This document shows positions 1 to 64,000 of a stretch of 64,000 nucleotides of DNA, piece after piece. The notes beneath the pieces are model-generated. The model saw nothing but the letters and a program-made list of their open reading frames with translations, did not search any database and was not told where the DNA came from. Each line of letters opens with the position of its first letter. Positions within the stretch are counted from its first letter, which is position 1. Location of the stretch: contig JAGCTE010000055.1 of assembly GCA_017963805.1 (NCBI GenBank), positions 1 through 64,000 on the forward strand. Direction: 5' to 3'. A program made the position numbers and the translations under genes. The stretch is from a bacterium (GTDB lineage Bacteria; Auribacterota; UBA3054).

Positions 1-2
1 CC

Positions 3-1250
3 GAGGAAGCGAAAGCCGAGGAAACGACAAGTCCTTTTGATTCCGAGGCCGAATGGGGAAGCGAGGACAGGCTGAATAACGCCAGGGAAAACATCCGGCA
101 TTACAACGACGAGATCGCGAAGATAAACGAACAGCTGAAAAGCCTGGATCCGGATTCCGATTTTGAGGAAGTTGAGAACTTGAAATTTGAGCTGAAAGCC
201 AACCAGACAATGCTGGAGATAGCCCAGGAGGTCTTGGCCGAAATGGAAGGCAAACAGGCGGAAAAGGAAGAACCAAAAAAGGCCGAAGAGAAGGAAGCGG
301 TAAAAAAAGAGGAGAAAAAGGAGAAGACCGCCGCCGCCGAGAAACCCAAGAAGGGGCCGGAGACACATTTCGAAGCGACTTCCAAATATTACGGCATTCC
401 CGCGCTCGCAAGCTCCGCCAGCGGATGTTTCGACAGCGCCAAGACCTTCCTGCAAGTCCAAAGCGACGACGGGAAGATCCATTACAAAGTCTATTTCGTG
501 ACGGATCCGAAGATGTGGAAAGCCCTCAAAAGGGAAGGGAAGCACGCCTCTCCCGCAAGGAACGCGGACTGGGATCTGAAGAGCCGTTCCGTTCTGCTTT
601 TCGCTTCGCCGGCCATCACAAATTCCCTGGAGGCCAGCCTGAAGTTCGCGATGGCTTCGCTGGCCTTTGAGCGGAAGATGCTGGAGGTCAATCCAAAGGA
701 AGAGGCCAGCGAGCTGGTGGCCAGAGGCTTCGCCTTCCACTTCTCGGGACTTAACTCTGTCGTCGACGTTAACAAGGTGTTTTATCTCCCGGCCCTGAAG
801 GAAAAGGACCTGCTCGTTTCCAGCGAACTTATCAATCCGACCAGAATGAACGACGCGAAGCGCTTGCTCTGCTTCTCAAGGCAGAGCGCCGCCGTGGTCG
901 ATTTTTTCATGAAACACGGAAATTTCCTGAGCAAGTACATCCCCAATCTGCAAGGCGGGAATTCCGGATTCCGCACCAGTTTCCAGCACATGGGCCTAGC
1001 CGAGGACTGGGCCGAGAACTACGACGACTTCTGCAACAACATGACATCAAGGCTCTTCTTCCCTCTTACCGAAGCGGCCAACGACGCCGACGCTTACGCC
1101 GAATGGAAACAGTCGATTGACAGCGATGACATCGCCCAGAAGGACAAGGAGGAAATGCTTCGGAGAAGAAAGGCGACGCGGGCCCGCAGGCACGCCGAGT
1201 ACGAAAGAACACACACCAGCAGCGGACAACGTATCATTTGGAAACACTAG
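3..1250 (+). CDS. Hypothetical coiled-coil protein, 5' end missing (partial)
   Basis: The reading frame is open from the left edge (first full codon at base 3) to a TAG at 1248-1250, so about 415 residues are visible and the true start lies outside. A TTG at 180 could be read as a start, but the frame upstream is coding-like. The visible N-terminal third is strongly charged (Glu/Lys-rich, coiled-coil-like with a KKEEKKEK stretch). The rest is a globular region ending in an Arg-rich tail. It is paralogous to the next gene: both carry a GGNS..R..F motif followed by an acidic/aromatic stretch (DWAENYDDFC here, EWGDGFDTFC there) and a FFPLT/FLPLT end. The next gene starts 6 bases downstream, so they are probably co-transcribed. 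I do not recognise the family. Confidence 0.7.
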   Translation, partial: EEAKAEETTSPFDSEAEWGSEDRLNNARENIRHYNDEIAKINEQLKSLDPDSDFEEVENLKFELKANQTMLEIAQEVLAEMEGKQAEKEEPKKAEEKEAVKKEEKKEKTAAAEKPKKGPETHFEATSKYYGIPALASSASGCFDSAKTFLQVQSDDGKIHYKVYFVTDPKMWKALKREGKHASPARNADWDLKSRSVLLFASPAITNSLEASLKFAMASLAFERKMLEVNPKEEASELVARGFAFHFSGLNSVVDVNKVFYLPALKEKDLLVSSELINPTRMNDAKRLLCFSRQSAAVVDFFMKHGNFLSKYIPNLQGGNSGFRTSFQHMGLAEDWAENYDDFCNNMTSRLFFPLTEAANDADAYAEWKQSIDSDDIAQKDKEEMLRRRKATRARRHAEYERTHTSSGQRIIWKH

Positions 1251-1256
1251 GACATT

Positions 1257-2456
1257 ATGAAGGCGTTCTGGGGATCTTCTTTGTTTCTGTTCGCGCTTTT
1301 TTGCGCGGCTGAACTTTTCGCCGGGTTCGGCGAAGGCTACGGCGCTTACTGCAAAGCTCCGGCAAGCTTGAAGGAAGGCTTGTTTGAGGTGTATTTCCCG
1401 CCGAAGCATACCGCTCCCGGGCCGGATCCCGCCGTTACCCAGATAGTCGTCCAGGTCGCCAAGCAGCTCTCACCCGAAGAATACGCCCGCTGCAAGGAGG
1501 ATCTGGCGCGCCGTATCAAAGAGCTCGCGGAAGCGGAAAAGAGGGTCAAGAAGCTAAAGGAAGAGTTCGACGAGGAAGCGCTGGAATACGCGGAGATGAG
1601 ATACAAGCAGGCCAAGAGCAAGCACGACGAGGTCAATTCGAAGATAAAATCGCACGACCTTTGGGTGGAGGAGCAGAAAAACAAAGCCAAAAAGAAAGCG
1701 GAGAAACCGAAGGTAAAGGAGACTCACCAGGCCGAAACGGAGAAATATTTCCGCTTGAGAAACGTCATGAGGAACGCGACCACGGCGGTCACGATGATGC
1801 ATTTCCTAGGCGACGACGCCGTAACGAACCATTTCCCCTGGCCGGACGGTTCCATAAAAGTTTACGTTGTCAACGACAAGGCGGCCTACAAGAAACTGAA
1901 AACAAAGCGGCCCCTCATATGCCCGGTCGAAAACATCTGCATGGACAAGGGCGGAAGGGAAATGCTCGTTTACATTGACGCCAAACTTACCAACAATTTT
2001 CAGGCGGCTTTCAACTACACGGTGTGCGGCCAGGCCTTCGACGAGTTTATGGAGCTGGTGACCTTCAAGGAAGGCGCCGGCGACGTTGTGAGGGTCGGGT
2101 ATTGCGCTATCGCCGCCAACCTAGACGTCGTGACGACCGTTGACGGCGACTTTGACCTGCCCGTCCTTGAAGAGAAAAAGCTTTTCCTGGCTTCCCAAAT
2201 GATAGACCCCAGCGCCATTGACAGCAGGGAGAGATGCCTGTATTATCTCCGCCAGGCCAAAGCTTTCACCAAACCGCTGATGGACCTTGGCGATTCGGAA
2301 TTCACCACGTTCCTGAAGAACGCCAAGGGCGGAAATTCCAGGATGCGCCGCAATTTCGAGCTAATTAGGCTGCCCAAAGAATGGGGCGACGGCTTCGACA
2401 CCTTCTGCATGAGGCTGCACGAGCAGGCTTTCCTGCCTCTAACGAAAAGCAAATAA
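1257..2456 (+). CDS. Hypothetical secreted coiled-coil protein, paralogue of preceding gene
   Basis: This encodes 399 residues starting at an ATG 6 bases after the previous stop. The first about 22 residues (MKAFWGSSLFLFALFCAAEL) form a signal peptide, so the protein should be exported. Residues about 75-160 are a long Lys/Glu-rich coiled coil. Residues about 165-399 form a globular domain that matches the C-terminal half of the upstream gene, including KGGNSRMRRNF and the FLPLT end. The pair therefore looks like a tandem duplication of one unrecognised family. The stop is only 2 bases from the stop of the convergent gene at 2459, leaving no room for a separate terminator. Confidence 0.72.
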   Translation: MKAFWGSSLFLFALFCAAELFAGFGEGYGAYCKAPASLKEGLFEVYFPPKHTAPGPDPAVTQIVVQVAKQLSPEEYARCKEDLARRIKELAEAEKRVKKLKEEFDEEALEYAEMRYKQAKSKHDEVNSKIKSHDLWVEEQKNKAKKKAEKPKVKETHQAETEKYFRLRNVMRNATTAVTMMHFLGDDAVTNHFPWPDGSIKVYVVNDKAAYKKLKTKRPLICPVENICMDKGGREMLVYIDAKLTNNFQAAFNYTVCGQAFDEFMELVTFKEGAGDVVRVGYCAIAANLDVVTTVDGDFDLPVLEEKKLFLASQMIDPSAIDSRERCLYYLRQAKAFTKPLMDLGDSEFTTFLKNAKGGNSRMRRNFELIRLPKEWGDGFDTFCMRLHEQAFLPLTKSK

Positions 2457-2458
2457 GC

Positions 2459-4240
2459 TTACTTGTCGCGCCTTTGCCCGTTGATCCAGACTTCGTTGTT
2501 CTGATAGTCGAAAGTTTTGGGAGAGACGGCGGTTTTGGCTTTGGACAAAATCATGTTGCCAAAGGCCTTTAATTTGAACTTGGCGGTGTTGACGTTGCCT
2601 ATGTAGGAGGCGTGGGCGGGATTGTCAAGATCGTTGATGATCGTTCCGCCGGCGAAAAGGGAATCGTAGGCTTCGCAGCAGGAGAGGCTGTTGATCTGGC
2701 CTTTCTCGTTGGCGACTGTCTCAACTATCCCCGAGTAAGTGAAGACGGTCGGGTAATGGCGCTCCATGGTGCCGTCGCTGTTGCCAAGGACGGTTATCCT
2801 CGGCTTGACGTCCAAAAAGAGCTCCGGAGAGCCTTTTCTCAAAACTCTCAGCGTCAGGTTCGTCACCGGAAGCGAGCTTTCCTTGCCGAAATAAAGTTCC
2901 TCTTCGGAAGGATCCCAAACGATCTTTCCCGAATAGGTGTCCGATCCCGTAACGGCGATCTTGGAGAAGCCGGAGTATTCTTCCGTGCCGTCCGACAGTT
3001 TGACGTGCCAGGCGCGGTCCTTGTTTGGGAGGTACAGCTCGTATTCGCTCTCGCAAACCAGGTTGCTTACCGCGAAGGGGATCTCCATAACGGCGTTCGT
3101 GGAGACTTCCACGGTCCTGTCCAGGCTGACACTGGGCATGTTGTAGTCCAAAAGCTGGCCGGAATAGCCGGCGCGCACAACGCAGTTGCTTATGACGCCG
3201 TAGGGGAGAGCCTTGTTGGAATTGACCTTCATTTCGGAGATGTTGCCCTGGCAGGTAAACGCGCTGTCCTTTATGTCGGCGTCCTTGACGGAGATCGTCC
3301 TGACGAAGAAGTTCGTGTAATTAAGCGTCGTTTTGTTGTAGTCGCGGACGGCGAAGTAGGCGTCCCTTATGCCGCACGATTCCCTCTCTATAGGGTATGC
3401 CGAGGCGGTCTTGAAGGCTGTGACGCTGAAAGTTTTTAGGAATTTGGAACGGATCATTCCGCCTATAAAAGCGCCGCCTTTTATCTGCATGTCTTTCAAG
3501 CCGTCCAAAAGTGAGACGATGTCGGCGTTCACAACGCCGCCGTAGCATTTCGCTTCCTTGGTGTACTTGTCCTTTACGATCTGCGAGGCAACTGTGAAAG
3601 TCCTCATGTTGTCGCTGGACTGGATAAGGCCGTGCGTGCCGCCTGTTGCGGGGTCGAAGTAAAGGTTGCCGCCTTTTATGGAAGTGTACTGCAGCTGGTC
3701 TTTCACGACAAGGTCGGCCCAGACGTTGCCGCCCCAGTACTCGGTCCTCTGCTTTTCGGTGTTCTGGAAAACCTTGCCGCTGACGTTAAGGTTTGTGATC
3801 CTTCCCTTGATCCTCATCATGCCGCCGGCGCCGAGAGGCGAACCGAGGTCGCCGCCCGTTATGGTAAGGTAGCGGATGTTGCCGATTATAGTGATGTTCT
3901 GGACAAACCCCGCGTGGTCCAATCCGGGAGGGAAGGTCACGTTGAGGGATTTCAATATGCCGTCGCAGTAGATCTCCCTGATCTTGACGTTGGCGGGAGT
4001 TTTGGCGTACTTCTGCTGGGGAGCTACGGTCAGCGTGCCGTCCAGGTAAAAAACGCCGGCGTCCGTCACTCTCAGGTCCCAGACGTCCGTTCCCATGACG
4101 GGCACGGCCTCGAGCGTTCCGTTGCCGAAGTAGGTGGCTTTCATGTTGCCAAACTGAACGGTCTGCGTCCTCTCTTTCTTGGCGAAGAGGGAAAGGGCGC
4201 TGAACAGAAGAATGAAAAGGGCTGGACGTAATTTCAGCAT
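2459..4240 (-). CDS. Secreted repeat protein, probable beta-solenoid, tandem paralogue 1
   Basis: This encodes 593 residues with a signal peptide (residues about 1-20). The start is supported by an AGGAAG ribosome-binding site 5 bases upstream. The body consists of short irregular repeats rich in I-x-x-L-x-I/V-x-G-G patterns, for example LTITGGDLGSPLGAGG and MQIKGGAFIGGMI, which suggests a right-handed beta-solenoid (inference). The last residues read TFDYQNNEVWINGQR, closely matching TFDYEGNEVWIGGTR at the end of the neighbouring 593-residue gene. Both also share a WGG(N/D)(V/L)WAD motif near residues 170-190. The genes are 14 bases apart and probably co-transcribed. No catalytic motif is visible, so a surface or adhesive role is only a guess. 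Confidence 0.75.
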   Translation of the reverse strand: MLKLRPALFILLFSALSLFAKKERTQTVQFGNMKATYFGNGTLEAVPVMGTDVWDLRVTDAGVFYLDGTLTVAPQQKYAKTPANVKIREIYCDGILKSLNVTFPPGLDHAGFVQNITIIGNIRYLTITGGDLGSPLGAGGMMRIKGRITNLNVSGKVFQNTEKQRTEYWGGNVWADLVVKDQLQYTSIKGGNLYFDPATGGTHGLIQSSDNMRTFTVASQIVKDKYTKEAKCYGGVVNADIVSLLDGLKDMQIKGGAFIGGMIRSKFLKTFSVTAFKTASAYPIERESCGIRDAYFAVRDYNKTTLNYTNFFVRTISVKDADIKDSAFTCQGNISEMKVNSNKALPYGVISNCVVRAGYSGQLLDYNMPSVSLDRTVEVSTNAVMEIPFAVSNLVCESEYELYLPNKDRAWHVKLSDGTEEYSGFSKIAVTGSDTYSGKIVWDPSEEELYFGKESSLPVTNLTLRVLRKGSPELFLDVKPRITVLGNSDGTMERHYPTVFTYSGIVETVANEKGQINSLSCCEAYDSLFAGGTIINDLDNPAHASYIGNVNTAKFKLKAFGNMILSKAKTAVSPKTFDYQNNEVWINGQRRDK

Positions 4241-4254
4241 GATCTTCCTATTGA

Positions 4255-6036
4255 TTATTTGATGGGTGTCTTTACCCGCGTGCCGCCGATCCAGACTTCG
4301 TTGCCTTCGTAGTCGAAGGTCTTGTCAAGCTTTATCGGTTTTTTGGAATAGAGGGAATTGGCCTTGGCTTCTTCTGATGTCTTGAAAGAGTTCAGAGAAC
4401 CCATGTAGGTGGCGTGCTCGGAAGTGCCGTCGCTGCCGAAGAGCAGGCCGCCGGCGAAAAAGCTCGAAAAAGCTCTGCCGCAGCTGACGGGGCCTATGTT
4501 CCCGGGGAAGGCGCTTCTCTTGGGCGCGGAGGTGGAGGCGGAATGGATGAAGTTCGTGGACGCGACCTCCTTCTTCTGCTGTCTGACCCTGATGGTCAGG
4601 GGCAGTTCCGTGTGCCTTCTGGGGGAGGCGCCGTAGGAGACCCTTATCTTGATATTGGTCAGAGTGTAGTACTCGGTGCCGCCGAAATCGAAGTCGCCCA
4701 GGGCGGGATCCCAGACGAAGGTGCCCGAAACGGCGTTGGTGCCTTCAAAGCTATACGCGTTGAACCCTGAGAAAGTTTCGTTGACCGCATTCGAAATAAA
4801 GCAGCCCCAGGCCAGTCCGCGGGCTGCGACGCTGAGCGAAGAGACGCCTTCGGAAGGAAGGTTGGTGACGGAAAACGGCAGGGTGAAGACGCAGTTGGTG
4901 CCGGCCTGCAGTATTCCGCTGCTGGGGGCGCTGGCGAAAATGACAGGGGAGGAGACGTAATTGTTCTCGTAGCCCACGCCGGCATAGACGAAAGTGTTGC
5001 TTATAGTTCCGCCTTCGCCGCTCTTGTCCGCGCTGGCTTTCAAGCTTTTCAGGCTGCCGTGGGAGGAGATCAGGGAATCGCGGGCGTTGACCGAGCGCAG
5101 GGAAACGGCGCCCATGTAGTAGTTCGTGAAATTGCCTGGATTGGCGTCATTGAGAGTTCTTAGGGAAGCGTTCAGAAGGCCGTAATCCTCCTTGGGAGCC
5201 GGCAGAAAGGCGGCCTGGGGATTCGGTCCGCTGACGCTGACCTTTCCTATTCTCTGGGCCTTGACAAGCCCGTTCTGCCAGCCGCCGCCGGTTATGGTCA
5301 GGTTGTCGATGGAGGAGGCGGCGGTGAGATCGGCGCTGGCGAAGCCGCCCTTCATACAGGCGAGCCCCTTATCGTCCTTCATGAGATAAGACTTCAGGGC
5401 GAATTTCTTGACGGTGCCGGAGACGCTGAAGCAGGCCAGACGCTGCTCTTCCAGCCCGGGGAGGTAGGAATAATTGCCGCCGGTTATTAGGCAGGAACCC
5501 AGGTCGCCCTTGACGGAGACGTCGGCCCAGAGATCGCCGCCCCAGTAGGTCAGCTCTCCCGTGGCTTTGTCCTTGTGCTTCAAGCCGGAAATTTTCAGCT
5601 GCTCCACTGAGCCCTTTACGGAGACAAGCCCGTCGCCCGCCTCGTTGGAACCCAGATCGCCTCCCAGGATGGTTACGCTCTGCATGGCGCTGTCAACGTA
5701 CAGATCCTTGAGATAGCCGACTCCGTTGGCGCCCGGCGGGAAAGTGATCTTAAGAGACCTCAGGGCCGGAGCGCTGAGGCTGCGGATCTTCACGCAGAAG
5801 TTGGCGGGGTCTTTTTCCAGGGGGCGGATAGTCAGCGTGGCTTTGGCTGCGGAGGAAACGTCGTCCACGACCTTGAGATCCCAGACGTCCCATTTCCCGC
5901 CGTTGCTGTAAGGGGAGGCGACGCAGTAGCCTTTCCCGGAGTAATTAAGGCGCATGCCGCCGAAAATGACGGTGTCGGCGGAGAAGGCGGACGCGGCCAG
6001 GCAAAAGATGAAAAGTGAGAGTAGACCCGATCTCAT
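4255..6036 (-). CDS. Secreted repeat protein, probable beta-solenoid, tandem paralogue 2
   Basis: This encodes 593 residues, the same length as its downstream neighbour, beginning with a signal peptide that ends near AASAFSA. It shares with that neighbour the WGGDLWADVSVKGD block, GG-containing short repeats (LTITGGGWQNGLVKA, VTILGGDLGSNEAGDG) and the conserved C-terminal FDYEGNEVWIGG segment. The region around residues 370-480 looks like an Ig-like insertion. The gene is first in a two-gene minus-strand operon. No clear Shine-Dalgarno is seen before the ATG at 6034-6036. It diverges from the giant gene at 6212 across a 175-base spacer. Export is clear from sequence; function is unknown. Confidence 0.75.
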   Translation of the reverse strand: MRSGLLSLFIFCLAASAFSADTVIFGGMRLNYSGKGYCVASPYSNGGKWDVWDLKVVDDVSSAAKATLTIRPLEKDPANFCVKIRSLSAPALRSLKITFPPGANGVGYLKDLYVDSAMQSVTILGGDLGSNEAGDGLVSVKGSVEQLKISGLKHKDKATGELTYWGGDLWADVSVKGDLGSCLITGGNYSYLPGLEEQRLACFSVSGTVKKFALKSYLMKDDKGLACMKGGFASADLTAASSIDNLTITGGGWQNGLVKAQRIGKVSVSGPNPQAAFLPAPKEDYGLLNASLRTLNDANPGNFTNYYMGAVSLRSVNARDSLISSHGSLKSLKASADKSGEGGTISNTFVYAGVGYENNYVSSPVIFASAPSSGILQAGTNCVFTLPFSVTNLPSEGVSSLSVAARGLAWGCFISNAVNETFSGFNAYSFEGTNAVSGTFVWDPALGDFDFGGTEYYTLTNIKIRVSYGASPRRHTELPLTIRVRQQKKEVASTNFIHSASTSAPKRSAFPGNIGPVSCGRAFSSFFAGGLLFGSDGTSEHATYMGSLNSFKTSEEAKANSLYSKKPIKLDKTFDYEGNEVWIGGTRVKTPIK

Positions 6037-6111
6037 AGGCGTAAAATCTTAAGTTAACTACATGATTTTACCATAAACTCGGGAATTTGGTAATTCAAAG
6101 GCTCATTCAAG

Positions 6112-6140
6112 TTGACAAAAATTGCCCTTTTTCGTAGAAT
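6112..6140 (+). promoter_or_regulatory. Sigma-70-type promoter for the giant PEP-CTERM gene
   Basis: TTGACA at 6112-6117 and TAGAAT at 6135-6140 are separated by 17 bases. Transcription would begin near 6147, giving a leader of about 65 bases before the ATG at 6212, which is preceded by an AAGGAG site. The same TTGACA/TAGAAT pair occurs at 31231 and 56565. Confidence 0.75.
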
Positions 6141-6211
6141 TTTCTTAAATCATCTGGGCTTGTTTTCAATCGCGGAAGCGGGCCAAACCCAATTAACCAA
6201 GGAGTTCATTT

Positions 6212-9200
6212 ATGAAACGTTTCCTTCTCCTGGCGCTGCTTTTAGCGCTTACCTCCTCTCTGATGGCCGAGACCCTCTTCGAGGAGAATTTCGAGAGTTA
6301 TGAGGCCGGAACCGAAATGGTCGGCACGATCGACGGCTGGGATACCTTCTCCACCTACGGCGGCAGTTCCACCATCGTCGAGAACGAGAGCGGCATCGCC
6401 GGAAAATCCATGAAAATGCAGCAGATCGACGGCGGTTCGGCCGATTACGACATGATCTTCGGCCCGAAGTTCGACATGTCGACGGAAGACTCCTTGAGGC
6501 AGCTGGTGAGAGTTTCCGCCACCGTGGTCCCCTCCAGCGAGACGGACATTATGGCGCTCTACGCCGTGAACGGCGAGACCAACCGTTTCGCCTATCTGCA
6601 CATGAACGTGGCGAAAGGCGAGCTTACTTCCTATCCCACCGGCGCGACGCTGACCAATCTCAACAAGGACAACACGCCCAACAGGATTTCCATGCTGTGG
6701 GACAACTATGACAATACCATCAGGCAGATAACCTGCAACGGGCAGACCCAGGACTGCCATATCGCCATGTCCGGAAGCTTTTACGCTCAGCCCGTCAGGA
6801 TCCGTTTCTCCACGCAGTTCGGCACCAGGAAAGACTGGGTCACCTACTATGACGACGTCAAAGTGGAAACGGAATCCCGCTACGCCGCGCCGCACCTCTT
6901 CATTGATAAGACCAGCCTTACCCTGAAAAAGAAAGCGCAGGGGCACCTGACTCTCCAGAACGCCGGACCGGAAGGCGACATCACCTTCGCTATAACCAAG
7001 AGCGAAGGCGCCGACTGGCTGACCGTTTCCCCCAGCAGCGGCACTTACAACGGCACCAAGGACCTGACTTTCTCCACCACCGGCGACAAGGATTACGCCA
7101 GGGCGAAAGTGACCATCGACGCCGGAACGGCCGGCACTGAAGTTGTGAGCGTTTACTGGGTGAACGGCACGGTCTTTTACCGCGAGGATTTCGAGGAACC
7201 CTTCATGACCATGGGCGACCTGCAGAATCAGGAAGGCTGGCTGGTCAGAAGCGACACCGGCTCTAGCAGCAACAGGGCCGAGATCGAAAAGCCCGAGTTT
7301 GCCGAAAGCCAGGTCATGCACGCTTACAGGTCCACCGGCTACGACGGCGTCAGAAAGGGCGGCCGTCCCGGCAGCACGCCCATCGAAGGCTGCCCGGCCC
7401 TGTCCGTGGTCAAAGTCTCCGGCAGGATCTATTGGGAATCCACTTCCAACGCCGGCAGCATCTACCTGGCCACGCCCGACACCGCCAAGCCCTTCTGCAT
7501 GAAGATAAGAAAGACCGACGGGCAGAACACCTTCTATCTCTATCAGATGAGAGACGGCAGCTACACTCCGCCCGACGCGTTCAGCGGAAAGACCTGGCCC
7601 ATGGACGAGTGGGTCTACGTCTCCTACACCATCGACTTCGCCACCATGAAGGGCGTGGAAGTCCAGATCGGCGACGTTACGGCCGACATCTCCAACTACA
7701 GCCTCTACGATGTGCCCGTCAAGGCCTTCACCGGCCTTTCCTTCTGCACCGACAAAGCTAGTGGCGGCGACGACTGGGACGCCAAGTTCTACTTCGACGA
7801 TATCCAGTGCGAATACATCCCGAGAGGCGACGAGCCCATCATGGGCATCGATGACGACACTTTCCACACCGGCTTGACGGCTGAAAGCGGCGAAGTGACG
7901 CTGGTCAACGCCGGCGGCGGCAGCTTCGACTACAGCGCCTCCGTCATCATGGGCGGCAGCTGGCTCTCCATTGCCGAACCGACCAGCGGCACCTGTGAAG
8001 ACGAAGCCAAGATCGTCTTCAACATCGACCGCGAGGCCTTGAACGAGGACTACTACCGCGGCGTCATCAGCCTCGACTGCGGCTCCTGCGGCTCCACCAA
8101 CATCCTTGTGACGGCCGGCGCCGGACACATCATCTACAAGGAAGACTTCGAGGAGCCCTTCATGCAGGTAGGCGATCTCCAGGGTCAGGACGCCTGGGTC
8201 GTCAGAGGCACCAACTGCGCCGACAGCAACGAAGCCTACGTCGTCGACGCCCACGACACGCACTGCATGCACGCCAAGCGCGCCCAGGGCTACGATGGCA
8301 TCAGGAACAACTCCCTGTCAGGCTGCCCTGAGAATCAGATCGTGAAGTTCTCGTACAGGATCTACTGGGACGACCAGTCCGAGGCGCAGAGCGTCTATCT
8401 GGCCACTCCGGCCGGCATAAAGCCCTTCTGCATGAAGATCAGGCGTAAAGACGACGGCACCTTCTACCTCTACCAGATGCTGGACGGCTCCTACCAGCCG
8501 CCCCTGGACGGCTACAGCTGGTCCATGAACGAATGGATCGACATTTCCTATACCCTCGACTTCCGCTCCCAGAACGGCGTGACGGTCCAGATCGGCGAAG
8601 ACGCCGCGGACATCAGCTCGCTCGTCCTTTACGGCAACGGCAGCTACAAGAAACTCGAGGGCTTCAGCTTCTGCACCGACGGATCCGGCAACGAATTCGA
8701 CTCCCTGTTCTATTTCGACGACTTCAAGATGGAAATCATCGACAGGGATCCCGATCCCAAGCTGAATATCGCCACGCCCAGAGTTGTGGTCGGCTTGACC
8801 GCTGAAAGCGGCGAAGTCATGCTCAACAACTCCGGCGCCGGCAGCTTCGAGTGGACCGCCACTCTGCCCGACGATCCTTCCTGGCTTGAACTGACGACCG
8901 CCAGCGGCACCTGCCAAAAGGACGATCCCGTCCGCTTCAAGGTCCTAAGGGATGAGATGGAATCCGACTACTACCGCACCGTTATGCACATCGACGCCGG
9001 AGCCGCCGGCGAAGCCGACGTGATAATATGCGTCTGCTCCGGTTCCGTCTTCTACAAGGAAGACTTCGAGGAACCCTACATGCACATAGGCGACCTCCAG
9101 GGCCAGGACGGCTGGGTCGTCAGGAACGGCGGCTACTGCCGCGACGTCAACAGCGCCTACGTCACCAACGGTCTGCCCTTCACGGACAACGCCTGCATGC

Positions 9201-10615
9201 ACACGGTCGTTTCCAAAGGCATCGACGGCACCACAAGGGACTATGTCAGTACCTGCCCGAGGGACGCCAGAGTGAAAGTCTCCATGGACGTTTACTGGGA
9301 TTCCGCTTCTCCCTGCGACGCCGTGTATCTGGCCTGCCCGATCCGCCACAAACCCATGACTCTTAAGATAGAGAACAAGGGCGACGGCACCTTCGGCGTC
9401 AGAGGCATGCAGGACGACAGCTACAAAGTGATGGTTGGCAAGACCTGGTCTATGGACGAATGGGTGCACATCAGCTACTCCATGGACTTCAGGACCCAGA
9501 CCGGCGTCGAACTGACGATCGGCGAGGAGACCGAGGACATCACCCAGGTCGAGCTCTACGGCACCCACCACACCTACGAAGGCTTCTCCTTCTGCACTGA
9601 CGGCGACGACGAGATGGATTCTCTCTTCTACTTCGACAATCTGGTGTTCGAAATAGTGCCCAAAGAAGACAAGCCGCATCCCGTGATGCCCGGCGCCACG
9701 GCCGTTTCCACGGACGACAGCGCCACGGTCAAAGTCCTCAACTACGGCACGCCTTACGACTTCTCCATTTCCGTTTTGGATCTGCCCGGCAATGTGAGCG
9801 TCTCTCCCAAGACCGGCCGCACCGAAGACTCCACCGAGCTGACCTTCACTGTAAACCGCGGCGAATTGGATGACAACTTCTACCGCACCAGGGTCTGCTT
9901 GTCCTACTCCGACGGCGTTACGGAAGGCGCGCTGACGTCTCTTGTGACCTTCGCGGTTGGCGGCTGGTACTACGGCGCCGACTTCCTCGGCCCGTGGTTC
10001 GGCTACGGCCCCCTGAACGGCCAGGAAAGCTGGACCGCCAATTCTTCGGAAGTCGAGATCATCAACCTTGACGGCGAGAACGCCATCAAGTATCCCTTCG
10101 CCTGCTCCACCGAGGTGGGAGCCAAGGTCCCCTTGGACGGCATCTTTACCTTCTCCGCCAGAGTGTACAGCGAAGAGCTGGCCGACGACTCCTACTTCCG
10201 TATCGGAACAGTGGACGGCGCCGGCTACTATCCCATGTACATCAGCAGGGAAGGCGACCCGAGGGAACTGCAGTTCGGCTACTTCTCCGGCAACACCTGG
10301 ACGCCTATCGCGACGGCGCCCTTCGGACAGTGGGTCGACTTCAGCTTCACCATGGACACCAATCCTGAAGTCGCCTGCATAAAGGAGATCACCTTCGACG
10401 ACTTCGTGACGAACTTCATCGACGGCGAGCTGCCGCTCAACCCGAGCTACGACGGCAAACGCATCGAGAAGTTCACGATCAATTTGTACGACGTGGCCAA
10501 CCCGGCCGGCATGTACATGTCCAGGATCGTCGTCAAGGATCCCGCCGTTCCCGAACCGGCGATCCTGGCGCTGCTCGCCTTGGTCGGAATGCTCTTAGTC
10601 CGTAAAGCGAACTAA
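6212..10615 (+). CDS. Giant modular PEP-CTERM secreted protein, five lectin-like units
   Basis: This encodes 1467 residues with a signal peptide (1-19). The protein repeats a unit of about 305-320 residues beginning near residues 20, 320, 640, 945 and 1251. Each unit starts with a lectin/jelly-roll-like domain marked by (F/Y)Y(K/R)EDFEEP, G-D-L-Q-x-Q-x-x-W and an FYFDD strand near its end. It continues with a roughly 90-residue Ig-like domain carrying WLTVSPSSGT and a YYR...V..D.G..G pattern, as in BACON domains. The C-terminus (from about residue 1446) is VPEPAILALLALVGMLLVRK, a PEP-CTERM-type signal recognised by exosortases in other bacteria. The likely role is a surface or matrix binding protein. 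It is transcribed alone between a strong promoter and a strong terminator. Confidence 0.85.
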   Translation: MKRFLLLALLLALTSSLMAETLFEENFESYEAGTEMVGTIDGWDTFSTYGGSSTIVENESGIAGKSMKMQQIDGGSADYDMIFGPKFDMSTEDSLRQLVRVSATVVPSSETDIMALYAVNGETNRFAYLHMNVAKGELTSYPTGATLTNLNKDNTPNRISMLWDNYDNTIRQITCNGQTQDCHIAMSGSFYAQPVRIRFSTQFGTRKDWVTYYDDVKVETESRYAAPHLFIDKTSLTLKKKAQGHLTLQNAGPEGDITFAITKSEGADWLTVSPSSGTYNGTKDLTFSTTGDKDYARAKVTIDAGTAGTEVVSVYWVNGTVFYREDFEEPFMTMGDLQNQEGWLVRSDTGSSSNRAEIEKPEFAESQVMHAYRSTGYDGVRKGGRPGSTPIEGCPALSVVKVSGRIYWESTSNAGSIYLATPDTAKPFCMKIRKTDGQNTFYLYQMRDGSYTPPDAFSGKTWPMDEWVYVSYTIDFATMKGVEVQIGDVTADISNYSLYDVPVKAFTGLSFCTDKASGGDDWDAKFYFDDIQCEYIPRGDEPIMGIDDDTFHTGLTAESGEVTLVNAGGGSFDYSASVIMGGSWLSIAEPTSGTCEDEAKIVFNIDREALNEDYYRGVISLDCGSCGSTNILVTAGAGHIIYKEDFEEPFMQVGDLQGQDAWVVRGTNCADSNEAYVVDAHDTHCMHAKRAQGYDGIRNNSLSGCPENQIVKFSYRIYWDDQSEAQSVYLATPAGIKPFCMKIRRKDDGTFYLYQMLDGSYQPPLDGYSWSMNEWIDISYTLDFRSQNGVTVQIGEDAADISSLVLYGNGSYKKLEGFSFCTDGSGNEFDSLFYFDDFKMEIIDRDPDPKLNIATPRVVVGLTAESGEVMLNNSGAGSFEWTATLPDDPSWLELTTASGTCQKDDPVRFKVLRDEMESDYYRTVMHIDAGAAGEADVIICVCSGSVFYKEDFEEPYMHIGDLQGQDGWVVRNGGYCRDVNSAYVTNGLPFTDNACMHTVVSKGIDGTTRDYVSTCPRDARVKVSMDVYWDSASPCDAVYLACPIRHKPMTLKIENKGDGTFGVRGMQDDSYKVMVGKTWSMDEWVHISYSMDFRTQTGVELTIGEETEDITQVELYGTHHTYEGFSFCTDGDDEMDSLFYFDNLVFEIVPKEDKPHPVMPGATAVSTDDSATVKVLNYGTPYDFSISVLDLPGNVSVSPKTGRTEDSTELTFTVNRGELDDNFYRTRVCLSYSDGVTEGALTSLVTFAVGGWYYGADFLGPWFGYGPLNGQESWTANSSEVEIINLDGENAIKYPFACSTEVGAKVPLDGIFTFSARVYSEELADDSYFRIGTVDGAGYYPMYISREGDPRELQFGYFSGNTWTPIATAPFGQWVDFSFTMDTNPEVACIKEITFDDFVTNFIDGELPLNPSYDGKRIEKFTINLYDVANPAGMYMSRIVVKDPAVPEPAILALLALVGMLLVRKAN

Positions 10616-10644
10616 GACCGCAAAGCGCTCCTTTTGGCAGCGCG

Positions 10645-10706
10645 AAAAAGACACCCCCCTCAAGATTTTGTTACGAAGTAAAATCAAGAGGGGGGTGTCT
10701 TTTTTT
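10645..10706 (+). terminator. Rho-independent terminator after the giant PEP-CTERM gene
   Basis: A long hairpin pairs AAAGACACCCCCCT with AGGGGGGTGTCTTTT around a roughly 30-base loop whose ends also pair partly (GATTTT with AAAATC). The right arm runs into a T7 tract. It isolates the gene ending at 10615 from the one starting at 10761. Confidence 0.85.
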
Positions 10707-10720
10707 GTGCCAAAATGTGC

Positions 10721-10726
10721 TATAAT
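10721..10726 (+). promoter_or_regulatory. TG-extended -10 box upstream of the 863-residue PEP-CTERM gene
   Basis: TGCTATAAT gives a perfect -10 hexamer with an extended TG. The -35 region falls in the T tract of the preceding terminator and is poor, so the extended -10 probably matters. The ATG lies 34 bases downstream of the hexamer. Confidence 0.55.
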
Positions 10727-10760
10727 CTCTAATAATTTAAACAAAAATAAGTAGGGAATC

Positions 10761-13352
10761 ATGTCTAGAATTTTGCTGTTTTCGGTCATTTTTTTCGCGG
10801 CGGCGGCCTTCGGCGCCGAGGTTTATTACACTTGCGATTTTGAGGAAGGATTCACGCCGGGCGACCTTCAGGGACAGAAAAACTGGACCGTTCGGACCAC
10901 CGACGGCTACTGCCACGAGGACAACGTGGCGACGGTGGGGGACTACCATTCCCGCCAGTGCGTCCAAATTGGCAAAGCCACCGGTTGGAACGGCGTCATC
11001 GTCAAGAATATCCCGCCCTCCCCGAACGGGAGCCTTGTGAAAGTTTCCTTCAAAATGTTCTGGCCGAACGATTCCTCCGTCTCCTCCGTGCAGATAGCCA
11101 GCGACTGGTGGAACCGCCCCGTTCAGCTCAGCTTTAAGTCGAACGACGGCGGAACGTTCAGGGTCGGCTCCCTTCAGGACAAAACCACCCTTGTTCCGGA
11201 AGACATTAAAAACGTTTCCTTCGGCAAGGGGGAATGGATAGACGTTTCGTATACCATAGACTTCAGAGCCGGCGTCATGGATAAGCTGAAAGTGGGCGAA
11301 AAAGAGTGCGACGCGAGCCTTGTTCCCATAAAGGACAGCTCCACGAACCTGAAGAGCTTTTCCATCGTCGCCGACGCCGAAGCCAACATCTGCTTCGACG
11401 ACATCAAGGTGGAATCGATAGACCGCGAAGGGAGCCCGGTGCTCGCCATCGGCTCGGTCATCCTTTTGGTGCCGAGCAAGTCTACTGCCGCGAGTTTGCC
11501 GCTCTACAACATGGGCGGTGGGGAACTGACTTACAGGGTCTACCTGGACGAGCAGCCCGAATGGCTGACGATAAAGAATCCGGAGGGAACTTTCACGGAA
11601 AGCGCCGCCCTTAACTTCAGTTTCGATCGCTCGCTTATGCAAACCAACGTCTATTACGTCAACGTCCGCGTAGACGGCGGTTCGGCCGGCAGCAAGACCT
11701 GCCTTCTGAAAGTTCAGAGCAAGGGCGCCATCTGCTCGTACACCTTCGATCCGCCCGCCCTTTATTCCGGAGAGATAACCGGCCAGGACGGCTGGGAAGG
11801 CATCAGGGACGACGGCTACGGATACCTCGACAACTGCATGCTGGTCACCAACGTTCCCTACGGCGCTGACGGCCCCTGCGGTTTCATTAAAAACGCCTAC
11901 GGCTGGAACAGCTACACCTGCCCGGTGACGTCCGAAAAAGACGCGGTCGTAAAAGTCTCCATGAAGATCAGGAAAGACTCCGAATCCAGCCAGGATTCCT
12001 TCTATTTCCGCAACGAATGGTGGAGCTTCCTGTATGAGTTCTGGTTCTGGCGCTACGAGGACGCTTTCTATCTCTACAAATTCAACAGCGGAAAAGCCTA
12101 CGCCGTCGCCGGGGACTACCCCTTCCCCTTGGACACTTGGCTCGATCTCTCCTTCACCATCGACCTTAGGCTTTATCGGCTGACGGAATTCTCGCTGGGC
12201 GGTTTCTCGACCAACTTCACGTCGGGCTTCGAACTTATGACCCAGCACGACAAGACGAACAGGTACGAGAAATTGAACACCCTGGCCTTCGTCTGCGGAT
12301 CAGCCGAAGTGACGGACGCCAACCTTCTTGTCGACGACATCCTGGTCGTCGAGCTTGAAAGGCCGAAGACGCCCATTCCCTTGCTGGACACCTCCGTCGC
12401 TTTGGACCCCACGCAGGAAAGGGTGAGCGTTCCCGTTATGAACGCCGGCAACAGGGCTTTCAAATACACTTTGACCGTTCTGGATCTGCCCCAAAACCTC
12501 GTTCCGCAGCCCGCGACCGGGAAGGTCGGCGCAAGCGGCGATCTTACTTTCGACCTTTTCACTGACAGCTTGGAAGACGGCTTCTACCGCACCAGGGTCG
12601 TAATGGATTACAAAGCCACAAGCGGCAGCGGGGAAGGCTCCATAACTTCGCTCTTCACTTTCGCCAAGGGCGGCTGGTACTACGCCACGGAGTTTGAAGG
12701 CAGCTGGTACGAGCCGGGCGGCCTGCGCGGCCAGGACACCTGGCTGGCCGGGGTCGAAGGATCAGGGAAAGAGCCCAAAGTTTCCGCAAAGGAAGGCGCG
12801 CAGTGCGCCGAACTGCCGGGGACCGGCTATATCAAGACTTCCTGCTTCGTTCCCCCGGAGAGCGCCTTCACTTTCAAGAGCCGCTTCTTCGTGGAAAACG
12901 GCGACGACGAAGGGTACGCCAAAGTGTCTTTCATCGACGACACAGGCTTCATGCCGTTCTACATCTGCCGCGACAGAGAAATCCGCAAGGCGGTTTTGGG
13001 TTATTTCCCGGCCGGCAGCGACACTTTCGAGAATTTGGCCCAGGCCAACATGGGCGAATGGCAGAACTTCAGTTTCAGCATCGACACCAATCTGGAAAGG
13101 AACGAAGTCTTGAGCGTCACTTTCGGCGACACCGAAATAACTTTCCCGGAGGGCACGTTCTTCCTCAACAACGAGTACGACACCTGCGCCGTGAGCAACC
13201 TCACCATAAGGGTGTCAAGCGGCAGCGAGGAAGAGGAGACGGTCGCCCCCTTCTATTTCGACAACATCGTCGTCCATGACAACGCCGTGCCGGAACCTTT
13301 GGCGGGCCTTTTCTTCGCGGCGCTCGCGCTTTTTAATTTGAGAAAAAAATAA
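10761..13352 (+). CDS. Modular PEP-CTERM secreted protein, three lectin-like units
   Basis: This encodes 863 residues with a signal peptide (MSRILLFSVIFFAAAAFGA). The lectin-like units begin near residues 22, 322 and 638, marked by CDFEEGFTPGDLQGQKNW, GEITGQDGWEGIRDDGYG and GGLRGQDTWLAG. BACON-like Ig domains lie between them (PEWLTIKNPEGTF, and a diverged copy around residues 540-620). The tail is VPEPLAGLFFAALALFNLRK, a PEP-CTERM-type sorting signal. The middle unit closely resembles those of the minus-strand genes at 14467 and 17132, so the four giant proteins are shuffled copies of the same modules. ilvE follows after only 18 bases with no terminator, implying co-transcription. Confidence 0.85.
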   Translation: MSRILLFSVIFFAAAAFGAEVYYTCDFEEGFTPGDLQGQKNWTVRTTDGYCHEDNVATVGDYHSRQCVQIGKATGWNGVIVKNIPPSPNGSLVKVSFKMFWPNDSSVSSVQIASDWWNRPVQLSFKSNDGGTFRVGSLQDKTTLVPEDIKNVSFGKGEWIDVSYTIDFRAGVMDKLKVGEKECDASLVPIKDSSTNLKSFSIVADAEANICFDDIKVESIDREGSPVLAIGSVILLVPSKSTAASLPLYNMGGGELTYRVYLDEQPEWLTIKNPEGTFTESAALNFSFDRSLMQTNVYYVNVRVDGGSAGSKTCLLKVQSKGAICSYTFDPPALYSGEITGQDGWEGIRDDGYGYLDNCMLVTNVPYGADGPCGFIKNAYGWNSYTCPVTSEKDAVVKVSMKIRKDSESSQDSFYFRNEWWSFLYEFWFWRYEDAFYLYKFNSGKAYAVAGDYPFPLDTWLDLSFTIDLRLYRLTEFSLGGFSTNFTSGFELMTQHDKTNRYEKLNTLAFVCGSAEVTDANLLVDDILVVELERPKTPIPLLDTSVALDPTQERVSVPVMNAGNRAFKYTLTVLDLPQNLVPQPATGKVGASGDLTFDLFTDSLEDGFYRTRVVMDYKATSGSGEGSITSLFTFAKGGWYYATEFEGSWYEPGGLRGQDTWLAGVEGSGKEPKVSAKEGAQCAELPGTGYIKTSCFVPPESAFTFKSRFFVENGDDEGYAKVSFIDDTGFMPFYICRDREIRKAVLGYFPAGSDTFENLAQANMGEWQNFSFSIDTNLERNEVLSVTFGDTEITFPEGTFFLNNEYDTCAVSNLTIRVSSGSEEEETVAPFYFDNIVVHDNAVPEPLAGLFFAALALFNLRKK

Positions 13353-13370
13353 AATAATAAAGGAGTTATT

Positions 13371-14396
13371 ATGAGCAAAAACATCGACTGGGGCAAACTG
13401 GGTTTCGCCTACATGAAGACGGACTACCGCTATGTCTCTTACTTTAAGGACGGAAAGTGGGACGAAGGGAAACTCGTGACCGACGATTCCATAACCCTCA
13501 ACGAATGCGCCTGCGTCTTCCAGTACTGCCAGGCTTGCTTCGAAGGGCTTAAGGCTTACACTACCAGAGACGGCCGCATCGTGAGCTTCAGGCCCGACCT
13601 TAACGCAAGCCGCATGGCCGAGTCCGCCAGGCGCCTTGTGATGCCTCCTTTCCCCGAAGACCGCTTTGTCAAGGCCGTGAGGGAGCTCGTCAAGGCCAAC
13701 AAAGACTTCGTGCCGCCCTTTGGCAGCGGCGCGACGCTTTACATCCGCCCCTTCATGATAGGTTCAAACTCCGTAATAGGCGTGAAGCCGGCGGACGAGT
13801 TCGAGTTCAGGATGTTCTGCACGCCGGTCGGCCCGTACTTCAAGGGCGGCGCCAAGCCGATCGTCATCAGAGTCTGCGACTACGACCGCGCGGCACCCCG
13901 CGGCACCGGTCACATCAAGGCCGGGCTCAACTACGCCATGAGTTTGTACGCCGGCATGGAAGCCCACGCCGAGGGTTTTGCCGAGAACATGTACTTGGAC
14001 CCCGCCACCAGGACGAAAGTCGAGGAGACCGGCGGCGCCAACTTCATCTTCATAACGAAAGACGGAACGTTCGTGACGCCTAAATCCGACAGCATCCTGC
14101 CAAGCATAACCCGCCGCTCGCTTATGGTCGTGGCTGAAAAGTACCTCGGCATGAAAGTCGAGCAGAGGGAAGTCCTCCTTTCCGAAGTGCCCGAATTCGC
14201 GGAATGCGGGCTGTGCGGCACCGCGGCGGTCATCTCCCCGGTGGGCAAGATCGTCGACCACGGCAAAGAGATCTGCTTCCCCAGCGGCATGGAGAAGATG
14301 GGCCCTTGGACCCAGAAACTCTACGACACGCTTACGGGCATCCAGATGGGCCAAATAGAGGGCCCCGAGGGCTGGGTGGATACTGTTATCGGGTAA
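13371..14396 (+). CDS. ilvE: Branched-chain amino acid aminotransferase (fold type IV)
   Basis: This encodes 341 residues and is a PLP-dependent transaminase that interconverts Leu/Ile/Val and their 2-oxoacids with 2-oxoglutarate/glutamate in the cytosol. Family hallmarks are FEGLKAY near residues 57-63, the Schiff-base lysine in GTGHIKAGLNYA (K183), the EETGGANFIF glutamate region around residues 218-227, and GTAAVISPVG near the end. The length fits the eukaryote-like BCAT2 subgroup (about 340-360 residues). A good AAGGAG site precedes the ATG. It sits 18 bases behind a PEP-CTERM gene, an unrelated partner, and ends at a shared bidirectional terminator. Confidence 0.95.
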   Translation: MSKNIDWGKLGFAYMKTDYRYVSYFKDGKWDEGKLVTDDSITLNECACVFQYCQACFEGLKAYTTRDGRIVSFRPDLNASRMAESARRLVMPPFPEDRFVKAVRELVKANKDFVPPFGSGATLYIRPFMIGSNSVIGVKPADEFEFRMFCTPVGPYFKGGAKPIVIRVCDYDRAAPRGTGHIKAGLNYAMSLYAGMEAHAEGFAENMYLDPATRTKVEETGGANFIFITKDGTFVTPKSDSILPSITRRSLMVVAEKYLGMKVEQREVLLSEVPEFAECGLCGTAAVISPVGKIVDHGKEICFPSGMEKMGPWTQKLYDTLTGIQMGQIEGPEGWVDTVIG

Positions 14397-14420
14397 TGCC
14401 CAAAAGGCGCCTTAAAACGA

Positions 14421-14447
14421 AAAAGCGGGCTTTTCAGCCCGCTTTTT
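14421..14447. terminator. Bidirectional terminator between convergent ilvE and the 881-residue PEP-CTERM gene
   Basis: AAAAGCGGGC at 14421-14430 pairs perfectly with GCCCGCTTTT at 14437-14446 around a six-base loop. The A tract on the left and T tract on the right allow termination from both strands. Confidence 0.85.
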
Positions 14448-14466
14448 TGTTCGCTTTCGCGATTGC

Positions 14467-17112
14467 TCAGCGCCGCTTCACAAGCAAGAGCGCAAGGAGC
14501 ATCAGGCCGAATACGGCCGGCTCCGGCAGCGTGGAGTCGCAGAAGACCAGATTGTCGACGCAGACGTAGGTGTCGGAGGATTCCTCCTCGTCGTAGTTCC
14601 AGGCGTAAAGCTCTATCTGGTCAAGGTCTTTTTCGTCGTAAGCCGGATCGAAGACCATCTCTCCCGGGATGAAGTTGGTGGTGTAATCGTTGACGGAAAG
14701 CCAGTTCACGCAGGAGGCGGAAATGTCCATGTCCCCTTCGAAGGCGAGGGTGTTCCACTTGCCGAGGGGCGCTTCGCAAAGGATCTGGTACTCTTCCTCG
14801 CCGCTGGGCTTGTGGCAGACTACGGCGGCCTGGCGCATGGGATCGCACATTATGTAAAGCGGAAAGTTGCCTTCCGAATCATGGTGCTCTTTCTGGACCT
14901 TTTCGTTTTTGGTGGTGAAGCGCAGGGCGTAGCTGTGCTCTATGTTTTTCAAATAGAAACGCAAAGAGGCGCGGTATTTCGAGCCGGCGGCGATCCTGAC
15001 GGTCGAAACGGCCGTGCCGTCCTCGCGGAAGGAGAGGCACTGCGCGCCGTCCGTCAGGGCGATCTTCGGCGCGGTCTTTCCGCGCGCGGAGGCCTTCCAG
15101 GTGTCCTGTCCGTTCAGATCTCCCAACCGATACGTCGAGCCTTCGAATTCCGAGGCGTAGAACCAGCCGCCCTTGGCGAAGGTGACAAGCGAAGTGATGG
15201 AGCCGGAATTGGTCTCGTCGCTGGCGGCGTAGTCCATCACGACCCTGGAGCGGTAGAAGCCGTCTTCCAATCCGGACCTGACGAGCCTGAGCACCAGGCT
15301 CCCCGAGGAGGTGACGGTGGCGGTGGCGGATTTCGGCTTTACGTTGTCGGGATAGTCTAGAACGCTGAAGGCCGCTTTGAATTTCTTGCTGCCGTTGTTG
15401 TAGATCCTGTTTGTTACGGAATTGAGGTCCTCGCCAAACGAGAGGGAATTGGACCACTGCGGGATGGCGTAGGGCTCGCGCTCGAGCTGCTCGACCTTGA
15501 GATTGTCTATCAGAAGCATGGCGTCCAATGTTTCCTCTCCGCCGGAGCTGATGCCGAACTTGGTGTAATTGGTGGCGGGGGAGGTTCCCTGCGGCTTGTT
15601 CCTTATGGGAATGCCGTCCACATAGTTCGTTGCGTAGTCGCCCAAAGTGAAAGCGATGAGTTTCGCCGAGCGGTAATCGACCGTGAATGAGAGGTCGAGC
15701 CAGGTGTCGAGAGGCGCTTCGTAGGAGCCGATAAGCCCCCAGGGCTCGTCGTCGTTGAACTTGTACATGTAGAAGTGGTCTTCGTTGCGCCAAAACCACA
15801 TGTGCACGGAATTGTTCCAATAGTCCTGGTGCAGCGTGAAGGAGTCCTCGTCGCCGGCCGAGCCTTTAAAGATCTTCATGCTGACTCTTACCACGGCCTG
15901 GTTTTCGGAATTGACGTCGCAGGTGTAGGCGTCCCAGCCGTCGCTTCTTTTGATGTAGGCGCAGGCGCCGTCAAAACCGTAGCTGACGTTGGTAACGAGC
16001 ATCTCGTTGTATATTTTGCCGTAGCCGTCGTCGCGCTTGCCAGTCCATCCGCCCTGGCCGGTAATTTCGCCGACTCTCCTGAAGGGCGCCTCGAAGTTCT
16101 CATAGATAAGGACGGTTCCGGAAGCCGCGCCCAGAGTCAGGTATTTCGTTCCGGCCGCGCCGCCGTCGACCTTTATGACCGCCCTGTAGTAGCCGTCCGT
16201 CATGACGGAGCGGTCAAGGTTGGCTTTAACGTCGACTTTGCCCGCGCAGGTGCCGCTTTCCGGCGTCACGGAGAGCCATTCCGGCGAGCCTTCGCACTCG
16301 ATCTTGAAGTCGAAGGAATCGCCCCCGTTGTTCATGACGGAAAAGGAAGCGTTCTTGGAGGCTTTCCCTAGCGCGATGGAATTGGGCGTCACCACCAGTT
16401 CCGGAGGCCCGGAGCTGCCGTCTGTTATCCCGACGTAAAGGTTGTCGGCGGAGACGTCGCACTCAAGGGCGAAGCGGAAGGGCTTCGGCTTGCTCGCGGT
16501 GGTGTACTGATGGTAGCCCATCATCAGAGTGTCGGTGTTGGTCCAGCAGTTTTCGTCAAGCTCGAATTTCACGATGAGCTTGCGGGCCGGATCGACGGTA
16601 AGCTTGTAGGTGTGGAAGGCGTCGGATCTGTAGGAGCCCAAGGGGAGGGAATAGCTTTTGGCGGTCAGGATGTCGTAGCAATCCAGCGAAATGTTGTGCT
16701 CGTCGCCGGAACTTTTGGCGACGACGGTGGCCATTTCCTTTTCGTTCTCACAGAGAAATTTCACCCAGTTGTCGCAGCCCTGGGGGCTTAGGAAATCACC
16801 GGACATCACGACGTACTTGCCTTCCAGACTGTCTGAAAAAGTGAAGGAACGTCCCAAAAAAGGCTTCTTGTCACCGTCGACCCTCAGGCAGAGGGCCTGG
16901 CTTCCGCTTTGCACGATGGAAGCCCTGTTGGTGACGTTGCAAATAGACTGCGGGCTGTGGCGGCTGTCAGTTGAGGTCCAGCCTTTCTGCCCGATGATCT
17001 TGCCAAGGGCGTAGCCTTCCGATTCCTCAAATCCGATCCTTAGGATCTCGGTGTCGGAAAAGAGGGAGCTGCTGACGGACAAAGCGAAGAGCGCGATAAG
17101 GAATTTTTTCAT
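14467..17112 (-). CDS. Modular PEP-CTERM secreted protein, three lectin-like units
   Basis: The start is placed at the ATG at 17110-17112, giving 881 residues with a clean signal peptide (MKKFLIALFALSVSSSLFS). A longer frame reaching 17169 would add 19 residues ahead of it and run into the upstream gene. Units begin near residues 22, 334 and 647 (GQKGW, GEITGQGGWTGKRDDGYG, GDLNGQDTW). BACON-like domains include PEWLSVTPESGTCAG near residues 280-295. The C-terminus LPEPAVFGLMLLALLLVKR is a PEP-CTERM-like tail with unusually few residues after the helix. It lies 19 bases downstream of the 1190-residue paralogue, so both are probably one operon. Role: exported surface or matrix protein (inference). 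Confidence 0.83.
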   Translation of the reverse strand: MKKFLIALFALSVSSSLFSDTEILRIGFEESEGYALGKIIGQKGWTSTDSRHSPQSICNVTNRASIVQSGSQALCLRVDGDKKPFLGRSFTFSDSLEGKYVVMSGDFLSPQGCDNWVKFLCENEKEMATVVAKSSGDEHNISLDCYDILTAKSYSLPLGSYRSDAFHTYKLTVDPARKLIVKFELDENCWTNTDTLMMGYHQYTTASKPKPFRFALECDVSADNLYVGITDGSSGPPELVVTPNSIALGKASKNASFSVMNNGGDSFDFKIECEGSPEWLSVTPESGTCAGKVDVKANLDRSVMTDGYYRAVIKVDGGAAGTKYLTLGAASGTVLIYENFEAPFRRVGEITGQGGWTGKRDDGYGKIYNEMLVTNVSYGFDGACAYIKRSDGWDAYTCDVNSENQAVVRVSMKIFKGSAGDEDSFTLHQDYWNNSVHMWFWRNEDHFYMYKFNDDEPWGLIGSYEAPLDTWLDLSFTVDYRSAKLIAFTLGDYATNYVDGIPIRNKPQGTSPATNYTKFGISSGGEETLDAMLLIDNLKVEQLEREPYAIPQWSNSLSFGEDLNSVTNRIYNNGSKKFKAAFSVLDYPDNVKPKSATATVTSSGSLVLRLVRSGLEDGFYRSRVVMDYAASDETNSGSITSLVTFAKGGWFYASEFEGSTYRLGDLNGQDTWKASARGKTAPKIALTDGAQCLSFREDGTAVSTVRIAAGSKYRASLRFYLKNIEHSYALRFTTKNEKVQKEHHDSEGNFPLYIMCDPMRQAAVVCHKPSGEEEYQILCEAPLGKWNTLAFEGDMDISASCVNWLSVNDYTTNFIPGEMVFDPAYDEKDLDQIELYAWNYDEEESSDTYVCVDNLVFCDSTLPEPAVFGLMLLALLLVKRR

Positions 17113-17131
17113 TTTCGTTTCCCAAGTTGGA

Positions 17132-20100
17132 TTAATTTTTTCTGGCTGAAAGGAGGGCGGCCATGGCAAGGATCAGGGTCAGGCAAACCGGTTCCGGAAT
17201 GTTGGCGTCGCAAAGGACGAGATTGTCCACGTAGACTCCGACCTCGTCGTCTTCCTTAAGGTTGTAGGCCGTTATCTCGAAAACATCCAGCGGCAGACCG
17301 TCGAGATCGGGATTGAGGACGATCTCGCCCTCGTAGAAGTTTGTGGTGTAATCGTTCAGGGTGAGGCTGACGGCGCAGGAGGAGGCGACGTCCGTATTGA
17401 GGACGAAGGAGAGTTCGTTCCACTGCTCAAGGGGCGCTTCCAGAAGCTTGCAGTCGGGATCGCCGTCGTTACTATAGTATACGGAGGCCAGATTTCCCTT
17501 GGAGGGGTCGTAGACCACATAGACGGGAAGATTGCCGTCTCCGCCCTTCTTCTTGTTGTTCGCGGTCACTCTCAAAAGGTACGGCTTTCTCCTGTCTTCC
17601 ATATAAAAGCGCAGGTATGTCCTGTAGGGCGTTTCCGGCGGGACGGCAACCAAGGCCGAGGCGCTTGAGTCGTAGGGGAAGGAAAGGCACTGCAGCCCGT
17701 CCTTCATAACGACGCTGGGCGCTTCGGTTCCCCAGGTGTAGGCGCTCCAGGTGTCCTGGCCGTTGAGGAAACCTAATTCGTAGCCCGTGCCCTCGAATTC
17801 CGAGGTGTAGAACCAGCCGCCTTTGCTGAAGGTGATAAAGCACTTAAGGCTGCCGGAATTTGAGCCGTCCACAGCCTGATAGTCCATTGTGAGATACGCG
17901 CGGTGGAACCCTTCGCCGACGGCGGAACGGTCCAGCCTTATTATAACGTTCCCGTCCTTGGAGCCCGTGCCTTCCTGCTTGGCAAGGGAAAGGCCTTTGG
18001 TGTATCCTGAAATGCTGAGCGCGTAGCTGAAGTCGACGCTTCCCAGATTGGAGAGCTTGTTGGTCGCGCAGGAGATCTGGTCGCCGAGCGCGATGGCGCC
18101 GGTCCAGATGGGCAGGGCGACATGAGGCCTTTCGATTTGCTCTACAAGAATGTTGTCAAGGCAGACTTCGGCGTCCTCGGTCTCGCTTCCGCCGGCCGTC
18201 ACGGCGAAGTATTCGAACCTTTCCACGGGATTGACGCGGTCGTTGGGGGCGTTCCAGAGAGTCATGCCCTCCGCGTAGTTCGTCGTATAGCTGCCGAATG
18301 TCACGCTGGTCAGCTTGTAGGCCTTGTAGTCAAGGGTATAGGAGAAGGGGACCCATTCGTCGAGGTATTCCGGGTGCTCGCCAACGAGCTTGTAGGTCTC
18401 GTCCTCGTTCAGCTTGTAGAGGTTGAAGTGGTCGTCGTGGCGCTTGAATTGGAACTGGGCGCAGTTGCCCCAGTAGTTCTGGCGGATAAAGAAGGATTCC
18501 TGGTCGGAACGCGAGCCGAAACGAAGCATCATGCTGACTCTGACGACCGCTTCCTTGTCGCATTTGGCCTTCATCGTATAGCCGTCCCAGCCGCCGCCTC
18601 TATAGACATGGGCGCAGGCGCCGTCATAGCCGTAGTCGACGTTGGTAACGATCATTTCGTTGAATGGCTGCCCGTAGCCGTCGTCCTTTTTGCCGTTCCA
18701 GAGGCCCTGGCCGGTTATTTCGCCGGGAAGCATGAAGGGAGGTTCGAAATCCTCGTACATAACGACGGAGCCGCTGGGCGCGAAGAGGAAGAAGCTCTTT
18801 TGCCCGGCGGATCCCGCGTCGACGCTTATGACGGCCTTGTAGAAGCCGTTGGTCATACGGTCCCTTGCTAGGTTAAGCTTTACGTTTTCAGAGCCGGAGC
18901 AGGTCCCTTCCGCGGGCTCGACGGTCAGCCATTCGGGGTCGCCTTCCGCCGACACCGTGAAGTCGAAGGGGACAGTGCCGGCGTTCCTGACCTGGAAGGT
19001 CACGCTGTCGACGCTTCTTTCCGCGTAGACCGCCTCGGAGGGGACGACCAGTTTCGAGTCGGCGCTTTTTTCCGCCAGTTCCGCCGTCAGATCGTCTATG
19101 AATACCATGGCGTCCGAGGTCTGGCTGCCGTCCGCCGAGATGGCGAAATAATCCAGCCTTTCGACCGGATTGACGTGTTCGTTGGGGGCGTTCCTAAGGA
19201 CGAAGCCCTCGGAATAGTTCGTCGAAAAATCGCCCAGGGTCACGCTCGTCAAAAGGTACGATTCCAGATCCATCGTGAATGAGAAGGGGATCCACGCGTC
19301 CAGAGGCGCCCTGTAGTCGCCCGTTAGGGCGTACTTTGGGCCGTCGTTGAACTTGGTGAGGGCGAGGCGGTCCTCCTCGCGCTTGAACTGGAAGTCGGCG
19401 CAGTTGCCCCAGTAGTTTTCGTGGATGGAGAAGGAGTTGGCGTCGGATTCCGCGGCGCAGTAGAGCATGAGGCTTATTTTGACCATGGCCTGCTTCGGGG
19501 ATTTGGCCTTGCAAGTGTAGCCGTCCCAGCCGGCGCCCCTGATTAGATGCGCGCAATTGCCCGCGAAGCCGTAGCTGACGTTGGTCACGACCATGGCGTT
19601 GTAGGGTTGGCCGTAGCCGTCGTCCCTCTGCCCGTCCCAACCTCCCTGGCCGGTTATCTCGCCGGACTTCAGGTAGGGCTCCTCGAAATCCTCGTACAAA
19701 AGAACCTTTCCGCTGGCGACGCCCAAAAAGAGAGTTTTCGTTCCGGCCGAGCCCGCGTTGACAGTCAGGATGGTCCTGTAGAATTTGTCTCCCAGGGCGC
19801 TTCTGTCAACCGTAAGGGTAACTTTCTGCGCGGCGCTGCAGCTGCCGGAAGCCGGGCTTATGGTCAGCCATTCCGGGTTTCCGTCCGCCGTCACGGTGAA
19901 GTCGAAGGGGTCGCTTCCGCTGTTGATGATCTTGAATTCGTCGCTGTCTTTCTCGAGGTCCAAATAAACGTATTTTTGCGAGAGCATGAGCGAAGCCGGC
20001 TTGTGCTCGGCCGCTCTGGTCTCTATTTTCAAATTGTCGGCGGAAACGTCGCACTCCAGGCAGATGCGGTTGGGGATGGGCTCCTTGGAGGAATCGTATT

Positions 20101-20704
20101 TCTCGTAGCCCATGATCCTGCTCGCGGTGTTGGTTATGATCACGTCGTCGACGGAGCAGCTTATGATCGCCTTGCGCAGGGGGTCGACGACCAGCTCGTA
20201 ATGGCTGTAGGTATCGTCCGGGACCTGCTTGACGGTCTCTTCCTTGTAACTTCCGGTGGCGAGGTCCGTGTAGGCGAGCTTTATGCTGTGGTAGCCGTCC
20301 CGGACGCTGCCGACGAAGCAGGCGCAGTCCCTGGAATCGGCGAAGCACAGCTTCACCCAGCCCTTCTTGCCGGCGGGGTGCATGAAGTCGCCGGAAAAGA
20401 CCACGTATTTGTTCTCGACGCCGCCCTCGATGTCAAAGTTGACGCCTACGAAGGGATTGACGTCGCCCTCTTTGGTGCGCATAGCGAGCGATTGGCTTCC
20501 GCTTTTTACGATCTCGGTTCTGTTGGTGACGTCGAAGACCGAATCGTAATTGTGGCGGCTGTCCTTTACGTCCCAGCCCCCCTGGTCGAGAACTTCTCCG
20601 CAAGAGAAGCCTTCCTCAGGCTCGAATGAGCAGGAATAGACGAGATCATCGGCTGCGCAGAAAAGCGCGGCGACGGCAAAAGCGCAGAAGAATAAGTTTT
20701 TCAT
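17132..20704 (-). CDS. Giant modular PEP-CTERM secreted protein, four lectin-like units
   Basis: This encodes 1190 residues with a signal peptide (MKNLFFCAFAVAALFCA). Four lectin-like units start near residues 22, 331, 646 and 961. Units 2 and 3 are near-duplicates: YEDFEEPYLKSGEITGQGGW and YEDFEPPFMLPGEITGQGLW, each followed by DDGYGQP(Y/F)N and the pair NYWGNCA.FQFKR. BACON-like domains (PEWLTISPASGSC, PEWLTVEPAEGTC) link the units. The tail IPEPVCLTLILAMAALLSARK is PEP-CTERM-like. Internal duplication of a whole lectin+BACON unit explains why it is one unit longer than the downstream paralogue. The AT-rich upstream region (20705-20797) probably holds its promoter, but no convincing pair of hexamers was found. 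Confidence 0.83.
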   Translation of the reverse strand: MKNLFFCAFAVAALFCAADDLVYSCSFEPEEGFSCGEVLDQGGWDVKDSRHNYDSVFDVTNRTEIVKSGSQSLAMRTKEGDVNPFVGVNFDIEGGVENKYVVFSGDFMHPAGKKGWVKLCFADSRDCACFVGSVRDGYHSIKLAYTDLATGSYKEETVKQVPDDTYSHYELVVDPLRKAIISCSVDDVIITNTASRIMGYEKYDSSKEPIPNRICLECDVSADNLKIETRAAEHKPASLMLSQKYVYLDLEKDSDEFKIINSGSDPFDFTVTADGNPEWLTISPASGSCSAAQKVTLTVDRSALGDKFYRTILTVNAGSAGTKTLFLGVASGKVLLYEDFEEPYLKSGEITGQGGWDGQRDDGYGQPYNAMVVTNVSYGFAGNCAHLIRGAGWDGYTCKAKSPKQAMVKISLMLYCAAESDANSFSIHENYWGNCADFQFKREEDRLALTKFNDGPKYALTGDYRAPLDAWIPFSFTMDLESYLLTSVTLGDFSTNYSEGFVLRNAPNEHVNPVERLDYFAISADGSQTSDAMVFIDDLTAELAEKSADSKLVVPSEAVYAERSVDSVTFQVRNAGTVPFDFTVSAEGDPEWLTVEPAEGTCSGSENVKLNLARDRMTNGFYKAVISVDAGSAGQKSFFLFAPSGSVVMYEDFEPPFMLPGEITGQGLWNGKKDDGYGQPFNEMIVTNVDYGYDGACAHVYRGGGWDGYTMKAKCDKEAVVRVSMMLRFGSRSDQESFFIRQNYWGNCAQFQFKRHDDHFNLYKLNEDETYKLVGEHPEYLDEWVPFSYTLDYKAYKLTSVTFGSYTTNYAEGMTLWNAPNDRVNPVERFEYFAVTAGGSETEDAEVCLDNILVEQIERPHVALPIWTGAIALGDQISCATNKLSNLGSVDFSYALSISGYTKGLSLAKQEGTGSKDGNVIIRLDRSAVGEGFHRAYLTMDYQAVDGSNSGSLKCFITFSKGGWFYTSEFEGTGYELGFLNGQDTWSAYTWGTEAPSVVMKDGLQCLSFPYDSSASALVAVPPETPYRTYLRFYMEDRRKPYLLRVTANNKKKGGDGNLPVYVVYDPSKGNLASVYYSNDGDPDCKLLEAPLEQWNELSFVLNTDVASSCAVSLTLNDYTTNFYEGEIVLNPDLDGLPLDVFEITAYNLKEDDEVGVYVDNLVLCDANIPEPVCLTLILAMAALLSARKN

Positions 20705-20721
20705 AATAAAAGGGTGGTTTC

Positions 20722-20748
20722 AGAATAAATGATTTCATTATTTATTCT
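20722..20748. repeat. AT-rich inverted repeat in the intergenic region before the 1190-residue gene
   Basis: AGAATAAAT at 20722-20730 is inverted at 20740-20748 with a nine-base spacer, 18 bases upstream of the start codon at 20704. Because it lies where the minus-strand promoter or leader should be, it could be an operator or mRNA hairpin. That function is inferred. Confidence 0.4.
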
Positions 20749-20751
20749 AGG

Positions 20752-20771
20752 AAAAAACGGTTTTTTAAACC
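20752..20771 (-). terminator. Weak terminator at the end of the ten-gene minus-strand cluster
   Basis: On the minus strand GGTTT and AAACC form a five-base-pair stem followed by G and six T residues, 27 bases after the stop of the gene ending at 20798. The stem is short and AT-rich, so read-through into the PEP-CTERM genes downstream is possible. Confidence 0.4.
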
Positions 20772-20797
20772 ATCCTTTTCCGATACAATCCTTCGCC

Positions 20798-21763
20798 TTA
20801 CTTTTTGGAGCGGAAAAGGTATTCGATATTGCCGATGATTATCAGAAGAATGGCGAAAGTATGGATGTACAGCTGCGCCCACATCCTTCTGGTGGCGGGG
20901 GCGGGATTGACGCCGACGAGCGCTTCGTATTCGGCGGCGCCCCTGAGACCGGAAAGCAGGCCGCAGAGCTGGCCCGACTGGAGGTAAGGATAATAATCGG
21001 AAGCGGAGACGGCCGTCATGCCGCTGGCCACCGGTTTCCCAAATTTCGTTTTGCCAACGTTGATCCACATCTCCGGGCCGCCCACGAAACTCGAGATCGT
21101 GACGACCAGGTCGATGTCACTGAAATCTTTTATGCCTCGCATGATCGGCATGGAAGAAGTGTCGCGCCCGGAATAGTCCGTCTCATAAGCCGCCGTGATC
21201 GATTCGCCCATTTGCAGGTAGACCTGGAAGGCGTTGGGGCGGAAACCGAAGAAGAGGTAATCGACGCCGGATTCCCTGAAGGGGTAGGGAGGAGAAACGG
21301 AGCGGCCGTCCAGGGCGGCGTCGCTGATGATCTTCTGGGCCAGGGGCTGGCTCATGACGTCGTAGCCGACGTTGATGAAAAGCTTCGCGCCGACTCTGAA
21401 AGCGTGGCGGCAGACGGCCTGCGACATGGGCGTCAGCTCGGCTTCGGAGCCGGGATTGTAGTTGATGTTGAGGAGGACGACGCCGTTGGTGTTTATTTTG
21501 GCGCGCGAGATGTGCTCTTCCAGGGCGGTTATGGCCTTGGGGTCGGCTTTGCTGTCACTTAGGAGTTTTTGAAGCTTTTCCTCGTCCTCCCTTATCATGG
21601 CGGCGTGCGATGCAGGAAGATTCTCCAGGGCGTCGTAGAGGCCTCTCGTGGCCGCGGAAGCGTTTATTTTAAGCTTCGCGGTCATAATAAGGCCCACCCA
21701 CACGCTGACAAAAGTCAGAATGTAGATGACGACGCGGTAATTGTTACGCCAGAAGGAAAGCAT
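20798..21763 (-). CDS. Bitopic membrane protein of four-paralogue family (copy 4)
   Basis: This encodes 321 residues from the ATG at 21761-21763; a TTG one codon earlier is the alternative. A transmembrane helix lies at residues about 10-30 and another near the C-terminus (HTFAILLIIIGNIEYLF), enclosing a soluble domain of about 250 residues. The domain carries the signature shared by all four copies: R(H/h)xF..G.K.(L/F)IN.G..VMSQPLAQ, FRPNAFQ(V/L)YLQMGES, AYETDYSGRD, PIMRGIKDF and ASDYYPYLQSGQLCGLL.GLRGAAEYE. It is last in a tight minus-strand operon, 6 bases after the preceding stop. I know of no function for the family. Strong conservation of charged and aromatic residues argues for a binding or enzymatic role rather than a mere scaffold. 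Confidence 0.75.
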   Translation of the reverse strand: MLSFWRNNYRVVIYILTFVSVWVGLIMTAKLKINASAATRGLYDALENLPASHAAMIREDEEKLQKLLSDSKADPKAITALEEHISRAKINTNGVVLLNINYNPGSEAELTPMSQAVCRHAFRVGAKLFINVGYDVMSQPLAQKIISDAALDGRSVSPPYPFRESGVDYLFFGFRPNAFQVYLQMGESITAAYETDYSGRDTSSMPIMRGIKDFSDIDLVVTISSFVGGPEMWINVGKTKFGKPVASGMTAVSASDYYPYLQSGQLCGLLSGLRGAAEYEALVGVNPAPATRRMWAQLYIHTFAILLIIIGNIEYLFRSKK

Positions 21764-21769
21764 CAAAAA

Positions 21770-22783
21770 TTAGTTGAGATACTTGAAGAACTCGTAAGTT
21801 CCCTGGATCCACTCGTCCTGCAGGAAGTTGATTCGGCCGATCAGAAGCGAGACGCGGGCCATGATGGTGAAGGCGAACGAGGCGCCGAAACCGATCATGA
21901 GGTAGGCGATGCCGATCTTGGTGGCGCCCCTACTGGCGGCGTCCTCTTTCTTAAAGGAGAAGAAGAAATAGTAGAGGACGGTTAAGGTGCCGATGACCAA
22001 GCTTAGGTTGCCGAAAGTCGCGAGCCAGTCGATGCCGTTCGCGCTTCTCACAAGCATGGGAATGAAGGAGGCCTGGACCTGCTGCATGATCTGGGACTGG
22101 AAACTTAGGGGAGTGCCCATGCCGACGCCGATACCGATGGTGTAGGCCATCGGGAAGCGGGAGAGCCAGGCGTGCTTCGGGAAGAAACGCGTGATGAACA
22201 TCAAGCCCAGAAGGACGGAGATGAAGATGTACAGCACCCAGAAGTGGCGGCTGGTGGGCACGGTCTTGTAGCCTTGGAAGTAATCCTTCAGGGCGCCCAT
22301 GACCGTCGCTTTGTCCACAAGGTTTATTTCGGAGCTGGCGAAGGCGCTCTGCAAGGAAACGGCGACCTCGTTGGTGCTCTGAAGTTTCAGGGTCTGCTTG
22401 TAGAGGGCGCTGTCAAGGACCGCGAAGAAGCGGTTGGTGTCGAAAGATCTGGAGGCGATCTCGTCGGCCAGCTCTTCGGTGGCTGATTCGGCCGGCAGCG
22501 TCTTGGCGTCCGCGATCTTTTCAACGGTTCTCGTGACGGCGTTGGTGACGGTGGCGTAATCCACGTGCAGATTCTGATAGTAACGGACCAAGGGCTCCTC
22601 GATCTTCGGCTTGATGCCGTTGTAGTAGGTAAAGACGATGGACATGCCGAAACTGACGCCGACGAAGACGGCTTCCGTCAGTTTCGAAATGAAGGTGTCT
22701 TTGATGAGCGAGGAATAAACGCCCAGGGTAAGAAGGGCGGCGATCCATACACCGATGAGGTCAATAAACGTATCCGGACCCAT
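21770..22783 (-). CDS. Polytopic membrane protein of the GlmL-associated cluster
   Basis: This encodes 337 residues behind a strong AAAGGAG site. About six hydrophobic helices are visible: two near the N-terminus (residues 7-26 and 35-54) and four in the C-terminal half, including a glycine-rich YTIGIGVGMGTPLSF. A polar, probably extracytoplasmic or cytoplasmic, segment of about 130 residues lies between them. The gene is inserted between two of the four bitopic paralogues, which suggests its product works in the same complex. No transporter or enzyme motif is recognisable. Confidence 0.72.
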   Translation of the reverse strand: MGPDTFIDLIGVWIAALLTLGVYSSLIKDTFISKLTEAVFVGVSFGMSIVFTYYNGIKPKIEEPLVRYYQNLHVDYATVTNAVTRTVEKIADAKTLPAESATEELADEIASRSFDTNRFFAVLDSALYKQTLKLQSTNEVAVSLQSAFASSEINLVDKATVMGALKDYFQGYKTVPTSRHFWVLYIFISVLLGLMFITRFFPKHAWLSRFPMAYTIGIGVGMGTPLSFQSQIMQQVQASFIPMLVRSANGIDWLATFGNLSLVIGTLTVLYYFFFSFKKEDAASRGATKIGIAYLMIGFGASFAFTIMARVSLLIGRINFLQDEWIQGTYEFFKYLN

Positions 22784-22807
22784 ATATCTCCTTTAAAGTT
22801 TTTTGGG

Positions 22808-23812
22808 CTAAGCAGCCCGTTTTCCTTTTATAAAATATTCTATGTTGCCTACTATGATAAGCCCTATGGCGAAGGCGTGGGTGTACAGTTGCGCCCACAT
22901 CCTGCGGTTGGCCACAGGAGGCGCTCCCACGGCCTTCTCGTATTCCGCCGCGCCCCTCAGCCCCGTGATGAGCCCGCATAGCTGGCCTGACTGAAGGTAG
23001 GGGAAGTAGTCGGAAACCGAGACGGCCGTCATGCCGACGACAAGAGGGATGTTGAATTTCGTCTGCGCGACGTTGATCCAGGATTCCGGCGTTCCCACGT
23101 TGCAGGAGTAAGCCGCGATCCCGTCGATGTCGCGAATATCTTTTATGCCTTTCATGATGGGCATGTCCGCCAGAGTCTTTCCGGAATAGTCCGTCTCATA
23201 GGCGGAAAGCACGCTTTCGCCCATCTGCAGGTAGACCTGGAAAGCGTTGGGGCGGAATCCGAAGAAAACGAAGTCGCTGCCGGCTTCCTTGAAGCCGTAG
23301 GGTCGCGGCATCGTCGCGCCGCCCAAGGCCGCGGAGTCCACGATCATCTGCGAAAGCGGCTGGGCCATGACGGTGTAGCCGTTGTTGATCAAAACTTTGA
23401 TGCCGAGGCTGAAGGCGTGGCGGATGGAGGAATAGGCCATGGGGCCCAATTCCGCGTCGCTGCCCGCGTCGAAGTCGATGCAGACCAAAAAGACGCCGTT
23501 GGAATTTATTTTCAGCCTTTCGAGATAGGCCTTGGCATCGTCTATCTGGGCTGTCAGTTCCGCCGAGCTATGCTGGCTTTCCTCTTTCTGCAGTTTCGCC
23601 AAGAGTTCTTCCTGCTCCTGGATCTTCCTCCTATGGTTCTCCGGCATCTTCTCAACCAGATCAAGGGCGCCCTGCGTCGCTCCCGAAATGGAGAGGTCGA
23701 GGGGCTTCTTGTTGATCAGGGCAAGCCAGACGAAGGCGAACGTCATGATGTAGATGATCGCCCTGTAGCGGTTTTTCCAGAAGGATCCGAATCTGGAGAG
23801 GAAGCCCTTCAT
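22808..23812 (-). CDS. Bitopic membrane protein of four-paralogue family (copy 3)
   Basis: This encodes 334 residues from the ATG at 23810-23812, preceded by GAGGAGGAAG inside the end of the previous gene. A longer frame to 23935 would overlap that gene by over 100 bases and is rejected. It has an N-terminal helix (YRAIIYIMTFAFVWLALI), a coiled-coil-like segment around residues 45-85, and the shared domain: VMAQPLSQM, FRPNAFQVYLQMGESV, AYETDYSGKTL, PESWINVAQTKFNIPLV, YLQSGQLCGLITGLRGAAEYE. It ends with a C-terminal helix. The S/A changes in VMAQPLSQ make this copy the most diverged at that motif. Function unknown. Confidence 0.75.
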   Translation of the reverse strand: MKGFLSRFGSFWKNRYRAIIYIMTFAFVWLALINKKPLDLSISGATQGALDLVEKMPENHRRKIQEQEELLAKLQKEESQHSSAELTAQIDDAKAYLERLKINSNGVFLVCIDFDAGSDAELGPMAYSSIRHAFSLGIKVLINNGYTVMAQPLSQMIVDSAALGGATMPRPYGFKEAGSDFVFFGFRPNAFQVYLQMGESVLSAYETDYSGKTLADMPIMKGIKDIRDIDGIAAYSCNVGTPESWINVAQTKFNIPLVVGMTAVSVSDYFPYLQSGQLCGLITGLRGAAEYEKAVGAPPVANRRMWAQLYTHAFAIGLIIVGNIEYFIKGKRAA

Positions 23813-23814
23813 TA

Positions 23815-24804
23815 TCAGATCTTCCTCCTCTTGGCGCTGAAGAAGAATTCTATGTTGCCCAAGATGATCAAAAAGATCGCGAAGGCGTGCGTATAAAGCT
23901 GCGACCACATGCGCTTGCTGCCGATATCCGGGCACTTGAGGGCGGACTCGTATTCCGCGGCGCCCCTAAGGCCTGGCAAAAGGCCGCAGATCTGGCCGGA
24001 CTGGAGGAAGGGGTAGTAGTCGGAAGCGCCGATGGCGCCGCCGCCCAGAATGACTTTCTTGCCGAACTTGGCGTTGCCGACCGTGATCCAGGTCTCGGGC
24101 GCGCCGACGTAAGCCGAAACGGTGACCACGCAGTCGATGGCGCGGAAGTCCCTGATGTGCTCCATAATGGGCATGGTGGACAGATCCTTTCCGGAATAGT
24201 CCGTCTCGTAGGCGGAGATGATGGATTCGCCCATCTGCAGGTAAAGCTGGAAGGCGTTGGGACGGAAACCCAAGAAGACGTAGTCCACGCCGGATTCCAT
24301 GGTCGGGTACGGAGGATCGAGACGGCTGCCGTCCTTGGAAGCCTTGTCGATGGTCTGCTGCGCGAGAGGCTGGCTCATGACGTTGCCGCCGGTGTTGATC
24401 AAAACTTTCACGCCTCTTGAGAAGCAGTGGCGCAGAATGGTCGCCACTTGCGGAGTCATCTCGGCGTCGCAGCCGGCGTCGAAGTCGAAGCAGATAAGGA
24501 CGACGCCTTTCTCGTTGTGCTTAAGGTCGTCTATTATGGCTTTGAGATCCTCTATCTCGGCTTGCGAGGCGTCTCCGTCCTGAAGTCTCCGCTGAAGCTT
24601 CTCCTCGTACTCTTTGAGCGTGCCTTTCCTGATCTCGCTTAAATTCTCGATGGTGTTGAAGGCGCCTCCGGTGGAATCAGCGACGTTGAGGTTCAGCTTA
24701 TTGTTGTTCACCGCGCCCATCCAGACCAGAACGAGAGTCATGATGTAGATAATGGGCCGGTAGATCTTAAGCCAGAGCGGAGGTATTTTTTTCAGGAAAT
24801 TCAT
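23815..24804 (-). CDS. Bitopic membrane protein of four-paralogue family (copy 2)
   Basis: This encodes 329 residues from the ATG at 24802-24804; a longer frame to 24906 would overlap the preceding gene. It has an N-terminal helix near residues 15-30, a charged coiled-coil-like linker (residues about 45-85), the shared domain (INTGGNVMSQPLAQQ, FRPNAFQLYLQMGES, AYETDYSGKDL, PETWITVGNAKFGK, GASDYYPFLQSGQICGLLPG) and a terminal helix before a short Arg/Lys tail. No Shine-Dalgarno is obvious, so translation is probably coupled to the upstream gene, which stops 5 bases earlier. It is one of four tandem copies of an unnamed family. Confidence 0.75.
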   Translation of the reverse strand: MNFLKKIPPLWLKIYRPIIYIMTLVLVWMGAVNNNKLNLNVADSTGGAFNTIENLSEIRKGTLKEYEEKLQRRLQDGDASQAEIEDLKAIIDDLKHNEKGVVLICFDFDAGCDAEMTPQVATILRHCFSRGVKVLINTGGNVMSQPLAQQTIDKASKDGSRLDPPYPTMESGVDYVFLGFRPNAFQLYLQMGESIISAYETDYSGKDLSTMPIMEHIRDFRAIDCVVTVSAYVGAPETWITVGNAKFGKKVILGGGAIGASDYYPFLQSGQICGLLPGLRGAAEYESALKCPDIGSKRMWSQLYTHAFAIFLIILGNIEFFFSAKRRKI

Positions 24805-24809
24805 TTTTA

Positions 24810-25835
24810 TCAGACTTTGCGGTGTTTGAACCCTTTGAAGAAAAATTCCAGATTGCCGATTATTATTAGCAAAATGGCGAAAGTGTGCGTGTACAACTGC
24901 GCCCACATGCGGCTTGTCGCCCTGGGCGGGGAGCCGCAGGCGCCCTCGTATTCGGCGGCGCCCCTAAGGCCCGGCAGCATGCCGCAGATCTGCTTGGACT
25001 GGATGTAGGGGTAATAGTCCGAAGCGGATATGGCGACTTGCCCCAATGCCACGGGTTTTCCGAATTTCGTGTTGCCGACGGTGATCCAGGTCTCGGGGCT
25101 TCCCACGTAGCCGGAAATGGAGAAGACCATGTCGATGTCGCTGAAATTCCTGATGCCGCGCATAATGGGCAGAAGCGTCAGATCGTGTCCGGCGTAGTCG
25201 GTCTCGTAGGCCGTCAGGATGTTTTCGCCCATCTGAAGGTAGAGCTGGAAGGCGTTGGGGCGGAAGCCGAAGAAAACGTAATCGGTCCCGTCTTCCATGA
25301 AGCCGTATTTGTTCTTCTTCATAAGGGCGCCTTCGGTCGCGGAAGCGCTTATGATGTTCTGCGCCAAAGGCTGGCTCATGACGTTGCCGCCGGTGTTGAT
25401 GAGGACTTTGACGCCCCTACTGAAGCAGTGCCTTATGAAGGCGTGGGCCATGGGGCCTAATTCCGCTTCCGTAGAGGGGTCGAAGTCGATGCAGACCAAG
25501 ACGACGCCTTTGGGGTTCATCTGGAGCCTCGCGATCTTGTCCCTTATGGAAGCGATCTCTTTTTGGAGGTCGGGCCCGCTGCCCAGTTTCGCTTCCTCGA
25601 GCTTTTCATTTAGCAGCGCCTGCTGCTTCGCAATGTCATTGGCTCTCAGTTCCGGAAGCTTTTCCAGGGTGTCGAAAACTCCCTGGGTGGCGTCCGAGAC
25701 GGAAAGTGACAGAGGGAGCCTCGTCAGCGTTCCGCCCACCACGCAAAGAAGCGTCAGAAGGTAGATGAGCGGGCGGTAATGCCTCTGCCAGAAATTCTGC
25801 TTCGGGCCGTATATGTTCGGGCTGCCTGAAGCCAT
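24810..25835 (-). CDS. Bitopic membrane protein of four-paralogue family (copy 1)
   Basis: This encodes 341 residues. The N-terminus is longer than in the other copies (MASGSPNIYGPKQNFWQRHY before the first helix). The shared domain is complete: FIRHCFSRGVKVLINTGGN, VMSQPLAQN, FRPNAFQLYLQMGEN, AYETDYAGHDL, SPETWITVGNTKFGKPVAL, ASDYYPYIQSKQICGMLPG, LRGAAEYEGA. A C-terminal helix (LYTHTFAILLIIIGNLEFFF) and a basic tail follow. It starts 3 bases after the stop of the polytopic membrane gene upstream. Being closest to the DUF6754-like gene and best conserved, it may represent the ancestral copy (inference). Confidence 0.75.
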   Translation of the reverse strand: MASGSPNIYGPKQNFWQRHYRPLIYLLTLLCVVGGTLTRLPLSLSVSDATQGVFDTLEKLPELRANDIAKQQALLNEKLEEAKLGSGPDLQKEIASIRDKIARLQMNPKGVVLVCIDFDPSTEAELGPMAHAFIRHCFSRGVKVLINTGGNVMSQPLAQNIISASATEGALMKKNKYGFMEDGTDYVFFGFRPNAFQLYLQMGENILTAYETDYAGHDLTLLPIMRGIRNFSDIDMVFSISGYVGSPETWITVGNTKFGKPVALGQVAISASDYYPYIQSKQICGMLPGLRGAAEYEGACGSPPRATSRMWAQLYTHTFAILLIIIGNLEFFFKGFKHRKV

Positions 25836-25838
25836 AGC

Positions 25839-26819
25839 TTAACCGCGGCCTCCCATGTAGGGTTTCTCGATGCCGGAGAGGATCTTGATACTGGTGGCCA
25901 GGGAGCCTAGCTGCACGCCGATAAGGATGCCTCGTTTGGCGGCGTTGTTGGGGTAGTTGAGGATGACGGACTTCATGGCTTCGAAGTCGACTTCCGCCGG
26001 AGTGTAGTGCCAGATGACCGCGATCAGCGCCGCGGAGGCCGCCAGTATTCCGCAGGGCAGGTAGTTGCGGGCGAAGAACTGCTTCATGGCGGCGTAGAGG
26101 ATATAGAGGATAAGGCTCATGTAAACTATGAGCTGGGCGTGCCCCATGATCCATTTGCCGATCAGCGGGATCTCCTCTATGGGCACCTGGCCTATCAGAA
26201 TGATTATGGAAGATATCAGAAGCAAACTCGCCTCCCAGGACTTCGCGCGCATGGCGCGGTACGTCGCCGTGATCATGTAGAAGGCGAGGAGCGAGAAGGT
26301 CGTGGCGCCCATGGGCATGATGACGTAGTTGTAGAAGAACATGAAGAGGGGGACCTTCCTGACCGTGATCTCTTCGCCTTTCATTTCGGGAGCGCCGGCA
26401 GAGGCGGCGGCCACGAGGTTCGTTTTGTAGGTCTCGTCCTTGTAGCCGAAGAGCGTGTGGGTGATGAGGGTGTGGTCCTGGTTCTTGCGGTTGTCGTAAT
26501 TGTATTTGTCAAGAGGCTTGCTCACGACGGAGGGGCCGACGTTCTGGCTTATTATGCCTGTCAGGGCCACGATGGCGGTGAAGCTCAGGGTGATCACGCT
26601 GTATCCCCAGCCGGGGGAGCGGCGGGCGATGCGGTTGCCGTGGTTGTGCACCAGACTGGCCAAGCCGATGAAGAGGCCGAAGACGCCCACGACGATGGTC
26701 GAGTTCGTCACCCATTCCATCATGGTTTTGTAGAGCATGGTGTTTTCCGGGAGGAAGAAGTGCAGCATCATTATGACGCCGCAAACACCGCAGATGATAG
26801 GGGGAAGATAATTGCGCAT
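25839..26819 (-). CDS. Polytopic membrane protein of the GlmL-associated cluster
   Basis: This encodes 326 residues with about seven transmembrane helices: near residues 4-23, 40-58, 72-92, then 175-200, 205-225, 232-255 and 262-280. A polar loop of about 75 residues lies between helices 3 and 4. The C-terminal sequence RGILIGVQLGSLATSIKILSG is well ordered and probably conserved. The gene lies between the DUF6754-like gene (16 bases upstream) and the first bitopic paralogue (3 bases downstream). No known transporter signature is seen. It is best described as an integral membrane subunit of an unknown complex. Confidence 0.72.
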   Translation of the reverse strand: MRNYLPPIICGVCGVIMMLHFFLPENTMLYKTMMEWVTNSTIVVGVFGLFIGLASLVHNHGNRIARRSPGWGYSVITLSFTAIVALTGIISQNVGPSVVSKPLDKYNYDNRKNQDHTLITHTLFGYKDETYKTNLVAAASAGAPEMKGEEITVRKVPLFMFFYNYVIMPMGATTFSLLAFYMITATYRAMRAKSWEASLLLISSIIILIGQVPIEEIPLIGKWIMGHAQLIVYMSLILYILYAAMKQFFARNYLPCGILAASAALIAVIWHYTPAEVDFEAMKSVILNYPNNAAKRGILIGVQLGSLATSIKILSGIEKPYMGGRG

Positions 26820-26835
26820 AGTCTATGAGGTCCTC

Positions 26836-27711
26836 TTATTTGAAAGCTTTCAGATCGAAAATTTTGTTCAGGAAATCGCTCATCCCGTAAAGGAAGCCGT
26901 CCTTCAGAAGGAAGGCGGAAACGATCGTGCCCAGGATAATGGCGACGATCATGATAAGGATGATGACGAGCTTCGCGATGTCCTGGCCCTTGAGGCTGCC
27001 AAGCAGCAGGGGCTCTCTGGAAACGTAGGCGCCGGCCGCGAAGAGCTCTTCGCCGATCAGCGTGTAGTCGCAGGCCACGATGAAGAAGGGGATCTGGCTG
27101 ATGGCGGCGGTGCCGGCGATCTGGATGGCGCCGGTGGACGCTCCCGCTTCGGCGATGATCAGACTTTCAGCCGCGTAGTTGCCTAAGAGGAAGTTGGCCG
27201 CCGGTTTCTCACGCACCATGATGCCTGACACCGCGGAGGCGTAGGCGAACTGGTTGTCAGAAAGATAGTAGACGCAGTCTTCCTTGTAGTTCTCGGGACG
27301 CCCGGCCCTGGTGTAGGCCTGCTTCACCAGTTCCTGCTCGATGGTCATGACGATCGGGTTGATGCAGGGGACCTTGAGGTCGGTGTCGTAGTGGGCGATC
27401 TGCTCGGCCACGTTGCCGAGGATGTTCATCGCCGCGATGGTCTGCATGTCGGATTCGCCGCCTATGCCGGAAATGTAAAGGATGGGTCGGCCGATCTCGG
27501 TCGCGCGGCCCAGCGCTTCCTCGATGGATTCGAGGCCCGGGATGCGCCTGACGAAGAGGTAGGCGCCGCTTTTGGCGCGGCGGATGAAGTAGACGATCAG
27601 GGAACCGAAGATGATGATCCCGATCAGCGCGTTCAGCTTGTTAAGATCGAACCAGTTCTCGTTGACGTACTGGAGCCATAAGGGCAGGCTTTTGATTGTG
27701 AAAAGTTCCAT
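26836..27711 (-). CDS. DUF6754-like membrane protein
   Basis: This encodes 291 residues with an AGGATAAAC ribosome-binding region before the ATG. One helix lies near residues 27-43 (LNALIGIIIFGSLIVYFI) and another near 245-268 (LVIILIMIVAIILGTIVSAFLL), with a soluble domain between. That domain contains PILYISGIGGESDMQTIAA, EQELVKQAYTRAG, LSDNQFAYASAVSG, ESLIIAEAGASTGAIQIAGT and DYTLIGEELFAAGAY. I recall this pattern as a domain of unknown function, DUF6754, found in anaerobic and photosynthetic lineages; the family number should be verified by search. The helix-domain-helix layout parallels that of the four bitopic paralogues downstream. Confidence 0.72.
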   Translation of the reverse strand: MELFTIKSLPLWLQYVNENWFDLNKLNALIGIIIFGSLIVYFIRRAKSGAYLFVRRIPGLESIEEALGRATEIGRPILYISGIGGESDMQTIAAMNILGNVAEQIAHYDTDLKVPCINPIVMTIEQELVKQAYTRAGRPENYKEDCVYYLSDNQFAYASAVSGIMVREKPAANFLLGNYAAESLIIAEAGASTGAIQIAGTAAISQIPFFIVACDYTLIGEELFAAGAYVSREPLLLGSLKGQDIAKLVIILIMIVAIILGTIVSAFLLKDGFLYGMSDFLNKIFDLKAFK

Positions 27712-27749
27712 GTTTATCCTGATATTTGATTTTCAGATTTGATTGCCAA

Positions 27750-28892
27750 TCAGTTCTCCGCGGTGTCGTCTTTTTCCGTCGCCATTATTTCAACGTTGGC
27801 TCTGGGTACGGTCGCCACCGTTCCGTCGTCGAACTTGAGGTCCAGAACGCGGGCCAAAGATTCCGTCGGCAGCTTCGTCAGCTCGGCGGGCAAAGCGGTG
27901 ACCGTTCCGAACATTCCGAAGTACGGCTCCCTGATCACGCGGACTCTCGTTCCGATGTCGAGGATCAGCTTGGCTTCGTTTTCGCTCATGGAGGCTTCCT
28001 CGTCCCTGGCCACGATTATTTCGGGACGCATGACGCCCGCCCTGATCTGCGTGGCGCCGTTCACGGAGGCGTTCTTGCCTTCGCATTCTTTTAAAAGCGC
28101 GAAGGTCTTGTCGGCCATCGGGATCTGGCCGAAGCCTTCCGTCAGGACGAGAGTTAGGCCTAATTCTTCGTGGCCCGTGATGGCTACGCCAAGGTCGAAG
28201 CCCAAAAACTTCTTAAGGTCGGCGTCGTCGAAGCCGCCGACTACGACGGCGTTCACGCCGGCTTCTATGGCTTTCTGCAGTCCGTCGTAAGTGATCAGGC
28301 TTCCGCCCACGACGACCGCGCCTTTCATGTCTTCCGTGAAAGAGTTCTCGTCCAGGATGCCGCTGGGGTCACTTGACGCCATGACGATCCTGCCGTAAGT
28401 CTCGCCGCCCACGCCGAAGATGCCCTGGATGAAGGAGCCCGTCACTTCGACCGTCACGTGCTCGCCTTCGTCCGCTTCCACGACCTTGCCGTCGATGTAG
28501 GCCTTGACGTCGACGGGCACCGGGGCGCCGCGCATGACGACCTGGCCGGAAACGTCGGAAACGGATTCGATCGTGCCGCTCATGGGGGACTCGATCCTGG
28601 TTTTGAAGAGACCGAAGAAGGCGGCGCGCATGGCGAGAAGCTCGCCTTTCTCGACGTGATCGCCGATCGGCTTGACCATGAACTGCTTCACCTCGTGGGG
28701 CTGGCAGCCCAGAAGACTCATGACGTTGACGACGTCAGCCTTGCCGGGGAGTTCGGTTTTCAGAACGACCTGTTCGGCGCCGACTTTGTCGCCTATCTTA
28801 ACGAGCGTCTGGCCCTTGATGGGAAGACGCCTATTGCGGCGCAGCACCGTGGATTTCAAAACTTTTAGACCTGGTGAATATGCGTATGCCAT
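27750..28892 (-). CDS. Barrel-sandwich / KOW-domain protein
   Basis: This encodes 380 soluble residues. The N-terminal half resembles biotinyl/lipoyl-type barrel-sandwich hybrids seen in RnfC-like proteins: KIGDKVGAEQVVLKT and HVEKGELLAMRAAFFG, followed by ESPMSGTIESV. No biotinyl lysine motif is present. Residues about 175-290 hold an alpha/beta region (GAVVVGGSLITYDGLQKAI, NAVVVGGFDD). Residues 311-370 form a KOW-like domain (GTRVRVIREPYFGMFGTV, then a FDDGTVATVPRANVEI strand pair). It lies directly downstream of the GlmL-like ATPase (15 bases) and upstream of the DUF6754-like gene. Possibly a cytoplasmic adaptor that links the ATPase to the membrane proteins (inference). Confidence 0.72.
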   Translation of the reverse strand: MAYAYSPGLKVLKSTVLRRNRRLPIKGQTLVKIGDKVGAEQVVLKTELPGKADVVNVMSLLGCQPHEVKQFMVKPIGDHVEKGELLAMRAAFFGLFKTRIESPMSGTIESVSDVSGQVVMRGAPVPVDVKAYIDGKVVEADEGEHVTVEVTGSFIQGIFGVGGETYGRIVMASSDPSGILDENSFTEDMKGAVVVGGSLITYDGLQKAIEAGVNAVVVGGFDDADLKKFLGFDLGVAITGHEELGLTLVLTEGFGQIPMADKTFALLKECEGKNASVNGATQIRAGVMRPEIIVARDEEASMSENEAKLILDIGTRVRVIREPYFGMFGTVTALPAELTKLPTESLARVLDLKFDDGTVATVPRANVEIMATEKDDTAEN

Positions 28893-28907
28893 AGTTTTGT
28901 TTGGTTT

Positions 28908-30722
28908 TTATTTTTCCGGATAGATGTCGAGTTCCTTGTTCCAGATCTGGAGGAGCTTCACTCTGTCTTCCTGATTGGCGGGGAGCTGGATGGGACGGCA
29001 GCGGGCGTCCAGGATAAGGCCGACCACACCGCCTTTTACTTTCTTTGTCACGGCTTTGCCGTATCCGGCGCCCGCGTTGAATTTCCTGGTGGGGTCGACG
29101 GTCACTTCCGCCTCTTCGCCGAGGCCAAGGGGCAGAAGCTTTATCTCGCCGCTCTTCAGTTCGTATTCCTTGCCCTGGAATTTAACTTTCATGCAGGGCT
29201 TGCCAAAGGGCGCGATGCCGACAGGGGCTATGACGGTGCCGAGGTAGATGAGGCAGTCTTTCTCGAAGACTTCCAGCGCGGCGTCTTCGTTGATCTGCGC
29301 CAAAACGCCGAGGTGCGGCATCATGAAGATGGAGTCGACCGCCAGCTGCGTGAAGCCTTCCGGCGCGAAGCCGTCGATCATCATGAGGGCGCTCTGGTTT
29401 CTTCTGGGAGCGTGCGAGAGCACGCCGCCAGAACCCACGATGATGTCGAGGCCCATCATGTCGACCAGCGTGTCTTCCTTTACGGTCTGGCTCATGGCGT
29501 CCGCGAAAGAAGTCGATTTCTGGGCGCCCTTCAATCCGACCGCCATTTCCTTGTGCTGCATGAAGGCCAGTCTCAGGGCCTCGCGGCAGATGGCCTGCTC
29601 GACCATTAGGGATTCGATGTTCTGCGGGATGGTCGTGGGGCGGATCATCTTGTTTCTGATCTGGTTTCTCAATATCCTCTCGTCTTCCATGACGGGGACC
29701 CAGCGCAGGACGTTCGCGAGTCCGGCGCTCGCCACGACGTTCGATATGGAGTAGCTCATGCCGAGGTTGGCGGAGACGGTGCGGTTGAAGACCTGCTCGC
29801 TCTCAGGGTTGTTGCGGTCCGCTCTGAAGACGGAGAAGTCGTCGGTCGTGGCGCCGCCGATGTCGGTGCCGACCACCTGGATGTTGTTGCGCCTAGCGAT
29901 AAGTTTCATGATGTCGCCGACGGCGCCCGGAGTCGGCATGATGGGAGCCGAGGTCCAGGTCATCAGTTTCTTGTATCCCGGAGCCTGCTGCATGACGTGT
30001 TCCAAAAAGAGGTCGTGGATGGCGTCGCGGGCGGGCTTTAGGTTTTCCGTCTCCAGCGTCGGGCGGAGGTTGTCGACTATCTGCAGCGCGGTCTTTTTGC
30101 CCAAGGTCTGCTCGATGGCGGGCCTGGCGGCCGCGTTGCCGGCGTAAATGACGGGCAGTTCGTAGCCGGCGCCGAAGCGGGGGCGGGGATCCGCGGCCGC
30201 GATGGTCTCGGCCTGCGCCACCACGTGGCGGACCGTGCCGCCGTCAGTGCCGCCGGAGAGAAGTATCATGTCGGGCCTAAGGTTCCTGATCCTTTCGATG
30301 CGCTCGTAGGGGCGTCTGCGGTCGTTGGTGGCCAGGGAGTCGATGACGATGGCGCCGGCGCCAAGCGCGGCGCGCGCCGCCGATTCGGTCGACATCTGGG
30401 AAACCACGCCGGCCACCATCATCTGCAGGCCGCCGCCGGCCGAGGAGGTGGAGATGTAGGCGTCGGCGCCTTTGTCTCCCTCCCGGGGAACGATTAGTTT
30501 GTCGTCGCGGATGAAGGTGCGTTTCGTGATGTCCTCAATTTCCGCGATGGAGTTGATGACGCCTCTGGTGACGTCTTCCGCGGGGGCTTCCACGGTGGTG
30601 GGGGCTTCGCCGCGGGCGGCCAGACGGTAGCTGCCGTTGCGCTTTTCGATCAGGATCGCTTTGGTGGTCGTCGAGCCGCAGTCGGTTGCTAAGATTACTT
30701 CGGGGGCTTTGTTTTCTGCCAT
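28908..30722 (-). CDS. glmL: GlmL/MutL-family ASKHA ATPase
   Basis: This encodes 604 residues. The N-terminal phosphate-binding motif LATDCGSTTTKAILIE (residues 11-26) and a second ASKHA motif VGTDIGGATTDDFSVF (residues about 280-296) identify the GlmL/MutL family. Its characterised relatives help maintain B12-dependent glutamate mutase; it is unrelated to mismatch-repair MutL. Length is longer than GlmL from clostridia (about 460), with a C-terminal extension holding a small beta-rich domain. No mutase subunits are encoded in this window. Instead the gene heads a run of membrane-protein genes, with a 1-base gap to the small gene upstream, so this homologue may power a different process. Family assignment is firm; role is unknown. 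Confidence 0.85.
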   Translation of the reverse strand: MAENKAPEVILATDCGSTTTKAILIEKRNGSYRLAARGEAPTTVEAPAEDVTRGVINSIAEIEDITKRTFIRDDKLIVPREGDKGADAYISTSSAGGGLQMMVAGVVSQMSTESAARAALGAGAIVIDSLATNDRRRPYERIERIRNLRPDMILLSGGTDGGTVRHVVAQAETIAAADPRPRFGAGYELPVIYAGNAAARPAIEQTLGKKTALQIVDNLRPTLETENLKPARDAIHDLFLEHVMQQAPGYKKLMTWTSAPIMPTPGAVGDIMKLIARRNNIQVVGTDIGGATTDDFSVFRADRNNPESEQVFNRTVSANLGMSYSISNVVASAGLANVLRWVPVMEDERILRNQIRNKMIRPTTIPQNIESLMVEQAICREALRLAFMQHKEMAVGLKGAQKSTSFADAMSQTVKEDTLVDMMGLDIIVGSGGVLSHAPRRNQSALMMIDGFAPEGFTQLAVDSIFMMPHLGVLAQINEDAALEVFEKDCLIYLGTVIAPVGIAPFGKPCMKVKFQGKEYELKSGEIKLLPLGLGEEAEVTVDPTRKFNAGAGYGKAVTKKVKGGVVGLILDARCRPIQLPANQEDRVKLLQIWNKELDIYPEK

Positions 30723-30723
30723 A

Positions 30724-31089
30724 TTATTTATTTTGCGTTGGGCCGGGGTCAGCCGGCTGGTTATTTTCAGTTGGGGAGGGGGCGGCCGTCAGCTTCTTGT
30801 TTTCCATGTCGATCGCGGCGATTAGGCGCTCGACGTTCTTCCTTTCCTGCAGCATGTCGCAGATATCGTCAAGCGTCGCGTATTCGATGAACATCCCCAG
30901 GGCAGGGGTCAGAACGATGAGAGCCTGGCTGGCCAAATAGTTGAGGGGTTTGACGGACTCAAGGGCAAGAATGGCAGGGAAGGCGAGTCTTCGCCGCGCG
31001 ATGCCTCGCGCTATCTTAGCGATAAGCTCGTCGTGCCGGCGCTCGGAGCGCGGCATGGCGAAGGCGTTGGCCCAAAAATCCTTGTCCAT
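30724..31089 (-). CDS. Small hypothetical protein, first gene of the cluster
   Basis: This encodes 121 residues. The N-terminal part is basic and helical (ERRHDELIAKIARGIARRR), the middle is amphipathic/hydrophobic (LAFPAILALESVKPLNYLASQALIV), and the C-terminal 25 residues are Pro/Thr/Asn-rich and probably disordered. It is the first gene of the ten-gene minus-strand run. Its stop is one base from the GlmL-like start, so translation is likely coupled. The semi-hydrophobic helix could sit on the membrane. I do not recognise it. Confidence 0.65.
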   Translation of the reverse strand: MDKDFWANAFAMPRSERRHDELIAKIARGIARRRLAFPAILALESVKPLNYLASQALIVLTPALGMFIEYATLDDICDMLQERKNVERLIAAIDMENKKLTAAPSPTENNQPADPGPTQNK

Positions 31090-31137
31090 TTAAAGAGGTT
31101 GCCTCAAATTAGATAAATGTTGAAAAATACTCTAAAA

Positions 31138-31143
31138 ATCATA
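31138..31143 (-). promoter_or_regulatory. TG-extended -10 box for the ten-gene cluster
   Basis: On the minus strand TTTTGCTATGAT places an extended -10 (TATGAT) about 49 bases upstream of the ATG at 31089. The -35 region is T/C-rich and poor. The TTTTGCTA context recurs before the genes at 36663 and 47843. Confidence 0.45.
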
Positions 31144-31180
31144 GCAAAACACCCCTGAAAAAGAAAGGAAACAATCTAAA

Positions 31181-31280
31181 ATGCCTTATGTCGCTATCTT
31201 AGGCTAAAGGCGCTGGAAAACGTGATGCTATTGACAAAATTTTGGCCTAAAAGTTAGAATTACATAATAACATAGGGCAT
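31181..31280. repeat. Inverted 11-base repeats flanking the divergent promoters
   Basis: ATGCCTTATGT at 31181-31191 is found inverted, with one mismatch, as ACATAGGGCAT at 31270-31280. The right copy sits just after the -10 box of the plus-strand promoter, over the expected start site. The left copy lies upstream of the minus-strand -10. This is the geometry of a shared operator pair, but no regulator gene is nearby. Confidence 0.4.
31231..31260 (+). promoter_or_regulatory. Sigma-70-type promoter for iorAB
   Basis: TTGACA at 31231-31236 and TAGAAT at 31255-31260 are 18 bases apart. The predicted start site near 31267 leaves a leader of about 23 bases without an evident Shine-Dalgarno. Confidence 0.7.
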
Positions 31281-31289
31281 TATTTCATT

Positions 31290-33767
31290 ATGCGAAGAGA
31301 ATTCTTAATGGGCAACGAAGCGATGGCTTTGGGAGCGCTGGCGTCAGGGCTCGACCTGGCGGCCGGATACCCTGGCACGCCCTCCACGGAAGTCCTCGAG
31401 ACGATTGCCAAACGAAGGACGGATAAAACTTACGTGGAGTGGTCCGTCAACGAGAAAGCCGCCCTGGAAACGGCCGCCGGCGCGGCCTATTCCGGCGCCC
31501 GCGTCCTTGTTACGATGAAGCAGGTCGGGCTCAACGTCGCAAGCGACCCCATTATGAGCCTTGCCTATATCGGCGTCAAGGGCGCCATGGTGGTTCTGGT
31601 CGCGGACGACCCGGGCCCCATCTCCTCGCAGACGGAGCAGGACACCAGGACCTTCGCCAAATTCTGCAAGCTTCCCGTTTTCGATCCCTCTTCCGTAAAG
31701 GAAGCCTATGAGATGATCCAGGAAGCTTTCGCATTCTCGCACGAGTACGGAACGCCCGTCATTTTCCGTCCCACCACTAGGGTAGACCACAGCTACGCCA
31801 GCATTGACGTTAAAGAGGAATCGGAATACGAAGAGCACTTTCCCTTGGGCTTTGAAAAGGATCCCGCCCGCTGGGTGATCTTCCCGAAGCTCTCTTTGAA
31901 AAACCACGCGGGAATAGAAAAGCGCAACAAGGAGCTCTCGAAAACTTTTTCGGATTACGAAAGGAACTTCATAGTTAAAGAGGATAGGGAGACAAAGAAA
32001 GGCATCGCCGCCTCCGGCATCAGCTACGCCTACGCGAGGGATTTTTTGAAAGGCAAAGACTGCCCGAGGATCCTGAAAGTGACAACGCCTTTTCCTTTCC
32101 CGGAAGAACTGGCGGAAGAATTCATGTCCGGCCTTGAGGAAGTGCTCGTTCTGGAGGAGCTCGACCCCGTTTTGGAAAGAGAGCTTTTCATGGTCTTGGG
32201 AAAGCGCGGCATCAAAATAAAAATAAAAGGCAAACTTGACGGCACCGTGAAGCCGGCCGGCGAGAACACGCCCGGGGAGATTAAAGCGCTGCTCTCTGAT
32301 TTCCTGGGATTCGAGACCGGAAAAGAAAGCCAAGCCGATAACGCTCCCGCGCTTCCCGTTAGGCCGCCCGTCCTTTGCGCCGGCTGCCCGCACCGCGCTT
32401 CCTTTTACGCCGTGAAGCAGGCTATGAAGGGAGAGAAGGCGGTCTTCTGCGGCGACATCGGCTGCTACACTCTCGGCAACGCGAAACCCTTGGACATGTG
32501 CGACACCTGCCTGTGCATGGGAGCTGGCATCACGATCGCCCAGGGGATAGAAAGAGTTGACAAGGGAACGAAATGCTTCGCCTTCGTAGGCGACTCGACG
32601 TTTTTCGCTTCCGCCCTTACGGGGATCGTGAACGCCGTCTATAACCAAGCGGACCTTACGGTAGTCATCCTCGACAATTCCACGACGGCCATGACCGGCC
32701 ACCAGCCGCATCCCGGGACCGGCCAGACGCTGATGGGGGACTTGACCGCCGCAGTAGACCCCAAGGAAGTTCTGAAGGGGATCGGCGTAAAGACGATCTA
32801 TGAAGTCGATCCGCTGGAATATGAACTGGCGGTGGAGACGGTGAAGAAAGCCGCTTCCGAAAAAGGCGTGAAGGCCGTGATCTTCCGCTATCCCTGCATC
32901 GTGAAATTCAAACCCCAGGGCGCTAAAGCCAAGGTCGACGAAACCAAGTGCGTCGGCTGCCAGAAGTGCATCCGCGAGCTCGGCTGCCCAGGGCTCATAT
33001 TGAAAGACAAAAAGGCTTTCGTCGACGACAGGCAGTGCACGGGCTGCGCCCTTTGCAGAAACGTCTGCGCCTTCGGCGCCATAGAGTGCCCGCCGCACAT
33101 AAGAAGGGAAGAGCTCATCGCCAAGAATCCTCCCGTGGCGCAAAAGCCGAGGGAACGCAAACCTTCCCCAAGCCTTGAAAAAGAGATCTCCGCTCCCGAC
33201 CTCAACGTCATACTCTGCGGCGTGGGCGGGCAGGGGACGGTCTTGGCCTCGCGCCTTCTGGCGGCCACCGCCATGCGCTTGGGACTTGAAATTAAGACCG
33301 CCGAGACGATCGGCATGGCGCAACGGGGCGGCAGCGTGGTAAGCCATATCAGGATAGGCCGAAACATCCATTCGCCCATCATCGGCGAAAAGGAAGCCGA
33401 CCTTATCCTGGGCTTCGAGATAGCCGAAACTGCAAGGAACATAGCTTACCTTAAAGACGGCGGGAAGATCATTACGAGCTCCTGCCCGATCATTCCTGTG
33501 AACGCCATGCTGGGAGGCGCGCCGTACCTTCTTCCCGAGATCACGGCTTACCTTAAGAAATCCGTTCCCGACATCGCGTTCATCGACACTATTGCCGCCG
33601 CCAAAGCTTTGGGCAGCGAAAAAGTCATCAACGTCCTTATGCTGGGCCAGGCCGCAAGGACCGGAATATTCGGGTTCGGCGTGGAAGAACTGCGGGAAAC
33701 CATCGCGGAGCTTATGCCCCAAAAGATACAGGAAATCAACTTTAAAGCCCTATTTTATGAGGAGTGA
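31290..33767 (+). CDS. iorAB: Indolepyruvate:ferredoxin oxidoreductase, fused alpha-ferredoxin-beta subunits
   Basis: This encodes 825 residues. The N-terminal about 530 residues match IorA: GYPGTPSTE (26-34), CAGCPHRASFY (about 364-374) and the thiamine-diphosphate motif GDSTFFASALTG through LDNSTTAMTGHQPHPG (about 433-475). Two 4Fe-4S ferredoxin motifs follow (CVGCQKCIRELGCPG near 553 and CTGCALCRNVCAFG near 580). From about residue 640 the chain is IorB-like (GVGGQGTVLASRLLAATA, AQRGGSVVSHIRIG). IorA and IorB are usually separate subunits, so this is a fusion. The enzyme oxidatively decarboxylates aryl pyruvates from Trp/Phe/Tyr to aryl-acetyl-CoA and reduces ferredoxin, an oxygen-sensitive reaction. 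paaK follows after 3 bases. Confidence 0.93.
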   Translation: MRREFLMGNEAMALGALASGLDLAAGYPGTPSTEVLETIAKRRTDKTYVEWSVNEKAALETAAGAAYSGARVLVTMKQVGLNVASDPIMSLAYIGVKGAMVVLVADDPGPISSQTEQDTRTFAKFCKLPVFDPSSVKEAYEMIQEAFAFSHEYGTPVIFRPTTRVDHSYASIDVKEESEYEEHFPLGFEKDPARWVIFPKLSLKNHAGIEKRNKELSKTFSDYERNFIVKEDRETKKGIAASGISYAYARDFLKGKDCPRILKVTTPFPFPEELAEEFMSGLEEVLVLEELDPVLERELFMVLGKRGIKIKIKGKLDGTVKPAGENTPGEIKALLSDFLGFETGKESQADNAPALPVRPPVLCAGCPHRASFYAVKQAMKGEKAVFCGDIGCYTLGNAKPLDMCDTCLCMGAGITIAQGIERVDKGTKCFAFVGDSTFFASALTGIVNAVYNQADLTVVILDNSTTAMTGHQPHPGTGQTLMGDLTAAVDPKEVLKGIGVKTIYEVDPLEYELAVETVKKAASEKGVKAVIFRYPCIVKFKPQGAKAKVDETKCVGCQKCIRELGCPGLILKDKKAFVDDRQCTGCALCRNVCAFGAIECPPHIRREELIAKNPPVAQKPRERKPSPSLEKEISAPDLNVILCGVGGQGTVLASRLLAATAMRLGLEIKTAETIGMAQRGGSVVSHIRIGRNIHSPIIGEKEADLILGFEIAETARNIAYLKDGGKIITSSCPIIPVNAMLGGAPYLLPEITAYLKKSVPDIAFIDTIAAAKALGSEKVINVLMLGQAARTGIFGFGVEELRETIAELMPQKIQEINFKALFYEE

Positions 33768-33770
33768 CAT

Positions 33771-35003
33771 ATGGAGATCAACGCCAATCAGCTAAAGCTT
33801 GTCAACAAGCAGATAACCCGCCTAGTGTCTTCCGGCAATTTCTACGGGAAGAAACTTAAAGAGGCAGGGGTGGAAAGCGTAACGTCGAAGGAAGACTTCG
33901 AAAAACTGCCCTTCTCGGAGAAAAGCGACCTGAGGGAAGCCTACCCCCTGGGACTGATGGCCTGCCCCGAAGAGGAAGTTGTCAGGATCCACTCCAGTTC
34001 GGGCACGACCGGCACTCCGGTCATCATCCCTTACACGAAAAAGGACGTGGAAGACTGGGCTGTCATGTTCAAGCGCTGCTACGAGCTTGCCGGCATCACA
34101 AGTAAAGACCGCATCCACATCACTCCCGGCTACGGGCTCTGGACGGCGGGCATCGGTTTCCAGGCGGGCTGCGAGCTTTTGGGCGCCATGGCTGTCCCCA
34201 TGGGGCCGGGCAACACGGAAAAACAGCTGCAGATGATGATGGACCTTAAGAGCACGGTGCTCTGCGCCACCTCTTCCTACGCGCTGCTTCTAGCGGAAGA
34301 GATCGCCAAAAGAGGCATCAGGGACAAGATCCATCTTACGAAGGGCGTCATCGGTTCCGAGCGCTGGGGCGAAAAGATGCGCAAGCGCATAAGGGAGGAA
34401 TTGGGCATCGAGCTCTACGACATCTACGGCCTGACCGAGATCTACGGCCCCGGCATCGGCATCAACTGCAAATACGACACGGGCATGCACATCTTCGACG
34501 ACTACCTCTATTTGGAGATAATCGATCCCGAGACCGGCAAGGTCAAGCCCGACGGCGAGTGGGGCGAAATCGTTTTGACCACGCTCGTCAAGGAAGGCGC
34601 GCCTCTTATCCGCTACCGCACGCACGACCTTTCCAGGATCATCCCTGGAGAATGCCCCTGCGGCAGGAAGTATCCGAGGATCGACGTCATCGCGGGAAGA
34701 AGCGACGACATGATGAAGATCAAAGGCGTCAACGTCTTCCCGAAGCAAATAGAAGAGATCCTCGCTTCCTTCCCCGAACTTTCCAGCGAATACCAGATAA
34801 GGATCTCGCACCTCGAGGGCAAGGACACCATGCGCATCTACGTTGAGACGAACGGCACCGTAGACTTCCTCGACATCGCCAGAAGGATCGCCGAAAGGGT
34901 CAAATCCAAGATCGGCTTCACGCCGCTCGTCAAGGTCGTCGAGCTCGGCGTCCTTCCGAGAAGCGAGAAGAAGAGTAAACGCGTCATCGACGAACGCTTC
35001 TGA
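33771..35003 (+). CDS. paaK: Phenylacetate-CoA ligase-type AMP-forming enzyme
   Basis: This encodes 410 residues of the ANL superfamily. The P-loop motif SSSGTTGTPVIIPYT is at 75-89, the YGLTEIYGPG adenylate motif near 217-226, and the hinge/C-terminal region includes CPCGRKYPRIDVIAGRSDDM. PaaK-type enzymes interconvert arylacetate, CoA and ATP with arylacetyl-CoA, AMP and pyrophosphate. The iorA-iorB-paaK grouping is common in anaerobes that ferment aromatic amino acids, so substrates here are probably indoleacetate, phenylacetate or hydroxyphenylacetate. The ATG follows the iorAB stop by 3 bases and the gene's own stop overlaps the next start (TGATG), so the three genes form a coupled operon. 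Confidence 0.92.
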   Translation: MEINANQLKLVNKQITRLVSSGNFYGKKLKEAGVESVTSKEDFEKLPFSEKSDLREAYPLGLMACPEEEVVRIHSSSGTTGTPVIIPYTKKDVEDWAVMFKRCYELAGITSKDRIHITPGYGLWTAGIGFQAGCELLGAMAVPMGPGNTEKQLQMMMDLKSTVLCATSSYALLLAEEIAKRGIRDKIHLTKGVIGSERWGEKMRKRIREELGIELYDIYGLTEIYGPGIGINCKYDTGMHIFDDYLYLEIIDPETGKVKPDGEWGEIVLTTLVKEGAPLIRYRTHDLSRIIPGECPCGRKYPRIDVIAGRSDDMMKIKGVNVFPKQIEEILASFPELSSEYQIRISHLEGKDTMRIYVETNGTVDFLDIARRIAERVKSKIGFTPLVKVVELGVLPRSEKKSKRVIDERF

Positions 35004-36631
35004 TGAAGCGCTTTTTCCTTACAGCGTTCCTCGCCGTAGGAGCTCTGCTTTCGCTCCTGTCTTGCGCCGCGCCCGCCAATAAAGCGGGCGAACAGCCGCT
35101 TCCTGTGCCTGTAAGGGAGATTCTCCGGCAGAAGCTTTGCGTCGACCTGCGCTACTGGACCTCCAATACGATCGTCTCAAATGAGTCCGTGACCTTCACC
35201 GTAAAAGCCATGGACGAAGAGATCGCGGAGGCGCTCAACGCTTTGCGTCCGGGAGCCGTCATTCTTTTCGCGGAAAGCTGCCAGGACGGTCCCCAAGTCC
35301 GCAAACTAACCACCGACATCCGCGCCGAGGCCAGGGCAAACGGCTGGTACGATCCGCTCCTGACCGTAGACGAGGAAGGCGGCAGAGTGGAGCGCCTTAC
35401 CTTCGGCCCGCATTTTCCCTCCGCCGCGGCCCTGGGAGGAATGGACGAAGCCTACATAGAGAACATGGCGGGCGAGCTGGCCGACCTTACCCTGGCCTCC
35501 GGCTTCGACCTTGATTTCGCTCCGGTCTGCGACGTGGACAGCAACCCAAAGAATCCCGTCATCAACACTCGTTCCTTCGGGCACGACGTCCAAACAGTCA
35601 GCAAAGGCGCCACAGCTTTCATCAGATCGTTCAGGAAGCACGGCCTGCTGTCCTGCGCCAAGCATTTTCCCGGGCACGGGGACACCTCCGTCGATTCTCA
35701 CACCGGGCTGCCGAGAGTCGAGAAGACTCTGAATGATCTCAGGAGTCTTGAGCTCAAGCCTTTCAAGGCGGCCATAGACGAAGGCGTGGACTGCGTGATG
35801 ACTTCCCACATCCAGTTCCCCAATATAGAGACGAACACCCTGACCGGCCTTAACGGCCAAAAGATCCTGCGTCCGGCCACGCTTTCCAAGACCATTTTGA
35901 AAGACGTTCTGAGAAACGAGCTCGGCTTCGAGGGCGTCATTATAAGCGACGATATGGACATGGACGCGATCTCGAAAAGTTTCGACTGGAAAGAGGCTGT
36001 CATAGAATCCTGGATCGCCGGCTGCGACATAACGATGGTGACGAAAAGGTTCCAGTCCCTTGCCTCCATTAAGGAATGGGATGACCTGCTTGACAAGGCT
36101 GAGGCCGCGGTGGCAGACGGCCGTTACCCGCTTGGCGAATTGATAGCGTCTTATGGCAGGATTAAAAAGCTCAAGGACCGCTGCCGGGAAAATAAAGAAA
36201 CGGTAACACTTTCTTTCTTTTCTTATTGTGGTCCGGACAAGACTCCGCAGGAGATCGATTCTCTGTCCAAGGCAACCATAATCATGAAAGGGGACAAGAG
36301 CCTTCTAAATGACTTCGTCGATTACAACGGCGGTTGGTTCCAACGCAACTTCTGGCTCGCTGCGAGAAAACGCATGTTCCAGCTGTTCAACGGCACGAAA
36401 CTATGCGACGATCAAAAAACGGTCATGATCTACAATTATTCCACTCCGAATCCTGACCAGAAAGAGATAGAAAGATTGCAAAAGCTTGTGAAAGAATCCA
36501 AGGAAAAAGGCCAGAAAGTTGTTATCTTAAGCTGCGGCTCCCCTGTGGAAGAAAAACTCTGCCCCGAGGCCGATTTGATAATCGAGACCAAGGGAAGCCT
36601 GGCGGGAGTGCCGGCCCTCTTCCAACAATAA
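35003..36631 (+). CDS. GH3-family glycosidase lipoprotein (beta-N-acetylhexosaminidase-like)
   Basis: This encodes 542 residues. The N-terminus MKRFFLTAFLAVGALLSLLSC is a lipoprotein signal (lipobox LLSC). The catalytic domain carries KHFPGHGDTSVDSHTGLP (about 218-235), the signature of NagZ-like GH3 enzymes including the His of the Asp-His dyad. The nucleophile aspartate follows in IISDDMDMDA (about 314-323). The segment after residue 395 resembles a degenerate GH3 C-terminal domain. NagZ-type enzymes cleave beta-linked N-acetylglucosamine from peptidoglycan or chitin-like glycans; because this one is exported, dietary or host glycans are also possible. The start overlaps the paaK stop (TGATG), an unusual partner. 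Confidence 0.88.
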   Translation: MKRFFLTAFLAVGALLSLLSCAAPANKAGEQPLPVPVREILRQKLCVDLRYWTSNTIVSNESVTFTVKAMDEEIAEALNALRPGAVILFAESCQDGPQVRKLTTDIRAEARANGWYDPLLTVDEEGGRVERLTFGPHFPSAAALGGMDEAYIENMAGELADLTLASGFDLDFAPVCDVDSNPKNPVINTRSFGHDVQTVSKGATAFIRSFRKHGLLSCAKHFPGHGDTSVDSHTGLPRVEKTLNDLRSLELKPFKAAIDEGVDCVMTSHIQFPNIETNTLTGLNGQKILRPATLSKTILKDVLRNELGFEGVIISDDMDMDAISKSFDWKEAVIESWIAGCDITMVTKRFQSLASIKEWDDLLDKAEAAVADGRYPLGELIASYGRIKKLKDRCRENKETVTLSFFSYCGPDKTPQEIDSLSKATIIMKGDKSLLNDFVDYNGGWFQRNFWLAARKRMFQLFNGTKLCDDQKTVMIYNYSTPNPDQKEIERLQKLVKESKEKGQKVVILSCGSPVEEKLCPEADLIIETKGSLAGVPALFQQ

Positions 36632-36651
36632 ACAGAGCGTTCTGTTTTGCT

Positions 36652-36657
36652 ATAATT
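36652..36657 (+). promoter_or_regulatory. TG-extended -10 box abutting the start codon at 36663
   Basis: TTTTGCTATAAT carries a perfect -10 hexamer only 5 bases before the ATG at 36663. If used, transcription would start at or beside the A of the ATG, giving a leaderless mRNA. No Shine-Dalgarno is present, which agrees with this reading. Confidence 0.5.
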
Positions 36658-36662
36658 AAGTC

Positions 36663-37757
36663 ATGAAGAAATTTTTGTTCATCCTTGTCCTGCTGCTTCT
36701 GGGCGCCGGCGCCTACTTCTACTTCACCGCCCCCGAGGAAGTGGAGCAGATCATCGCCAAGGTTCCCTTGCGCAAGGAAAAAGAGTGGGTCTGCGAAGGC
36801 GTTGACCTTCCCTGGTTCCATTCCGTCAAAGGCGACTGGCGCGTCGACGTCAGGGAAGCCGAGATCGCCATCATCGGTTCCAAGGACAAGGAATCCTTGA
36901 AGACGCTCTCCGCTTACTTCGACATCAAGTCGAAAGAATACAAGGATATGGAAATAGAGGTCGAGACCTGGATCAAAAACCATACCGTCAAGCAGTTCAT
37001 GGCTTACATTCCTGAACCGCCGGAAGGGACGAACCAATGCTCGACATACATCTACTACCACAAGACGCAGGACTTGGGCCCGCTGCTTTTGAGAAGCGGA
37101 TATGCCGTCATCATGGGCGAACTGAAGAAGAATCCGCCCTTCTACCGTTCCTGCCAGAGAATGGCCGTGGAAAGGAAGCTGGGTATGTGGAAGTACGCCA
37201 AGATGCGGGACGAGGGCATAGAGGTCTACTGCAACCTGGACGTCACGCCGATCCTCAAAGTGCCGAAAGACGGCGCGAAACCCGAGCCCGGCATTCCTCT
37301 TTTCCACCGCCGCGACCTTTACATAACGCCGAGGTACTCCAGCAAGGATCTCTTCGACGTAAGCGAGTCTTGTTCCTTCCTGGTCGAGGCGAGGGGCACG
37401 ATAATCATCCACGGCGCGCCCGTCGACCACGACATGACCTTGTCCATCTGCCCGAGGGGCAGGCTCGCGAGCTTTGGCACTTTAATGGAATCCTTCCCGC
37501 CGCACGACTACAACTGGCACCAGGAGGAGATCCTTATGCGCGGCGGCACGACCAACGAATTCAGGATCACCTACGCGCCCATGGACTTCACCATCGTCTC
37601 CCGCCAGGGGCTCGATCTGCAGTACCACGGCAACATAATCGAGCAGGTGGACTTCAACCTCGAAAAGGATCACGACAACGTTTACAAGAAGTCCTTCTAT
37701 ATCCCGAGGGATAAGTTTATGGACTTCTTCAGCCTCATGAGCCCCGATCTTTTCTAA
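36663..37757 (+). CDS. Membrane-anchored protein with a nuclease-fold-like (SNase-like) segment
   Basis: This encodes 364 residues with an N-terminal anchor or signal (residues 1-23, MKKFLFILVLLLLGAGAYFY). Residues about 45-180 resemble a thermonuclease (SNase) domain in its second half: LLLRSGYAVIMGELK, then CQRMAVERKLGMWKY, matching the L(V/L)R.G.A...Y....A...A....LGLW pattern. I cannot locate the catalytic Arg/Asp/Glu set, so it may be inactive. Residues about 210-364 are a separate beta-rich region of unknown type. It starts 31 bases after the GH3 gene and touches prmC downstream (1 base). Identity beyond this resemblance is uncertain. Confidence 0.55.
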   Translation: MKKFLFILVLLLLGAGAYFYFTAPEEVEQIIAKVPLRKEKEWVCEGVDLPWFHSVKGDWRVDVREAEIAIIGSKDKESLKTLSAYFDIKSKEYKDMEIEVETWIKNHTVKQFMAYIPEPPEGTNQCSTYIYYHKTQDLGPLLLRSGYAVIMGELKKNPPFYRSCQRMAVERKLGMWKYAKMRDEGIEVYCNLDVTPILKVPKDGAKPEPGIPLFHRRDLYITPRYSSKDLFDVSESCSFLVEARGTIIIHGAPVDHDMTLSICPRGRLASFGTLMESFPPHDYNWHQEEILMRGGTTNEFRITYAPMDFTIVSRQGLDLQYHGNIIEQVDFNLEKDHDNVYKKSFYIPRDKFMDFFSLMSPDLF

Positions 37758-37758
37758 G

Positions 37759-38487
37759 ATGACGGTTTCTGAACGGGAAGAGCTCTGGCTTAGGGAATTC
37801 GCTGAAAAAAGCGGAAATGATCTTCCCTCTCTTCTGGAAAAGAGGGCGTTAGGGTACCCTTTGGCTTACATAATCGGCAGCCAGCCTTTTCACGAGATCG
37901 AGCTTAAGATAACGCCGGACGTGCTTGTGCCGCGCCCGGAAACGGAAGAGCTGGTGGAACTCGTCCTTAGGGAAGCGAAACCCGAAGGCAGGGGAGTTGA
38001 CCTCGGCTGCGGCAGCGGGGCGATCGCCTTATCGCTTGCTCGCGCGCTTCCAGGTTGGACCTTCACGGCAACCGACATCTCCGAGAACGCCTTGGAACTA
38101 GCCAAAGAGAACGCCAAAAACCTCGGCCTTGATTCCAGGGTCTCTTTTCGTTTGGGCTCCTGGTTCGAGGCAGTTCCCGAAGGGGAAACTTTCGATCTGA
38201 TCGTCACCAATCCCCCTTACGTAGGGGATACGGAGGAAATAGATCTTGGCGCCTCGTATGAGCCTAAACTCGCTTTGTTCGCGGGCCCGGACGGGCTCGA
38301 CTGCTACCGCCTTATCCTTCCGAAAGCGAAGGACTATCTCAACTTTGGCGGACTCTTTTTTGGGGAGTGCGGTCCGTACCACGCCGGATCCTTGCTTGAA
38401 TTGGCAAAAGAGTCCGGTCTCAGATCCCCCGATATCATCAAAGATTATTCCGGCAGAGACCGTTTCATAAGGGCAATAAAGGGTTGA
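37759..38487 (+). CDS. prmC: Release factor glutamine methyltransferase
   Basis: This encodes 242 residues. PrmC (HemK) uses S-adenosylmethionine to methylate the Gln of the GGQ motif in peptide-chain release factors. Motif I DLGCGSGAIALSLA is at 81-94, the substrate-binding NPPY at 151-154, and the upstream PRPETEELV at 59-67 is typical. The protein is shorter than the usual 270-290 residues because the N-terminal helical domain is reduced to about 35 residues. The ATG follows the previous stop by 1 base, suggesting coupling. No prfA is adjacent, unlike in many bacteria. A probable promoter for the next gene lies within its last codons. Confidence 0.92.
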   Translation: MTVSEREELWLREFAEKSGNDLPSLLEKRALGYPLAYIIGSQPFHEIELKITPDVLVPRPETEELVELVLREAKPEGRGVDLGCGSGAIALSLARALPGWTFTATDISENALELAKENAKNLGLDSRVSFRLGSWFEAVPEGETFDLIVTNPPYVGDTEEIDLGASYEPKLALFAGPDGLDCYRLILPKAKDYLNFGGLFFGECGPYHAGSLLELAKESGLRSPDIIKDYSGRDRFIRAIKG

Positions 38488-38515
38488 CTTTTTCTTCCCA
38501 CATCTGTGATAGAAT
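38484..38515 (+). promoter_or_regulatory. Promoter elements overlapping the end of prmC
   Basis: TTGACT at 38484-38489 and TGATAGAAT (hexamer 38510-38515) are visible, but the spacing of 20 is long. The extended -10 is the stronger element. It ends 7 bases before the ATG at 38523, so the message may be leaderless. Confidence 0.45.
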
Positions 38516-38522
38516 GGGAACT

Positions 38523-41500
38523 ATGAAGAAAATCATATTTATCGCCATTGTTTCGCTCTGCGCCCTTTTAGCCTGCCGAAAGGAAGGCGGGGAAAAGCCT
38601 GTCGTTCCCGCACGGACAAACACCAATGCCAAAGCGGCCAAAAAACTTCCCCAAAGCGGGAAAACTGCTTCCATTAACGTCGCGAAAAGCATAAGCAGCG
38701 ATTCCCTGGGAGTCGTCACCGGCCTCGTTTACAGAAGCGACTACGTCAAACTTATCGGGCGCCCCTGCTTTGAAATGACGACCGTAACGGAAAGGCTGAA
38801 GAAGGAACCGAAGAACGCGGACCTTTACTTCGCCGTCGCCCTTGGCTTGTCGGCCAACTCGCTTGAGCGAGAAGCGAATTTGAAAAAGGCGATAGAGTGC
38901 GCGCCCGACGCTCCGTATCCGTACCTTGAGCTTATGGTCTATTACGGAACATTGGGCGATTTTCCCAAAGCGAAGGCTGTGGCGCAGGAACTGACAGCTT
39001 TCACAGACGACAAGGAAGTCGCCAAAAGAGTCGTGAGGCGCTGCAGAAGCTGGCTCAAAGGCTACGCGGTTTACGACGACTCTATGTGCAACGAAAGCAC
39101 GGTTGGCGTTATGGAAGTTCTGGCCCCCTACAGCCAGGAGATCGCCCGCGCGGTCGTAAAGTATCATGTCATCGTCAAAAACAATTCGAAGGCCCTGAAA
39201 CTGGCCGAAGAATTCATGAAGCCCGAGACAGAAGGCGAAAAGCTTGCCTGGATCGAAATACTTGACTGCGTCGAATCGCCGGAAGCCCAGGCGCTGATCA
39301 ACGGACTCAATTACGAAGGCGAAAGGGACGACCTTTCCTTAGCCCGCAGCGGCCTTATCAAAATGCAGAGCGGATTTCCCTACGCCAGCGGGGACTGGTA
39401 CGGCGCCGAGCTGCAGGACCTTCGCCGCAGGATCTTGCTCAATTCCACCAACGTTGACGAAAGGCTGGAAATAGTCGGGGAATACGCGAACGTCGTTCTG
39501 ATGTCCACCGACAGAAGCCAGCTTGACGAATACATAGCGACGATCAATCCTCCCGACAGCGACGGCAAAAGGGCTGAAATGAACGCTGTCCTCAGTTCCA
39601 TGAGCAATTACGACATGGACGAGGAGGCCTCCCATTACGCCAACATGCTCTATGTTTCCGCTCCGGCGTCCCAGCAGCCCGCCGTTATGGCGTCCATATT
39701 AGGCTCCGGTCTCAACGTCGATCCCGACATGATAGAAGAGGCCGTCAAGCTCTATCCCGAAGACATCAAGCTTGTGACCGCGGCCGGCAATTACTACAAG
39801 GGCAAAAAAGAGTTTGAAAAAGCCGCCGCCTTCCACAGGAAGCTTTTGGGTCTTGTCAAGACGGAGAAAGAAAAGAGCGACGCTGTGCGCCTTCTGGCGG
39901 GGGACCTTGCCGCCTCCGGCAACAAAGAGGAGCTTATGAACCTCTATTCAGACTGCGAGGAAAATTTGAAAGGCAGCACCGCCGAGGAAAAAGTCACGCT
40001 TCTAGCTATCCAGATGGGAGTGAGCGGGACAAACACGGTCTGGCAGGAGGCGGCGGAGCTTTTCTTAGAGGAAGCCGATCCCAACAACAAGGCTATCCTT
40101 TTGGGCTTCCTCGTCGAGCCGAATTGGAACACCATAAAAAACGCCAGATCTCTCGCGCCCGAGATCCTTTCGAAGGCGATATCCGGCCCCGTCTCCCCGG
40201 AAATGCAGAAAGTTCTCCTTGTTTTCTTCGACCGTCTTCAGGAACTTGAATGCAAACCGGAAATGCGCGCGCTTCTGCGTTACTTCCTCGCCAACGGCGT
40301 CAGGCCTCCCAACTTTTACGACACTGTCGGGCTTTTCCCCAACATAGAGGAAGCGAGGAGGGAGATAAGTTCCTGGCTATCGGAAGCCAAACTCGGTCCT
40401 TTGGACCTTATGTACTTTTACGTGAATTCGGTGGTCTACCATCTCGGCTTCGACGAGCAGTCGCTTGAAATCTACAAGGGAATGTGGGACAGAACATCCG
40501 ACCTTTCCTTCCGCTTGAGAAGCCCGCTCTTCTACGCCTTCTACAATTTCGCCAACAGCGACAAGATAGGGAAAGACAAGAAGGCCGCGGCGCAGCGCTC
40601 GCTCTTCGAGGCCTGGTACAAGGATTTCAGGATCTTCTGCGAAAACGACATTCCCTCCAACATAACCGACGACCCCGGAAGCAGCATCGACCAGGCGACG
40701 GAACAGGAGAAGCGCGAAATAGTAGAGCTCATAAAAGCGAGGCTCAAAAACGTCGGCACGAACTACACGCTCGTAAACCTTTTCCGCAAACTCGCCAAAG
40801 ATTTGAAGATGGAAAAGGAATGCGACGACCTTTTGGAAGGCCATTTCACTGTTGACCATCTCGTAAAGCATCCCGACGAGATCTGGCTCTACGAGAACAT
40901 CTGCACCGAGTCCGGAAAAGATTTCGACGTCAAAGAGGTCCTTAGGGCCATCATTGAGAACAAGACCAACCTCGCCAATCTTGCCCAGTCCGGCCTAATT
41001 TACATGCTGAGGAACCACGGCATGGCGAAAGAGGCGGACGAGATAGGCGAAAAGCTTCTCGACGAGCCCAACGCCCCCTGGTTCGTAAAGCACAGCGCCC
41101 TCTACAACATAAAAAATCAGGAAAAGCGTCTGGCCAAGACCATAGAAGTCGCGGAGGCGATGCCTCCCGGGGAAGGCAAGAACGAACTTTATTTCCAGAT
41201 CCTTGACAACTGCAAGGGCGACAAGTTCAAGGAGAAATACAAGGAAGCCTGGGAATATTTGCAGAGCTCGAAAAAAGACTACGTCTGGGACAGGCTGCTT
41301 ATGGAAGCGAGGAACGCTCCCTACGACGTCGACATAGACTCTCTCTTCGAGAACTATGAGAAATTCCTTGGCGAAAGCCGAAGCAAAGACGAAGTCGAAA
41401 AGATGATGTCGGGCGCCAGGATGGAATACTACTCCGACACGGGCGATTATTCGAAGGCCATCAAAGAAGGCGAAGCCTTGGTTGAAAAAGACCCCGGCAA

Positions 41501-43232
41501 GGGAGGGCAGCTGGCCAACCTCTACCTTCAGAAAGGCCAGTCCGCCAAAGCCGAGGAAACCTACAGGAACCTTCTCGACGCTTATGAGAAAGCCTGCCTG
41601 GAAGGCGACATGACCCACAAGGATTGGGTCAGCATCGCCATCAACGGCCTCAAAACGATGTGCCAGGAAGGCCAGGCGGAGCTCGACGAATACACCTTAA
41701 AGAGAGCTTTCCTGCAAGGGGACAACGTCACAATAAACGATTACCGCGAATTCATCGACGCGGGGGACGGCATCCTTTCTCCCGAAACGATGAACTCCGC
41801 TTTTGAAAAATCCCTGGAGCTCGCGGTGTCGGACAGCGACAAAGACGATATTTTGGTCAACTGGATGGGCAAAGCCAAGGACTACGGCGACACCAACACC
41901 TACAAGAAAGTCTTGGCCATGAGCGCGGAGAAAAACCTCTACTCCATGGCCGAATACGTCCAGTTCCTCTCGAAGATCGGCGACGACAAGGAAGCCTATT
42001 CGAAAGGCATCGAGGCCTGGGAAAACAACAAGGACTGCGACGTCTGGAAGAAACGCCAGCTGGAGACTCCGCTCTTCGAGCTTTGCGTGAAAATGGGCGA
42101 AAAAGACAAAGCCTGGGAGATCCTCTCCGACAAGTGGACCACCGAGAAAAAAGACCCTTACATGTACCTTGACCCGGTTGGCATCGTAAGGATGGCGGAA
42201 AAATTGGGCAAAGGCAAGGAAGCCATAGAAGGCATGGAGAAATTCATCTCCGAAAGCGGCAACGTCTATTCCAAACTTTCCAACGCCATGGGAATCTATA
42301 GCGCCTATAAGTCCATGAAGGACGAGGAAGGCGCCAAGGCTTTCGTCGACCGTTTCCTGGAGACCGCTCCCAAGACTTCCGGCAACCCCTCCCAAAGGCT
42401 CGAACTCTACTTCAACTCCTCCCATCCCGAAAAGGGCCTGGAGCTTGTCAAAGAGGCGATGGAAGGAGGAGTCGACTATAATCTCGACTACTGCCTTTCC
42501 AGAGCCAGCACGTACTTTGACAACATGAAAGACAGGGAAGGCAAGATAGACTTTTTGAAATCGCTGCCAGAAAGCTTTGAGCAGCGCTCCCAGCTCGCCA
42601 GGACCTATCAGAACTCCAACGACGAAAGTGACCGCGAGCAGGCTGTTTCGCTCCTGAAAGAGAACATGAACGACCTTGAAGTCGACTCGTACAAGAGGAA
42701 CAACGCCAGGGACGAGCTGCTGCGGATCGCCCTGAAAGGCGAAAAGGACCAGTACCTTATCAACGAGATCGTAAACAATTACACCTCCGACACTACTCTT
42801 TCAAAGACTGAGCTTAACAGGGCGCTGGCGGACATTTACACCAGATCCGAGGACTACGTCAAGGCCGACAACATCTACAACCAGTGGCTCTCGGAGACCA
42901 AGAACCCCTACGAAAAGGCCGAGACCAGACGCAGTTACGCCGATATGCTCGAGGATTCCGGCCGCACCCGCGACGCCATCGACCAGTACAAAGAATTGTT
43001 GGACAGCCAGAAAAACGACGCCTACGGCCGGGAACAGACCGTGAACAAGCTTATTGACCTCTATCAAAAAGAGGGAGACATGCTTAAAGCGGAGAATCTC
43101 CGCCGCGAACGCATAACCGAATACGAAAAGATCCTTTCCACCGTTCCCTACGGCTCCCGTGCCAAAGAACTCAAACAGAAGATCGAGGCGGAAAAGAAGG
43201 CCATCGAGGACGCCAGGAACGCCAAGGGCTGA
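38523..43232 (+). CDS. Giant lipoprotein with TPR-like helical repeats
   Basis: The start is set at the ATG at 38523 (1569 residues) because MKKIIFIAIVSLCALLAC is an ideal lipoprotein signal with lipobox LLAC; the longer frame starting with TTG at 38484 lies inside prmC. The remainder is almost entirely alpha-helical and rich in Glu, Lys, Ala and Tyr. TPR-like units are visible, for example YSKAIKEGEALVEKDPGKGG, AKAEETYRNLLDAYEKA and near the C-terminus VKADNIYNQWLSETKNP and TRDAIDQYKELLDSQKN. It is probably a periplasmic or outer-membrane-attached scaffold for protein-protein contacts. No catalytic domain is seen. It stands alone, with a promoter in prmC and another promoter right after its stop. 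Confidence 0.78.
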   Translation: MKKIIFIAIVSLCALLACRKEGGEKPVVPARTNTNAKAAKKLPQSGKTASINVAKSISSDSLGVVTGLVYRSDYVKLIGRPCFEMTTVTERLKKEPKNADLYFAVALGLSANSLEREANLKKAIECAPDAPYPYLELMVYYGTLGDFPKAKAVAQELTAFTDDKEVAKRVVRRCRSWLKGYAVYDDSMCNESTVGVMEVLAPYSQEIARAVVKYHVIVKNNSKALKLAEEFMKPETEGEKLAWIEILDCVESPEAQALINGLNYEGERDDLSLARSGLIKMQSGFPYASGDWYGAELQDLRRRILLNSTNVDERLEIVGEYANVVLMSTDRSQLDEYIATINPPDSDGKRAEMNAVLSSMSNYDMDEEASHYANMLYVSAPASQQPAVMASILGSGLNVDPDMIEEAVKLYPEDIKLVTAAGNYYKGKKEFEKAAAFHRKLLGLVKTEKEKSDAVRLLAGDLAASGNKEELMNLYSDCEENLKGSTAEEKVTLLAIQMGVSGTNTVWQEAAELFLEEADPNNKAILLGFLVEPNWNTIKNARSLAPEILSKAISGPVSPEMQKVLLVFFDRLQELECKPEMRALLRYFLANGVRPPNFYDTVGLFPNIEEARREISSWLSEAKLGPLDLMYFYVNSVVYHLGFDEQSLEIYKGMWDRTSDLSFRLRSPLFYAFYNFANSDKIGKDKKAAAQRSLFEAWYKDFRIFCENDIPSNITDDPGSSIDQATEQEKREIVELIKARLKNVGTNYTLVNLFRKLAKDLKMEKECDDLLEGHFTVDHLVKHPDEIWLYENICTESGKDFDVKEVLRAIIENKTNLANLAQSGLIYMLRNHGMAKEADEIGEKLLDEPNAPWFVKHSALYNIKNQEKRLAKTIEVAEAMPPGEGKNELYFQILDNCKGDKFKEKYKEAWEYLQSSKKDYVWDRLLMEARNAPYDVDIDSLFENYEKFLGESRSKDEVEKMMSGARMEYYSDTGDYSKAIKEGEALVEKDPGKGGQLANLYLQKGQSAKAEETYRNLLDAYEKACLEGDMTHKDWVSIAINGLKTMCQEGQAELDEYTLKRAFLQGDNVTINDYREFIDAGDGILSPETMNSAFEKSLELAVSDSDKDDILVNWMGKAKDYGDTNTYKKVLAMSAEKNLYSMAEYVQFLSKIGDDKEAYSKGIEAWENNKDCDVWKKRQLETPLFELCVKMGEKDKAWEILSDKWTTEKKDPYMYLDPVGIVRMAEKLGKGKEAIEGMEKFISESGNVYSKLSNAMGIYSAYKSMKDEEGAKAFVDRFLETAPKTSGNPSQRLELYFNSSHPEKGLELVKEAMEGGVDYNLDYCLSRASTYFDNMKDREGKIDFLKSLPESFEQRSQLARTYQNSNDESDREQAVSLLKENMNDLEVDSYKRNNARDELLRIALKGEKDQYLINEIVNNYTSDTTLSKTELNRALADIYTRSEDYVKADNIYNQWLSETKNPYEKAETRRSYADMLEDSGRTRDAIDQYKELLDSQKNDAYGREQTVNKLIDLYQKEGDMLKAENLRRERITEYEKILSTVPYGSRAKELKQKIEAEKKAIEDARNAKG

Positions 43233-43233
43233 T

Positions 43234-43263
43234 TTGCTTTTCAAATGCCCCTTTTGATACAAT
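43234..43263 (+). promoter_or_regulatory. Promoter for the first small PEP-CTERM gene
   Basis: TTGCTT at 43234-43239 and TACAAT at 43258-43263 are 18 bases apart, with a TG-extended CTTTTGATACAAT context. The gene's ATG is at 43329 behind an AAAGGGGGG site. Confidence 0.55.
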
Positions 43264-43328
43264 GACTCTACCAATAAAACTTGGAAAACTTTAATCAACA
43301 AACATACAATCCCGAAAGGGGGGAAAAC

Positions 43329-44099
43329 ATGAAAAAACTTTTAGTTCTTTTAGTGGCCGTTTGCGCCGTGTCCGCTTTGGCGGAAAGCATAGTTCTTAAA
43401 ACCATCGACTTCGAAACCAGCGAAGGCTACCAGGCGGGTGAACTTTTGGGCCAAAACGGCTGGTATAGCATCTATTCTGGTAATGGCAGGCAAGAAATCG
43501 TAAATGATCCGACTACGGCTCCCTCTGGTTCCCAGTATGCGACCTATAACAAGGAAAACACAGGTGATGGTCCGAACACGGCTGTCAAATTTGACATTTC
43601 CGGCTCTTATGTCGCGGGCAACAAACTGCTCATCAGCTGGGATCAGGCCGGCAGCACTGCACAAGACGGTTATATCAAACTTCACAACCTCGGTACTAGC
43701 GGCAAACAGTATGATGTCGAGATCGCCGAAATAATCATGTACAAGCCCTCTTCTACTTACGCTGCCATTACCGTCAGCAAGAAAGACAAGTCCGGCACGC
43801 TTACGAAGGGCGTTGACGTCGGCGACACGACGGCGTTCCATCATTTTACTCTGCTCATTGATCCCGCCACCAGATGCATTAAGGAGTACACCGTGGATGG
43901 CAATGTGATCGACGATATTACGGACACCTACTATAAGAATGAATGCGATGGCAAAACCCGCGGCGGTGATCTTATCGACGGCGTGCGCTTCATGAACAGA
44001 GGCTCCTTCGACAACTTCAAAGTCGAGATGGTGCCTGAACCGGCTATCTTCGGTCTTATCGCTCTACTGGGCCTTTTCTTTGCCCGCAAGCAGCGCTGA
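43329..44099 (+). CDS. Small PEP-CTERM secreted protein, single lectin-like domain (type A)
   Basis: This encodes 256 residues from the ATG at 43329, preceded by a GGGGGG-rich ribosome-binding region. A TTG at 43281 would add 16 residues before a good signal peptide and is rejected. After the signal peptide comes one lectin-like module (IDFETSEGYQAGELLGQNGW). It ends with TYYKNECDGKTRGGDLIDGV, a block shared with the genes at 45928 and, less closely, 46909. The tail VPEPAIFGLIALLGLFFARK is a canonical PEP-CTERM-type signal. It is followed after 34 bases by the type B gene at 44134, probably in the same transcript. It resembles the N-terminal module of the giant PEP-CTERM proteins. Confidence 0.8.
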   Translation: MKKLLVLLVAVCAVSALAESIVLKTIDFETSEGYQAGELLGQNGWYSIYSGNGRQEIVNDPTTAPSGSQYATYNKENTGDGPNTAVKFDISGSYVAGNKLLISWDQAGSTAQDGYIKLHNLGTSGKQYDVEIAEIIMYKPSSTYAAITVSKKDKSGTLTKGVDVGDTTAFHHFTLLIDPATRCIKEYTVDGNVIDDITDTYYKNECDGKTRGGDLIDGVRFMNRGSFDNFKVEMVPEPAIFGLIALLGLFFARKQR

Positions 44100-44133
44100 A
44101 TTGAAAATTAACCAACTGAGATAAGGATAAATT

Positions 44134-44877
44134 ATGAAAAAACTGTTTCTTCTTCTGACCATCGCCTGCGCGACTGTGGCGTTCGCTGAAAACCAGACGC
44201 TTTTCAGCATTGACTTCGAGGAAGGCGAAGGCTACGCCGAAGGCAAAGTTGCCGGCCAGAACGGCTGGGACAAGCTGGCCTGGTGGGCTAACGACGAGGT
44301 CTTCGTTGTCAACGACGAAACCGCGGCCGCTTCCGGCAGCCAGTTCATCGAAAGCAATCCCTCCGGCGTCAACGTGCAGCTGAACGGCATCGACATTTCC
44401 GAAAGCTACGTCGCCGGCTCCAAACTCCTGGTGAGCGCCTACGGCCAGGCCAATTTTGTTGAAGGCGGCCAGACCATGAGCGTCAGATTCCACTGCCTCG
44501 GCACATCCGGCAAAGGTTACGACGTGGAGATCGCCGAGTTCAACTTCAATCAGGACGGCAGCGGCAACGCTTTCGTTTCCGGTAAGAACATGACCTTCGA
44601 AGGCCTTGAAAAGGGCCAGTACTACAAATTCGGCGTCCAGATCGACCCCGCCACCAAAGGTGTGGAGAAGATCTTCGTGGGCGAGAATTCCTATGAAGGC
44701 GAAGGCATGACTTACAAGAGCGCCACGGCGGAAGGCTGCGGCTCTTTGCCCGACGGTATCCGCATTTACAACGGCGCCGGCAAACTGGACAATTTCAAGA
44801 TCGAAGTGGTCCCCGAACCGGCCTTCTTAGGCCTTCTGGCCATCGCCGGTCTCTTCTTCGCGAGGAAGCAGAGATAA
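44134..44877 (+). CDS. Small PEP-CTERM secreted protein (type B), duplicate of the next gene
   Basis: This encodes 247 residues, with an AAGGAT site before the ATG. Signal peptide (MKKLFLLLTIACATVAFA), one lectin-like module (DFEEGEGYAEGKVAGQNGW) and tail VPEPAFLGLLAIAGLFFARK. It has the same length as the protein at 45020 and, by eye, about 85 percent identity, with identical stretches such as SNPSGVNVQLNGIDIS and SYEGEGMTYKSATAEG. This indicates a recent tandem duplication. A strong terminator follows. Role: exported, exosortase-sorted surface or matrix protein (inference). Confidence 0.82.
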   Translation: MKKLFLLLTIACATVAFAENQTLFSIDFEEGEGYAEGKVAGQNGWDKLAWWANDEVFVVNDETAAASGSQFIESNPSGVNVQLNGIDISESYVAGSKLLVSAYGQANFVEGGQTMSVRFHCLGTSGKGYDVEIAEFNFNQDGSGNAFVSGKNMTFEGLEKGQYYKFGVQIDPATKGVEKIFVGENSYEGEGMTYKSATAEGCGSLPDGIRIYNGAGKLDNFKIEVVPEPAFLGLLAIAGLFFARKQR

Positions 44878-44902
44878 GTTCCGCAAAATCGCGAGATTGC
44901 GC

Positions 44903-44940
44903 AAAAAAAGAGACCGCCTGAGAAGGCGGTCTTTTTTTTT
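44903..44940 (+). terminator. Terminator after the PEP-CTERM gene at 44134
   Basis: GACCGCC at 44912-44918 pairs with GGCGGTC at 44925-44931 around TGAGAA, preceded by A7 and followed by T9. Near-identical stems close the next three small PEP-CTERM genes. Confidence 0.88.
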
Positions 44941-44944
44941 ACGT

Positions 44945-44973
44945 TTGATTATCAAACGCTTTTTTGATAGAGT
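44945..44973 (+). promoter_or_regulatory. Promoter/leader block 1 of the small PEP-CTERM array
   Basis: TTGATT at 44945-44950 and TAGAGT at 44968-44973 are 17 bases apart, with a TTTTTGA run before the -10. The 45 bases that follow (GTTTTTAAAC..GATAAT..AAATTG.GAGGAAG) are conserved in the leader at 45854. Confidence 0.55.
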
Positions 44974-45019
44974 ATCTCATGTTTTTAAACAGATAATCCA
45001 AATTGTGAGGAAGGTTATT

Positions 45020-45763
45020 ATGAAAAAAATGTTTCTTCTTCTGACCATCGCCTGCGCGACTGTCGCGTTCGCTGAAAGCCAGCCGCTTTTCAGCATCGGC
45101 TTCGAGGAAAGCGAAGGCTACACCACCGGAACGTTGGTCGGCCAGAACGGCTGGAAAGAGCTGGCCTGGTGGGCTAACACCGAGGTCTTCGTTGAAAACG
45201 ACGAGAACGCGGCCGCTTCCGGCAGCCAGTACATCGAAAGCAACCCCTCCGGCGTCAACGTGCAGCTGAACGGCATCGACATTTCCGAAGGCTACGTCTC
45301 CGGCTACCCGCTTTTGGTGAGAGCCTACGGCCAGGCCAATTTTGTGGAAGGCGGCCAGCCCATGAGCGTCAGGTTCCACTGCCTCGGCACATCCGACAAG
45401 AGCTACGACGTGGAGATCGCCGAGTTCAATTTCAATCAGGACGGCAGCGGCAACGCTTACGTGACCGGCAAGAACATGACCTTCGACGGCCTTGTTGAAG
45501 GCCAGTACTACGAATTCGGCGTCCAGATCGATCCCGCCACCAAGACGGTGGAGAAGATCTTCGTGGGCGAGAATTCCTATGAAGGCGAAGGCATGACTTA
45601 CAAGAGCGCCACGGCGGAAGGCTGCGGCAGCCTGCCCGACGGCATCCGCATTTACAACGGCTCCGGCAAACTGGACGACTTCTCCATTGAAATGGTCCCC
45701 GAACCGGCCTTCTTAGGCCTTCTGGCTATCGCCGGTTTGTTCTTCGCGAGAAAGCAGAGATAA
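45020..45763 (+). CDS. Small PEP-CTERM secreted protein (type B), duplicate of preceding gene
   Basis: The start is placed at the ATG at 45020 (247 residues), which follows a GAGGAAGG site and begins the signal peptide MKKMFLLLTIACATVAFA. The frame extends upstream to 44897, but that 41-residue stretch crosses the previous terminator and the promoter, so it is not coding. Lectin-like module (GFEESEGYTTGTLVGQNGW) and tail VPEPAFLGLLAIAGLFFARK are as in the gene at 44134. Differences cluster in the first 60 residues and at scattered surface-type positions, as expected of diverging duplicates. It has its own promoter and terminator, unlike most duplicated genes in one operon. Confidence 0.82.
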   Translation: MKKMFLLLTIACATVAFAESQPLFSIGFEESEGYTTGTLVGQNGWKELAWWANTEVFVENDENAAASGSQYIESNPSGVNVQLNGIDISEGYVSGYPLLVRAYGQANFVEGGQPMSVRFHCLGTSDKSYDVEIAEFNFNQDGSGNAYVTGKNMTFDGLVEGQYYEFGVQIDPATKTVEKIFVGENSYEGEGMTYKSATAEGCGSLPDGIRIYNGSGKLDDFSIEMVPEPAFLGLLAIAGLFFARKQR

Positions 45764-45790
45764 GTTCCGCAAAGCAACGGGACTTAATTA

Positions 45791-45824
45791 AAAAGAGACC
45801 GCCTGAGAAGGCGGTCTCTTTTTT
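45791..45824 (+). terminator. Terminator after the PEP-CTERM gene at 45020
   Basis: AAAAGAGACCGCC pairs with GGCGGTCTCTTTT around the same TGAGAA loop used by the previous terminator, ending in six T residues. The shared loop supports duplication of gene plus terminator as one unit. Confidence 0.88.
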
Positions 45825-45853
45825 CGCGCAGGCCGGGGTAATTCAAAAACCGG

Positions 45854-45881
45854 TTGATTATATAACCTTTTTTGATAAAGT
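45854..45881 (+). promoter_or_regulatory. Promoter/leader block 2 of the small PEP-CTERM array
   Basis: TTGATT at 45854-45859 and TAAAGT at 45876-45881 are 16 bases apart in the context TTTTTTGATAAAGTATC. The following leader (GTTTTTAACCTGATAATTGA, then AAATTGCGAGGAAG) closely matches block 1. Confidence 0.55.
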
Positions 45882-45927
45882 ATCCCGCGTTTTTAACCTG
45901 ATAATTGAAATTGCGAGGAAGAATGTT

Positions 45928-46734
45928 ATGAGAAAAATTTTCGCGCTTCTTATTATTGTCTGCGCTGCTTCAGCCATGGCGGCATCAGCCCCCGCGTGGT
46001 ACTGCGATTTTGAGGAAGCAGAGGGTTATGTGCCCGGCAATGTGATCGGCCAGCCTGCCAGCGCTCCGTCCGCTAATCGATGGACCTGGCAATACACCAG
46101 CGCCAAAAACATGCAATGGGTTGCAAACGATCCGACCATCGCCACTTCCGGCTCGCAGTTTTTGTCCTACAATCCTGATGTCACAGATACCAAGGGTTAC
46201 GCGATCGTGAGATTCGACGTTTCCAGCGAGTACCAAGCTGTTTCCAACGGCAAGATCCTAGTAAGCTGGGATATACGCAGCATGGATGGTACATCAGATT
46301 CGGACATCCCACTTTTTATCCTTTACAATTTCGGATCCTCGGGAAAGAAATACGAGATAGAGATCTGCCGCTTTAAACTCGGCTGGACATACGCGGATTT
46401 TACAGCCAGCAAGCAGGACAAGTCAGGCACAGCAGACGTTAGAGTAAGTAGTACGGTTGATATGACGAAGTGGCATCACTGTGCGGTGCTTCTTGATCCC
46501 TCAAACAGATTGATCAATGAATTCAAGTTCGACGGCACGGTGATACCGGGCTGCACCGACATGTACTATAAGAACGAGTGCGACGGAAAAACGCGCGGCG
46601 GCGACCTTATCGACGGCGTTGGCATTAATAAAAGGGGACGTATCGACAACATCAAAGTCGAAGTGATCCCCGAACCGGGGTTCTTTGGGCTTCTGGCTTT
46701 TCTGGGTTTGTTCTTCGCCAGAAAGCAGAGATAA
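45928..46734 (+). CDS. Small PEP-CTERM secreted protein (type A)
   Basis: This encodes 268 residues with signal peptide MRKIFALLIIVCAASAMAA and a GAGGAAG site upstream. A single lectin-like module (CDFEEAEGYVPGNVIGQ) follows. The pre-tail block MYYKNECDGKTRGGDLIDGV is almost identical to that of the gene at 43329. The tail is IPEPGFFGLLAFLGLFFARK. Codon use in the middle is slightly more AT-rich than in its neighbours, as in the gene at 43329. It is a single-gene transcript between leader block 2 and a GAGACCGCC-type terminator. Confidence 0.8.
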   Translation: MRKIFALLIIVCAASAMAASAPAWYCDFEEAEGYVPGNVIGQPASAPSANRWTWQYTSAKNMQWVANDPTIATSGSQFLSYNPDVTDTKGYAIVRFDVSSEYQAVSNGKILVSWDIRSMDGTSDSDIPLFILYNFGSSGKKYEIEICRFKLGWTYADFTASKQDKSGTADVRVSSTVDMTKWHHCAVLLDPSNRLINEFKFDGTVIPGCTDMYYKNECDGKTRGGDLIDGVGINKRGRIDNIKVEVIPEPGFFGLLAFLGLFFARKQR

Positions 46735-46762
46735 GCTTCGCTGACCGGCGAGACTTAAATGG

Positions 46763-46797
46763 AAAGGAGACCGCCTTGTTGGGCGGTCTCTTTTTTT
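46763..46797 (+). terminator. Terminator after the PEP-CTERM gene at 45928
   Basis: GAGACCGCC at 46767-46775 pairs with GGCGGTCTC at 46782-46790, loop TTGTTG, then T7. The stem is the same as in the preceding array terminators; the loop differs. Confidence 0.88.
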
Positions 46798-46836
46798 GGG
46801 TCGGTCTGGGTTTACGCTAAGAATTGTTAAAACATA

Positions 46837-46865
46837 TTGTTTTTAAAATCCATTTTTGATAAAAC
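46837..46865 (+). promoter_or_regulatory. Promoter/leader block 3 of the small PEP-CTERM array
   Basis: TTGTTT at 46837-46842 and TAAAAC at 46860-46865 are 17 bases apart, again with TTTTTGA before the -10. The leader keeps GATTTTAACCTATAAT but is otherwise diverged, so it is the oldest-looking copy. Confidence 0.5.
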
Positions 46866-46908
46866 GCCCGCCGATTTTAACCTATAATAAAAAACTAGGA
46901 GAAACACT

Positions 46909-47706
46909 ATGAAAAAACTCTTTGTTATTCTGACTGTTATCTGCGCCGTTTCCGCCATGGCTGAGACCAAAACTTTGTGGAGCTGCGGCTTCGAGGCCGA
47001 AGAAGGCTACCAGACCGGCAAAGTCGTCGGCCAGTGCGGCTGGTATAAGGCAACCGGCACCATAACAACGAGAGACGTGGTCGCGGAAGACCCGGGCGAA
47101 GCCGCCTCCGGCGACCAGTATTTGTCTTATGATCCGTCCGTCACCGACAAGGGCAAAGTCACGGCCGTTAAATTCGACATTTCCGACGAGTATGTCATAG
47201 CTCCTTACAACCAGCTCCGCATCAGCTGGGATCAGGCCAGAATTTCCAGAGACTACAGGGACGACACCTGCTACGTCATTCTTCACAACTTCGGAGAAAC
47301 CGGAAGATCCGCCGACATCGAGATCGCTCGTTTAAGACTGGAGAACAATTATGCCGGTTACACGGGCACCAAGGCTGACAAGTCCGGTCAGCTCAACGTT
47401 ACCATAAACATGTCCAATCCTGATGATTGGCATCACTGCTGCATAATTCTTGATCCGGCGAACAGAATGGTCAAGGAATTCACCGTTGACGACGTTGTGA
47501 TCGACGCTTGCACCGACACCTACTACAAGAACGAATCCGACAGCGCCAGCAGCACCAGAATTCCCCGCGGCGGCGAGCTCATAGACGGCATCGGCGTCAT
47601 GAACAAGGGCAAATACGACAACTTCAAAGTCGAACTGATCCCGGAACCGGCCAGCCTCGGCCTTCTGGCTCTGCTTGGCCTGTTCTTCGTCAGGAAGGAA
47701 AGATAA
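46909..47706 (+). CDS. Small PEP-CTERM secreted protein (type A, diverged)
   Basis: This encodes 265 residues; a TAGGAG site lies 10 bases before the ATG. Signal peptide MKKLFVILTVICAVSAMA, one lectin-like module (CGFEAEEGYQTGKVVGQCGW), then TYYKNESDSASSTRIPRGGE, a version of the type A block with an insertion. Tail IPEPASLGLLALLGLFFVRK. It has a paired HCC motif (DDWHHCCIILDPANRMVKEF) where paralogues have HH(F/C). A single-gene transcript; role as for the other array members. Confidence 0.8.
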   Translation: MKKLFVILTVICAVSAMAETKTLWSCGFEAEEGYQTGKVVGQCGWYKATGTITTRDVVAEDPGEAASGDQYLSYDPSVTDKGKVTAVKFDISDEYVIAPYNQLRISWDQARISRDYRDDTCYVILHNFGETGRSADIEIARLRLENNYAGYTGTKADKSGQLNVTINMSNPDDWHHCCIILDPANRMVKEFTVDDVVIDACTDTYYKNESDSASSTRIPRGGELIDGIGVMNKGKYDNFKVELIPEPASLGLLALLGLFFVRKER

Positions 47707-47732
47707 GCTTGTCAAATTATCTGACGCTTAGG

Positions 47733-47768
47733 AAAAAGAGACCGTTCGTTTGGACGGTCTCTTTTTTT
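47733..47768 (+). terminator. Terminator after the PEP-CTERM gene at 46909
   Basis: GAGACCGT at 47738-47745 pairs with ACGGTCTC at 47754-47761 and runs into T7. The stem is the array type with the central GCC changed. Confidence 0.85.
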
Positions 47769-47778
47769 GTCCTTTGAT

Positions 47779-47807
47779 TTGCCAAAAAAACACATTTTTG
47801 CTACGAT
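47779..47807 (+). promoter_or_regulatory. Promoter for the GH92 gene
   Basis: TTGCCA at 47779-47784 and TACGAT at 47802-47807 are 17 bases apart with TTTTTGC before the -10. The ATG at 47843 follows an AGGAGGA site. Confidence 0.55.
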
Positions 47808-47842
47808 TAACAGGAATTAATCTAAAATCCAGGAGGAACTTT

Positions 47843-50056
47843 ATGTCACGTTTCTGTTTGCTTCTTTTGGGGCTGCTTTCTTTTAACCTGGCCGGCTGTT
47901 TCGAGAAGACCGGCCCGTGCGGTCCCTGCGAGACCGCTCTCGAGGACAAGACGGATTACACGGCTTTTGTGGACACGTCCATCGGCACGTCTTTCAACGG
48001 GCACACCTTCATAGGCGCCACGATGCCTTTCGGCTTCGTGCAGCCGGGCCCGGAAAGCGGCGACGACGGCTGGGGTTACTGCTCCGGCTACCGTTTCGAG
48101 GACAAAGTTTTCTCCGGCTTCGCCCAGACAGCTATTTCCGGAACGGGCGTAGGTGACTTGGGCGACCTTCTGTTCATGCCCTTCATCGGCGAAGCGCAGA
48201 ACAGCACGAACTTCTATGAATGTCCCGTCAAGAAGGAAACGGAAAAATACGCTCCCGGCTACTATGCCATTGAGCTTGACCGCTTCAATGTGAAGGTCGA
48301 GACCACCTGCTCGGACCATACGGCTATCTACCGCCTTGTCTATCCCAAGGGCGAAGAGCAGAAGATCATGCTCGACTTCGCGAACTGCATCGGCGACGGC
48401 GACGAGGAGAGAGTCTACAACCATGAGCTGACTTTCCCGAACGACACCACGATGCTCGGCACGACGGAAAAGGGCGGCTGGGTGCACCGCCAGTACAGCT
48501 TTAAAATAGAATTCAACCGTCCCATCAAGCATCACTTCCCCCTGGAGAAGAGACTTTCCAAGAAGGGCAAGAAGGAACGCAGCGGCAGGGAGATCTTCGT
48601 CTTCGAACCGAGCGACGAGCCCTTGATGCTTAAGATCGCCCTGTCGACGGCCGACACCGACGGCGCCGCCAGGAATATGGAAGCCGAGATCCCGGGCTGG
48701 GATTTCGAAGGCGTTAAACTGGCCGCGCACGACGCCTGGAACAAGCTTTTAGGCAGAGTGAAGGTGGAAGGTTCGGAAAAGGAAAAGAGAGTCTTCTACA
48801 CCTGCATGTACCACGCCTTCGTCGCGCCCAGCAACATCGCGGACGTCGACGGCCGCTACAGAGGCCCCAACGGCAAGATCAGCAAGGCCGAGAACGGGAA
48901 GTATTATTCCACGCTTAGCACCTGGGACACCTTCAGGGCGCTGCATCCTCTTCTGACGCTCGTGGTCCCGGAGATGGTGCCGGATCTCGTCAGCTCGATG
49001 GTCGAGCATTTCAACCAGGCCGGATATCTTCCCATCTGGGATCTGTGGGGCAAGGACAACCAGTGCATGATCGGCACGCACTCCATCCCGCCCATGGTCG
49101 ACGCTTACTTCAAAGGCCAGGTCCCGGAAGGCTTGGACATCTGGACTTCCATAAAAGACACGCTCACCAAAAAGCACGACGGCCGCTGGAGGGAAGAGTG
49201 GGAATACCTGGAAGACCCGGGCTATTATCCCTGCGACAAGTGGTCCGAATCCGTCTCCTGCACGCTGGAGTGCGCCTACGACGACTGGTGCGCCTACAAG
49301 CTCGCGGAAGCGCTGGAGAAGAAGGGCTTGGTCGGAAAAGAAGACGTTGAGTACTTCAAGAAGCGCTCTGAGAACTGGAAGAACCTGATCGATCCCGAGA
49401 CCGGTTTCGCCAGGCCCAAGAAACTCGACGGCACCTGGAAGAAAGACTTCGACCCGACCAAAGTCGGCGGCGACTTCACGGAAGGCAACTCCTGGCAGTA
49501 CACCTGGCACGTCATGCAGGATCCCGAAGGCTTGATCGAGGCTTTGGGCGGCAAGGAGAAAGCGCTGGCGAAGCTGGAATCCCTCTTCGAGCAGGAAGAG
49601 AAGACCGACCGCCTTGTGGACGTCACCGGTTTGATCGGCGAGTACGCCCACGGCAACGAGCCGAGCCATCACGTCGTCTATCTGTTCCCGTATTTCGGAC
49701 GCCCGGAAAAGACCGCTGAGCTTGTCAAGAAGATCTGCGACGAACTCTACGACGACACGCCGGAAGGCATCTGCGGCAACGAGGACTGCGGACAGATGAG
49801 CGCCTGGTACGTCATGAGCACAATGGGCTTCTATCCTATGAACCCCTGCGGCGGCGAATACGTCTTCGGCCTTCCGCGCTTCTCGAAAATGACCCTTTCC
49901 GTCCCTGGTCAGAAGACGCTTGAAATAGAAGCCAAGAACATCGAGAACGGCAAGAAAATAAAGAGCGTGAGCTTGAACGGCAAAAAGATCGAGGGCTTCA
50001 CTATCAACCACTCCGATCTTGTCAAGGGCGGAAAGCTCGTTTACGAATTGGACTAA
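47843..50056 (+). CDS. GH92 alpha-1,2-mannosidase-family lipoprotein
   Basis: The start is at ATG 47843 (737 residues), after a strong AGGAGGA site; the frame extending to 47750 overlaps the terminator and promoter. The signal MSRFCLLLLGLLSFNLAGC ends in a lipobox. GH92 features include DTSIGTSFNGHTFIGATMPFG near residues 40-60 (N-terminal sandwich domain), WDTFRALHPLL (about 362-372), DYEGNSW-like GDFTEGNSWQYTW, and CGNEDCGQMSAWYVMSTMGF (about 642-661) with the acidic residues of the calcium/active site. The family removes mannose from host or fungal high-mannose glycans by a calcium-dependent inverting mechanism. The PEP-CTERM gene 36 bases downstream is probably co-transcribed. Confidence 0.93.
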   Translation: MSRFCLLLLGLLSFNLAGCFEKTGPCGPCETALEDKTDYTAFVDTSIGTSFNGHTFIGATMPFGFVQPGPESGDDGWGYCSGYRFEDKVFSGFAQTAISGTGVGDLGDLLFMPFIGEAQNSTNFYECPVKKETEKYAPGYYAIELDRFNVKVETTCSDHTAIYRLVYPKGEEQKIMLDFANCIGDGDEERVYNHELTFPNDTTMLGTTEKGGWVHRQYSFKIEFNRPIKHHFPLEKRLSKKGKKERSGREIFVFEPSDEPLMLKIALSTADTDGAARNMEAEIPGWDFEGVKLAAHDAWNKLLGRVKVEGSEKEKRVFYTCMYHAFVAPSNIADVDGRYRGPNGKISKAENGKYYSTLSTWDTFRALHPLLTLVVPEMVPDLVSSMVEHFNQAGYLPIWDLWGKDNQCMIGTHSIPPMVDAYFKGQVPEGLDIWTSIKDTLTKKHDGRWREEWEYLEDPGYYPCDKWSESVSCTLECAYDDWCAYKLAEALEKKGLVGKEDVEYFKKRSENWKNLIDPETGFARPKKLDGTWKKDFDPTKVGGDFTEGNSWQYTWHVMQDPEGLIEALGGKEKALAKLESLFEQEEKTDRLVDVTGLIGEYAHGNEPSHHVVYLFPYFGRPEKTAELVKKICDELYDDTPEGICGNEDCGQMSAWYVMSTMGFYPMNPCGGEYVFGLPRFSKMTLSVPGQKTLEIEAKNIENGKKIKSVSLNGKKIEGFTINHSDLVKGGKLVYELD

Positions 50057-50092
50057 CGTTAATTTTTCAACCTTATCCTTGGGAGAGATCCT

Positions 50093-52864
50093 ATGAAAGG
50101 AAAGATCTTTTTCGCGGCCTTGGCCGCCCTGTTCTCCTGCCTGGCGTTCGCGGATTTCGTGACCGTCTATGAAAACGATTTCGAGACCTACCAGCTCGGC
50201 GAAGTGAGAAAGCCCGCCCAGGACGGCGCGCCGTACGTGGAGTACGACGCGCCCACAAACCTGATCTACTGCAACGTGGAAAGCGACACCGGCGTGGGCG
50301 ACTCGAAATGCGTGCATTTCAGCGTCCTGAAAGCGGACAACAAGGCCGTGACAGGCGGCGCCCAGTTCAACACCGGGATCGACCCCGCCTTGTTCGAGCA
50401 AAGCTGCGAAGTGGTCTATGAGATCGCCTGGCGGCCGAGGACGAATCTTTCCAGCGTGGAGATAACGGACGGCACAAACCTCTTCTTCCGCCTCTTCGCC
50501 AACGGCGGGACGGCGCGCAGAGTCTGCTGCACGAACATCGTCCAGGCTAAGCAGATCGAGCTTTCCGACGGCGACGGCGCGGTGGGATTGTCCAACAATT
50601 CCTTCGGGACCTACAAGGTCCACGTGCTTTTCCCGGACGGGAGGATCACCCTGATCGAAAGGGACGCCGGCGAAAATCATTACGATTACGTCCAGCCCGA
50701 GATCTACGGCATGCCGAAAGTCAAGCCCACGCACATAGGCGGCGGCATAAGGGAGAGAAGCTACGCCGCCAACGACCGCGACGGCTACATCGACAACATG
50801 AAAGTCAGCTACGAGGTGATCAGCAATCCCAAGATGAGCGTTTACGGGCAGACCAAAGTACATATAAACGACAAGGACCCCGCCTTGACCATCAGCAACA
50901 TCGGAACAGGCTCCTTTACGGCCAGCGTGGAAGTGCTGGAAGGCAGCGGGTACTTCTCTTTTGCCGAGGATACGGAAAAATCAGGCTACTTCACCGTCGA
51001 CGTGACGAAATCAGCCGAATTGCACACCGTCATAGACAGGGAAACTTTGGGCGTGGCTTTCGGCCGCGCCAAGGTGAGGGTGAGCGGCGCCGGCAGCGAG
51101 GAGATCCTTACCTATTACGTCCAGTCCGGCAATCCCGAGGAAGGGTACGTGCTTTACCAAAGCGATTTCGAGGACGTCATCCTCGGGCCCGTGACGGAAG
51201 TCGATCCCAACTGGGTGGCCTCCGGCACCATCGCGGGCTGCGAAGTGGTGACCGACCAAGAGGCTGGGCAGTGCCTGAAAGTCGTGACTGCGAAAGCCCT
51301 GCATCTGAACTGCAATATGCCGGAAGGCATGGCGGATAAATACGACGTCAAGGTCGCCATGAAAGTCTGCATGCCGAATTATGCGACCCTAAGCAGAGTG
51401 ATCTTCGGCACCGACCTCTCCCACAGGCAGGGCGAATACTCCCTGCGCCCGGACTCCTCCGGAGTGGTGTCCTTCACCTGCGACAACTGCGAGGACAGCG
51501 GGTGCGTGGAAAACCAAACGTCCACCGACGAGTGGTTCGACATGGAATACGTTTACAGTTCCTTTGTCGCGAACCGCATCCTCCGCTCGGTCAAGTTCGG
51601 CGACGATTTTTACGATCTCAACATCCCGATAGACCTTGGCGACGCCAGCGGTATCGACAAGGACTTCTTCAATCAGTTCAGGATCTATGTCTCGACGTCG
51701 GACACGCTGGTCTTTTTCGACGACATCTCCATATCCCTTGTCCCCAGGGGCCAGGGAAAGCCGCCCGTCATGAGGGCCGAGACAAGTTATGATCCGATAC
51801 CCTTCGACGTGAACACCGTTCCCATTAAGATCCTGAACGACGGCGGCGGCTCCTTCGACTACGAGGTGAAGATCGTAGACGGCCTCTCCAACGTCAGGCT
51901 CTCGAAATCCAAAGGCACGGTCGATTCCGAAGACACCATGAACGTGATAGTGAGGCGCAGCCAGCTGGGCTTCGGCTTCTACACTTCCACGCTGCGTTTC
52001 TCCTCGACGACGGAGGGAGTGGAAAGCTTCGACCTTAAGCTGCACATCCAAGCCGGCAATCCCGAGGAAGGGTACGTGATCTACGAAAACGATTTCGATT
52101 CCCTTGAACTGACGGAAGACACGGCTGCCGGACTGGTGAACGAACTCAGTGAGCAGGATTCCTGCTGGCTTATTACGAACGCCAAAAACCGCATCGACGT
52201 CGTGGAGGATCCTTACGCGGAAGGGAACAAGTGCCTGCGCCTTGTCGATCTCAACCATTCCAGCAGCGGCTACCATCTCGCACTTAACATCGCCTCCAAT
52301 TACGTCGACGATTTCGACGTGGTGTACGCCATGCGGCTGAACATCCCGGGATCGTACGTCGACGACGAGGAGCTGGGCGCGGCTTTGTTCTGCGTCTCCC
52401 AGGAGAACGCGAGCCGCAAGTGCGAAGCGAAGCTCTACCTCAACGGCGAGGACGCCTCGCTGCCGGTGTACACGCACCTTGAAGACCTCGACGACCAGGA
52501 ATGGTGGGATAGGGAAAAGGAGACCGCCGAAAAGGTGTCGCACGGCGAATGGTTCAACTTCTACATGCGGTTCAACTGCAAATTCGTCGATTACGACCAC
52601 AAGACGCTTTACGCTTACAATTTCGGCGGCAACGAATACCGCTTCGAGGGAGAGGAAGGCTTCCTTACCTATCCCAACGGCATCATGGAGTCCGCTCTTG
52701 CCAAAGAAGACCTCACAAAGCTGAAGCTGTACAGTTACAAAAGGAGCGCCGACATTTTGGTGGACGACCTGAAAGTGCTTCTGGTTCCCAAGTCCGTTCC
52801 GGAGCCGGCCTTCTTTGTATCGCTTCTGCTTTTGGCGCTGCTGGCCAAAAGGGCAAGGCGGTGA
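50093..52864 (+). CDS. Modular PEP-CTERM secreted protein, three lectin-like units
   Basis: This encodes 923 residues; a GGGAGAGA site precedes the ATG. After the signal peptide (MKGKIFFAALAALFSCLAFA) lectin-like units begin near residues 23, 351 and 661 (VYENDFETYQLGE, LYQSDFEDVILGP, IYENDFDSLELTE). The latter two are each introduced by AGNPEEGYV or SGNPEEGYV. The intervening Ig-like domains are more diverged than in the other giants and lack the WL..P.SGT core. The tail is VPEPAFFVSLLLLALLAKRA. Position 36 bases behind the GH92 mannosidase, with no terminator between, suggests a matrix or substrate-binding partner for that enzyme (inference). Confidence 0.83.
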   Translation: MKGKIFFAALAALFSCLAFADFVTVYENDFETYQLGEVRKPAQDGAPYVEYDAPTNLIYCNVESDTGVGDSKCVHFSVLKADNKAVTGGAQFNTGIDPALFEQSCEVVYEIAWRPRTNLSSVEITDGTNLFFRLFANGGTARRVCCTNIVQAKQIELSDGDGAVGLSNNSFGTYKVHVLFPDGRITLIERDAGENHYDYVQPEIYGMPKVKPTHIGGGIRERSYAANDRDGYIDNMKVSYEVISNPKMSVYGQTKVHINDKDPALTISNIGTGSFTASVEVLEGSGYFSFAEDTEKSGYFTVDVTKSAELHTVIDRETLGVAFGRAKVRVSGAGSEEILTYYVQSGNPEEGYVLYQSDFEDVILGPVTEVDPNWVASGTIAGCEVVTDQEAGQCLKVVTAKALHLNCNMPEGMADKYDVKVAMKVCMPNYATLSRVIFGTDLSHRQGEYSLRPDSSGVVSFTCDNCEDSGCVENQTSTDEWFDMEYVYSSFVANRILRSVKFGDDFYDLNIPIDLGDASGIDKDFFNQFRIYVSTSDTLVFFDDISISLVPRGQGKPPVMRAETSYDPIPFDVNTVPIKILNDGGGSFDYEVKIVDGLSNVRLSKSKGTVDSEDTMNVIVRRSQLGFGFYTSTLRFSSTTEGVESFDLKLHIQAGNPEEGYVIYENDFDSLELTEDTAAGLVNELSEQDSCWLITNAKNRIDVVEDPYAEGNKCLRLVDLNHSSSGYHLALNIASNYVDDFDVVYAMRLNIPGSYVDDEELGAALFCVSQENASRKCEAKLYLNGEDASLPVYTHLEDLDDQEWWDREKETAEKVSHGEWFNFYMRFNCKFVDYDHKTLYAYNFGGNEYRFEGEEGFLTYPNGIMESALAKEDLTKLKLYSYKRSADILVDDLKVLLVPKSVPEPAFFVSLLLLALLAKRARR

Positions 52865-52888
52865 ACACGGGGGCTCGCCGGAGGACAC

Positions 52889-52918
52889 TTGACAATGGCG
52901 GGCTCTTTTTTGTACACT
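52889..52918 (+). promoter_or_regulatory. Promoter for the tRNA-Ile/tRNA-Ala pair
   Basis: TTGACA at 52889-52894 and TACACT at 52913-52918 are 18 bases apart, with an upstream TG (TGTACACT). The tRNA-Ile gene begins 20 bases after the -10. Confidence 0.65.
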
Positions 52919-52938
52919 ATGTCTAATAATGATTTCGT

Positions 52939-53015
52939 GGGCTTATAGCTCAGTTGGTTAGAGCGCGCGCTTGATAAGCGCGAGGTCGTTAGTTCAAGTC
53001 TAACTAGGCCCACCA
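52939..53015 (+). tRNA. tRNA-Ile (GAT)
   Basis: A 77-base cloverleaf with encoded CCA. The acceptor stem pairs GGGCTTA with TAGGCCC (one G-U). The D-arm contains AGCTCAGTTGGTTAGAGC, the anticodon stem-loop GCGCGCTTGATAAGCGCG places GAT, and the T-arm has GTTCAAGTC. Confidence 0.95.
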
Positions 53016-53055
53016 TCTTTCTCAGACCATAATTGCCGGGCGCAGACCTTCGAGT

Positions 53056-53131
53056 GGGGAATTAACTCAGCTGGTAGAGTGCCTGCTTTGCAAGCAGGAT
53101 GTCACCGGTTCGAGTCCGGTATTCTCCACCA
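53056..53131 (+). tRNA. tRNA-Ala (TGC)
   Basis: A 76-base cloverleaf with encoded CCA. GGGGAAT pairs with ATTCTCC in the acceptor stem. The anticodon arm CCTGCTTTGCAAGCAGG presents TGC and the T-arm has CCGGTTCGAGTCCGG. It sits 40 bases after tRNA-Ile, the pair usually found in rRNA spacers, yet no rRNA gene is present here. Confidence 0.95.
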
Positions 53132-53200
53132 AAGGATCAAAGCTCGCCCGCGAATTTCCATAGACAAAAAACATAATTCATCCATATACGGAGAAAAAAC

Positions 53201-54382
53201 ATGAAAAAAAGCGTGTTAGTGGCCGCTCTGGTCTTCGCGGTCGCCGCAAGCAGCGTGATGGCCGGCTGGAAGTATGAACAGTTCCCGTCCGGCAACGACG
53301 TGATCCGCTATCGCGTCAGCACCAAAGTGGGTCAGGATTGCTTCACGATCTACAAGGAAGTCAACTCCTACCGCGTGTACATCACTTTCCAGGGCGTCGG
53401 CTATGACGAATTCAAAGCCAGCGTCGTCAAATGGAACGCCGGCACCAGACAGGCTCCCGCTGATTCCGAGCTGGCTCTGGGCGCCATGACCTGCGCCACC
53501 TTGACTGACGGCTCCATGTTTGACGCCAACGGCAACGTGAAGTTCGAGGTCTACCTTGCCGACCGCTTCGCCGGCAGGAACCCGAAACTTTCCGTCGTTC
53601 TTATGCCGCACCCCGCCAACAACGCTCACAACGGCGCCTCTCCGTCTTTGACGGTCACCGCCGCGAACTGCAGCGTCGCCGGCGTTAGAGCGGTCTACAG
53701 CCCCCGTCCCGTGGATGCCAGCGGCTCTCAGCTCGCTCCTGCCGGCACTGTGGCGGTCAGCACCGGAACGGTCGACTCCCAGTTCTACACCTACAATTAC
53801 GGCAACGTCGGCACGATCGACGTTCTTGGCGGCCTCTTCGGCACCGTGAAGATCCGCGGCAACTGCGGCACCCTGCTTTCCCAGGCCCGCACCTGCACCA
53901 TCAAGCCCGGCGGCACTAAGCAGAAAGTTCTGCAGGGCGGCTCCATGGGCGACACCGAGATCTTCGTCGGCGGCCGCATCGGAACCGTTTCCGCCCGCAA
54001 CGGTCTTGTCGGCGGCGGCGGCAAAGATGCCAAGAAGCGCATCGTCTCCGGTTACGTTGACGCCGCGAACCCGAAATATTACAGCTCTCCGGCTGACATT
54101 CGTCAGATCGTCGTGAAACGCGGCTGGGACAAACCCTGCGTCGTGGCCGGCAGCGAATACAACGCCAACTACGATTCCACCGCCCCGACCTTCTACAACG
54201 GCAATATCGCGCTCTTCCGCGTCAACAACAAGGGCGACGGAACCTGCAGCGGACAGACGGGCGCCGCCTTCACCAGCGCTCTGCCTCCCCGCGTCACCGG
54301 CAAAATGAAATCCTCCGTTTCCGGCAACACCATCTATGTCCAGAGAAGGGGCAAATGCGACTTGGCGGATTTCGTTAAGTAA
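53201..54382 (+). CDS. Secreted GG-repeat protein, probable beta-solenoid
   Basis: This encodes 393 residues. It has a signal peptide (MKKSVLVAALVFAVAASSVMA) and a GGAG site 9 bases before the ATG. Residues about 20-170 form a beta-rich domain. From about 200 to 290 there are short repeats of I-x-V-x-G-G and G-T-(V/I) type (IDVLGGLFGTVKIRGNCGTL, EIFVGGRIGTVSARNG), like those of the two 593-residue proteins at 2459 and 4255. The C-terminal part holds IRQIVVKRGWDKP and a basic end. There is no PEP-CTERM tail. Function is unknown; the strong signal peptide and codon bias suggest an abundant exported protein. Confidence 0.72.
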   Translation: MKKSVLVAALVFAVAASSVMAGWKYEQFPSGNDVIRYRVSTKVGQDCFTIYKEVNSYRVYITFQGVGYDEFKASVVKWNAGTRQAPADSELALGAMTCATLTDGSMFDANGNVKFEVYLADRFAGRNPKLSVVLMPHPANNAHNGASPSLTVTAANCSVAGVRAVYSPRPVDASGSQLAPAGTVAVSTGTVDSQFYTYNYGNVGTIDVLGGLFGTVKIRGNCGTLLSQARTCTIKPGGTKQKVLQGGSMGDTEIFVGGRIGTVSARNGLVGGGGKDAKKRIVSGYVDAANPKYYSSPADIRQIVVKRGWDKPCVVAGSEYNANYDSTAPTFYNGNIALFRVNNKGDGTCSGQTGAAFTSALPPRVTGKMKSSVSGNTIYVQRRGKCDLADFVK

Positions 54383-54403
54383 AAGGAATTAGGTTTTATT
54401 GCT

Positions 54404-54427
54404 GTTGCCCCGCCGAGGCGGGGCAAC
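54404..54427 (+). other. GC-rich hairpin between two genes
   Basis: GTTGCCCCG and CGGGGCAAC pair around CCGAGG. No T tract follows, so it is not a classical terminator. It could protect or attenuate the transcript between the genes ending at 54382 and starting at 54458. Confidence 0.45.
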
Positions 54428-54457
54428 GGCATTTTGGCAGTATTAAAGGATGTATTG

Positions 54458-55186
54458 ATGAAAGAAACGCTGAAAAAACTTGTCGAACTTCAGGGCATCG
54501 ACAGCGAAAAGCTCGACTTGAAGTACAAAAGACAAGAAGTGCTCAACGGCCTAGTGGCTGACAAAAAGGATTACGAGTCCTTGGAACGTCGCGTGGCTGA
54601 AGAGAAGCAGCGTCAGCAGAGCATCAGGGAAGACGGGCTGCGTCTCTCGCGCGAGCAGGCCCAGCTTGAAGCCAGGGACAGCGAGCTCAGAAAGCGGCTC
54701 GACATCGTGAGGAACACCGCCGAGAGCCAGGCTGTCGGCCGCGAGATAGTCGCCAACGAGAACAAGCTTCAGGAGCATTTCGAGAAGGTGGACCGTCAGC
54801 ATTCCGACCTTGAGGAAAGCCTTCAGAAACTAGCCAGCCTGCAGTCCCAGTTCTTTGCCAAGAGAGCCGAGCTTGCTGAAAAAATGCCGGCTATAAAGGA
54901 AACGCTTGCCGCCATGGACAAGGAGATCGCCAAGGTCGACGCCAGGCGCAAAGCCCTCTGCTCCGGCATTCCCCAGGTCGTTATGCATCAGTATACGGAC
55001 CTTATCAGGACCAGGGCCCCGTACATGGTCGTGGAAGTTCAGACGACCAGCGACGGCGACCACACCTGTTCCGGCTGCAACATCGGATTGCCGCCTCAAG
55101 TGATAGGCGACATAATGAAAGGGGATCAGCTGGTCTGCTGCGAAAACTGCGGCCGGATCCTTTATCTGGCTGACAAAGAAGAATAA
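54458..55186 (+). CDS. C4-type zinc-ribbon, coiled-coil protein
   Basis: The start is placed at ATG 54458 (242 residues), 8 bases after AAAGGA; a TTG at 54434 is the alternative. Residues about 1-165 are a long antiparallel-type coiled coil (LVELQGIDSEKLDLKYKRQE onwards). The C-terminal zinc ribbon has CSGC near 203 and CENC near 229, surrounding a GLPPQVIGDIMKGDQLV loop. This architecture defines the CT398-like / DUF164 family of cytosolic proteins of unclear function, possibly nucleic-acid or protein binding. It ends 40 bases before rnpB, with a terminator between. Confidence 0.85.
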   Translation: MKETLKKLVELQGIDSEKLDLKYKRQEVLNGLVADKKDYESLERRVAEEKQRQQSIREDGLRLSREQAQLEARDSELRKRLDIVRNTAESQAVGREIVANENKLQEHFEKVDRQHSDLEESLQKLASLQSQFFAKRAELAEKMPAIKETLAAMDKEIAKVDARRKALCSGIPQVVMHQYTDLIRTRAPYMVVEVQTTSDGDHTCSGCNIGLPPQVIGDIMKGDQLVCCENCGRILYLADKEE

Positions 55187-55213
55187 AAAAAGCGGCCGAG
55201 GCCGTTTTTTTTT
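55185..55213 (+). terminator. Terminator between the zinc-ribbon gene and rnpB
   Basis: CGGC, CGAG loop, GCCG form a short GC stem extended by A7 on the left and T8 or more on the right. It overlaps the stop codon region of the zinc-ribbon gene. Confidence 0.75.
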
Positions 55214-55226
55214 ACTTTAGATTTTT

Positions 55227-55569
55227 GGAGATTCGTCCGGCAGTCGCCCTTCTTCCGAGGGGAGGAAAGTCCGGACTCCAGCATGCGAAACGCCGCGGGA
55301 AACCGCGGGACGCCACAAGCGGACGGATAGCGCCACAGAAAATTACCGCCGGGCGACCGGTAAGGGTGAAAAGGCGGTGTAAGAGACCACCGCCGGCAGC
55401 GGCAACGCGCCGGGCATAGGCAAGCCCCGTTTGGAGCAAGATCGTATAGGGTGCGCGGAGGCAACTCCGGGAACGCATGTCTTCCCAGTCGCGCCGGGTA
55501 GATCGCGTCAGTTGAATGACTGCCTGAGTCGCAAGACAAGAACAGAATCCGGCTTATGGGCGAATCTCC
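55227..55569 (+). ncRNA. rnpB: RNase P RNA, bacterial class A
   Basis: The transcript of about 343 bases is the catalytic RNA that matures tRNA 5' ends. P1 pairs GGAGATTCG at the start with CGAATCTCC at the end. The conserved core GAGGAAAGTCCGGACTCC lies at 55262-55279. Further hallmarks are GGTAAGGGTGAAAAGG, AGAGACCACCGCC, and the 3' core ACAAGAACAGAATCCGGCTTA. Length is slightly below the E. coli form (377). A T7 run at 55570-55576 ends the transcript. The promoter should lie in the AT-rich 55205-55226 stretch, overlapping the previous terminator. Confidence 0.96.
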
Positions 55570-55576
55570 TTTTTTT
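55570..55576 (+). terminator. rnpB terminator T tract
   Basis: Seven T residues directly follow the 3' strand of RNase P helix P1, which serves as the terminator stem. The next start codon is only 5 bases further on. Confidence 0.7.
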
Positions 55577-55581
55577 GCCTT

Positions 55582-56538
55582 ATGACTGAACGAATCAAAA
55601 TATTCTTATGCCTCCTCCTTTACTCCGGCGCCCTTCTGGCGGCGAATTACGACGAGAAAGCGGGGGAGAGTTTCAACCTTGGCCTCGCCTGCGTCAGGAG
55701 CAACGATTTCCGCTCCGCCCTCCGCAGCTTCAGGCAGGCGACGCAGTACGACGCGTCTTTCGCCGCGGCGTATCTCAACATCGCCGCCTGCCACGAGCGT
55801 TTGGGAGAATTCGACAAGGCCAGGCCCTTTTATGAAAAAGCCCTTAAGCTCGAATCTGACAACGCCAATTTCGCCTTTATTTACGCCGGCGCGCTATTGC
55901 GGCACGGCGAAATTTACGAAGGGAAGAAATATCTCGAGAGCGCCGTCTACGCCGAACCGGCCAACCCGGATTATGTCTACGAACTGGGCTTGACCTGCCT
56001 TGTGCTCACCCAGAAAGTCGAGGCGGCAAAATGTTTCAGGGCCGCCGTTGACATCTCCACGAACTACAGCGCGGCCTGGTTCAGGCTCGGCGTGCTGGAA
56101 TTGGAAGGCAAAAACACCAACGAAGTCCTGAGGCTTTTGGAAAAGGTCGAGCTCGACTGCGACCTGGCTCCCCAGGCCTACCTCCTGAAGAGCCGCATCA
56201 GGAAAAAACTGAAAGATCTTCCCAAGGCCGAGAGCGACGTCAGGATGGCCCTGAAACTGTCGAAGGGCTACGAGGAAGCCTACCTTACGCTGGCGCAGAT
56301 CCTGCGCGAGGAAAAGAAGTACCGCGAGGCTTGCGAAATGCTTGAGCGCGTGGAGCTGAGATCGAACCGAAGCAACTGGTCCGCGCTCATAGGAAAGCTC
56401 TACGAGGAGTGGGGTGACGAGCGCCTTGCGCTGGGCGAGAAGGAAACGGCTCAGACCCTTTACAGACAAGGGCTGCGCTTCCTTCCGGAAGATCCCGCGC
56501 TTATGAGAAAATCCGGGGCGGCAAGCGGCGCGAAATAA
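55582..56538 (+). CDS. Exported TPR-repeat protein
   Basis: This encodes 318 residues. The N-terminus MTERIKIFLCLLLYSGALLA is a signal peptide, so the protein is periplasmic. At least five tetratricopeptide units follow, with the W/A-G-F-P pattern: FNLGLACVRSNDFRSALRSF (30-49), AYLNIAACHERLGEFDKARP (63-82), FIYAGALLRHGEIYEGKKYL, YELGLTCLVLTQKVEAAKCF and further units to about residue 300. It probably mediates protein contacts in the envelope. The ATG stands 5 bases after the rnpB terminator with no Shine-Dalgarno, so expression may depend on read-through or a leaderless start. The pilus operon lies downstream behind its own promoter. Confidence 0.82.
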   Translation: MTERIKIFLCLLLYSGALLAANYDEKAGESFNLGLACVRSNDFRSALRSFRQATQYDASFAAAYLNIAACHERLGEFDKARPFYEKALKLESDNANFAFIYAGALLRHGEIYEGKKYLESAVYAEPANPDYVYELGLTCLVLTQKVEAAKCFRAAVDISTNYSAAWFRLGVLELEGKNTNEVLRLLEKVELDCDLAPQAYLLKSRIRKKLKDLPKAESDVRMALKLSKGYEEAYLTLAQILREEKKYREACEMLERVELRSNRSNWSALIGKLYEEWGDERLALGEKETAQTLYRQGLRFLPEDPALMRKSGAASGAK

Positions 56539-56556
56539 GGCGTGGCCTGCGCCTTT
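56537..56556 (+). terminator. Weak hairpin at the end of the TPR gene
   Basis: AAGGCG and CGCCTT pair around a seven-base loop starting within the stop codon, but only a short T run follows. It may reduce read-through into the pilus operon. Confidence 0.35.
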
Positions 56557-56564
56557 GCTCTCCC

Positions 56565-56593
56565 TTGACAATAAAAGACGATTCAAGTAGAAT
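56565..56593 (+). promoter_or_regulatory. Strong sigma-70-type promoter for the pilus/secretin operon
   Basis: TTGACA at 56565-56570 and TAGAAT at 56588-56593 are exactly 17 bases apart. The start site would be near 56600, giving a leader of about 95 bases. Confidence 0.78.
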
Positions 56594-56609
56594 ATTCTCA
56601 AGTTTTATA

Positions 56610-56670
56610 CGGCGGATTTTAATCTGTTTTCGCCGTGTGAATTCGCAATAACCCTTCCCGGGAGACCGGG
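56610..56670 (+). other. Structured 5' leader of the pilus operon
   Basis: Two hairpins can form in the leader: CGGCG (56610-56614) with CGCCG (56631-56635), and CCCG (56657-56660) with CGGG (56667-56670). No T tract follows either, and the ribosome-binding site at 56684 is left free. A regulatory role is only a possibility. Confidence 0.35.
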
Positions 56671-56694
56671 GCTAACTCAAAACGAAGGAAAACC

Positions 56695-58371
56695 GTGGCA
56701 GACAAAAAGGTTGTGAGTATTGACCTAGGTCGCGAAGTCGTGAAATTCGCGTTCGCGCAGGTCAGTAAAGGCAGCGCTAAGCTCACCGGATGTCAGAGCG
56801 TTACTCTCGAAGTCGCCCATGACGCCGACGACAGCACTTGGCGCGCCGCTGTTTTGGAAGTGCTCAAGCAGCAGAAAGCTGCTGGTTCTCTGGACAAAAA
56901 ATCCGAAATATACGTTACTCTTCCCAACGCTCAGGTCCTCACCAGAGCCCTGAAGATCCCCACTGCGGAACTGCAGGCCCAGATCGAGGAAGAGGCTAAG
57001 AAAAACCTTCCTCTGCCAATCGAGGAAGCCGAGTGGGGCTACAACGTCGTCGGCGAAGCCGGTGACCAGAGCCACATCTCCCTTCTGGCCGTGAAGAGCA
57101 GCGTCGTCGAAGACATCAACGCGATCTTTGAGGAAGCCGGTCTTTCCCTCGCCGGCGCCACGAGCGGCGCCCTTAACCTGGCGAACCTTCTCATCGCCGA
57201 AGGCAAAGGCAGCGTGGAAGCTCCCACGGCCGTCCTCAGCATCGGCGCTTCCTCCACGAACCTCGTCATCGCCGAGGGAACGAAAGTCTGGATGCGCGCC
57301 CTGCCCGTTTTCGGTTCCACTCTCGTCTCCGCTCTGACTTCCGGCGGCGCCTCCTACGACGAAGCCCGCAAGACGCTCCTCGAGCAGGTCGATCTCGGCA
57401 ACGCCGAATCCGACAGCAGCAAAGCCGTCGGCCAGGCTCTCTCCCGTCTCGTGATGGAGATCACCCGTTCGATCGTGAACTACCGCACGAGCCTTTCCGG
57501 CGAGAAGCCGACGCGTATCCTCCTGACCGGCGGATATGCCAAGATCAAAGGCCTCGACGCTTATCTCCAGGACAAACTTAAAACCGACACCGCCTACCTC
57601 GACGCCTTCTCCTTGGTCGAAGGCGAGAGCGGCGATTCCTTCGCGTTCGCGGAGGCTCTGGGCGCCCTGACGGCCGTTTCCGGCAAGAGCCCCTACAGCA
57701 TCAACCTCGTTCCCGCCAATCTGCAGTGGCAGCGTTCCTTCGACGGCAAGAAGCCCCTTATCATCGCCGCCGTCGCCTTGCTCGCCGTTCTCTTCGGCGC
57801 TCTCTTCTTCCTCAACCAGGGCAAGATCAGCAAAGAGACCGAACAGGCCGAGACCGCCCAGCAGACGCTTGAGGAAGCCCAGAAATACGACAAGGCCATC
57901 AAGCAGATCCAGAAAGATATCCAGACCCAGCTGGCCGAAAACGAAGTTTACGGCCGCCTGCTCTGGGAAAGGGAAGCTTACGTTTACACGATCTCCCAGC
58001 TCGCCTCCAAGATGCCGACCAACATGTGGCTCTACGGCGTCAGGAGCTTCACTCTCGGCGATATCTCCGAGGAAAACGCCCTCTCCAGCAACGCCAGCGA
58101 CATCCTCGTCATCAACAATGACGAAGACGCCAAGACGCTTGTCAGGATCGGCATCGACTGCGGTTACTACGGCAACTGGGCCGAGGCTATGGGCGACATC
58201 CAGAAGCTCGTGGCCGAGACCGTCGGCAACGCCGGTTTCGTGGTCGGCCGCGACCTTCCCTGGCTCAAGTACACAGAACTTCAGATGGTGATCGACCTTG
58301 ACTGGAACAACAACGGCAAGGACGATTTCTCCGAATATAAAGAAAAATTCAGCCTCAAATCCGGCCGTTAA
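56695..58371 (+). CDS. pilM: PilM-PilN fusion protein of a type IV pilus-like apparatus
   Basis: This encodes 558 residues from a GTG start 5 bases after GAAGGA. Residues about 1-330 are the actin-like PilM/ATPase fold (SIDLGREVVKFAF, LSIGASSTNLVI, RILLTGGYAKIKGLDAYL). Then INLVPANL at 336-343 matches the INLLP motif by which PilN tails dock into PilM. A transmembrane helix (about 350-372) and a PilN-like coiled coil and small domain follow. PilM and PilN are normally separate proteins, so this fusion makes the interaction intramolecular. The assembly links cytoplasmic motors to the inner-membrane ring of the pilus. First gene of the operon. Akkermansia Amuc_1101 is the PilM-type relative in a similar locus. 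Confidence 0.85.
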   Translation: MADKKVVSIDLGREVVKFAFAQVSKGSAKLTGCQSVTLEVAHDADDSTWRAAVLEVLKQQKAAGSLDKKSEIYVTLPNAQVLTRALKIPTAELQAQIEEEAKKNLPLPIEEAEWGYNVVGEAGDQSHISLLAVKSSVVEDINAIFEEAGLSLAGATSGALNLANLLIAEGKGSVEAPTAVLSIGASSTNLVIAEGTKVWMRALPVFGSTLVSALTSGGASYDEARKTLLEQVDLGNAESDSSKAVGQALSRLVMEITRSIVNYRTSLSGEKPTRILLTGGYAKIKGLDAYLQDKLKTDTAYLDAFSLVEGESGDSFAFAEALGALTAVSGKSPYSINLVPANLQWQRSFDGKKPLIIAAVALLAVLFGALFFLNQGKISKETEQAETAQQTLEEAQKYDKAIKQIQKDIQTQLAENEVYGRLLWEREAYVYTISQLASKMPTNMWLYGVRSFTLGDISEENALSSNASDILVINNDEDAKTLVRIGIDCGYYGNWAEAMGDIQKLVAETVGNAGFVVGRDLPWLKYTELQMVIDLDWNNNGKDDFSEYKEKFSLKSGR

Positions 58372-58391
58372 CAGATGTCAAGGATAGAGCA

Positions 58392-59228
58392 ATGAAATTT
58401 GACTTACAGAAAAACAAATTGTTCCTCGTAACTCTGGGCATCGTGGTTGTCATCGTCGTGGTGACCCTGGTGCTCTGGCGCGGATCGGTCAACAGCCTGA
58501 ACGAAGCCTCCGCCAATTTCGAAACCGCCAACAGCGACTACGAAACTCTGTGCAAGAATTACAACGGCGCCCCCTGCGAGGCCCTTCAGAAAGCCTACGA
58601 GGCCGACCTCGAAGCCCTGAAGAAGCAGGCCGGCGATTTTGTCGACGCCGTCAAGACCGAAAAACTCAACGTTCTCGATCCCTCCAACTTCAAGATCGAG
58701 CTGCGCAAGTACGACAATGAAATAAAGGAAGAGCGCGAAAAACGCAACATCAGCATCTATCCCGGCGAGGGCTTCTCTGAATTCCTGGGCGACGTGGTCG
58801 CCAAGGAATCCGATATGCCGAAGCTCTCCTCCCAGTTCCAGACCGTGAAAGACGTCCTCGGCGTGCTGCTCGACAACGACGTTTTGGAAGTTATTTCTAT
58901 AGAGAGGAACCAGGGCGAACAGATGACCGATTACGAAGACGAGGAGGAATCCTTCGGCGGCGCCAGCGCCAAGAAGGAGGAAAAGGTCGCCAAGTACGAA
59001 GGCATCCCCGTTTACTTCCAGTTCGCCATCCGCCCGGACAAGATCTACAACGTTCTCTCCCAGCTGCGCGACAAGCCCTTCTTCTATATAGTGAGAAGCA
59101 TAAGGACCGACCTTCAGCCGGACCCCGTCGGAACGGTCGAAGATCCCTCCGACATCCTTGAGCGCGTTACGGTCGACATGACCGTGGAAATGATCAAGAT
59201 CAACAAGCCCGCTGAGGCCGCTAAATAA
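58392..59228 (+). CDS. Amuc_1100-like inner-membrane-anchored pilus assembly protein
   Basis: This encodes 278 residues. One transmembrane helix at about 11-31 (LFLVTLGIVVVIVVVTLVLW) is followed by a coiled coil (about 35-90) and a periplasmic domain with a PilO-like ferredoxin fold. The arrangement, composition and position next to PilM match Akkermansia Amuc_1100, a PilO/PilN-like protein known for signalling to host TLR2. Sequence similarity could not be measured here, so the match rests on layout and locus. A Glu/Asp-rich loop lies around residues 176-200. AAGGAT precedes the ATG. Role: periplasmic part of the alignment complex joining PilMN to the secretin (inference). Confidence 0.75.
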   Translation: MKFDLQKNKLFLVTLGIVVVIVVVTLVLWRGSVNSLNEASANFETANSDYETLCKNYNGAPCEALQKAYEADLEALKKQAGDFVDAVKTEKLNVLDPSNFKIELRKYDNEIKEEREKRNISIYPGEGFSEFLGDVVAKESDMPKLSSQFQTVKDVLGVLLDNDVLEVISIERNQGEQMTDYEDEEESFGGASAKKEEKVAKYEGIPVYFQFAIRPDKIYNVLSQLRDKPFFYIVRSIRTDLQPDPVGTVEDPSDILERVTVDMTVEMIKINKPAEAAK

Positions 59229-59248
59229 ATCAAGAGGATTGGTAGATA

Positions 59249-60232
59249 ATGAAAGCTTTAAATGAACATTGGGAAAAATTGCTTTTCGTGGTGATCCTTC
59301 TGATCGTTTTGGTAGTGGTAGGCAAGGCCTTCACAAGCCAGAACGACGTCGACAGCTTTGAAGCCCGCGGCGAAGCCAAGGATGTCAAGGAAAGCGCTTT
59401 GGTCGGCATTCCGGGTTTGGTCGAGATCGTCAAGGCCTCCGCGCCGAAACTGGTCAGGAACGTCTTCACCCATGACTGGCTCCAGAGAAGCACGGCCAAC
59501 CAGGCCGCTCTGACGAGAAAGTGGGGGATAACCTGCGACGAGACCGGTCAGATGATCACCTATCGCCCCGACGCTGACAACGACGGCATGCCCAACGAAT
59601 GGGAACAGAAATACGGACTCGACTGGACGAACCCCGCCGACGCCGAAGAAGATCCTGACAAGGACACCTTCACCAACATTCGCGAATACACCCTCTCCCA
59701 GGAACTGGGCGTCGAAGTGCTCCCCAAGGATCCCACCAGCCCCAACGTCGTGGCCCAGGATTGGCGCATCGGCAAAGTCTACAATCCCGAACGCGAACTG
59801 CAGCTCGGCGGCTTCACCAAAGGCGCGACGCTGCGCTTCAAATACAAAGGAAAATTCCTGCCCAAGCTCGACCTTGACGCCACCCAGTTCGAGGCCGAGG
59901 AAGGCAGGATCTTCTATATAGAGAAAGTGGAAGAAGTCACAAAGCCCGACAGAAAGGGCGTCGAGAAGTTCGACGATTACAAAGTCACTTTGAAAGACGG
60001 CGCGAGCGGCGAAGAGTTCTTCTGCATGAGAAACGAAAAGAGCCTGGAAACTTTTGGCGTGGCCGAATTCATCAGCAAAGACGACGCGAACAAGAAAGTT
60101 CTTTGCAAAGTCGGCGACGAGATCGACCTTCCGATGATCAAGAAGAGCGGCAAAGTTTCCGCCATAGACGTTGAAAACAAGACTGTCACCGTCAATGCCA
60201 ACGAGATTGACTACACAGTCACTGCTGAATAA
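59249..60232 (+). CDS. Amuc_1099-like pilus-locus protein with calcium-binding-type repeats
   Basis: This encodes 327 residues. One N-terminal helix (about 12-30, LLFVVILLIVLVVVGKAF). Residues about 108-140 read DADNDGMPNEWEQKYGLD, then DPDKDTFTNIREY: Asp-rich loops of thrombospondin type-3/EF-like repeats, frequent in Verrucomicrobia. The C-terminal 150 residues are beta-rich, ending in two SH3-like strands. Position between the PilO-like gene and the secretin suggests a PilP-like linker that contacts the outer-membrane channel. AGAGGA precedes the ATG. Akkermansia Amuc_1099 has the same place in its locus; similarity needs a search. Confidence 0.72.
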   Translation: MKALNEHWEKLLFVVILLIVLVVVGKAFTSQNDVDSFEARGEAKDVKESALVGIPGLVEIVKASAPKLVRNVFTHDWLQRSTANQAALTRKWGITCDETGQMITYRPDADNDGMPNEWEQKYGLDWTNPADAEEDPDKDTFTNIREYTLSQELGVEVLPKDPTSPNVVAQDWRIGKVYNPERELQLGGFTKGATLRFKYKGKFLPKLDLDATQFEAEEGRIFYIEKVEEVTKPDRKGVEKFDDYKVTLKDGASGEEFFCMRNEKSLETFGVAEFISKDDANKKVLCKVGDEIDLPMIKKSGKVSAIDVENKTVTVNANEIDYTVTAE

Positions 60233-60273
60233 AATAAATAATCAAGATATAACAACTGATGGAGTTAACGAGC

Positions 60274-62838
60274 ATGAAAAACACAAAAGCCCTGACAGTA
60301 GTTGCAGTCTCACTGGCTGCGATCCTGCTTCTGGCGCAGAACGTGATGGCTGAAGCTGCCGTAGACCAGGCCATGAGACAGACGGCTGCTCTTCGCGCCC
60401 AGGAATTGGCCCGCGAATTGCAGATCGAACGTCAGGAACAGCGGCAGATGGCCGACCTTTTGTTCCAGCAGGCGCTTCCCCTAATCGAACAGGGTGAGTA
60501 CCGCAAGGCGCACACGCTTCTGTCCGAAGCGTTGAAGCGCTGCCCGAACCACGTTGAATCCAACGTGAAGATCGGTCAGGTCAACAGCGCTCTCTACGAC
60601 TACTACACCTCTGTGGCTAACGACAGACTTCAGATGCGCGACTACGAGTCGGCAATCAACTTCTATCGCCAGGCTCTCGAACACAAACAGGGCGACGAAG
60701 CTCTGAACGGCATCCAGAAAGCCCGCAAGCTTCTTGAGACCGCCGCCAGCCAGCAGCTCTCCAAGATCGTCAACACCGACCTCTCCGAAGAAGAACAGGT
60801 CTACCAGATGATCAAGCAGGCTGAAGAGAAAGTCGTCTACGGTCAGTACGAAGAAGCCAAGAGCATTCTGAAGCAGGCCATCAAGCTTGAAAGCGAAGAC
60901 CCCCGTCCCCGCCGCATGCTGAGAGACGTGATCGCCAAGCAGAACAAGCTCATCAAGAGCGACCTGGAACTCGAACGTTCCCAGATCATGCTCGAAGTGC
61001 TCCGCAAGATCTCCCCGGAAGCCGCTGAAGACACCGAAGAAGTCGGCAGCGAAGCCACCGACGCTCCCGGCGAGACCGCCCGCAAGGCTATGTGGGCTAA
61101 ACTGATGACCAAGATCCCGGCTGTCAACCTTGACAACAACTCGGTTTCCGAAGCGGTCCAGTTCCTTATTGAAGAAGGCAACGTCCCGATCGTGCTGGAC
61201 GCGGCCGGCGTCAATGACAAGATCTCCCTGGATGCCGAAGGCCCGACGATCCTGACCGTCATCGAATACATCTGCGACACCGCGAATTTGAATTACACCG
61301 TGACCGGCCCCGCCGTGATCATCTCCAAAGGCGAAGGCCAGATGGAGACCAGGATCTGGACGGTCTCTCCCGGCGTGGTCTCCAAGGCCTCTGAAATAGA
61401 GACCGAAGAAAGCTCTTCCGACGCGTTCGGCGGCATCTTCGATACCGAGACCGGCAGCGATGAAGACTTCACCGCCATGGAGACCGAACCCGAGCTGGTC
61501 CGCGCCCTGAAAGACTACATCGGCGCCGAAGTCGAAGGCAGCTCCATCTTCCTGGAACCCGTTTCCGGCACCTTGGTCGCCCGCAACACCGTCAAGAACT
61601 TGGAACTCATCGACAGCTACCTGAAGAACCTCGACGAAAGCGGCGATCAGGTCCAGGTCGAGATCCAGGCCAGATTCGTCGAGATCAGCGATGAAGATCT
61701 CAACGAGATCAGCTTCGGTATGAAACTCAAGAGCCCCTGGAAAGTCGTCAGCGCCCACAACAAGAACGGCAACGCCGTCGTGGCCAACCCGACCGACTTC
61801 ACCGGCGCTCTCCGCCGCTACTCCAGAGGTTCCCGCAACAGCCGCTATGCCGACCGTCTCTCCTCCGTTATGAGCATGATCGGTGTCGGCGGCATCGGCA
61901 AGAACCAGATCTCCGACGAGGTCATCGGCTTCTTCACCAACGCTCTGACCGATCCTGAAGTTGGTCTGATCTTCAACGCGATCGACAACAAGACCAACGC
62001 TGACGTTCTCTCCGCTCCTTCAGTTACCACCGTCAGCGGCCAGCCCAGGGTCACCATCAAGCAGATCACCGAGGTCATGTACCCCGAAGATTACACGGTC
62101 TACAAACCGGCTATCATTTACAGCAACTCCCAGTCTTTCAGCTTGATCGACCCGACTGCGGGCGCCCCCAACGTCAGCGCCATGCCCGGTTACGCCACGG
62201 TTGAAAGCACTCTTAAAGAAGATGTAGGTATCGAACTTCAGGTCTCCCCGATCGTGGCCGATGACAAGCGCACGGTCAGCATGGACATCACCTGCAAGAC
62301 CTCTTCCGAGATCGAGCCCCGCACCGTTTCCGTTTACGTCGGCAACCAGGCGCTCAACGTCGACCCCATCGAACTCGACATCCCGCGCTTCAAGTTCTCC
62401 GAAGTCAAGACTCAGGTCGTGGTCGCCGACGGCGAGACCGTGGTCTTGGGCGGCATGGTCACTGAAGTTCTCCGCAAGTACAAGGACAAAGTCCCCTTCC
62501 TGGGCGACCTCCCCTTGATCGGCCGTTTCTTCAGAGCTGAAGGCAGCTACAACGAGAAGAAGCATCTTCTGATATTCGTCAAGACCAACATCATCACTCC
62601 GACGGGCGAGCTCTACCGCGACCGCGTCGCCAGCAAACTGGCTTCCTCCCTCGAGCAGGAACGCGCCGACTATGAAGAAGGCGAACAGGTCTCCGAAGCT
62701 GAAGAAGGCGAAGAAGAGAGCAGTGAAGTTGAAGATTCCACCGAGTCCGAAGAAACCAGCGAAGAAAGCGAAGCTACCGAAGAGGAAACTTCCGAAGAAA
62801 CTTCCGAGGACGAAAGCGAGGAATCCACTGAGGAATAA
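60274..62838 (+). CDS. Secretin (GspD/PilQ family) with N-terminal TPRs and acidic tail
   Basis: The start is ATG 60274 (854 residues) because GGAG lies 9 bases upstream and MKNTKALTVVAVSLAAILLL is a signal peptide; ATG 60259 in the same frame lacks a site. Residues about 55-145 contain TPR-like units (GEYRKAHTLLSEALKRCPNH, RDYESAINFYRQALEHKQGD). N-domains follow (VSEAVQFLIEEGNVPIVLDA), then the secretin domain with SAPSVTTVSGQPR, VADGETVVLGGM and VPFLGDLPLIGRFFR near residue 745. The last about 55 residues are nearly all Glu, Ser and Thr, an unusual tail. Forms the outer-membrane channel for a pilus or exported substrate. Confidence 0.9.
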   Translation: MKNTKALTVVAVSLAAILLLAQNVMAEAAVDQAMRQTAALRAQELARELQIERQEQRQMADLLFQQALPLIEQGEYRKAHTLLSEALKRCPNHVESNVKIGQVNSALYDYYTSVANDRLQMRDYESAINFYRQALEHKQGDEALNGIQKARKLLETAASQQLSKIVNTDLSEEEQVYQMIKQAEEKVVYGQYEEAKSILKQAIKLESEDPRPRRMLRDVIAKQNKLIKSDLELERSQIMLEVLRKISPEAAEDTEEVGSEATDAPGETARKAMWAKLMTKIPAVNLDNNSVSEAVQFLIEEGNVPIVLDAAGVNDKISLDAEGPTILTVIEYICDTANLNYTVTGPAVIISKGEGQMETRIWTVSPGVVSKASEIETEESSSDAFGGIFDTETGSDEDFTAMETEPELVRALKDYIGAEVEGSSIFLEPVSGTLVARNTVKNLELIDSYLKNLDESGDQVQVEIQARFVEISDEDLNEISFGMKLKSPWKVVSAHNKNGNAVVANPTDFTGALRRYSRGSRNSRYADRLSSVMSMIGVGGIGKNQISDEVIGFFTNALTDPEVGLIFNAIDNKTNADVLSAPSVTTVSGQPRVTIKQITEVMYPEDYTVYKPAIIYSNSQSFSLIDPTAGAPNVSAMPGYATVESTLKEDVGIELQVSPIVADDKRTVSMDITCKTSSEIEPRTVSVYVGNQALNVDPIELDIPRFKFSEVKTQVVVADGETVVLGGMVTEVLRKYKDKVPFLGDLPLIGRFFRAEGSYNEKKHLLIFVKTNIITPTGELYRDRVASKLASSLEQERADYEEGEQVSEAEEGEEESSEVEDSTESEETSEESEATEEETSEETSEDESEESTEE

Positions 62839-62879
62839 CTTAAATGGCAATTAAAAAAGATATAGACTTTGGAGGTCTT

Positions 62880-64000
62880 ATGAACAAAAATATGCTGAGA
62901 ATGAGCCTTATCATCGGGCTGGTCATGCTGGCGGTCTCTCCGCTTCTGGCTGCCGATGAGCAGACGTTTGAGCAGAAGGAACAGCAGCTTTTGAGCGCCG
63001 CTGAACCCGAAGTCCAGACCGAAGCCAAGGCCGAGACCATCGAAATCCCCAAGGAAGTCGGTGAGGAAGACGGTTTCTGGACCAAACTCAAAAACGCCTT
63101 CGCCACCAAAGAAGAAAAGCCCGACCTTGACAACAAGACCGAACAGGAGATCCAGGTCTTGATGTTCGAAGGCCGCACTTACTACCGCAAGGGCGAATAC
63201 AGGAACGCTCTTAACAGCTTCGCTGAAGTCACCAAGCGCGATCCCTTCAATCCGCTGGCCCGCCGCTACATGAGCAGCTGCAATGAAAAGCTTCTCCGCA
63301 TCGAGGAAGACAACGTCGACCTGACCGCTCTCCAGCGCATCCAGGACGTTGAAAAGAGCATGCTGATCCTTACCGAAAAGCAGAAGGACCGCGACGAAGC
63401 CGTCGCCAACGCCGGCATCTCCACCGTCACCGACGAGAAGATGAACCGCGTCATCAAAGAGCTCAGCTTTATCGATGAGCCGATGGTGAACGTCCTCGAG
63501 ACCATCCGCGAGGAAGCGAACCTGAACCTGGTCATGCAGCCGGCCGCCGCCAACTCCATCCAGAACGTCACTCTGACGCTCACTCTTACGGACATCTCCG
63601 TGGCCGACGCCCTTGACATGATCTGCAAGCTCAGGAAACTGAACTACAGCGTGGACGGTGAATCCATCACCATAACGACCCAGGACTCAGCCCGCATCAT
63701 CAGCAGGACCTTCCGTTTGTCCCGCGGCCTCGATTCCATCGAAGTTTTGAACAAGGAATCCCTGCGCACCCCGACCGACAAGGCCAAAGAGCTCCTCAGG
63801 CGCATCGGCGTGACGGAAGTTAAAGAAGCCTCCGTCGTGTACGACGCTAGGACCAACCAGCTGATCGTCCGTAACACCGCCGAGAACCTGGCCCTCATCG
63901 AGAAGTTCCTCAAGAACTTCGACAAGACCCCGTCCCAGGTCGAGATCGAAGCCCGTTTCGTGACTGTCAGCAACGACAACATGAACGAACTCGTTTTCCG
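62880..64000 (+). CDS. Second secretin-family protein, 3' end outside window (partial)
   Basis: The frame runs open to the right edge, so about 373 residues are visible. The ATG at 62880 follows GGAGG by 3 bases; an in-frame ATG at 62844 has no site and would put 12 polar residues before the signal peptide MNKNMLRMSLIIGLVMLAVS. A TPR-like unit (GRTYYRKGEYRNALNSFAEV) is at about 95-120. STN/N-domains follow (MVNVLETIREEANLNLVMQP, ISVADALDMICKLRKLNYSV). An NTAENLALIEKFLKNFDKTP segment then leads into QVEIEARFVTVS, the start of the secretin core, where the window ends. It is a paralogue of the secretin 41 bases upstream. Confidence 0.85.
   Translation, partial: MNKNMLRMSLIIGLVMLAVSPLLAADEQTFEQKEQQLLSAAEPEVQTEAKAETIEIPKEVGEEDGFWTKLKNAFATKEEKPDLDNKTEQEIQVLMFEGRTYYRKGEYRNALNSFAEVTKRDPFNPLARRYMSSCNEKLLRIEEDNVDLTALQRIQDVEKSMLILTEKQKDRDEAVANAGISTVTDEKMNRVIKELSFIDEPMVNVLETIREEANLNLVMQPAAANSIQNVTLTLTLTDISVADALDMICKLRKLNYSVDGESITITTQDSARIISRTFRLSRGLDSIEVLNKESLRTPTDKAKELLRRIGVTEVKEASVVYDARTNQLIVRNTAENLALIEKFLKNFDKTPSQVEIEARFVTVSNDNMNELVF

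Follow-up and report, generated by a model that had tools for sequence, protein, structure and literature searches.

Lectin-like and BACON-like domains repeated in fixed number in PEP-CTERM proteins of a ruminant-gut bacterial genus

Background

Many Gram-negative bacteria encode large numbers of PEP-CTERM proteins, most of them of no known function and without recognisable domains. They were defined together with EpsH by Haft et al. in 2006, who described their lineage-specific paralogous expansion (PMC1569441). Verrucomicrobium spinosum has 65 of them (PMC1569441, PMC4960237, PMC3048395) and Akkermansia muciniphila 21-23 (PMC3048395, PMC4960237), and a PEP-CTERM protein is described in one report as being involved in floc formation (PMC9850573). 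Arrays of BACON domains are known from crAssphage cluster 1, where each position forms one clade and the order is stable (PMC6949934). When the literature was searched for papers on both BACON and PEP-CTERM, only the Akkermansia genome paper turned up, which mentions each separately; none was found that combined BACON and lectin-like repeats with PEP-CTERM.

The window analysed here is the whole of a 64,000-nucleotide stretch (assembly GCA_017963805.1, contig JAGCTE010000055.1, positions 1 to 64,000; GTDB lineage Bacteria; Auribacterota; UBA3054). Its genome (G000) comes from the ruminant gut and comprises 2.05 Mb in 74 contigs (93% complete). A first-pass annotation of the window described giant PEP-CTERM proteins made of one shuffled unit, a lectin-like plus a BACON-like part, and suggested that recombination changes the copy number of this unit and thereby varies surface length or binding.

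Results

The five genes concerned, P1 to P5, encode chains of lectin-like (L) and BACON-like (B) domains (Table 1). With boundaries set by all-against-all comparison and placement by hand, L domains are mostly 193-222 aa long and B domains about 95-108 aa. All five chains have L at both ends, and the last L leads straight into the PEP-CTERM tail. The annotated unit numbers of five, three, three, four and three are right as counts of L domains in genes that are all present; because each chain ends in L and then the tail, the B domains number only 4, 2, 2, 3 and 2. The N-termini of P1-P5 show, by eye, a short basic start and a hydrophobic stretch. The start codon of P3 is the ATG at 17112 rather than the TTG at 17169, and 19 nt separate the end of P4 from the start of P3 on the minus strand.

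Table 1. Coordinates of the repeat-family genes, their domains and the intervening gene in the window (L, lectin-like; B, BACON-like)
Feature	Position	Strand	Length	Description
P1	6212..10615	+	1467 aa	putative signal peptide, L-B-L-B-L-B-L-B-L, PEP-CTERM
P1 L domains	6266-6880, 7166-7822, 8123-8743, 9041-9661, 9959-10537	+		
P1 B domains	6881-7165, 7823-8122, 8744-9040, 9662-9958	+		
P1 tail	10538-10612	+		
P2	10761..13352	+	863 aa	L-B-L-B-L + PEP-CTERM
P2 L domains	10815-11423, 11724-12359, 12669-13277	+		
P2 B domains	11424-11723, 12360-12668	+		
P2 tail	13278-13349	+		
ilvE-like gene	13371..14396	+		branched-chain aminotransferase-like, named by eye; between P2 and P3, outside the repeat family
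P3	14467..17112	-	881 aa	L-B-L-B-L + PEP-CTERM
P3 L1, L2, L3	16417-17055, 15481-16119, 14539-15171	-		
P3 B1, B2	16120-16416, 15172-15480	-		
P3 tail	14470-14538	-		
P4	17132..20704	-	1190 aa	L-B-L-B-L-B-L + PEP-CTERM
P4 L1, L2, L3, L4	20009-20650, 19070-19711, 18131-18772, 17210-17821	-		
P4 B1, B2, B3	19712-20008, 18773-19069, 17822-18130	-		
P4 tail	17135-17209	-		
Single-L PEP-CTERM array	43329..47706	+	247-268 aa	five genes: 43329-44099, 44134-44877, 45020-45763, 45928-46734, 46909-47706
P5	50093..52864	+	923 aa	divergent L-B-L-B-L + PEP-CTERM
P5 L domains	50153-50818, 51143-51745, 52070-52786	+		
P5 B domains	50819-51142, 51746-52069	+		
P5 tail	52787-52861	+		

Two motifs had been given as marks of the unit. 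The first, G(D/E)(L/I)xGQ(D/G)xW, occurs in its strict form in 7 of the 18 L domains and in a relaxed form in 14, P5 having none; WL..P.SGT is strict in 2 of the 13 B domains and relaxed in 8. Shuffled proteins give just 0.07 and 0.035 relaxed matches for the L and B motifs, respectively, so both motifs are real and far above chance, but they are loose markers.

The Pfam family BACON_2 (PF19190) exceeds its cut-off in P1 (E=3e-19, across four stretches), P3 and P4, stays under it in P2 (19.5 vs 25), and has no match in P5. L falls under every Pfam cut-off; only P1 gave a Laminin_G_3 match, at 21.5 bits for a cut-off of 27.6. AlphaFold, supplied with alignments of sequences from the window and their relatives, gave confident models (pLDDT 94.1 for the whole L+B unit, 94.7 for L alone), in which L is predicted to be a concanavalin-A-like (ConA-like) beta-sandwich, or jelly-roll, and B an all-beta domain of the Ig-like BACON fold. 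A Foldseek search with L alone returned 95 PDB matches at E<=0.001, many with a probability of 1.00, the top ones being of ConA-like lectin/glucanase type. They include the galactocerebrosidase lectin domain, the BT_1020 sialidase (TMq 0.60), alginate lyases, trypanosome sialidases, legume lectins and galectins; identity does not exceed 13%, nor TMq 0.60 in the 50 matches listed. The whole unit also matches the BACON-bearing xyloglucanase 3zmr, and a PDB sequence search with the unit profile gave matches at chance level only (best E=0.053). The BACON-like part of the unit is thus supported by both profile and model, and the lectin-like part as a fold, not by a curated sequence match. Since the evidence for the latter consists of ConA-like Foldseek matches at such low identity, "lectin-like" describes a fold and not binding; sugar binding is absent from many domains with the ConA fold. 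A phage origin, prompted by the name "Viral BACON domain", was rejected, as P1 and P4 have no PHROG match.

All five tails exhibit the PEP motif, a hydrophobic stretch and a basic end, and in an alignment of 30 tails that includes them PEP is invariant and R is present in at least 90%. PF07589 gives the P1 tail 13.8 bits against a cut-off of 20.7 and does not match P2-P5, and the single-L protein starting at 46909 passes TIGR02595 (17.8 vs 16). A tail profile detects about 50 PEP-CTERM-like tails in G000 at E<0.01. The genome also encodes an EpsH exosortase (E=2.4e-34; present in seven of the eight genomes of the genus), in which the EpsH domain is fused to an EpsI-like (DUF3485) domain and which reaches no cut-off among the named-subtype profiles. 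With these tails, their number and the exosortase, the PEP-CTERM label of the giant proteins is well founded.

A profile of the unit finds 67 matches in G000. About 26 proteins, which account for 83 kb of coding sequence, make up the L/B family there; they contain 82 L and 52 B domains, nearly always alternating, and the single-L proteins of the window are additional to this count. L-L, LBLBL, LBLBLBL and LBLBLBLBL are among the classes of the family. Some long members carry a protease N-terminal to the L/B modules, either a subtilisin (C68:19459) or an M12 metalloprotease (C46:28767), and end with PEP-CTERM-like tails. The single clear cassette-level rearrangement observed is on contig C27 of another genome (G002), where an LBLBL cassette lies within a 2368 aa kelch/InlB-repeat protein without a PEP-CTERM-like tail. 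Genomes of the same order outside the genus have few or no unit matches, and by sequence P1-P5 appear to belong to a genus-specific expansion of L/B-module proteins.

We compared eight genomes of the genus, one per species. The comparison genomes all appear to be short-read metagenome-assembled genomes (MAGs), the named ones being metagenome assemblies from the gut of yak, sheep, goat and water buffalo. The complete orthologues of each of P1-P5 in the eight species have an identical architecture, with the caveat that short-read assembly could collapse identical recent repeat copies. Alternative starts aside, their lengths are 1466-1470 aa (P1), 863-869 (P2), 881 (P3), 1190-1198 (P4) and 923-927 (P5). 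Architecture is likewise constant in 24 orthologue groups with members in at least two genomes, the sole difference being a 9-bit BACON match that is present or absent. This computation shows the unit number to be fixed across the genus in each orthologue.

In a maximum-likelihood tree built from 135 L domains, all 18 gene-position labels are separate (17 changes, the minimum), and the unit duplications therefore predate the genus. Old intragenic duplications are visible in it: L2-L4 of P1 form one clade (support 100/99), L2 and L3 of P4 are sister groups (80/81), and the terminal L domains of P1-P4 group together (92/99). Every L and B domain is at least as close to its best orthologue as to any other gene-position; the one marginal exception is P4 L2 of G000, slightly nearer a P4 L3 than other P4 L2 domains (289 vs 282 bits). 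Concerted evolution of the units is ruled out by the separation of positions across species. Units 2 and 3 of the 1190-residue protein, P4, had been called near-duplicates, but they are only 57% (L2 vs L3) and 41% (B1 vs B2) identical in protein and 68% in DNA over 837 nt. The former value is the maximum amino acid identity among L repeats, and the longest exact DNA repeats inside one gene are 11-26 nt. Identity, tree and exact-repeat length together exclude a recent within-gene duplication of units.

These results bear directly on the first-pass model of a contingency locus, in which recombination adds and removes units. Intragenic duplications did happen, unit numbers differ among paralogues, and the marginal P4 L2 match points the same way. 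On the other side, complete orthologues from the eight species do not differ in unit number and agree in length within a few residues, every gene-position separates in the tree, and exact within-gene repeats of at most 26 nt are poor substrates for recombination. The fixed architecture, the tree and the short exact repeats lead us to reject active change of unit number between species, and we regard the contingency locus as highly improbable. The annotation had named ancient copies in fixed number, together with a lack of lectin-like structure, as the outcome adverse to it; the copies are ancient and their number is fixed between species, while the lectin-like structure is found.

Gene number, unlike unit number, does vary between species. 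The single-L array by P5 has five genes in G000 (those at 44134 and 45020 being 86% identical), three in G005, two in G001 and two in G007. P3 is missing in G002, and unrelated ORFs occupy its place on contig C165 of G006. Among the regions examined, an LLBLBL gene was seen solely in G001 and G005.

In the assemblies the orthologues are inter-species mosaics, in which tracts of 90-99% identity lie beside tracts of 52-78%. P4 of G003 is 97% like that of G002 in L1 and 93-99% like that of G004 from L2 on, the switch lying near the B1/L2 border, and the P4 sequences of G002 and G004 are mutually 51-79% alike. P1 of G004 follows G003 up to L4 and then G007 (B4 99%, L5 96%). L4 of P1 is conserved at 91-99% between species, its neighbouring domains not. 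In a home-made PHI test, P1-P5 gave a strong recombination signal (z from -14.7 to -44.8) and the exosortase a weak one (-5.0); rpoB was negative (-0.7), and the ilvE-like gene scored -1.7. Exact matches reach 198-433 nt between species in the five pairs checked, compared with at most 26 nt between units.

By rpoB (without G007) and by the exosortase (without G004), the genus falls into two clades, one of G000-G004 and one of G005-G007, with an inter-clade rpoB DNA identity of 82-84%. The P1 genes of G001 and G005, from different clades, are 96% identical, and the relationships of the ilvE-like gene disagree with the core-gene split. Along the locus, G001 and G005 are about 78% identical just upstream. 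From just before P1 their identity rises to mostly 91-99% over a length of 30 kb or more, falling to 77-84% within P2 and at the end of P3; beyond P5 it is 72-88%. Homologous replacement between species is the simplest reading of these tracts, and the long-contig flanks favour it.

Apparent mosaicism could instead be an artefact of short-read co-assembly and mis-binning, as all comparison genomes are metagenome assemblies and a ruminant project whose sample types match the MAG names used MEGAHIT assemblies, partly co-assemblies (PMC8199421). G006 does carry two versions of the locus, and donor and acceptor share the long exact matches mentioned above. Yet one and the same P1 mosaic occurs in two separate yak MAGs (G002, G006a), the G005 locus with its rise in identity to G001 lies within a 542 kb contig, one contig (C165 of G006) joins a flank matching only G005 to P1-P2 mostly 90-98% like G002, and a within-gene signal is absent from both rpoB and the ilvE-like gene. 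We therefore consider an artefact unlikely. As for the "shuffled" units of the first-pass annotation, shuffling holds in the sense of allele exchange between species and of ancient duplication within genes, and not otherwise.

Individual domains of P1-P5 have median dN/dS values of 0.11-0.44, with up to 0.49 in the tails. This points to overall purifying selection, which within P1 constrains B2-B4 less than L3 and L4. Positive selection was rejected on these values, which are averages and not site tests.

Taking replacement between species as the cause of the mosaics, we tentatively suggest that the PEP-CTERM locus might be a hotspot of inter-species recombination. Unit number and order would be frozen while genes and single domains are traded across clades, dragging the ilvE-like gene along, and co-resident species would hold a pool of alleles, antigen- or receptor-like, whose exchange replaces variation in repeat number. 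Some signal is also present in the exosortase gene, though, and exchange may be general in the genus.

Discussion

P1-P5 are most likely multivalent glycan-binding surface or matrix proteins. We think it rather probable, as a fuller reading, that they are genus-specific, exosortase-sorted PEP-CTERM proteins of the surface or matrix in which L domains bind glycans multivalently, B domains act as spacers, and variation comes by allele exchange. After secretion, the exosortase would process the PEP-CTERM tail, and the protein would be released or attached in the outer surface/exopolysaccharide layer. The three to five L domains per chain, spaced by B, may then bind glycans, by which cells would become attached to plant fibre, to mucus or to the matrix that they make themselves. 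In the subtilisin and M12 proteins the L/B module may target the protease, in the manner of a carbohydrate-binding module on an enzyme. Variation would arise from exchange with co-resident species and not from a change of repeat number.

B and L might alternatively be mere blocks of a surface layer or exopolysaccharide (EPS) matrix, the ConA-like fold having lost sugar binding or never had it. PEP-CTERM proteins are tied to EPS (PMC1569441), one of them is reported to affect floc formation and bound polymer (PMC9850573), and fixed length with purifying selection would fit as well. However, conservation of L4 alone among its neighbours in P1 suggests a specific ligand or partner, and the modules on proteases resemble targeting modules; we find a purely structural role doubtful and prefer glycan binding.

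In a small genome, one defined L/B module covers about half or more of the PEP-CTERM tails and is found on proteases too. As this single module is confidently modelled, a concrete test of ligand binding is possible. A repeat family whose number is conserved while its alleles seemingly move between species is also a counter-example to the view of repeats as devices for length variation.

The locus shares with other PEP-CTERM/exosortase systems the PEP motif, hydrophobic stretch and basic end, a putative signal peptide, the many paralogues, EpsH and the lineage-specific expansion. Those systems are described with few recognisable domains, whereas here one L/B module builds at least 26 proteins in a genome with about 50 tails, and the exosortase reaches no cut-off of a named subtype. 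L resembles the ConA-like superfamily (Laminin_G_3, sialidase lectin domains, PL7-type lyases, galectins) in its predicted jelly-roll fold, but at 13% identity or less and below the Pfam cut-off. With BACON-domain proteins (PF13004/PF19190) the family has in common the PF19190 match, and with crAssphage cluster 1 an own clade for each position and a stable order. In contrast to the tandem BACON domains of the phage, B never directly follows B but alternates with a lectin-like domain, and the proteins are bacterial and PEP-CTERM-tailed, P1 and P4 lacking a PHROG match. Rib and alpha C of streptococci are, like P1-P5, large secreted surface proteins made of repeats; they vary by near-identical repeats, whereas the repeats described here are at most 57% identical and constant in number between species.

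Variation at the P3 position and in the single-L array

The place occupied in the window by P3, a gene for lectin-like (L) and BACON-like (B) domains, is taken in one congeneric species (G006) by five unrelated ORFs, flanked by the ilvE-like gene on one side and P4 on the other. In G002, P3 is simply missing. The number of tandem single-L genes varies as well, from five in G000 to three, two and two in three other species. Two members, at 44134 and 45020, are 86% identical and form a recent duplicate pair. Between P1 and P2, a strong stem-loop is followed by seven T, likely a terminator.

Coordinates of the features discussed
Feature	Location	Remarks
P3 replacement ORFs	G006 C165 (L097:10051-15318)	n=5
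P1-P2 stem-loop	window 10650-10706	
Single-L PEP-CTERM genes	window 43329-47706	n=5, tandem, adjoining P5
LBLBL cassette protein	G002 C27 (L168:1870-8976)	2368 aa, minus strand
Very long L/B proteins	G000 C68:19459-35762; C46:28767-33866; C47:19917-24452	PEP-CTERM-like tails
Exosortase	G000 C20 (L001, L191:3351-5411)	686 aa, single
593-aa proteins	window 2459-6036	two, adjoining
~330-aa genes	window 22808-25835	neighbouring

Window genes without a Pfam match

Neither of the secreted-looking 593-aa proteins upstream of P1 matches Pfam; the one at 4255 varies strongly among species (60-89% identity). The ~330-aa genes, also lacking Pfam matches, may be mutual paralogues, given cross-species matches of about 55% where the fetched stretch left out the true orthologue.

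Other L/B architectures and the exosortase

Ahead of the L/B modules, a subtilisin domain was confirmed in the C68 protein and an M12 metallopeptidase domain in the C46 protein; the remaining very long members are paralogues of the former. The G002 protein combines kelch repeats, the LBLBL cassette, seven InlB-type B-repeats and a weak GLUG motif, with no PEP-CTERM-like tail; here the L/B cassette sits in a different architecture. The exosortase scores below the cut-off of every named subtype and joins EpsH and an EpsI-like domain in one fused protein.

Follow-up and report, generated by a model that had tools for sequence, protein, structure and literature searches.

Amuc_1100 has been studied as a probiotic effector of Akkermansia, mostly as an outer-membrane pilus-like protein. 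The original paper on the MUL systems is said to be that of Davey et al. 2023. The Akkermansia locus, MUL2, is transcribed in the order 1102-1101-1100-1099-1098-coaE, then rho, the latter as seen in L097. All six genes, i.e., 1102, PilM, 1100, 1099, the secretin and coaE, were called on one strand in the Akkermansia locus L094; L095, L096 and L097 were consistent with this order for the genes that were called there, and in L093 the ORF picking left PilM only. The legend of Fig. 2 in PMC13174399 also names coaE and rho as neighbours of the MUL2 locus. The other systems with which the present locus can be compared are the type IVa pilMNOPQ operon of Pseudomonas and Myxococcus and the type II secretion platform, GspL-GspM-GspC-GspD.

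The locus and its counterpart in Akkermansia

The window, which is the whole stretch of 64,000 nucleotides that was analysed, carries the following features at its 3' end:

55582..56538, + strand: secreted TPR protein; TPR repeats, with PilW/Tgl-type models below cut-off
56565..56593, + strand: promoter-like site TTGACA-17-TAGAAT; 11 of 12 consensus positions
56695..58371, + strand: PilM-PilN fusion (Amuc_1101-like); Pfam, NCBIfam, PDB and profile matches
58392..59228, + strand: PilO-like protein of the Amuc_1100 superfamily; NCBIfam, profile and model fold
59249..60232, + strand: Amuc_1099-like calcium-repeat protein in the PilP position; NCBIfam, Asp pattern and profile
60259..62838, + strand: secretin 1 with N-terminal TPR repeats; Pfam and NCBIfam
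62844..64000 (window end; the gene ends at contig position 65234), + strand: secretin 2

From PilM to secretin 1, the locus consists of four intact, tightly packed ORFs on the + strand with gaps of 20, 20 and 26 bases, and the co-occurrence of PilM, PilO-like, calcium-repeat and secretin genes in the preliminary description thus holds. Its statement that they run in the order opposite to that in Akkermansia is wrong, however, as the Akkermansia loci also run from PilM to the secretin; Amuc_1098-to-1102 looks reversed because the locus-tag numbering runs against transcription. The second tandem secretin had been overlooked. Beyond the window, secretin 2 is followed 3' by a polA 5'-exonuclease domain, then coaE, then rho, which gives the order PilM-1100-1099-secretin-secretin-polA 5' domain-coaE-rho. 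ORFs on the reverse strand of the operon were regarded as antisense shadow.

Sequence comparison shows homology and synteny between the locus and Amuc_1098-1101. Both have the 1101, 1100, 1099 and 1098 genes adjacent in the same transcribed order, coaE and rho downstream, a TPR-bearing secretin and, at another genomic site, tandem PilB-type ATPases, although the window proteins share only 21-27% identity with those of L097. In contrast to MUL2, the window has no Amuc_1102 (MUL2A) gene but a TPR gene in its place, has two secretins, which the polA 5' domain separates from coaE, and belongs to a genus without PilT. The absence of Amuc_1102 from the window's order, the TPR gene in its stead, the two tandem secretins and the absence of PilT from the genus are new.

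In a profile search, no Amuc_1102 homologue was found in any of the 15 genomes of the window's order, the window's own included, whereas the same profile matched 14 of the 29 other genomes of the phylum and the Akkermansia 1102 proteins at 1.6e-12 to 5.8e-12. The TPR gene, which occupies the place of the Amuc_1102 homologue in other families of the phylum, was present in 8/8 fetched loci of the same order and in 0/12 from other families. It probably lies outside the operon because the promoter-like site, at which the interval of the preliminary description began (56565), separates it from PilM. The site lies 101 bases 5' of the PilM start codon, and because the region contains four such sites, where 2.3 would be expected, it is weak evidence for a promoter. 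PilM was found in all 20 loci of the phylum that were fetched and was adjacent to an 1100-like gene in 18 of them, so the association of these genes exceeds chance.

The relative of Amuc_1100 and its operon partners

The protein encoded at 58392-59228 is related to Amuc_1100, distantly but genuinely, which the preliminary description had raised as a possibility. Since a search of the solved structures with the single sequence gave no match, a profile was needed; built from 19 sequences, it matched the Amuc_1100 crystal chains 6kny and 6lad at E=1.6e-12 and 6laf at 1e-9. Against Amuc_1100_fam (NF038287), the protein scored 69.2 bits (E 3.9e-19), which is below the equivalog cut-off of 180 bits and hence makes it a relative and not an equivalog. 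Its model (pLDDT 76, pTM 0.60) fitted 6kny_A with Z 16.5 and 2.6 A over 165 residues, and the three Amuc_1100 entries with Z 16.0-16.9, compared with Z 9.4 over 98 residues for the PilO 2rjz_A. The proposed comparison with the crystal structure therefore revealed a likeness beyond that of a generic PilO fold. In Foldseek, the top ten rows were exclusively Amuc_1100 chains (E 2.4e-9 to 4.5e-8), followed by PilO 3jc8_Oa (7e-4) and 2rjz_A (8.9e-4). A generic PilO assignment was rejected, both the profile and the model fold being closer to Amuc_1100 than to PilO. Next after PilO in the fold list came GspM-/GspL-type folds (Z 7.1 to 7.5), a likeness to the type II platform. An N-terminal helix is predicted to hold the protein in the inner membrane.

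The preceding gene (Pfam PilM_2 1.5e-20; Amuc_1101_fam 1.9e-57) encodes a PilM part at approximately residues 9-311, with a PDB PilM match at 1.1e-8, then a membrane helix near residues 355-375, as read from the sequence, and a PilN-like periplasmic part, with the PilN part taken as 57703-58371. The profile of the C-terminal parts of this family matched PilN 3jc8_Na at 1e-9, and Pfam PilN was found in 8 of its 19 members. On the evidence of these matches, the operon appears to be laid out as pilMNOPQ, except that PilM and PilN form a single fused protein. It shares the order M-N-O-P-Q with the type IVa operon, with M, N, O and Q given their roles by homology, but differs from it in the fusion, in the missing PilT and in the P-position protein, which carries calcium repeats and for which a PilP fold could not be demonstrated.

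This P-position protein (59249-60232) matched Amuc_1099_fam at E 0.0017 only. The 1099 profile recovered the 1099 proteins of Akkermansia with E-values of 9e-10 to 2.5e-9 or better. The P-position protein comprises a membrane helix, predicted calcium-binding D-x-D-x-D-G repeats and a beta-rich C-terminal part, and the Asp pattern was invariant in 16 of 16 rows. Pfam TSP3_bac was detected in 11 of 16 relatives; the window's own protein had no Pfam match at E<=1. Neither the fold searches nor Pfam gave a PilP match (nothing in Foldseek at E<=0.001; best VIA Z 4.3), and we infer from position only that it does the job of PilP.

Secretin 1 (Pfam 2.3e-29; Amuc_1098_fam 1.2e-70) has TPR repeats at its N-terminus, as does the Akkermansiaceae homologue, and secretin 2 is 28.5% identical to it over 649 aligned residues. 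In the secretin tree, the first secretins of the order form one group and the second secretins another, and the tandem pairs in the families f6 (99/97) and f17 (92/90) cluster by family. This suggests that the pairs arose by repeated duplication, which, given the long-branch warning on the tree, is to be taken as a hint.

The remaining machine parts and the proposed function

The pilin and ATPase genes that were to be looked for elsewhere in the genome are present, together with PilC and prepilin-peptidase genes. Contig C12 carries two tandem PilB-type ATPases, which score 602 and 615 bits against the NCBIfam PilB cut-off of 675.65, and a PilC below the NCBIfam equivalog cut-off; a tandem pair of PilB-size ATPases was also found in 4/4 Akkermansia genomes. 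The window genome has ten prepilin signals and a single prepilin peptidase, which is encoded on C69; the only candidates for a major pilin were GspG-like and Verru_Chthon-like sequences. PilT was found nowhere in the window genome and in 0/8 genomes of its genus at E<=1e-60, and since the genus lacks it, the machine falls short of a full retractile type IVa pilus. In the relative G001, pilT (430 bits, cut-off 319), pilB and pilC lie directly upstream of 1102-pilMN-1100.

Homology, synteny, the PilO-like fold, the presence of the other parts and this adjacency in G001 make it probable that the locus specifies two parts of a type IV pilus-type machine, its alignment complex and its outer-membrane secretin. 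The PilM-PilN fusion would act with the Amuc_1100-like PilO and the Amuc_1099-like protein as a bridge from the cytoplasm and inner membrane to the TPR-bearing secretin pore. Once matured by the prepilin peptidase, pilins would be polymerised by the PilB-type ATPases and PilC, and the fibre would exit through the secretin. We presume that the parts cooperate in this organism and, given the missing PilT, that the fibre is not retracted. The lack of PilT in the genus, the PilB scores below the cut-off, the P-position protein without a PilP match and the want of a clear major pilin count against this reading.

Alternatively, the operon could be a type II secretion-like core that exports proteins, e.g., enzymes that degrade glycans, and has a short pseudopilus in place of a surface fibre. 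The fusion of an ATPase-like with a PilN-like protein has the layout of GspL, Pfam T2SSM_b was found in 4 of the 19 relatives of the PilO-like protein, the scores of the pilin-like genes place them with GspG-like or Verru_Chthon minor pilins, and the genus has no PilT. However, the same genome has a distinct secretion set with GspD on C6 (398 bits, cut-off 351), GspE on C46 (649 bits, cut-off 630) and GspG-, GspM- and GspF-like genes, pilT-pilB-pilC adjoin the operon in G001, and PilT is present in 35/44 genomes of the phylum and in 4/4 Akkermansia or Akkermansiaceae genomes, all of which renders the secretion core improbable. For the Akkermansiaceae, the published proposal is that the fibre attaches to glycans or particles, but the window's order has no MUL2A subunit. 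A more speculative reading, of rather low probability, is that the window's genus has a non-retracting variant, which would have lost MUL2A and PilT, would use two different secretins side by side and could serve as a fixed attachment fibre or secretion device and not as a mucin- or particle-gathering pilus.

Family distribution and host signalling

An Amuc_1100-family locus outside Akkermansia is ordinary. The family was found in 29 of the 44 genomes of the window's phylum and in 187 of the 240 drawn from the phylum of Akkermansia, a count that includes weak matches down to E 1e-3 and of which only 23/240 pass the cut-off. Isolated weak matches to NF038287 mean little because the control search also matched Bacillus subtilis, below the cut-off. 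The literature that was searched contained no description of this locus outside Verrucomicrobia proper.

According to the preliminary description, a host-active protein family would extend to this lineage if the product at 58392 were a true relative. The family relationship itself stands, and with it the homology and common fold that would favour a TLR2-signalling relative at 58392; PMC5332112 reports TLR2 induction by recombinant Amuc_1100. In that same paper, a purified sulfatase, sialidase and glycoside hydrolase of A. muciniphila, which are unrelated to Amuc_1100, also gave dose-dependent TLR2 signalling, and this read-out therefore does not mark the Amuc_1100 family. Moreover, a special extension is weakened by the identity of 21% with the homologue in the Akkermansiaceae locus L097, by the predicted inner-membrane anchor within an assembly machine and by the spread over two phyla, and we consider host signalling by the window protein very unlikely. 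TLR2 activity should not be inferred from the gene.

As the operon appears to be a pilus core in the Amuc_1098-1101 order, the relative of Amuc_1100 would be part of an ordinary, widespread pilus apparatus. Its placement in the PilO position of a two-phylum pilMNOPQ-type operon suggests a first role within the envelope that can be put to the test, and cautions against deducing host activity from no more than the presence of the gene. With Amuc_1102 and PilT lost naturally and the secretin doubled, this lineage reveals which parts of the machine are separable and offers comparisons for working out the role of MUL2A.

Composition of the operon

The window makes up bases 1-64000 of contig C28 (67,635 bases), which belongs to a genome of 2.05 Mb (74 contigs, 93.5% complete). 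From 56695 to 65234, a single series of closely spaced genes was found, all of which lie on the + strand.

Genes of the series with protein length, matched NCBIfam family and E-value
56695-58371, +, PilM, 558 aa; Amuc_1101, 1.9e-57
58392-59228, +, PilO-like protein, 278 aa; Amuc_1100, 3.9e-19
59249-60232, +, calcium-repeat (1099-like) protein, 327 aa; Amuc_1099, 0.0017
60259-62838, +, first secretin, 859 aa; Amuc_1098, 1.2e-70
62844-65234, +, second secretin, 796 aa, gene cut by the window end; Amuc_1098, 1e-59

None of the five proteins reached the NCBIfam equivalog cut-off of its matched Amuc family. Downstream of the second secretin gene come a polA 5'-exonuclease domain, coaE and the beginning of rho. 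A promoter-like site was found upstream of PilM and, for this reason, the TPR gene that precedes it may be transcribed apart from the pil genes. Upstream of all of these, at 54434-55186, a zinc-ribbon coiled-coil protein with a weak CdsZ match (62.7 of 275 bits) is encoded; such a gene has the same position in seven of the eight fetched loci from the window's order.

The PilO-like protein and Amuc_1100

As a single query, the 58392-59228 product had no match in the PDB sequence search; with a profile built on 19 of its relatives in the window's phylum, the Amuc_1100 chains were the top match (1.6e-12), all else being no better than 0.01. The AlphaFold model that was based on the alignment of these relatives (pLDDT 76, pTM 0.60) had only Amuc_1100 chains among its first ten Foldseek matches. 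In VIA-align, the likeness to Amuc_1100 (6kny_A; Z 16.5, 2.6 A, 165 residues) exceeded that to the PilO fold (2rjz_A; Z 9.4, 98 residues) and to the GspL or PulM domains (Z 7.1-7.5). Based on these profile and fold matches, the product is a true relative of Amuc_1100, as the preliminary description had suspected, and, more distantly, of PilO. Its identity to an Akkermansiaceae homologue (locus L097) is 21.2% over 260 residues. Inferring host TLR2 signalling from this homology is not supported, because TLR2 activity is also reported for proteins unrelated to Amuc_1100 in the portion of PMC5332112 covered, and because the prediction for the product is that of an assembly part anchored in the inner membrane.

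Parts of the probable pilus machine

The PilM protein is PilN-like in its C-terminal region, for which a 19-row profile matched PilN (3jc8_Na) at 1e-9; Pfam PilN was found in eight of the 19 members of the PilM-protein set and was not found in the window's own protein. The 1099-like protein is homologous to the Akkermansia 1099 proteins, its calcium-type aspartates are invariant in the alignment of relatives, and fold searches with its model (pLDDT 83) gave no PilP match. Given the PilN-like C-terminus, the PilO-like protein, the protein in the P position and the secretin, the operon is of the pilMNOPQ type with fused PilM and PilN, and these parts would form the core of a type IV pilus machine. 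In two loci of family f17 (L044 9019-10623 and L046 1669-3276), the 1099-like protein carries inserted helix-hairpin-helix (GspK-like) repeats.

Pilin and ATPase genes were indeed found elsewhere in the window's genome, which has ten prepilin signals, one prepilin peptidase and, on contig C12, PilC with two PilB-type ATPases in tandem. In G001, another genome with a related operon, the 1102-PilM-1100 genes are immediately preceded by pilT, pilB and pilC, and pilin-type genes are found upstream of the operon in loci L044, L045 and L056. The best reading is that the locus encodes the alignment and secretin complex of a type IV pilus and shares descent and synteny with the Akkermansia cluster.

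Apart from the pilus genes, the genome has a type II secretion set with GspD and GspE above the cut-offs and GspG-, GspM- and GspF-like genes. On contig C46 (L080 10233-13999), a second PilM-like protein (772 aa, Amuc_1101_fam 139 bits) adjoins a GspM-like protein with a terminal PDZ domain, near GspE and GspG; this group is a separate type II secretion platform. Two small stand-alone secretins of 475-480 aa (L008 8327-9769 and L009 394-1821) are distant from any pilus genes; one lies 3' of what read as phosphate-type ABC transporter genes.

Distribution, gene order and losses

In the genome collection, the window's phylum comprised 44 genomes and Akkermansia's phylum was drawn from a larger group; since the group sizes differ, the two phyla are distinct there. 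Counting weak matches, the Amuc_1100 family was found in 29 of the 44 genomes (none above the cut-off) and in 187 of 240 genomes of Akkermansia's phylum (23 above it). Among 20 neighbourhoods fetched from the 29 genomes, the window's own excluded, PilM was present in all and the PilM-1100 pair in 18; the polA 5' domain and coaE were each found in 13, several neighbourhoods being cut by contig ends. According to the portion of PMC13174399 covered, the Akkermansia cluster (MUL2, Amuc_1098-1102) occurs in Akkermansiaceae and is often present elsewhere in the Verrucomicrobiales, its neighbours include coaE and rho, and amuc_1099 and 1100 are uncharacterised; that portion makes no mention of the window's phylum.

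Five Akkermansia or Akkermansiaceae loci (L093-L097) were compared. L094 has six genes on one strand (1102, PilM, 1100, 1099, secretin, coaE); L095, L096 and L097 agree among the genes called, L097 having coaE and rho downstream of the secretin. In L093, PilM alone was kept, longer antisense ORFs having displaced the other genes in ORF picking. The gene order is therefore the same as in the window, and the opposite order that had been described stems from locus-tag numbering.

The finding is mostly ordinary; its interest rests on the loss of Amuc_1102 at the order level and of PilT at the genus level. In ten loci from other families, a secreted protein of ~200 residues lies upstream of PilM, and was identified as Amuc_1102 by profile (PDB 7dsz, 4.9e-8) and by NF042424 (5/5 tested, best 8e-10). 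At E 1.7e-41 or better, its profile matched 14 of the 29 genomes that lie outside the window's order (ten of them by construction) and none of the 15 within it, where two matches at E 0.04-0.06 are noise. In the window's order, the TPR protein occupies this position; it was found in all eight other fetched loci of the order and in none of 12 from other families. PilT was above the cut-off in 35 of the 44 genomes, including all seven others of the window's order, and in 4/4 Akkermansia or Akkermansiaceae genomes; it was above the cut-off in none of the eight genomes of the window's genus. Incomplete assembly is an unlikely cause, as these are eight independent assemblies.

Tandem secretins occur in the window's order (60259-65234 of C28) and in families f6 and f17. 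Those of f6 and f17 cluster by family in a secretin tree that carries a long-branch warning, which hints at apparently separate origins by repeated duplication.

Elsewhere in the window, 43281-47706 holds a row of related secreted proteins (about 250-290 aa; motif like FE..EGY..G...GQ.GW near the start), one of which was scanned and had no Pfam match. Likewise, three scanned members of a series of alike membrane proteins beside a DUF6754 gene (20798-26819), several with a common N-terminal motif, had none. A glycoside hydrolase family 92 enzyme is encoded at 47750-50056.
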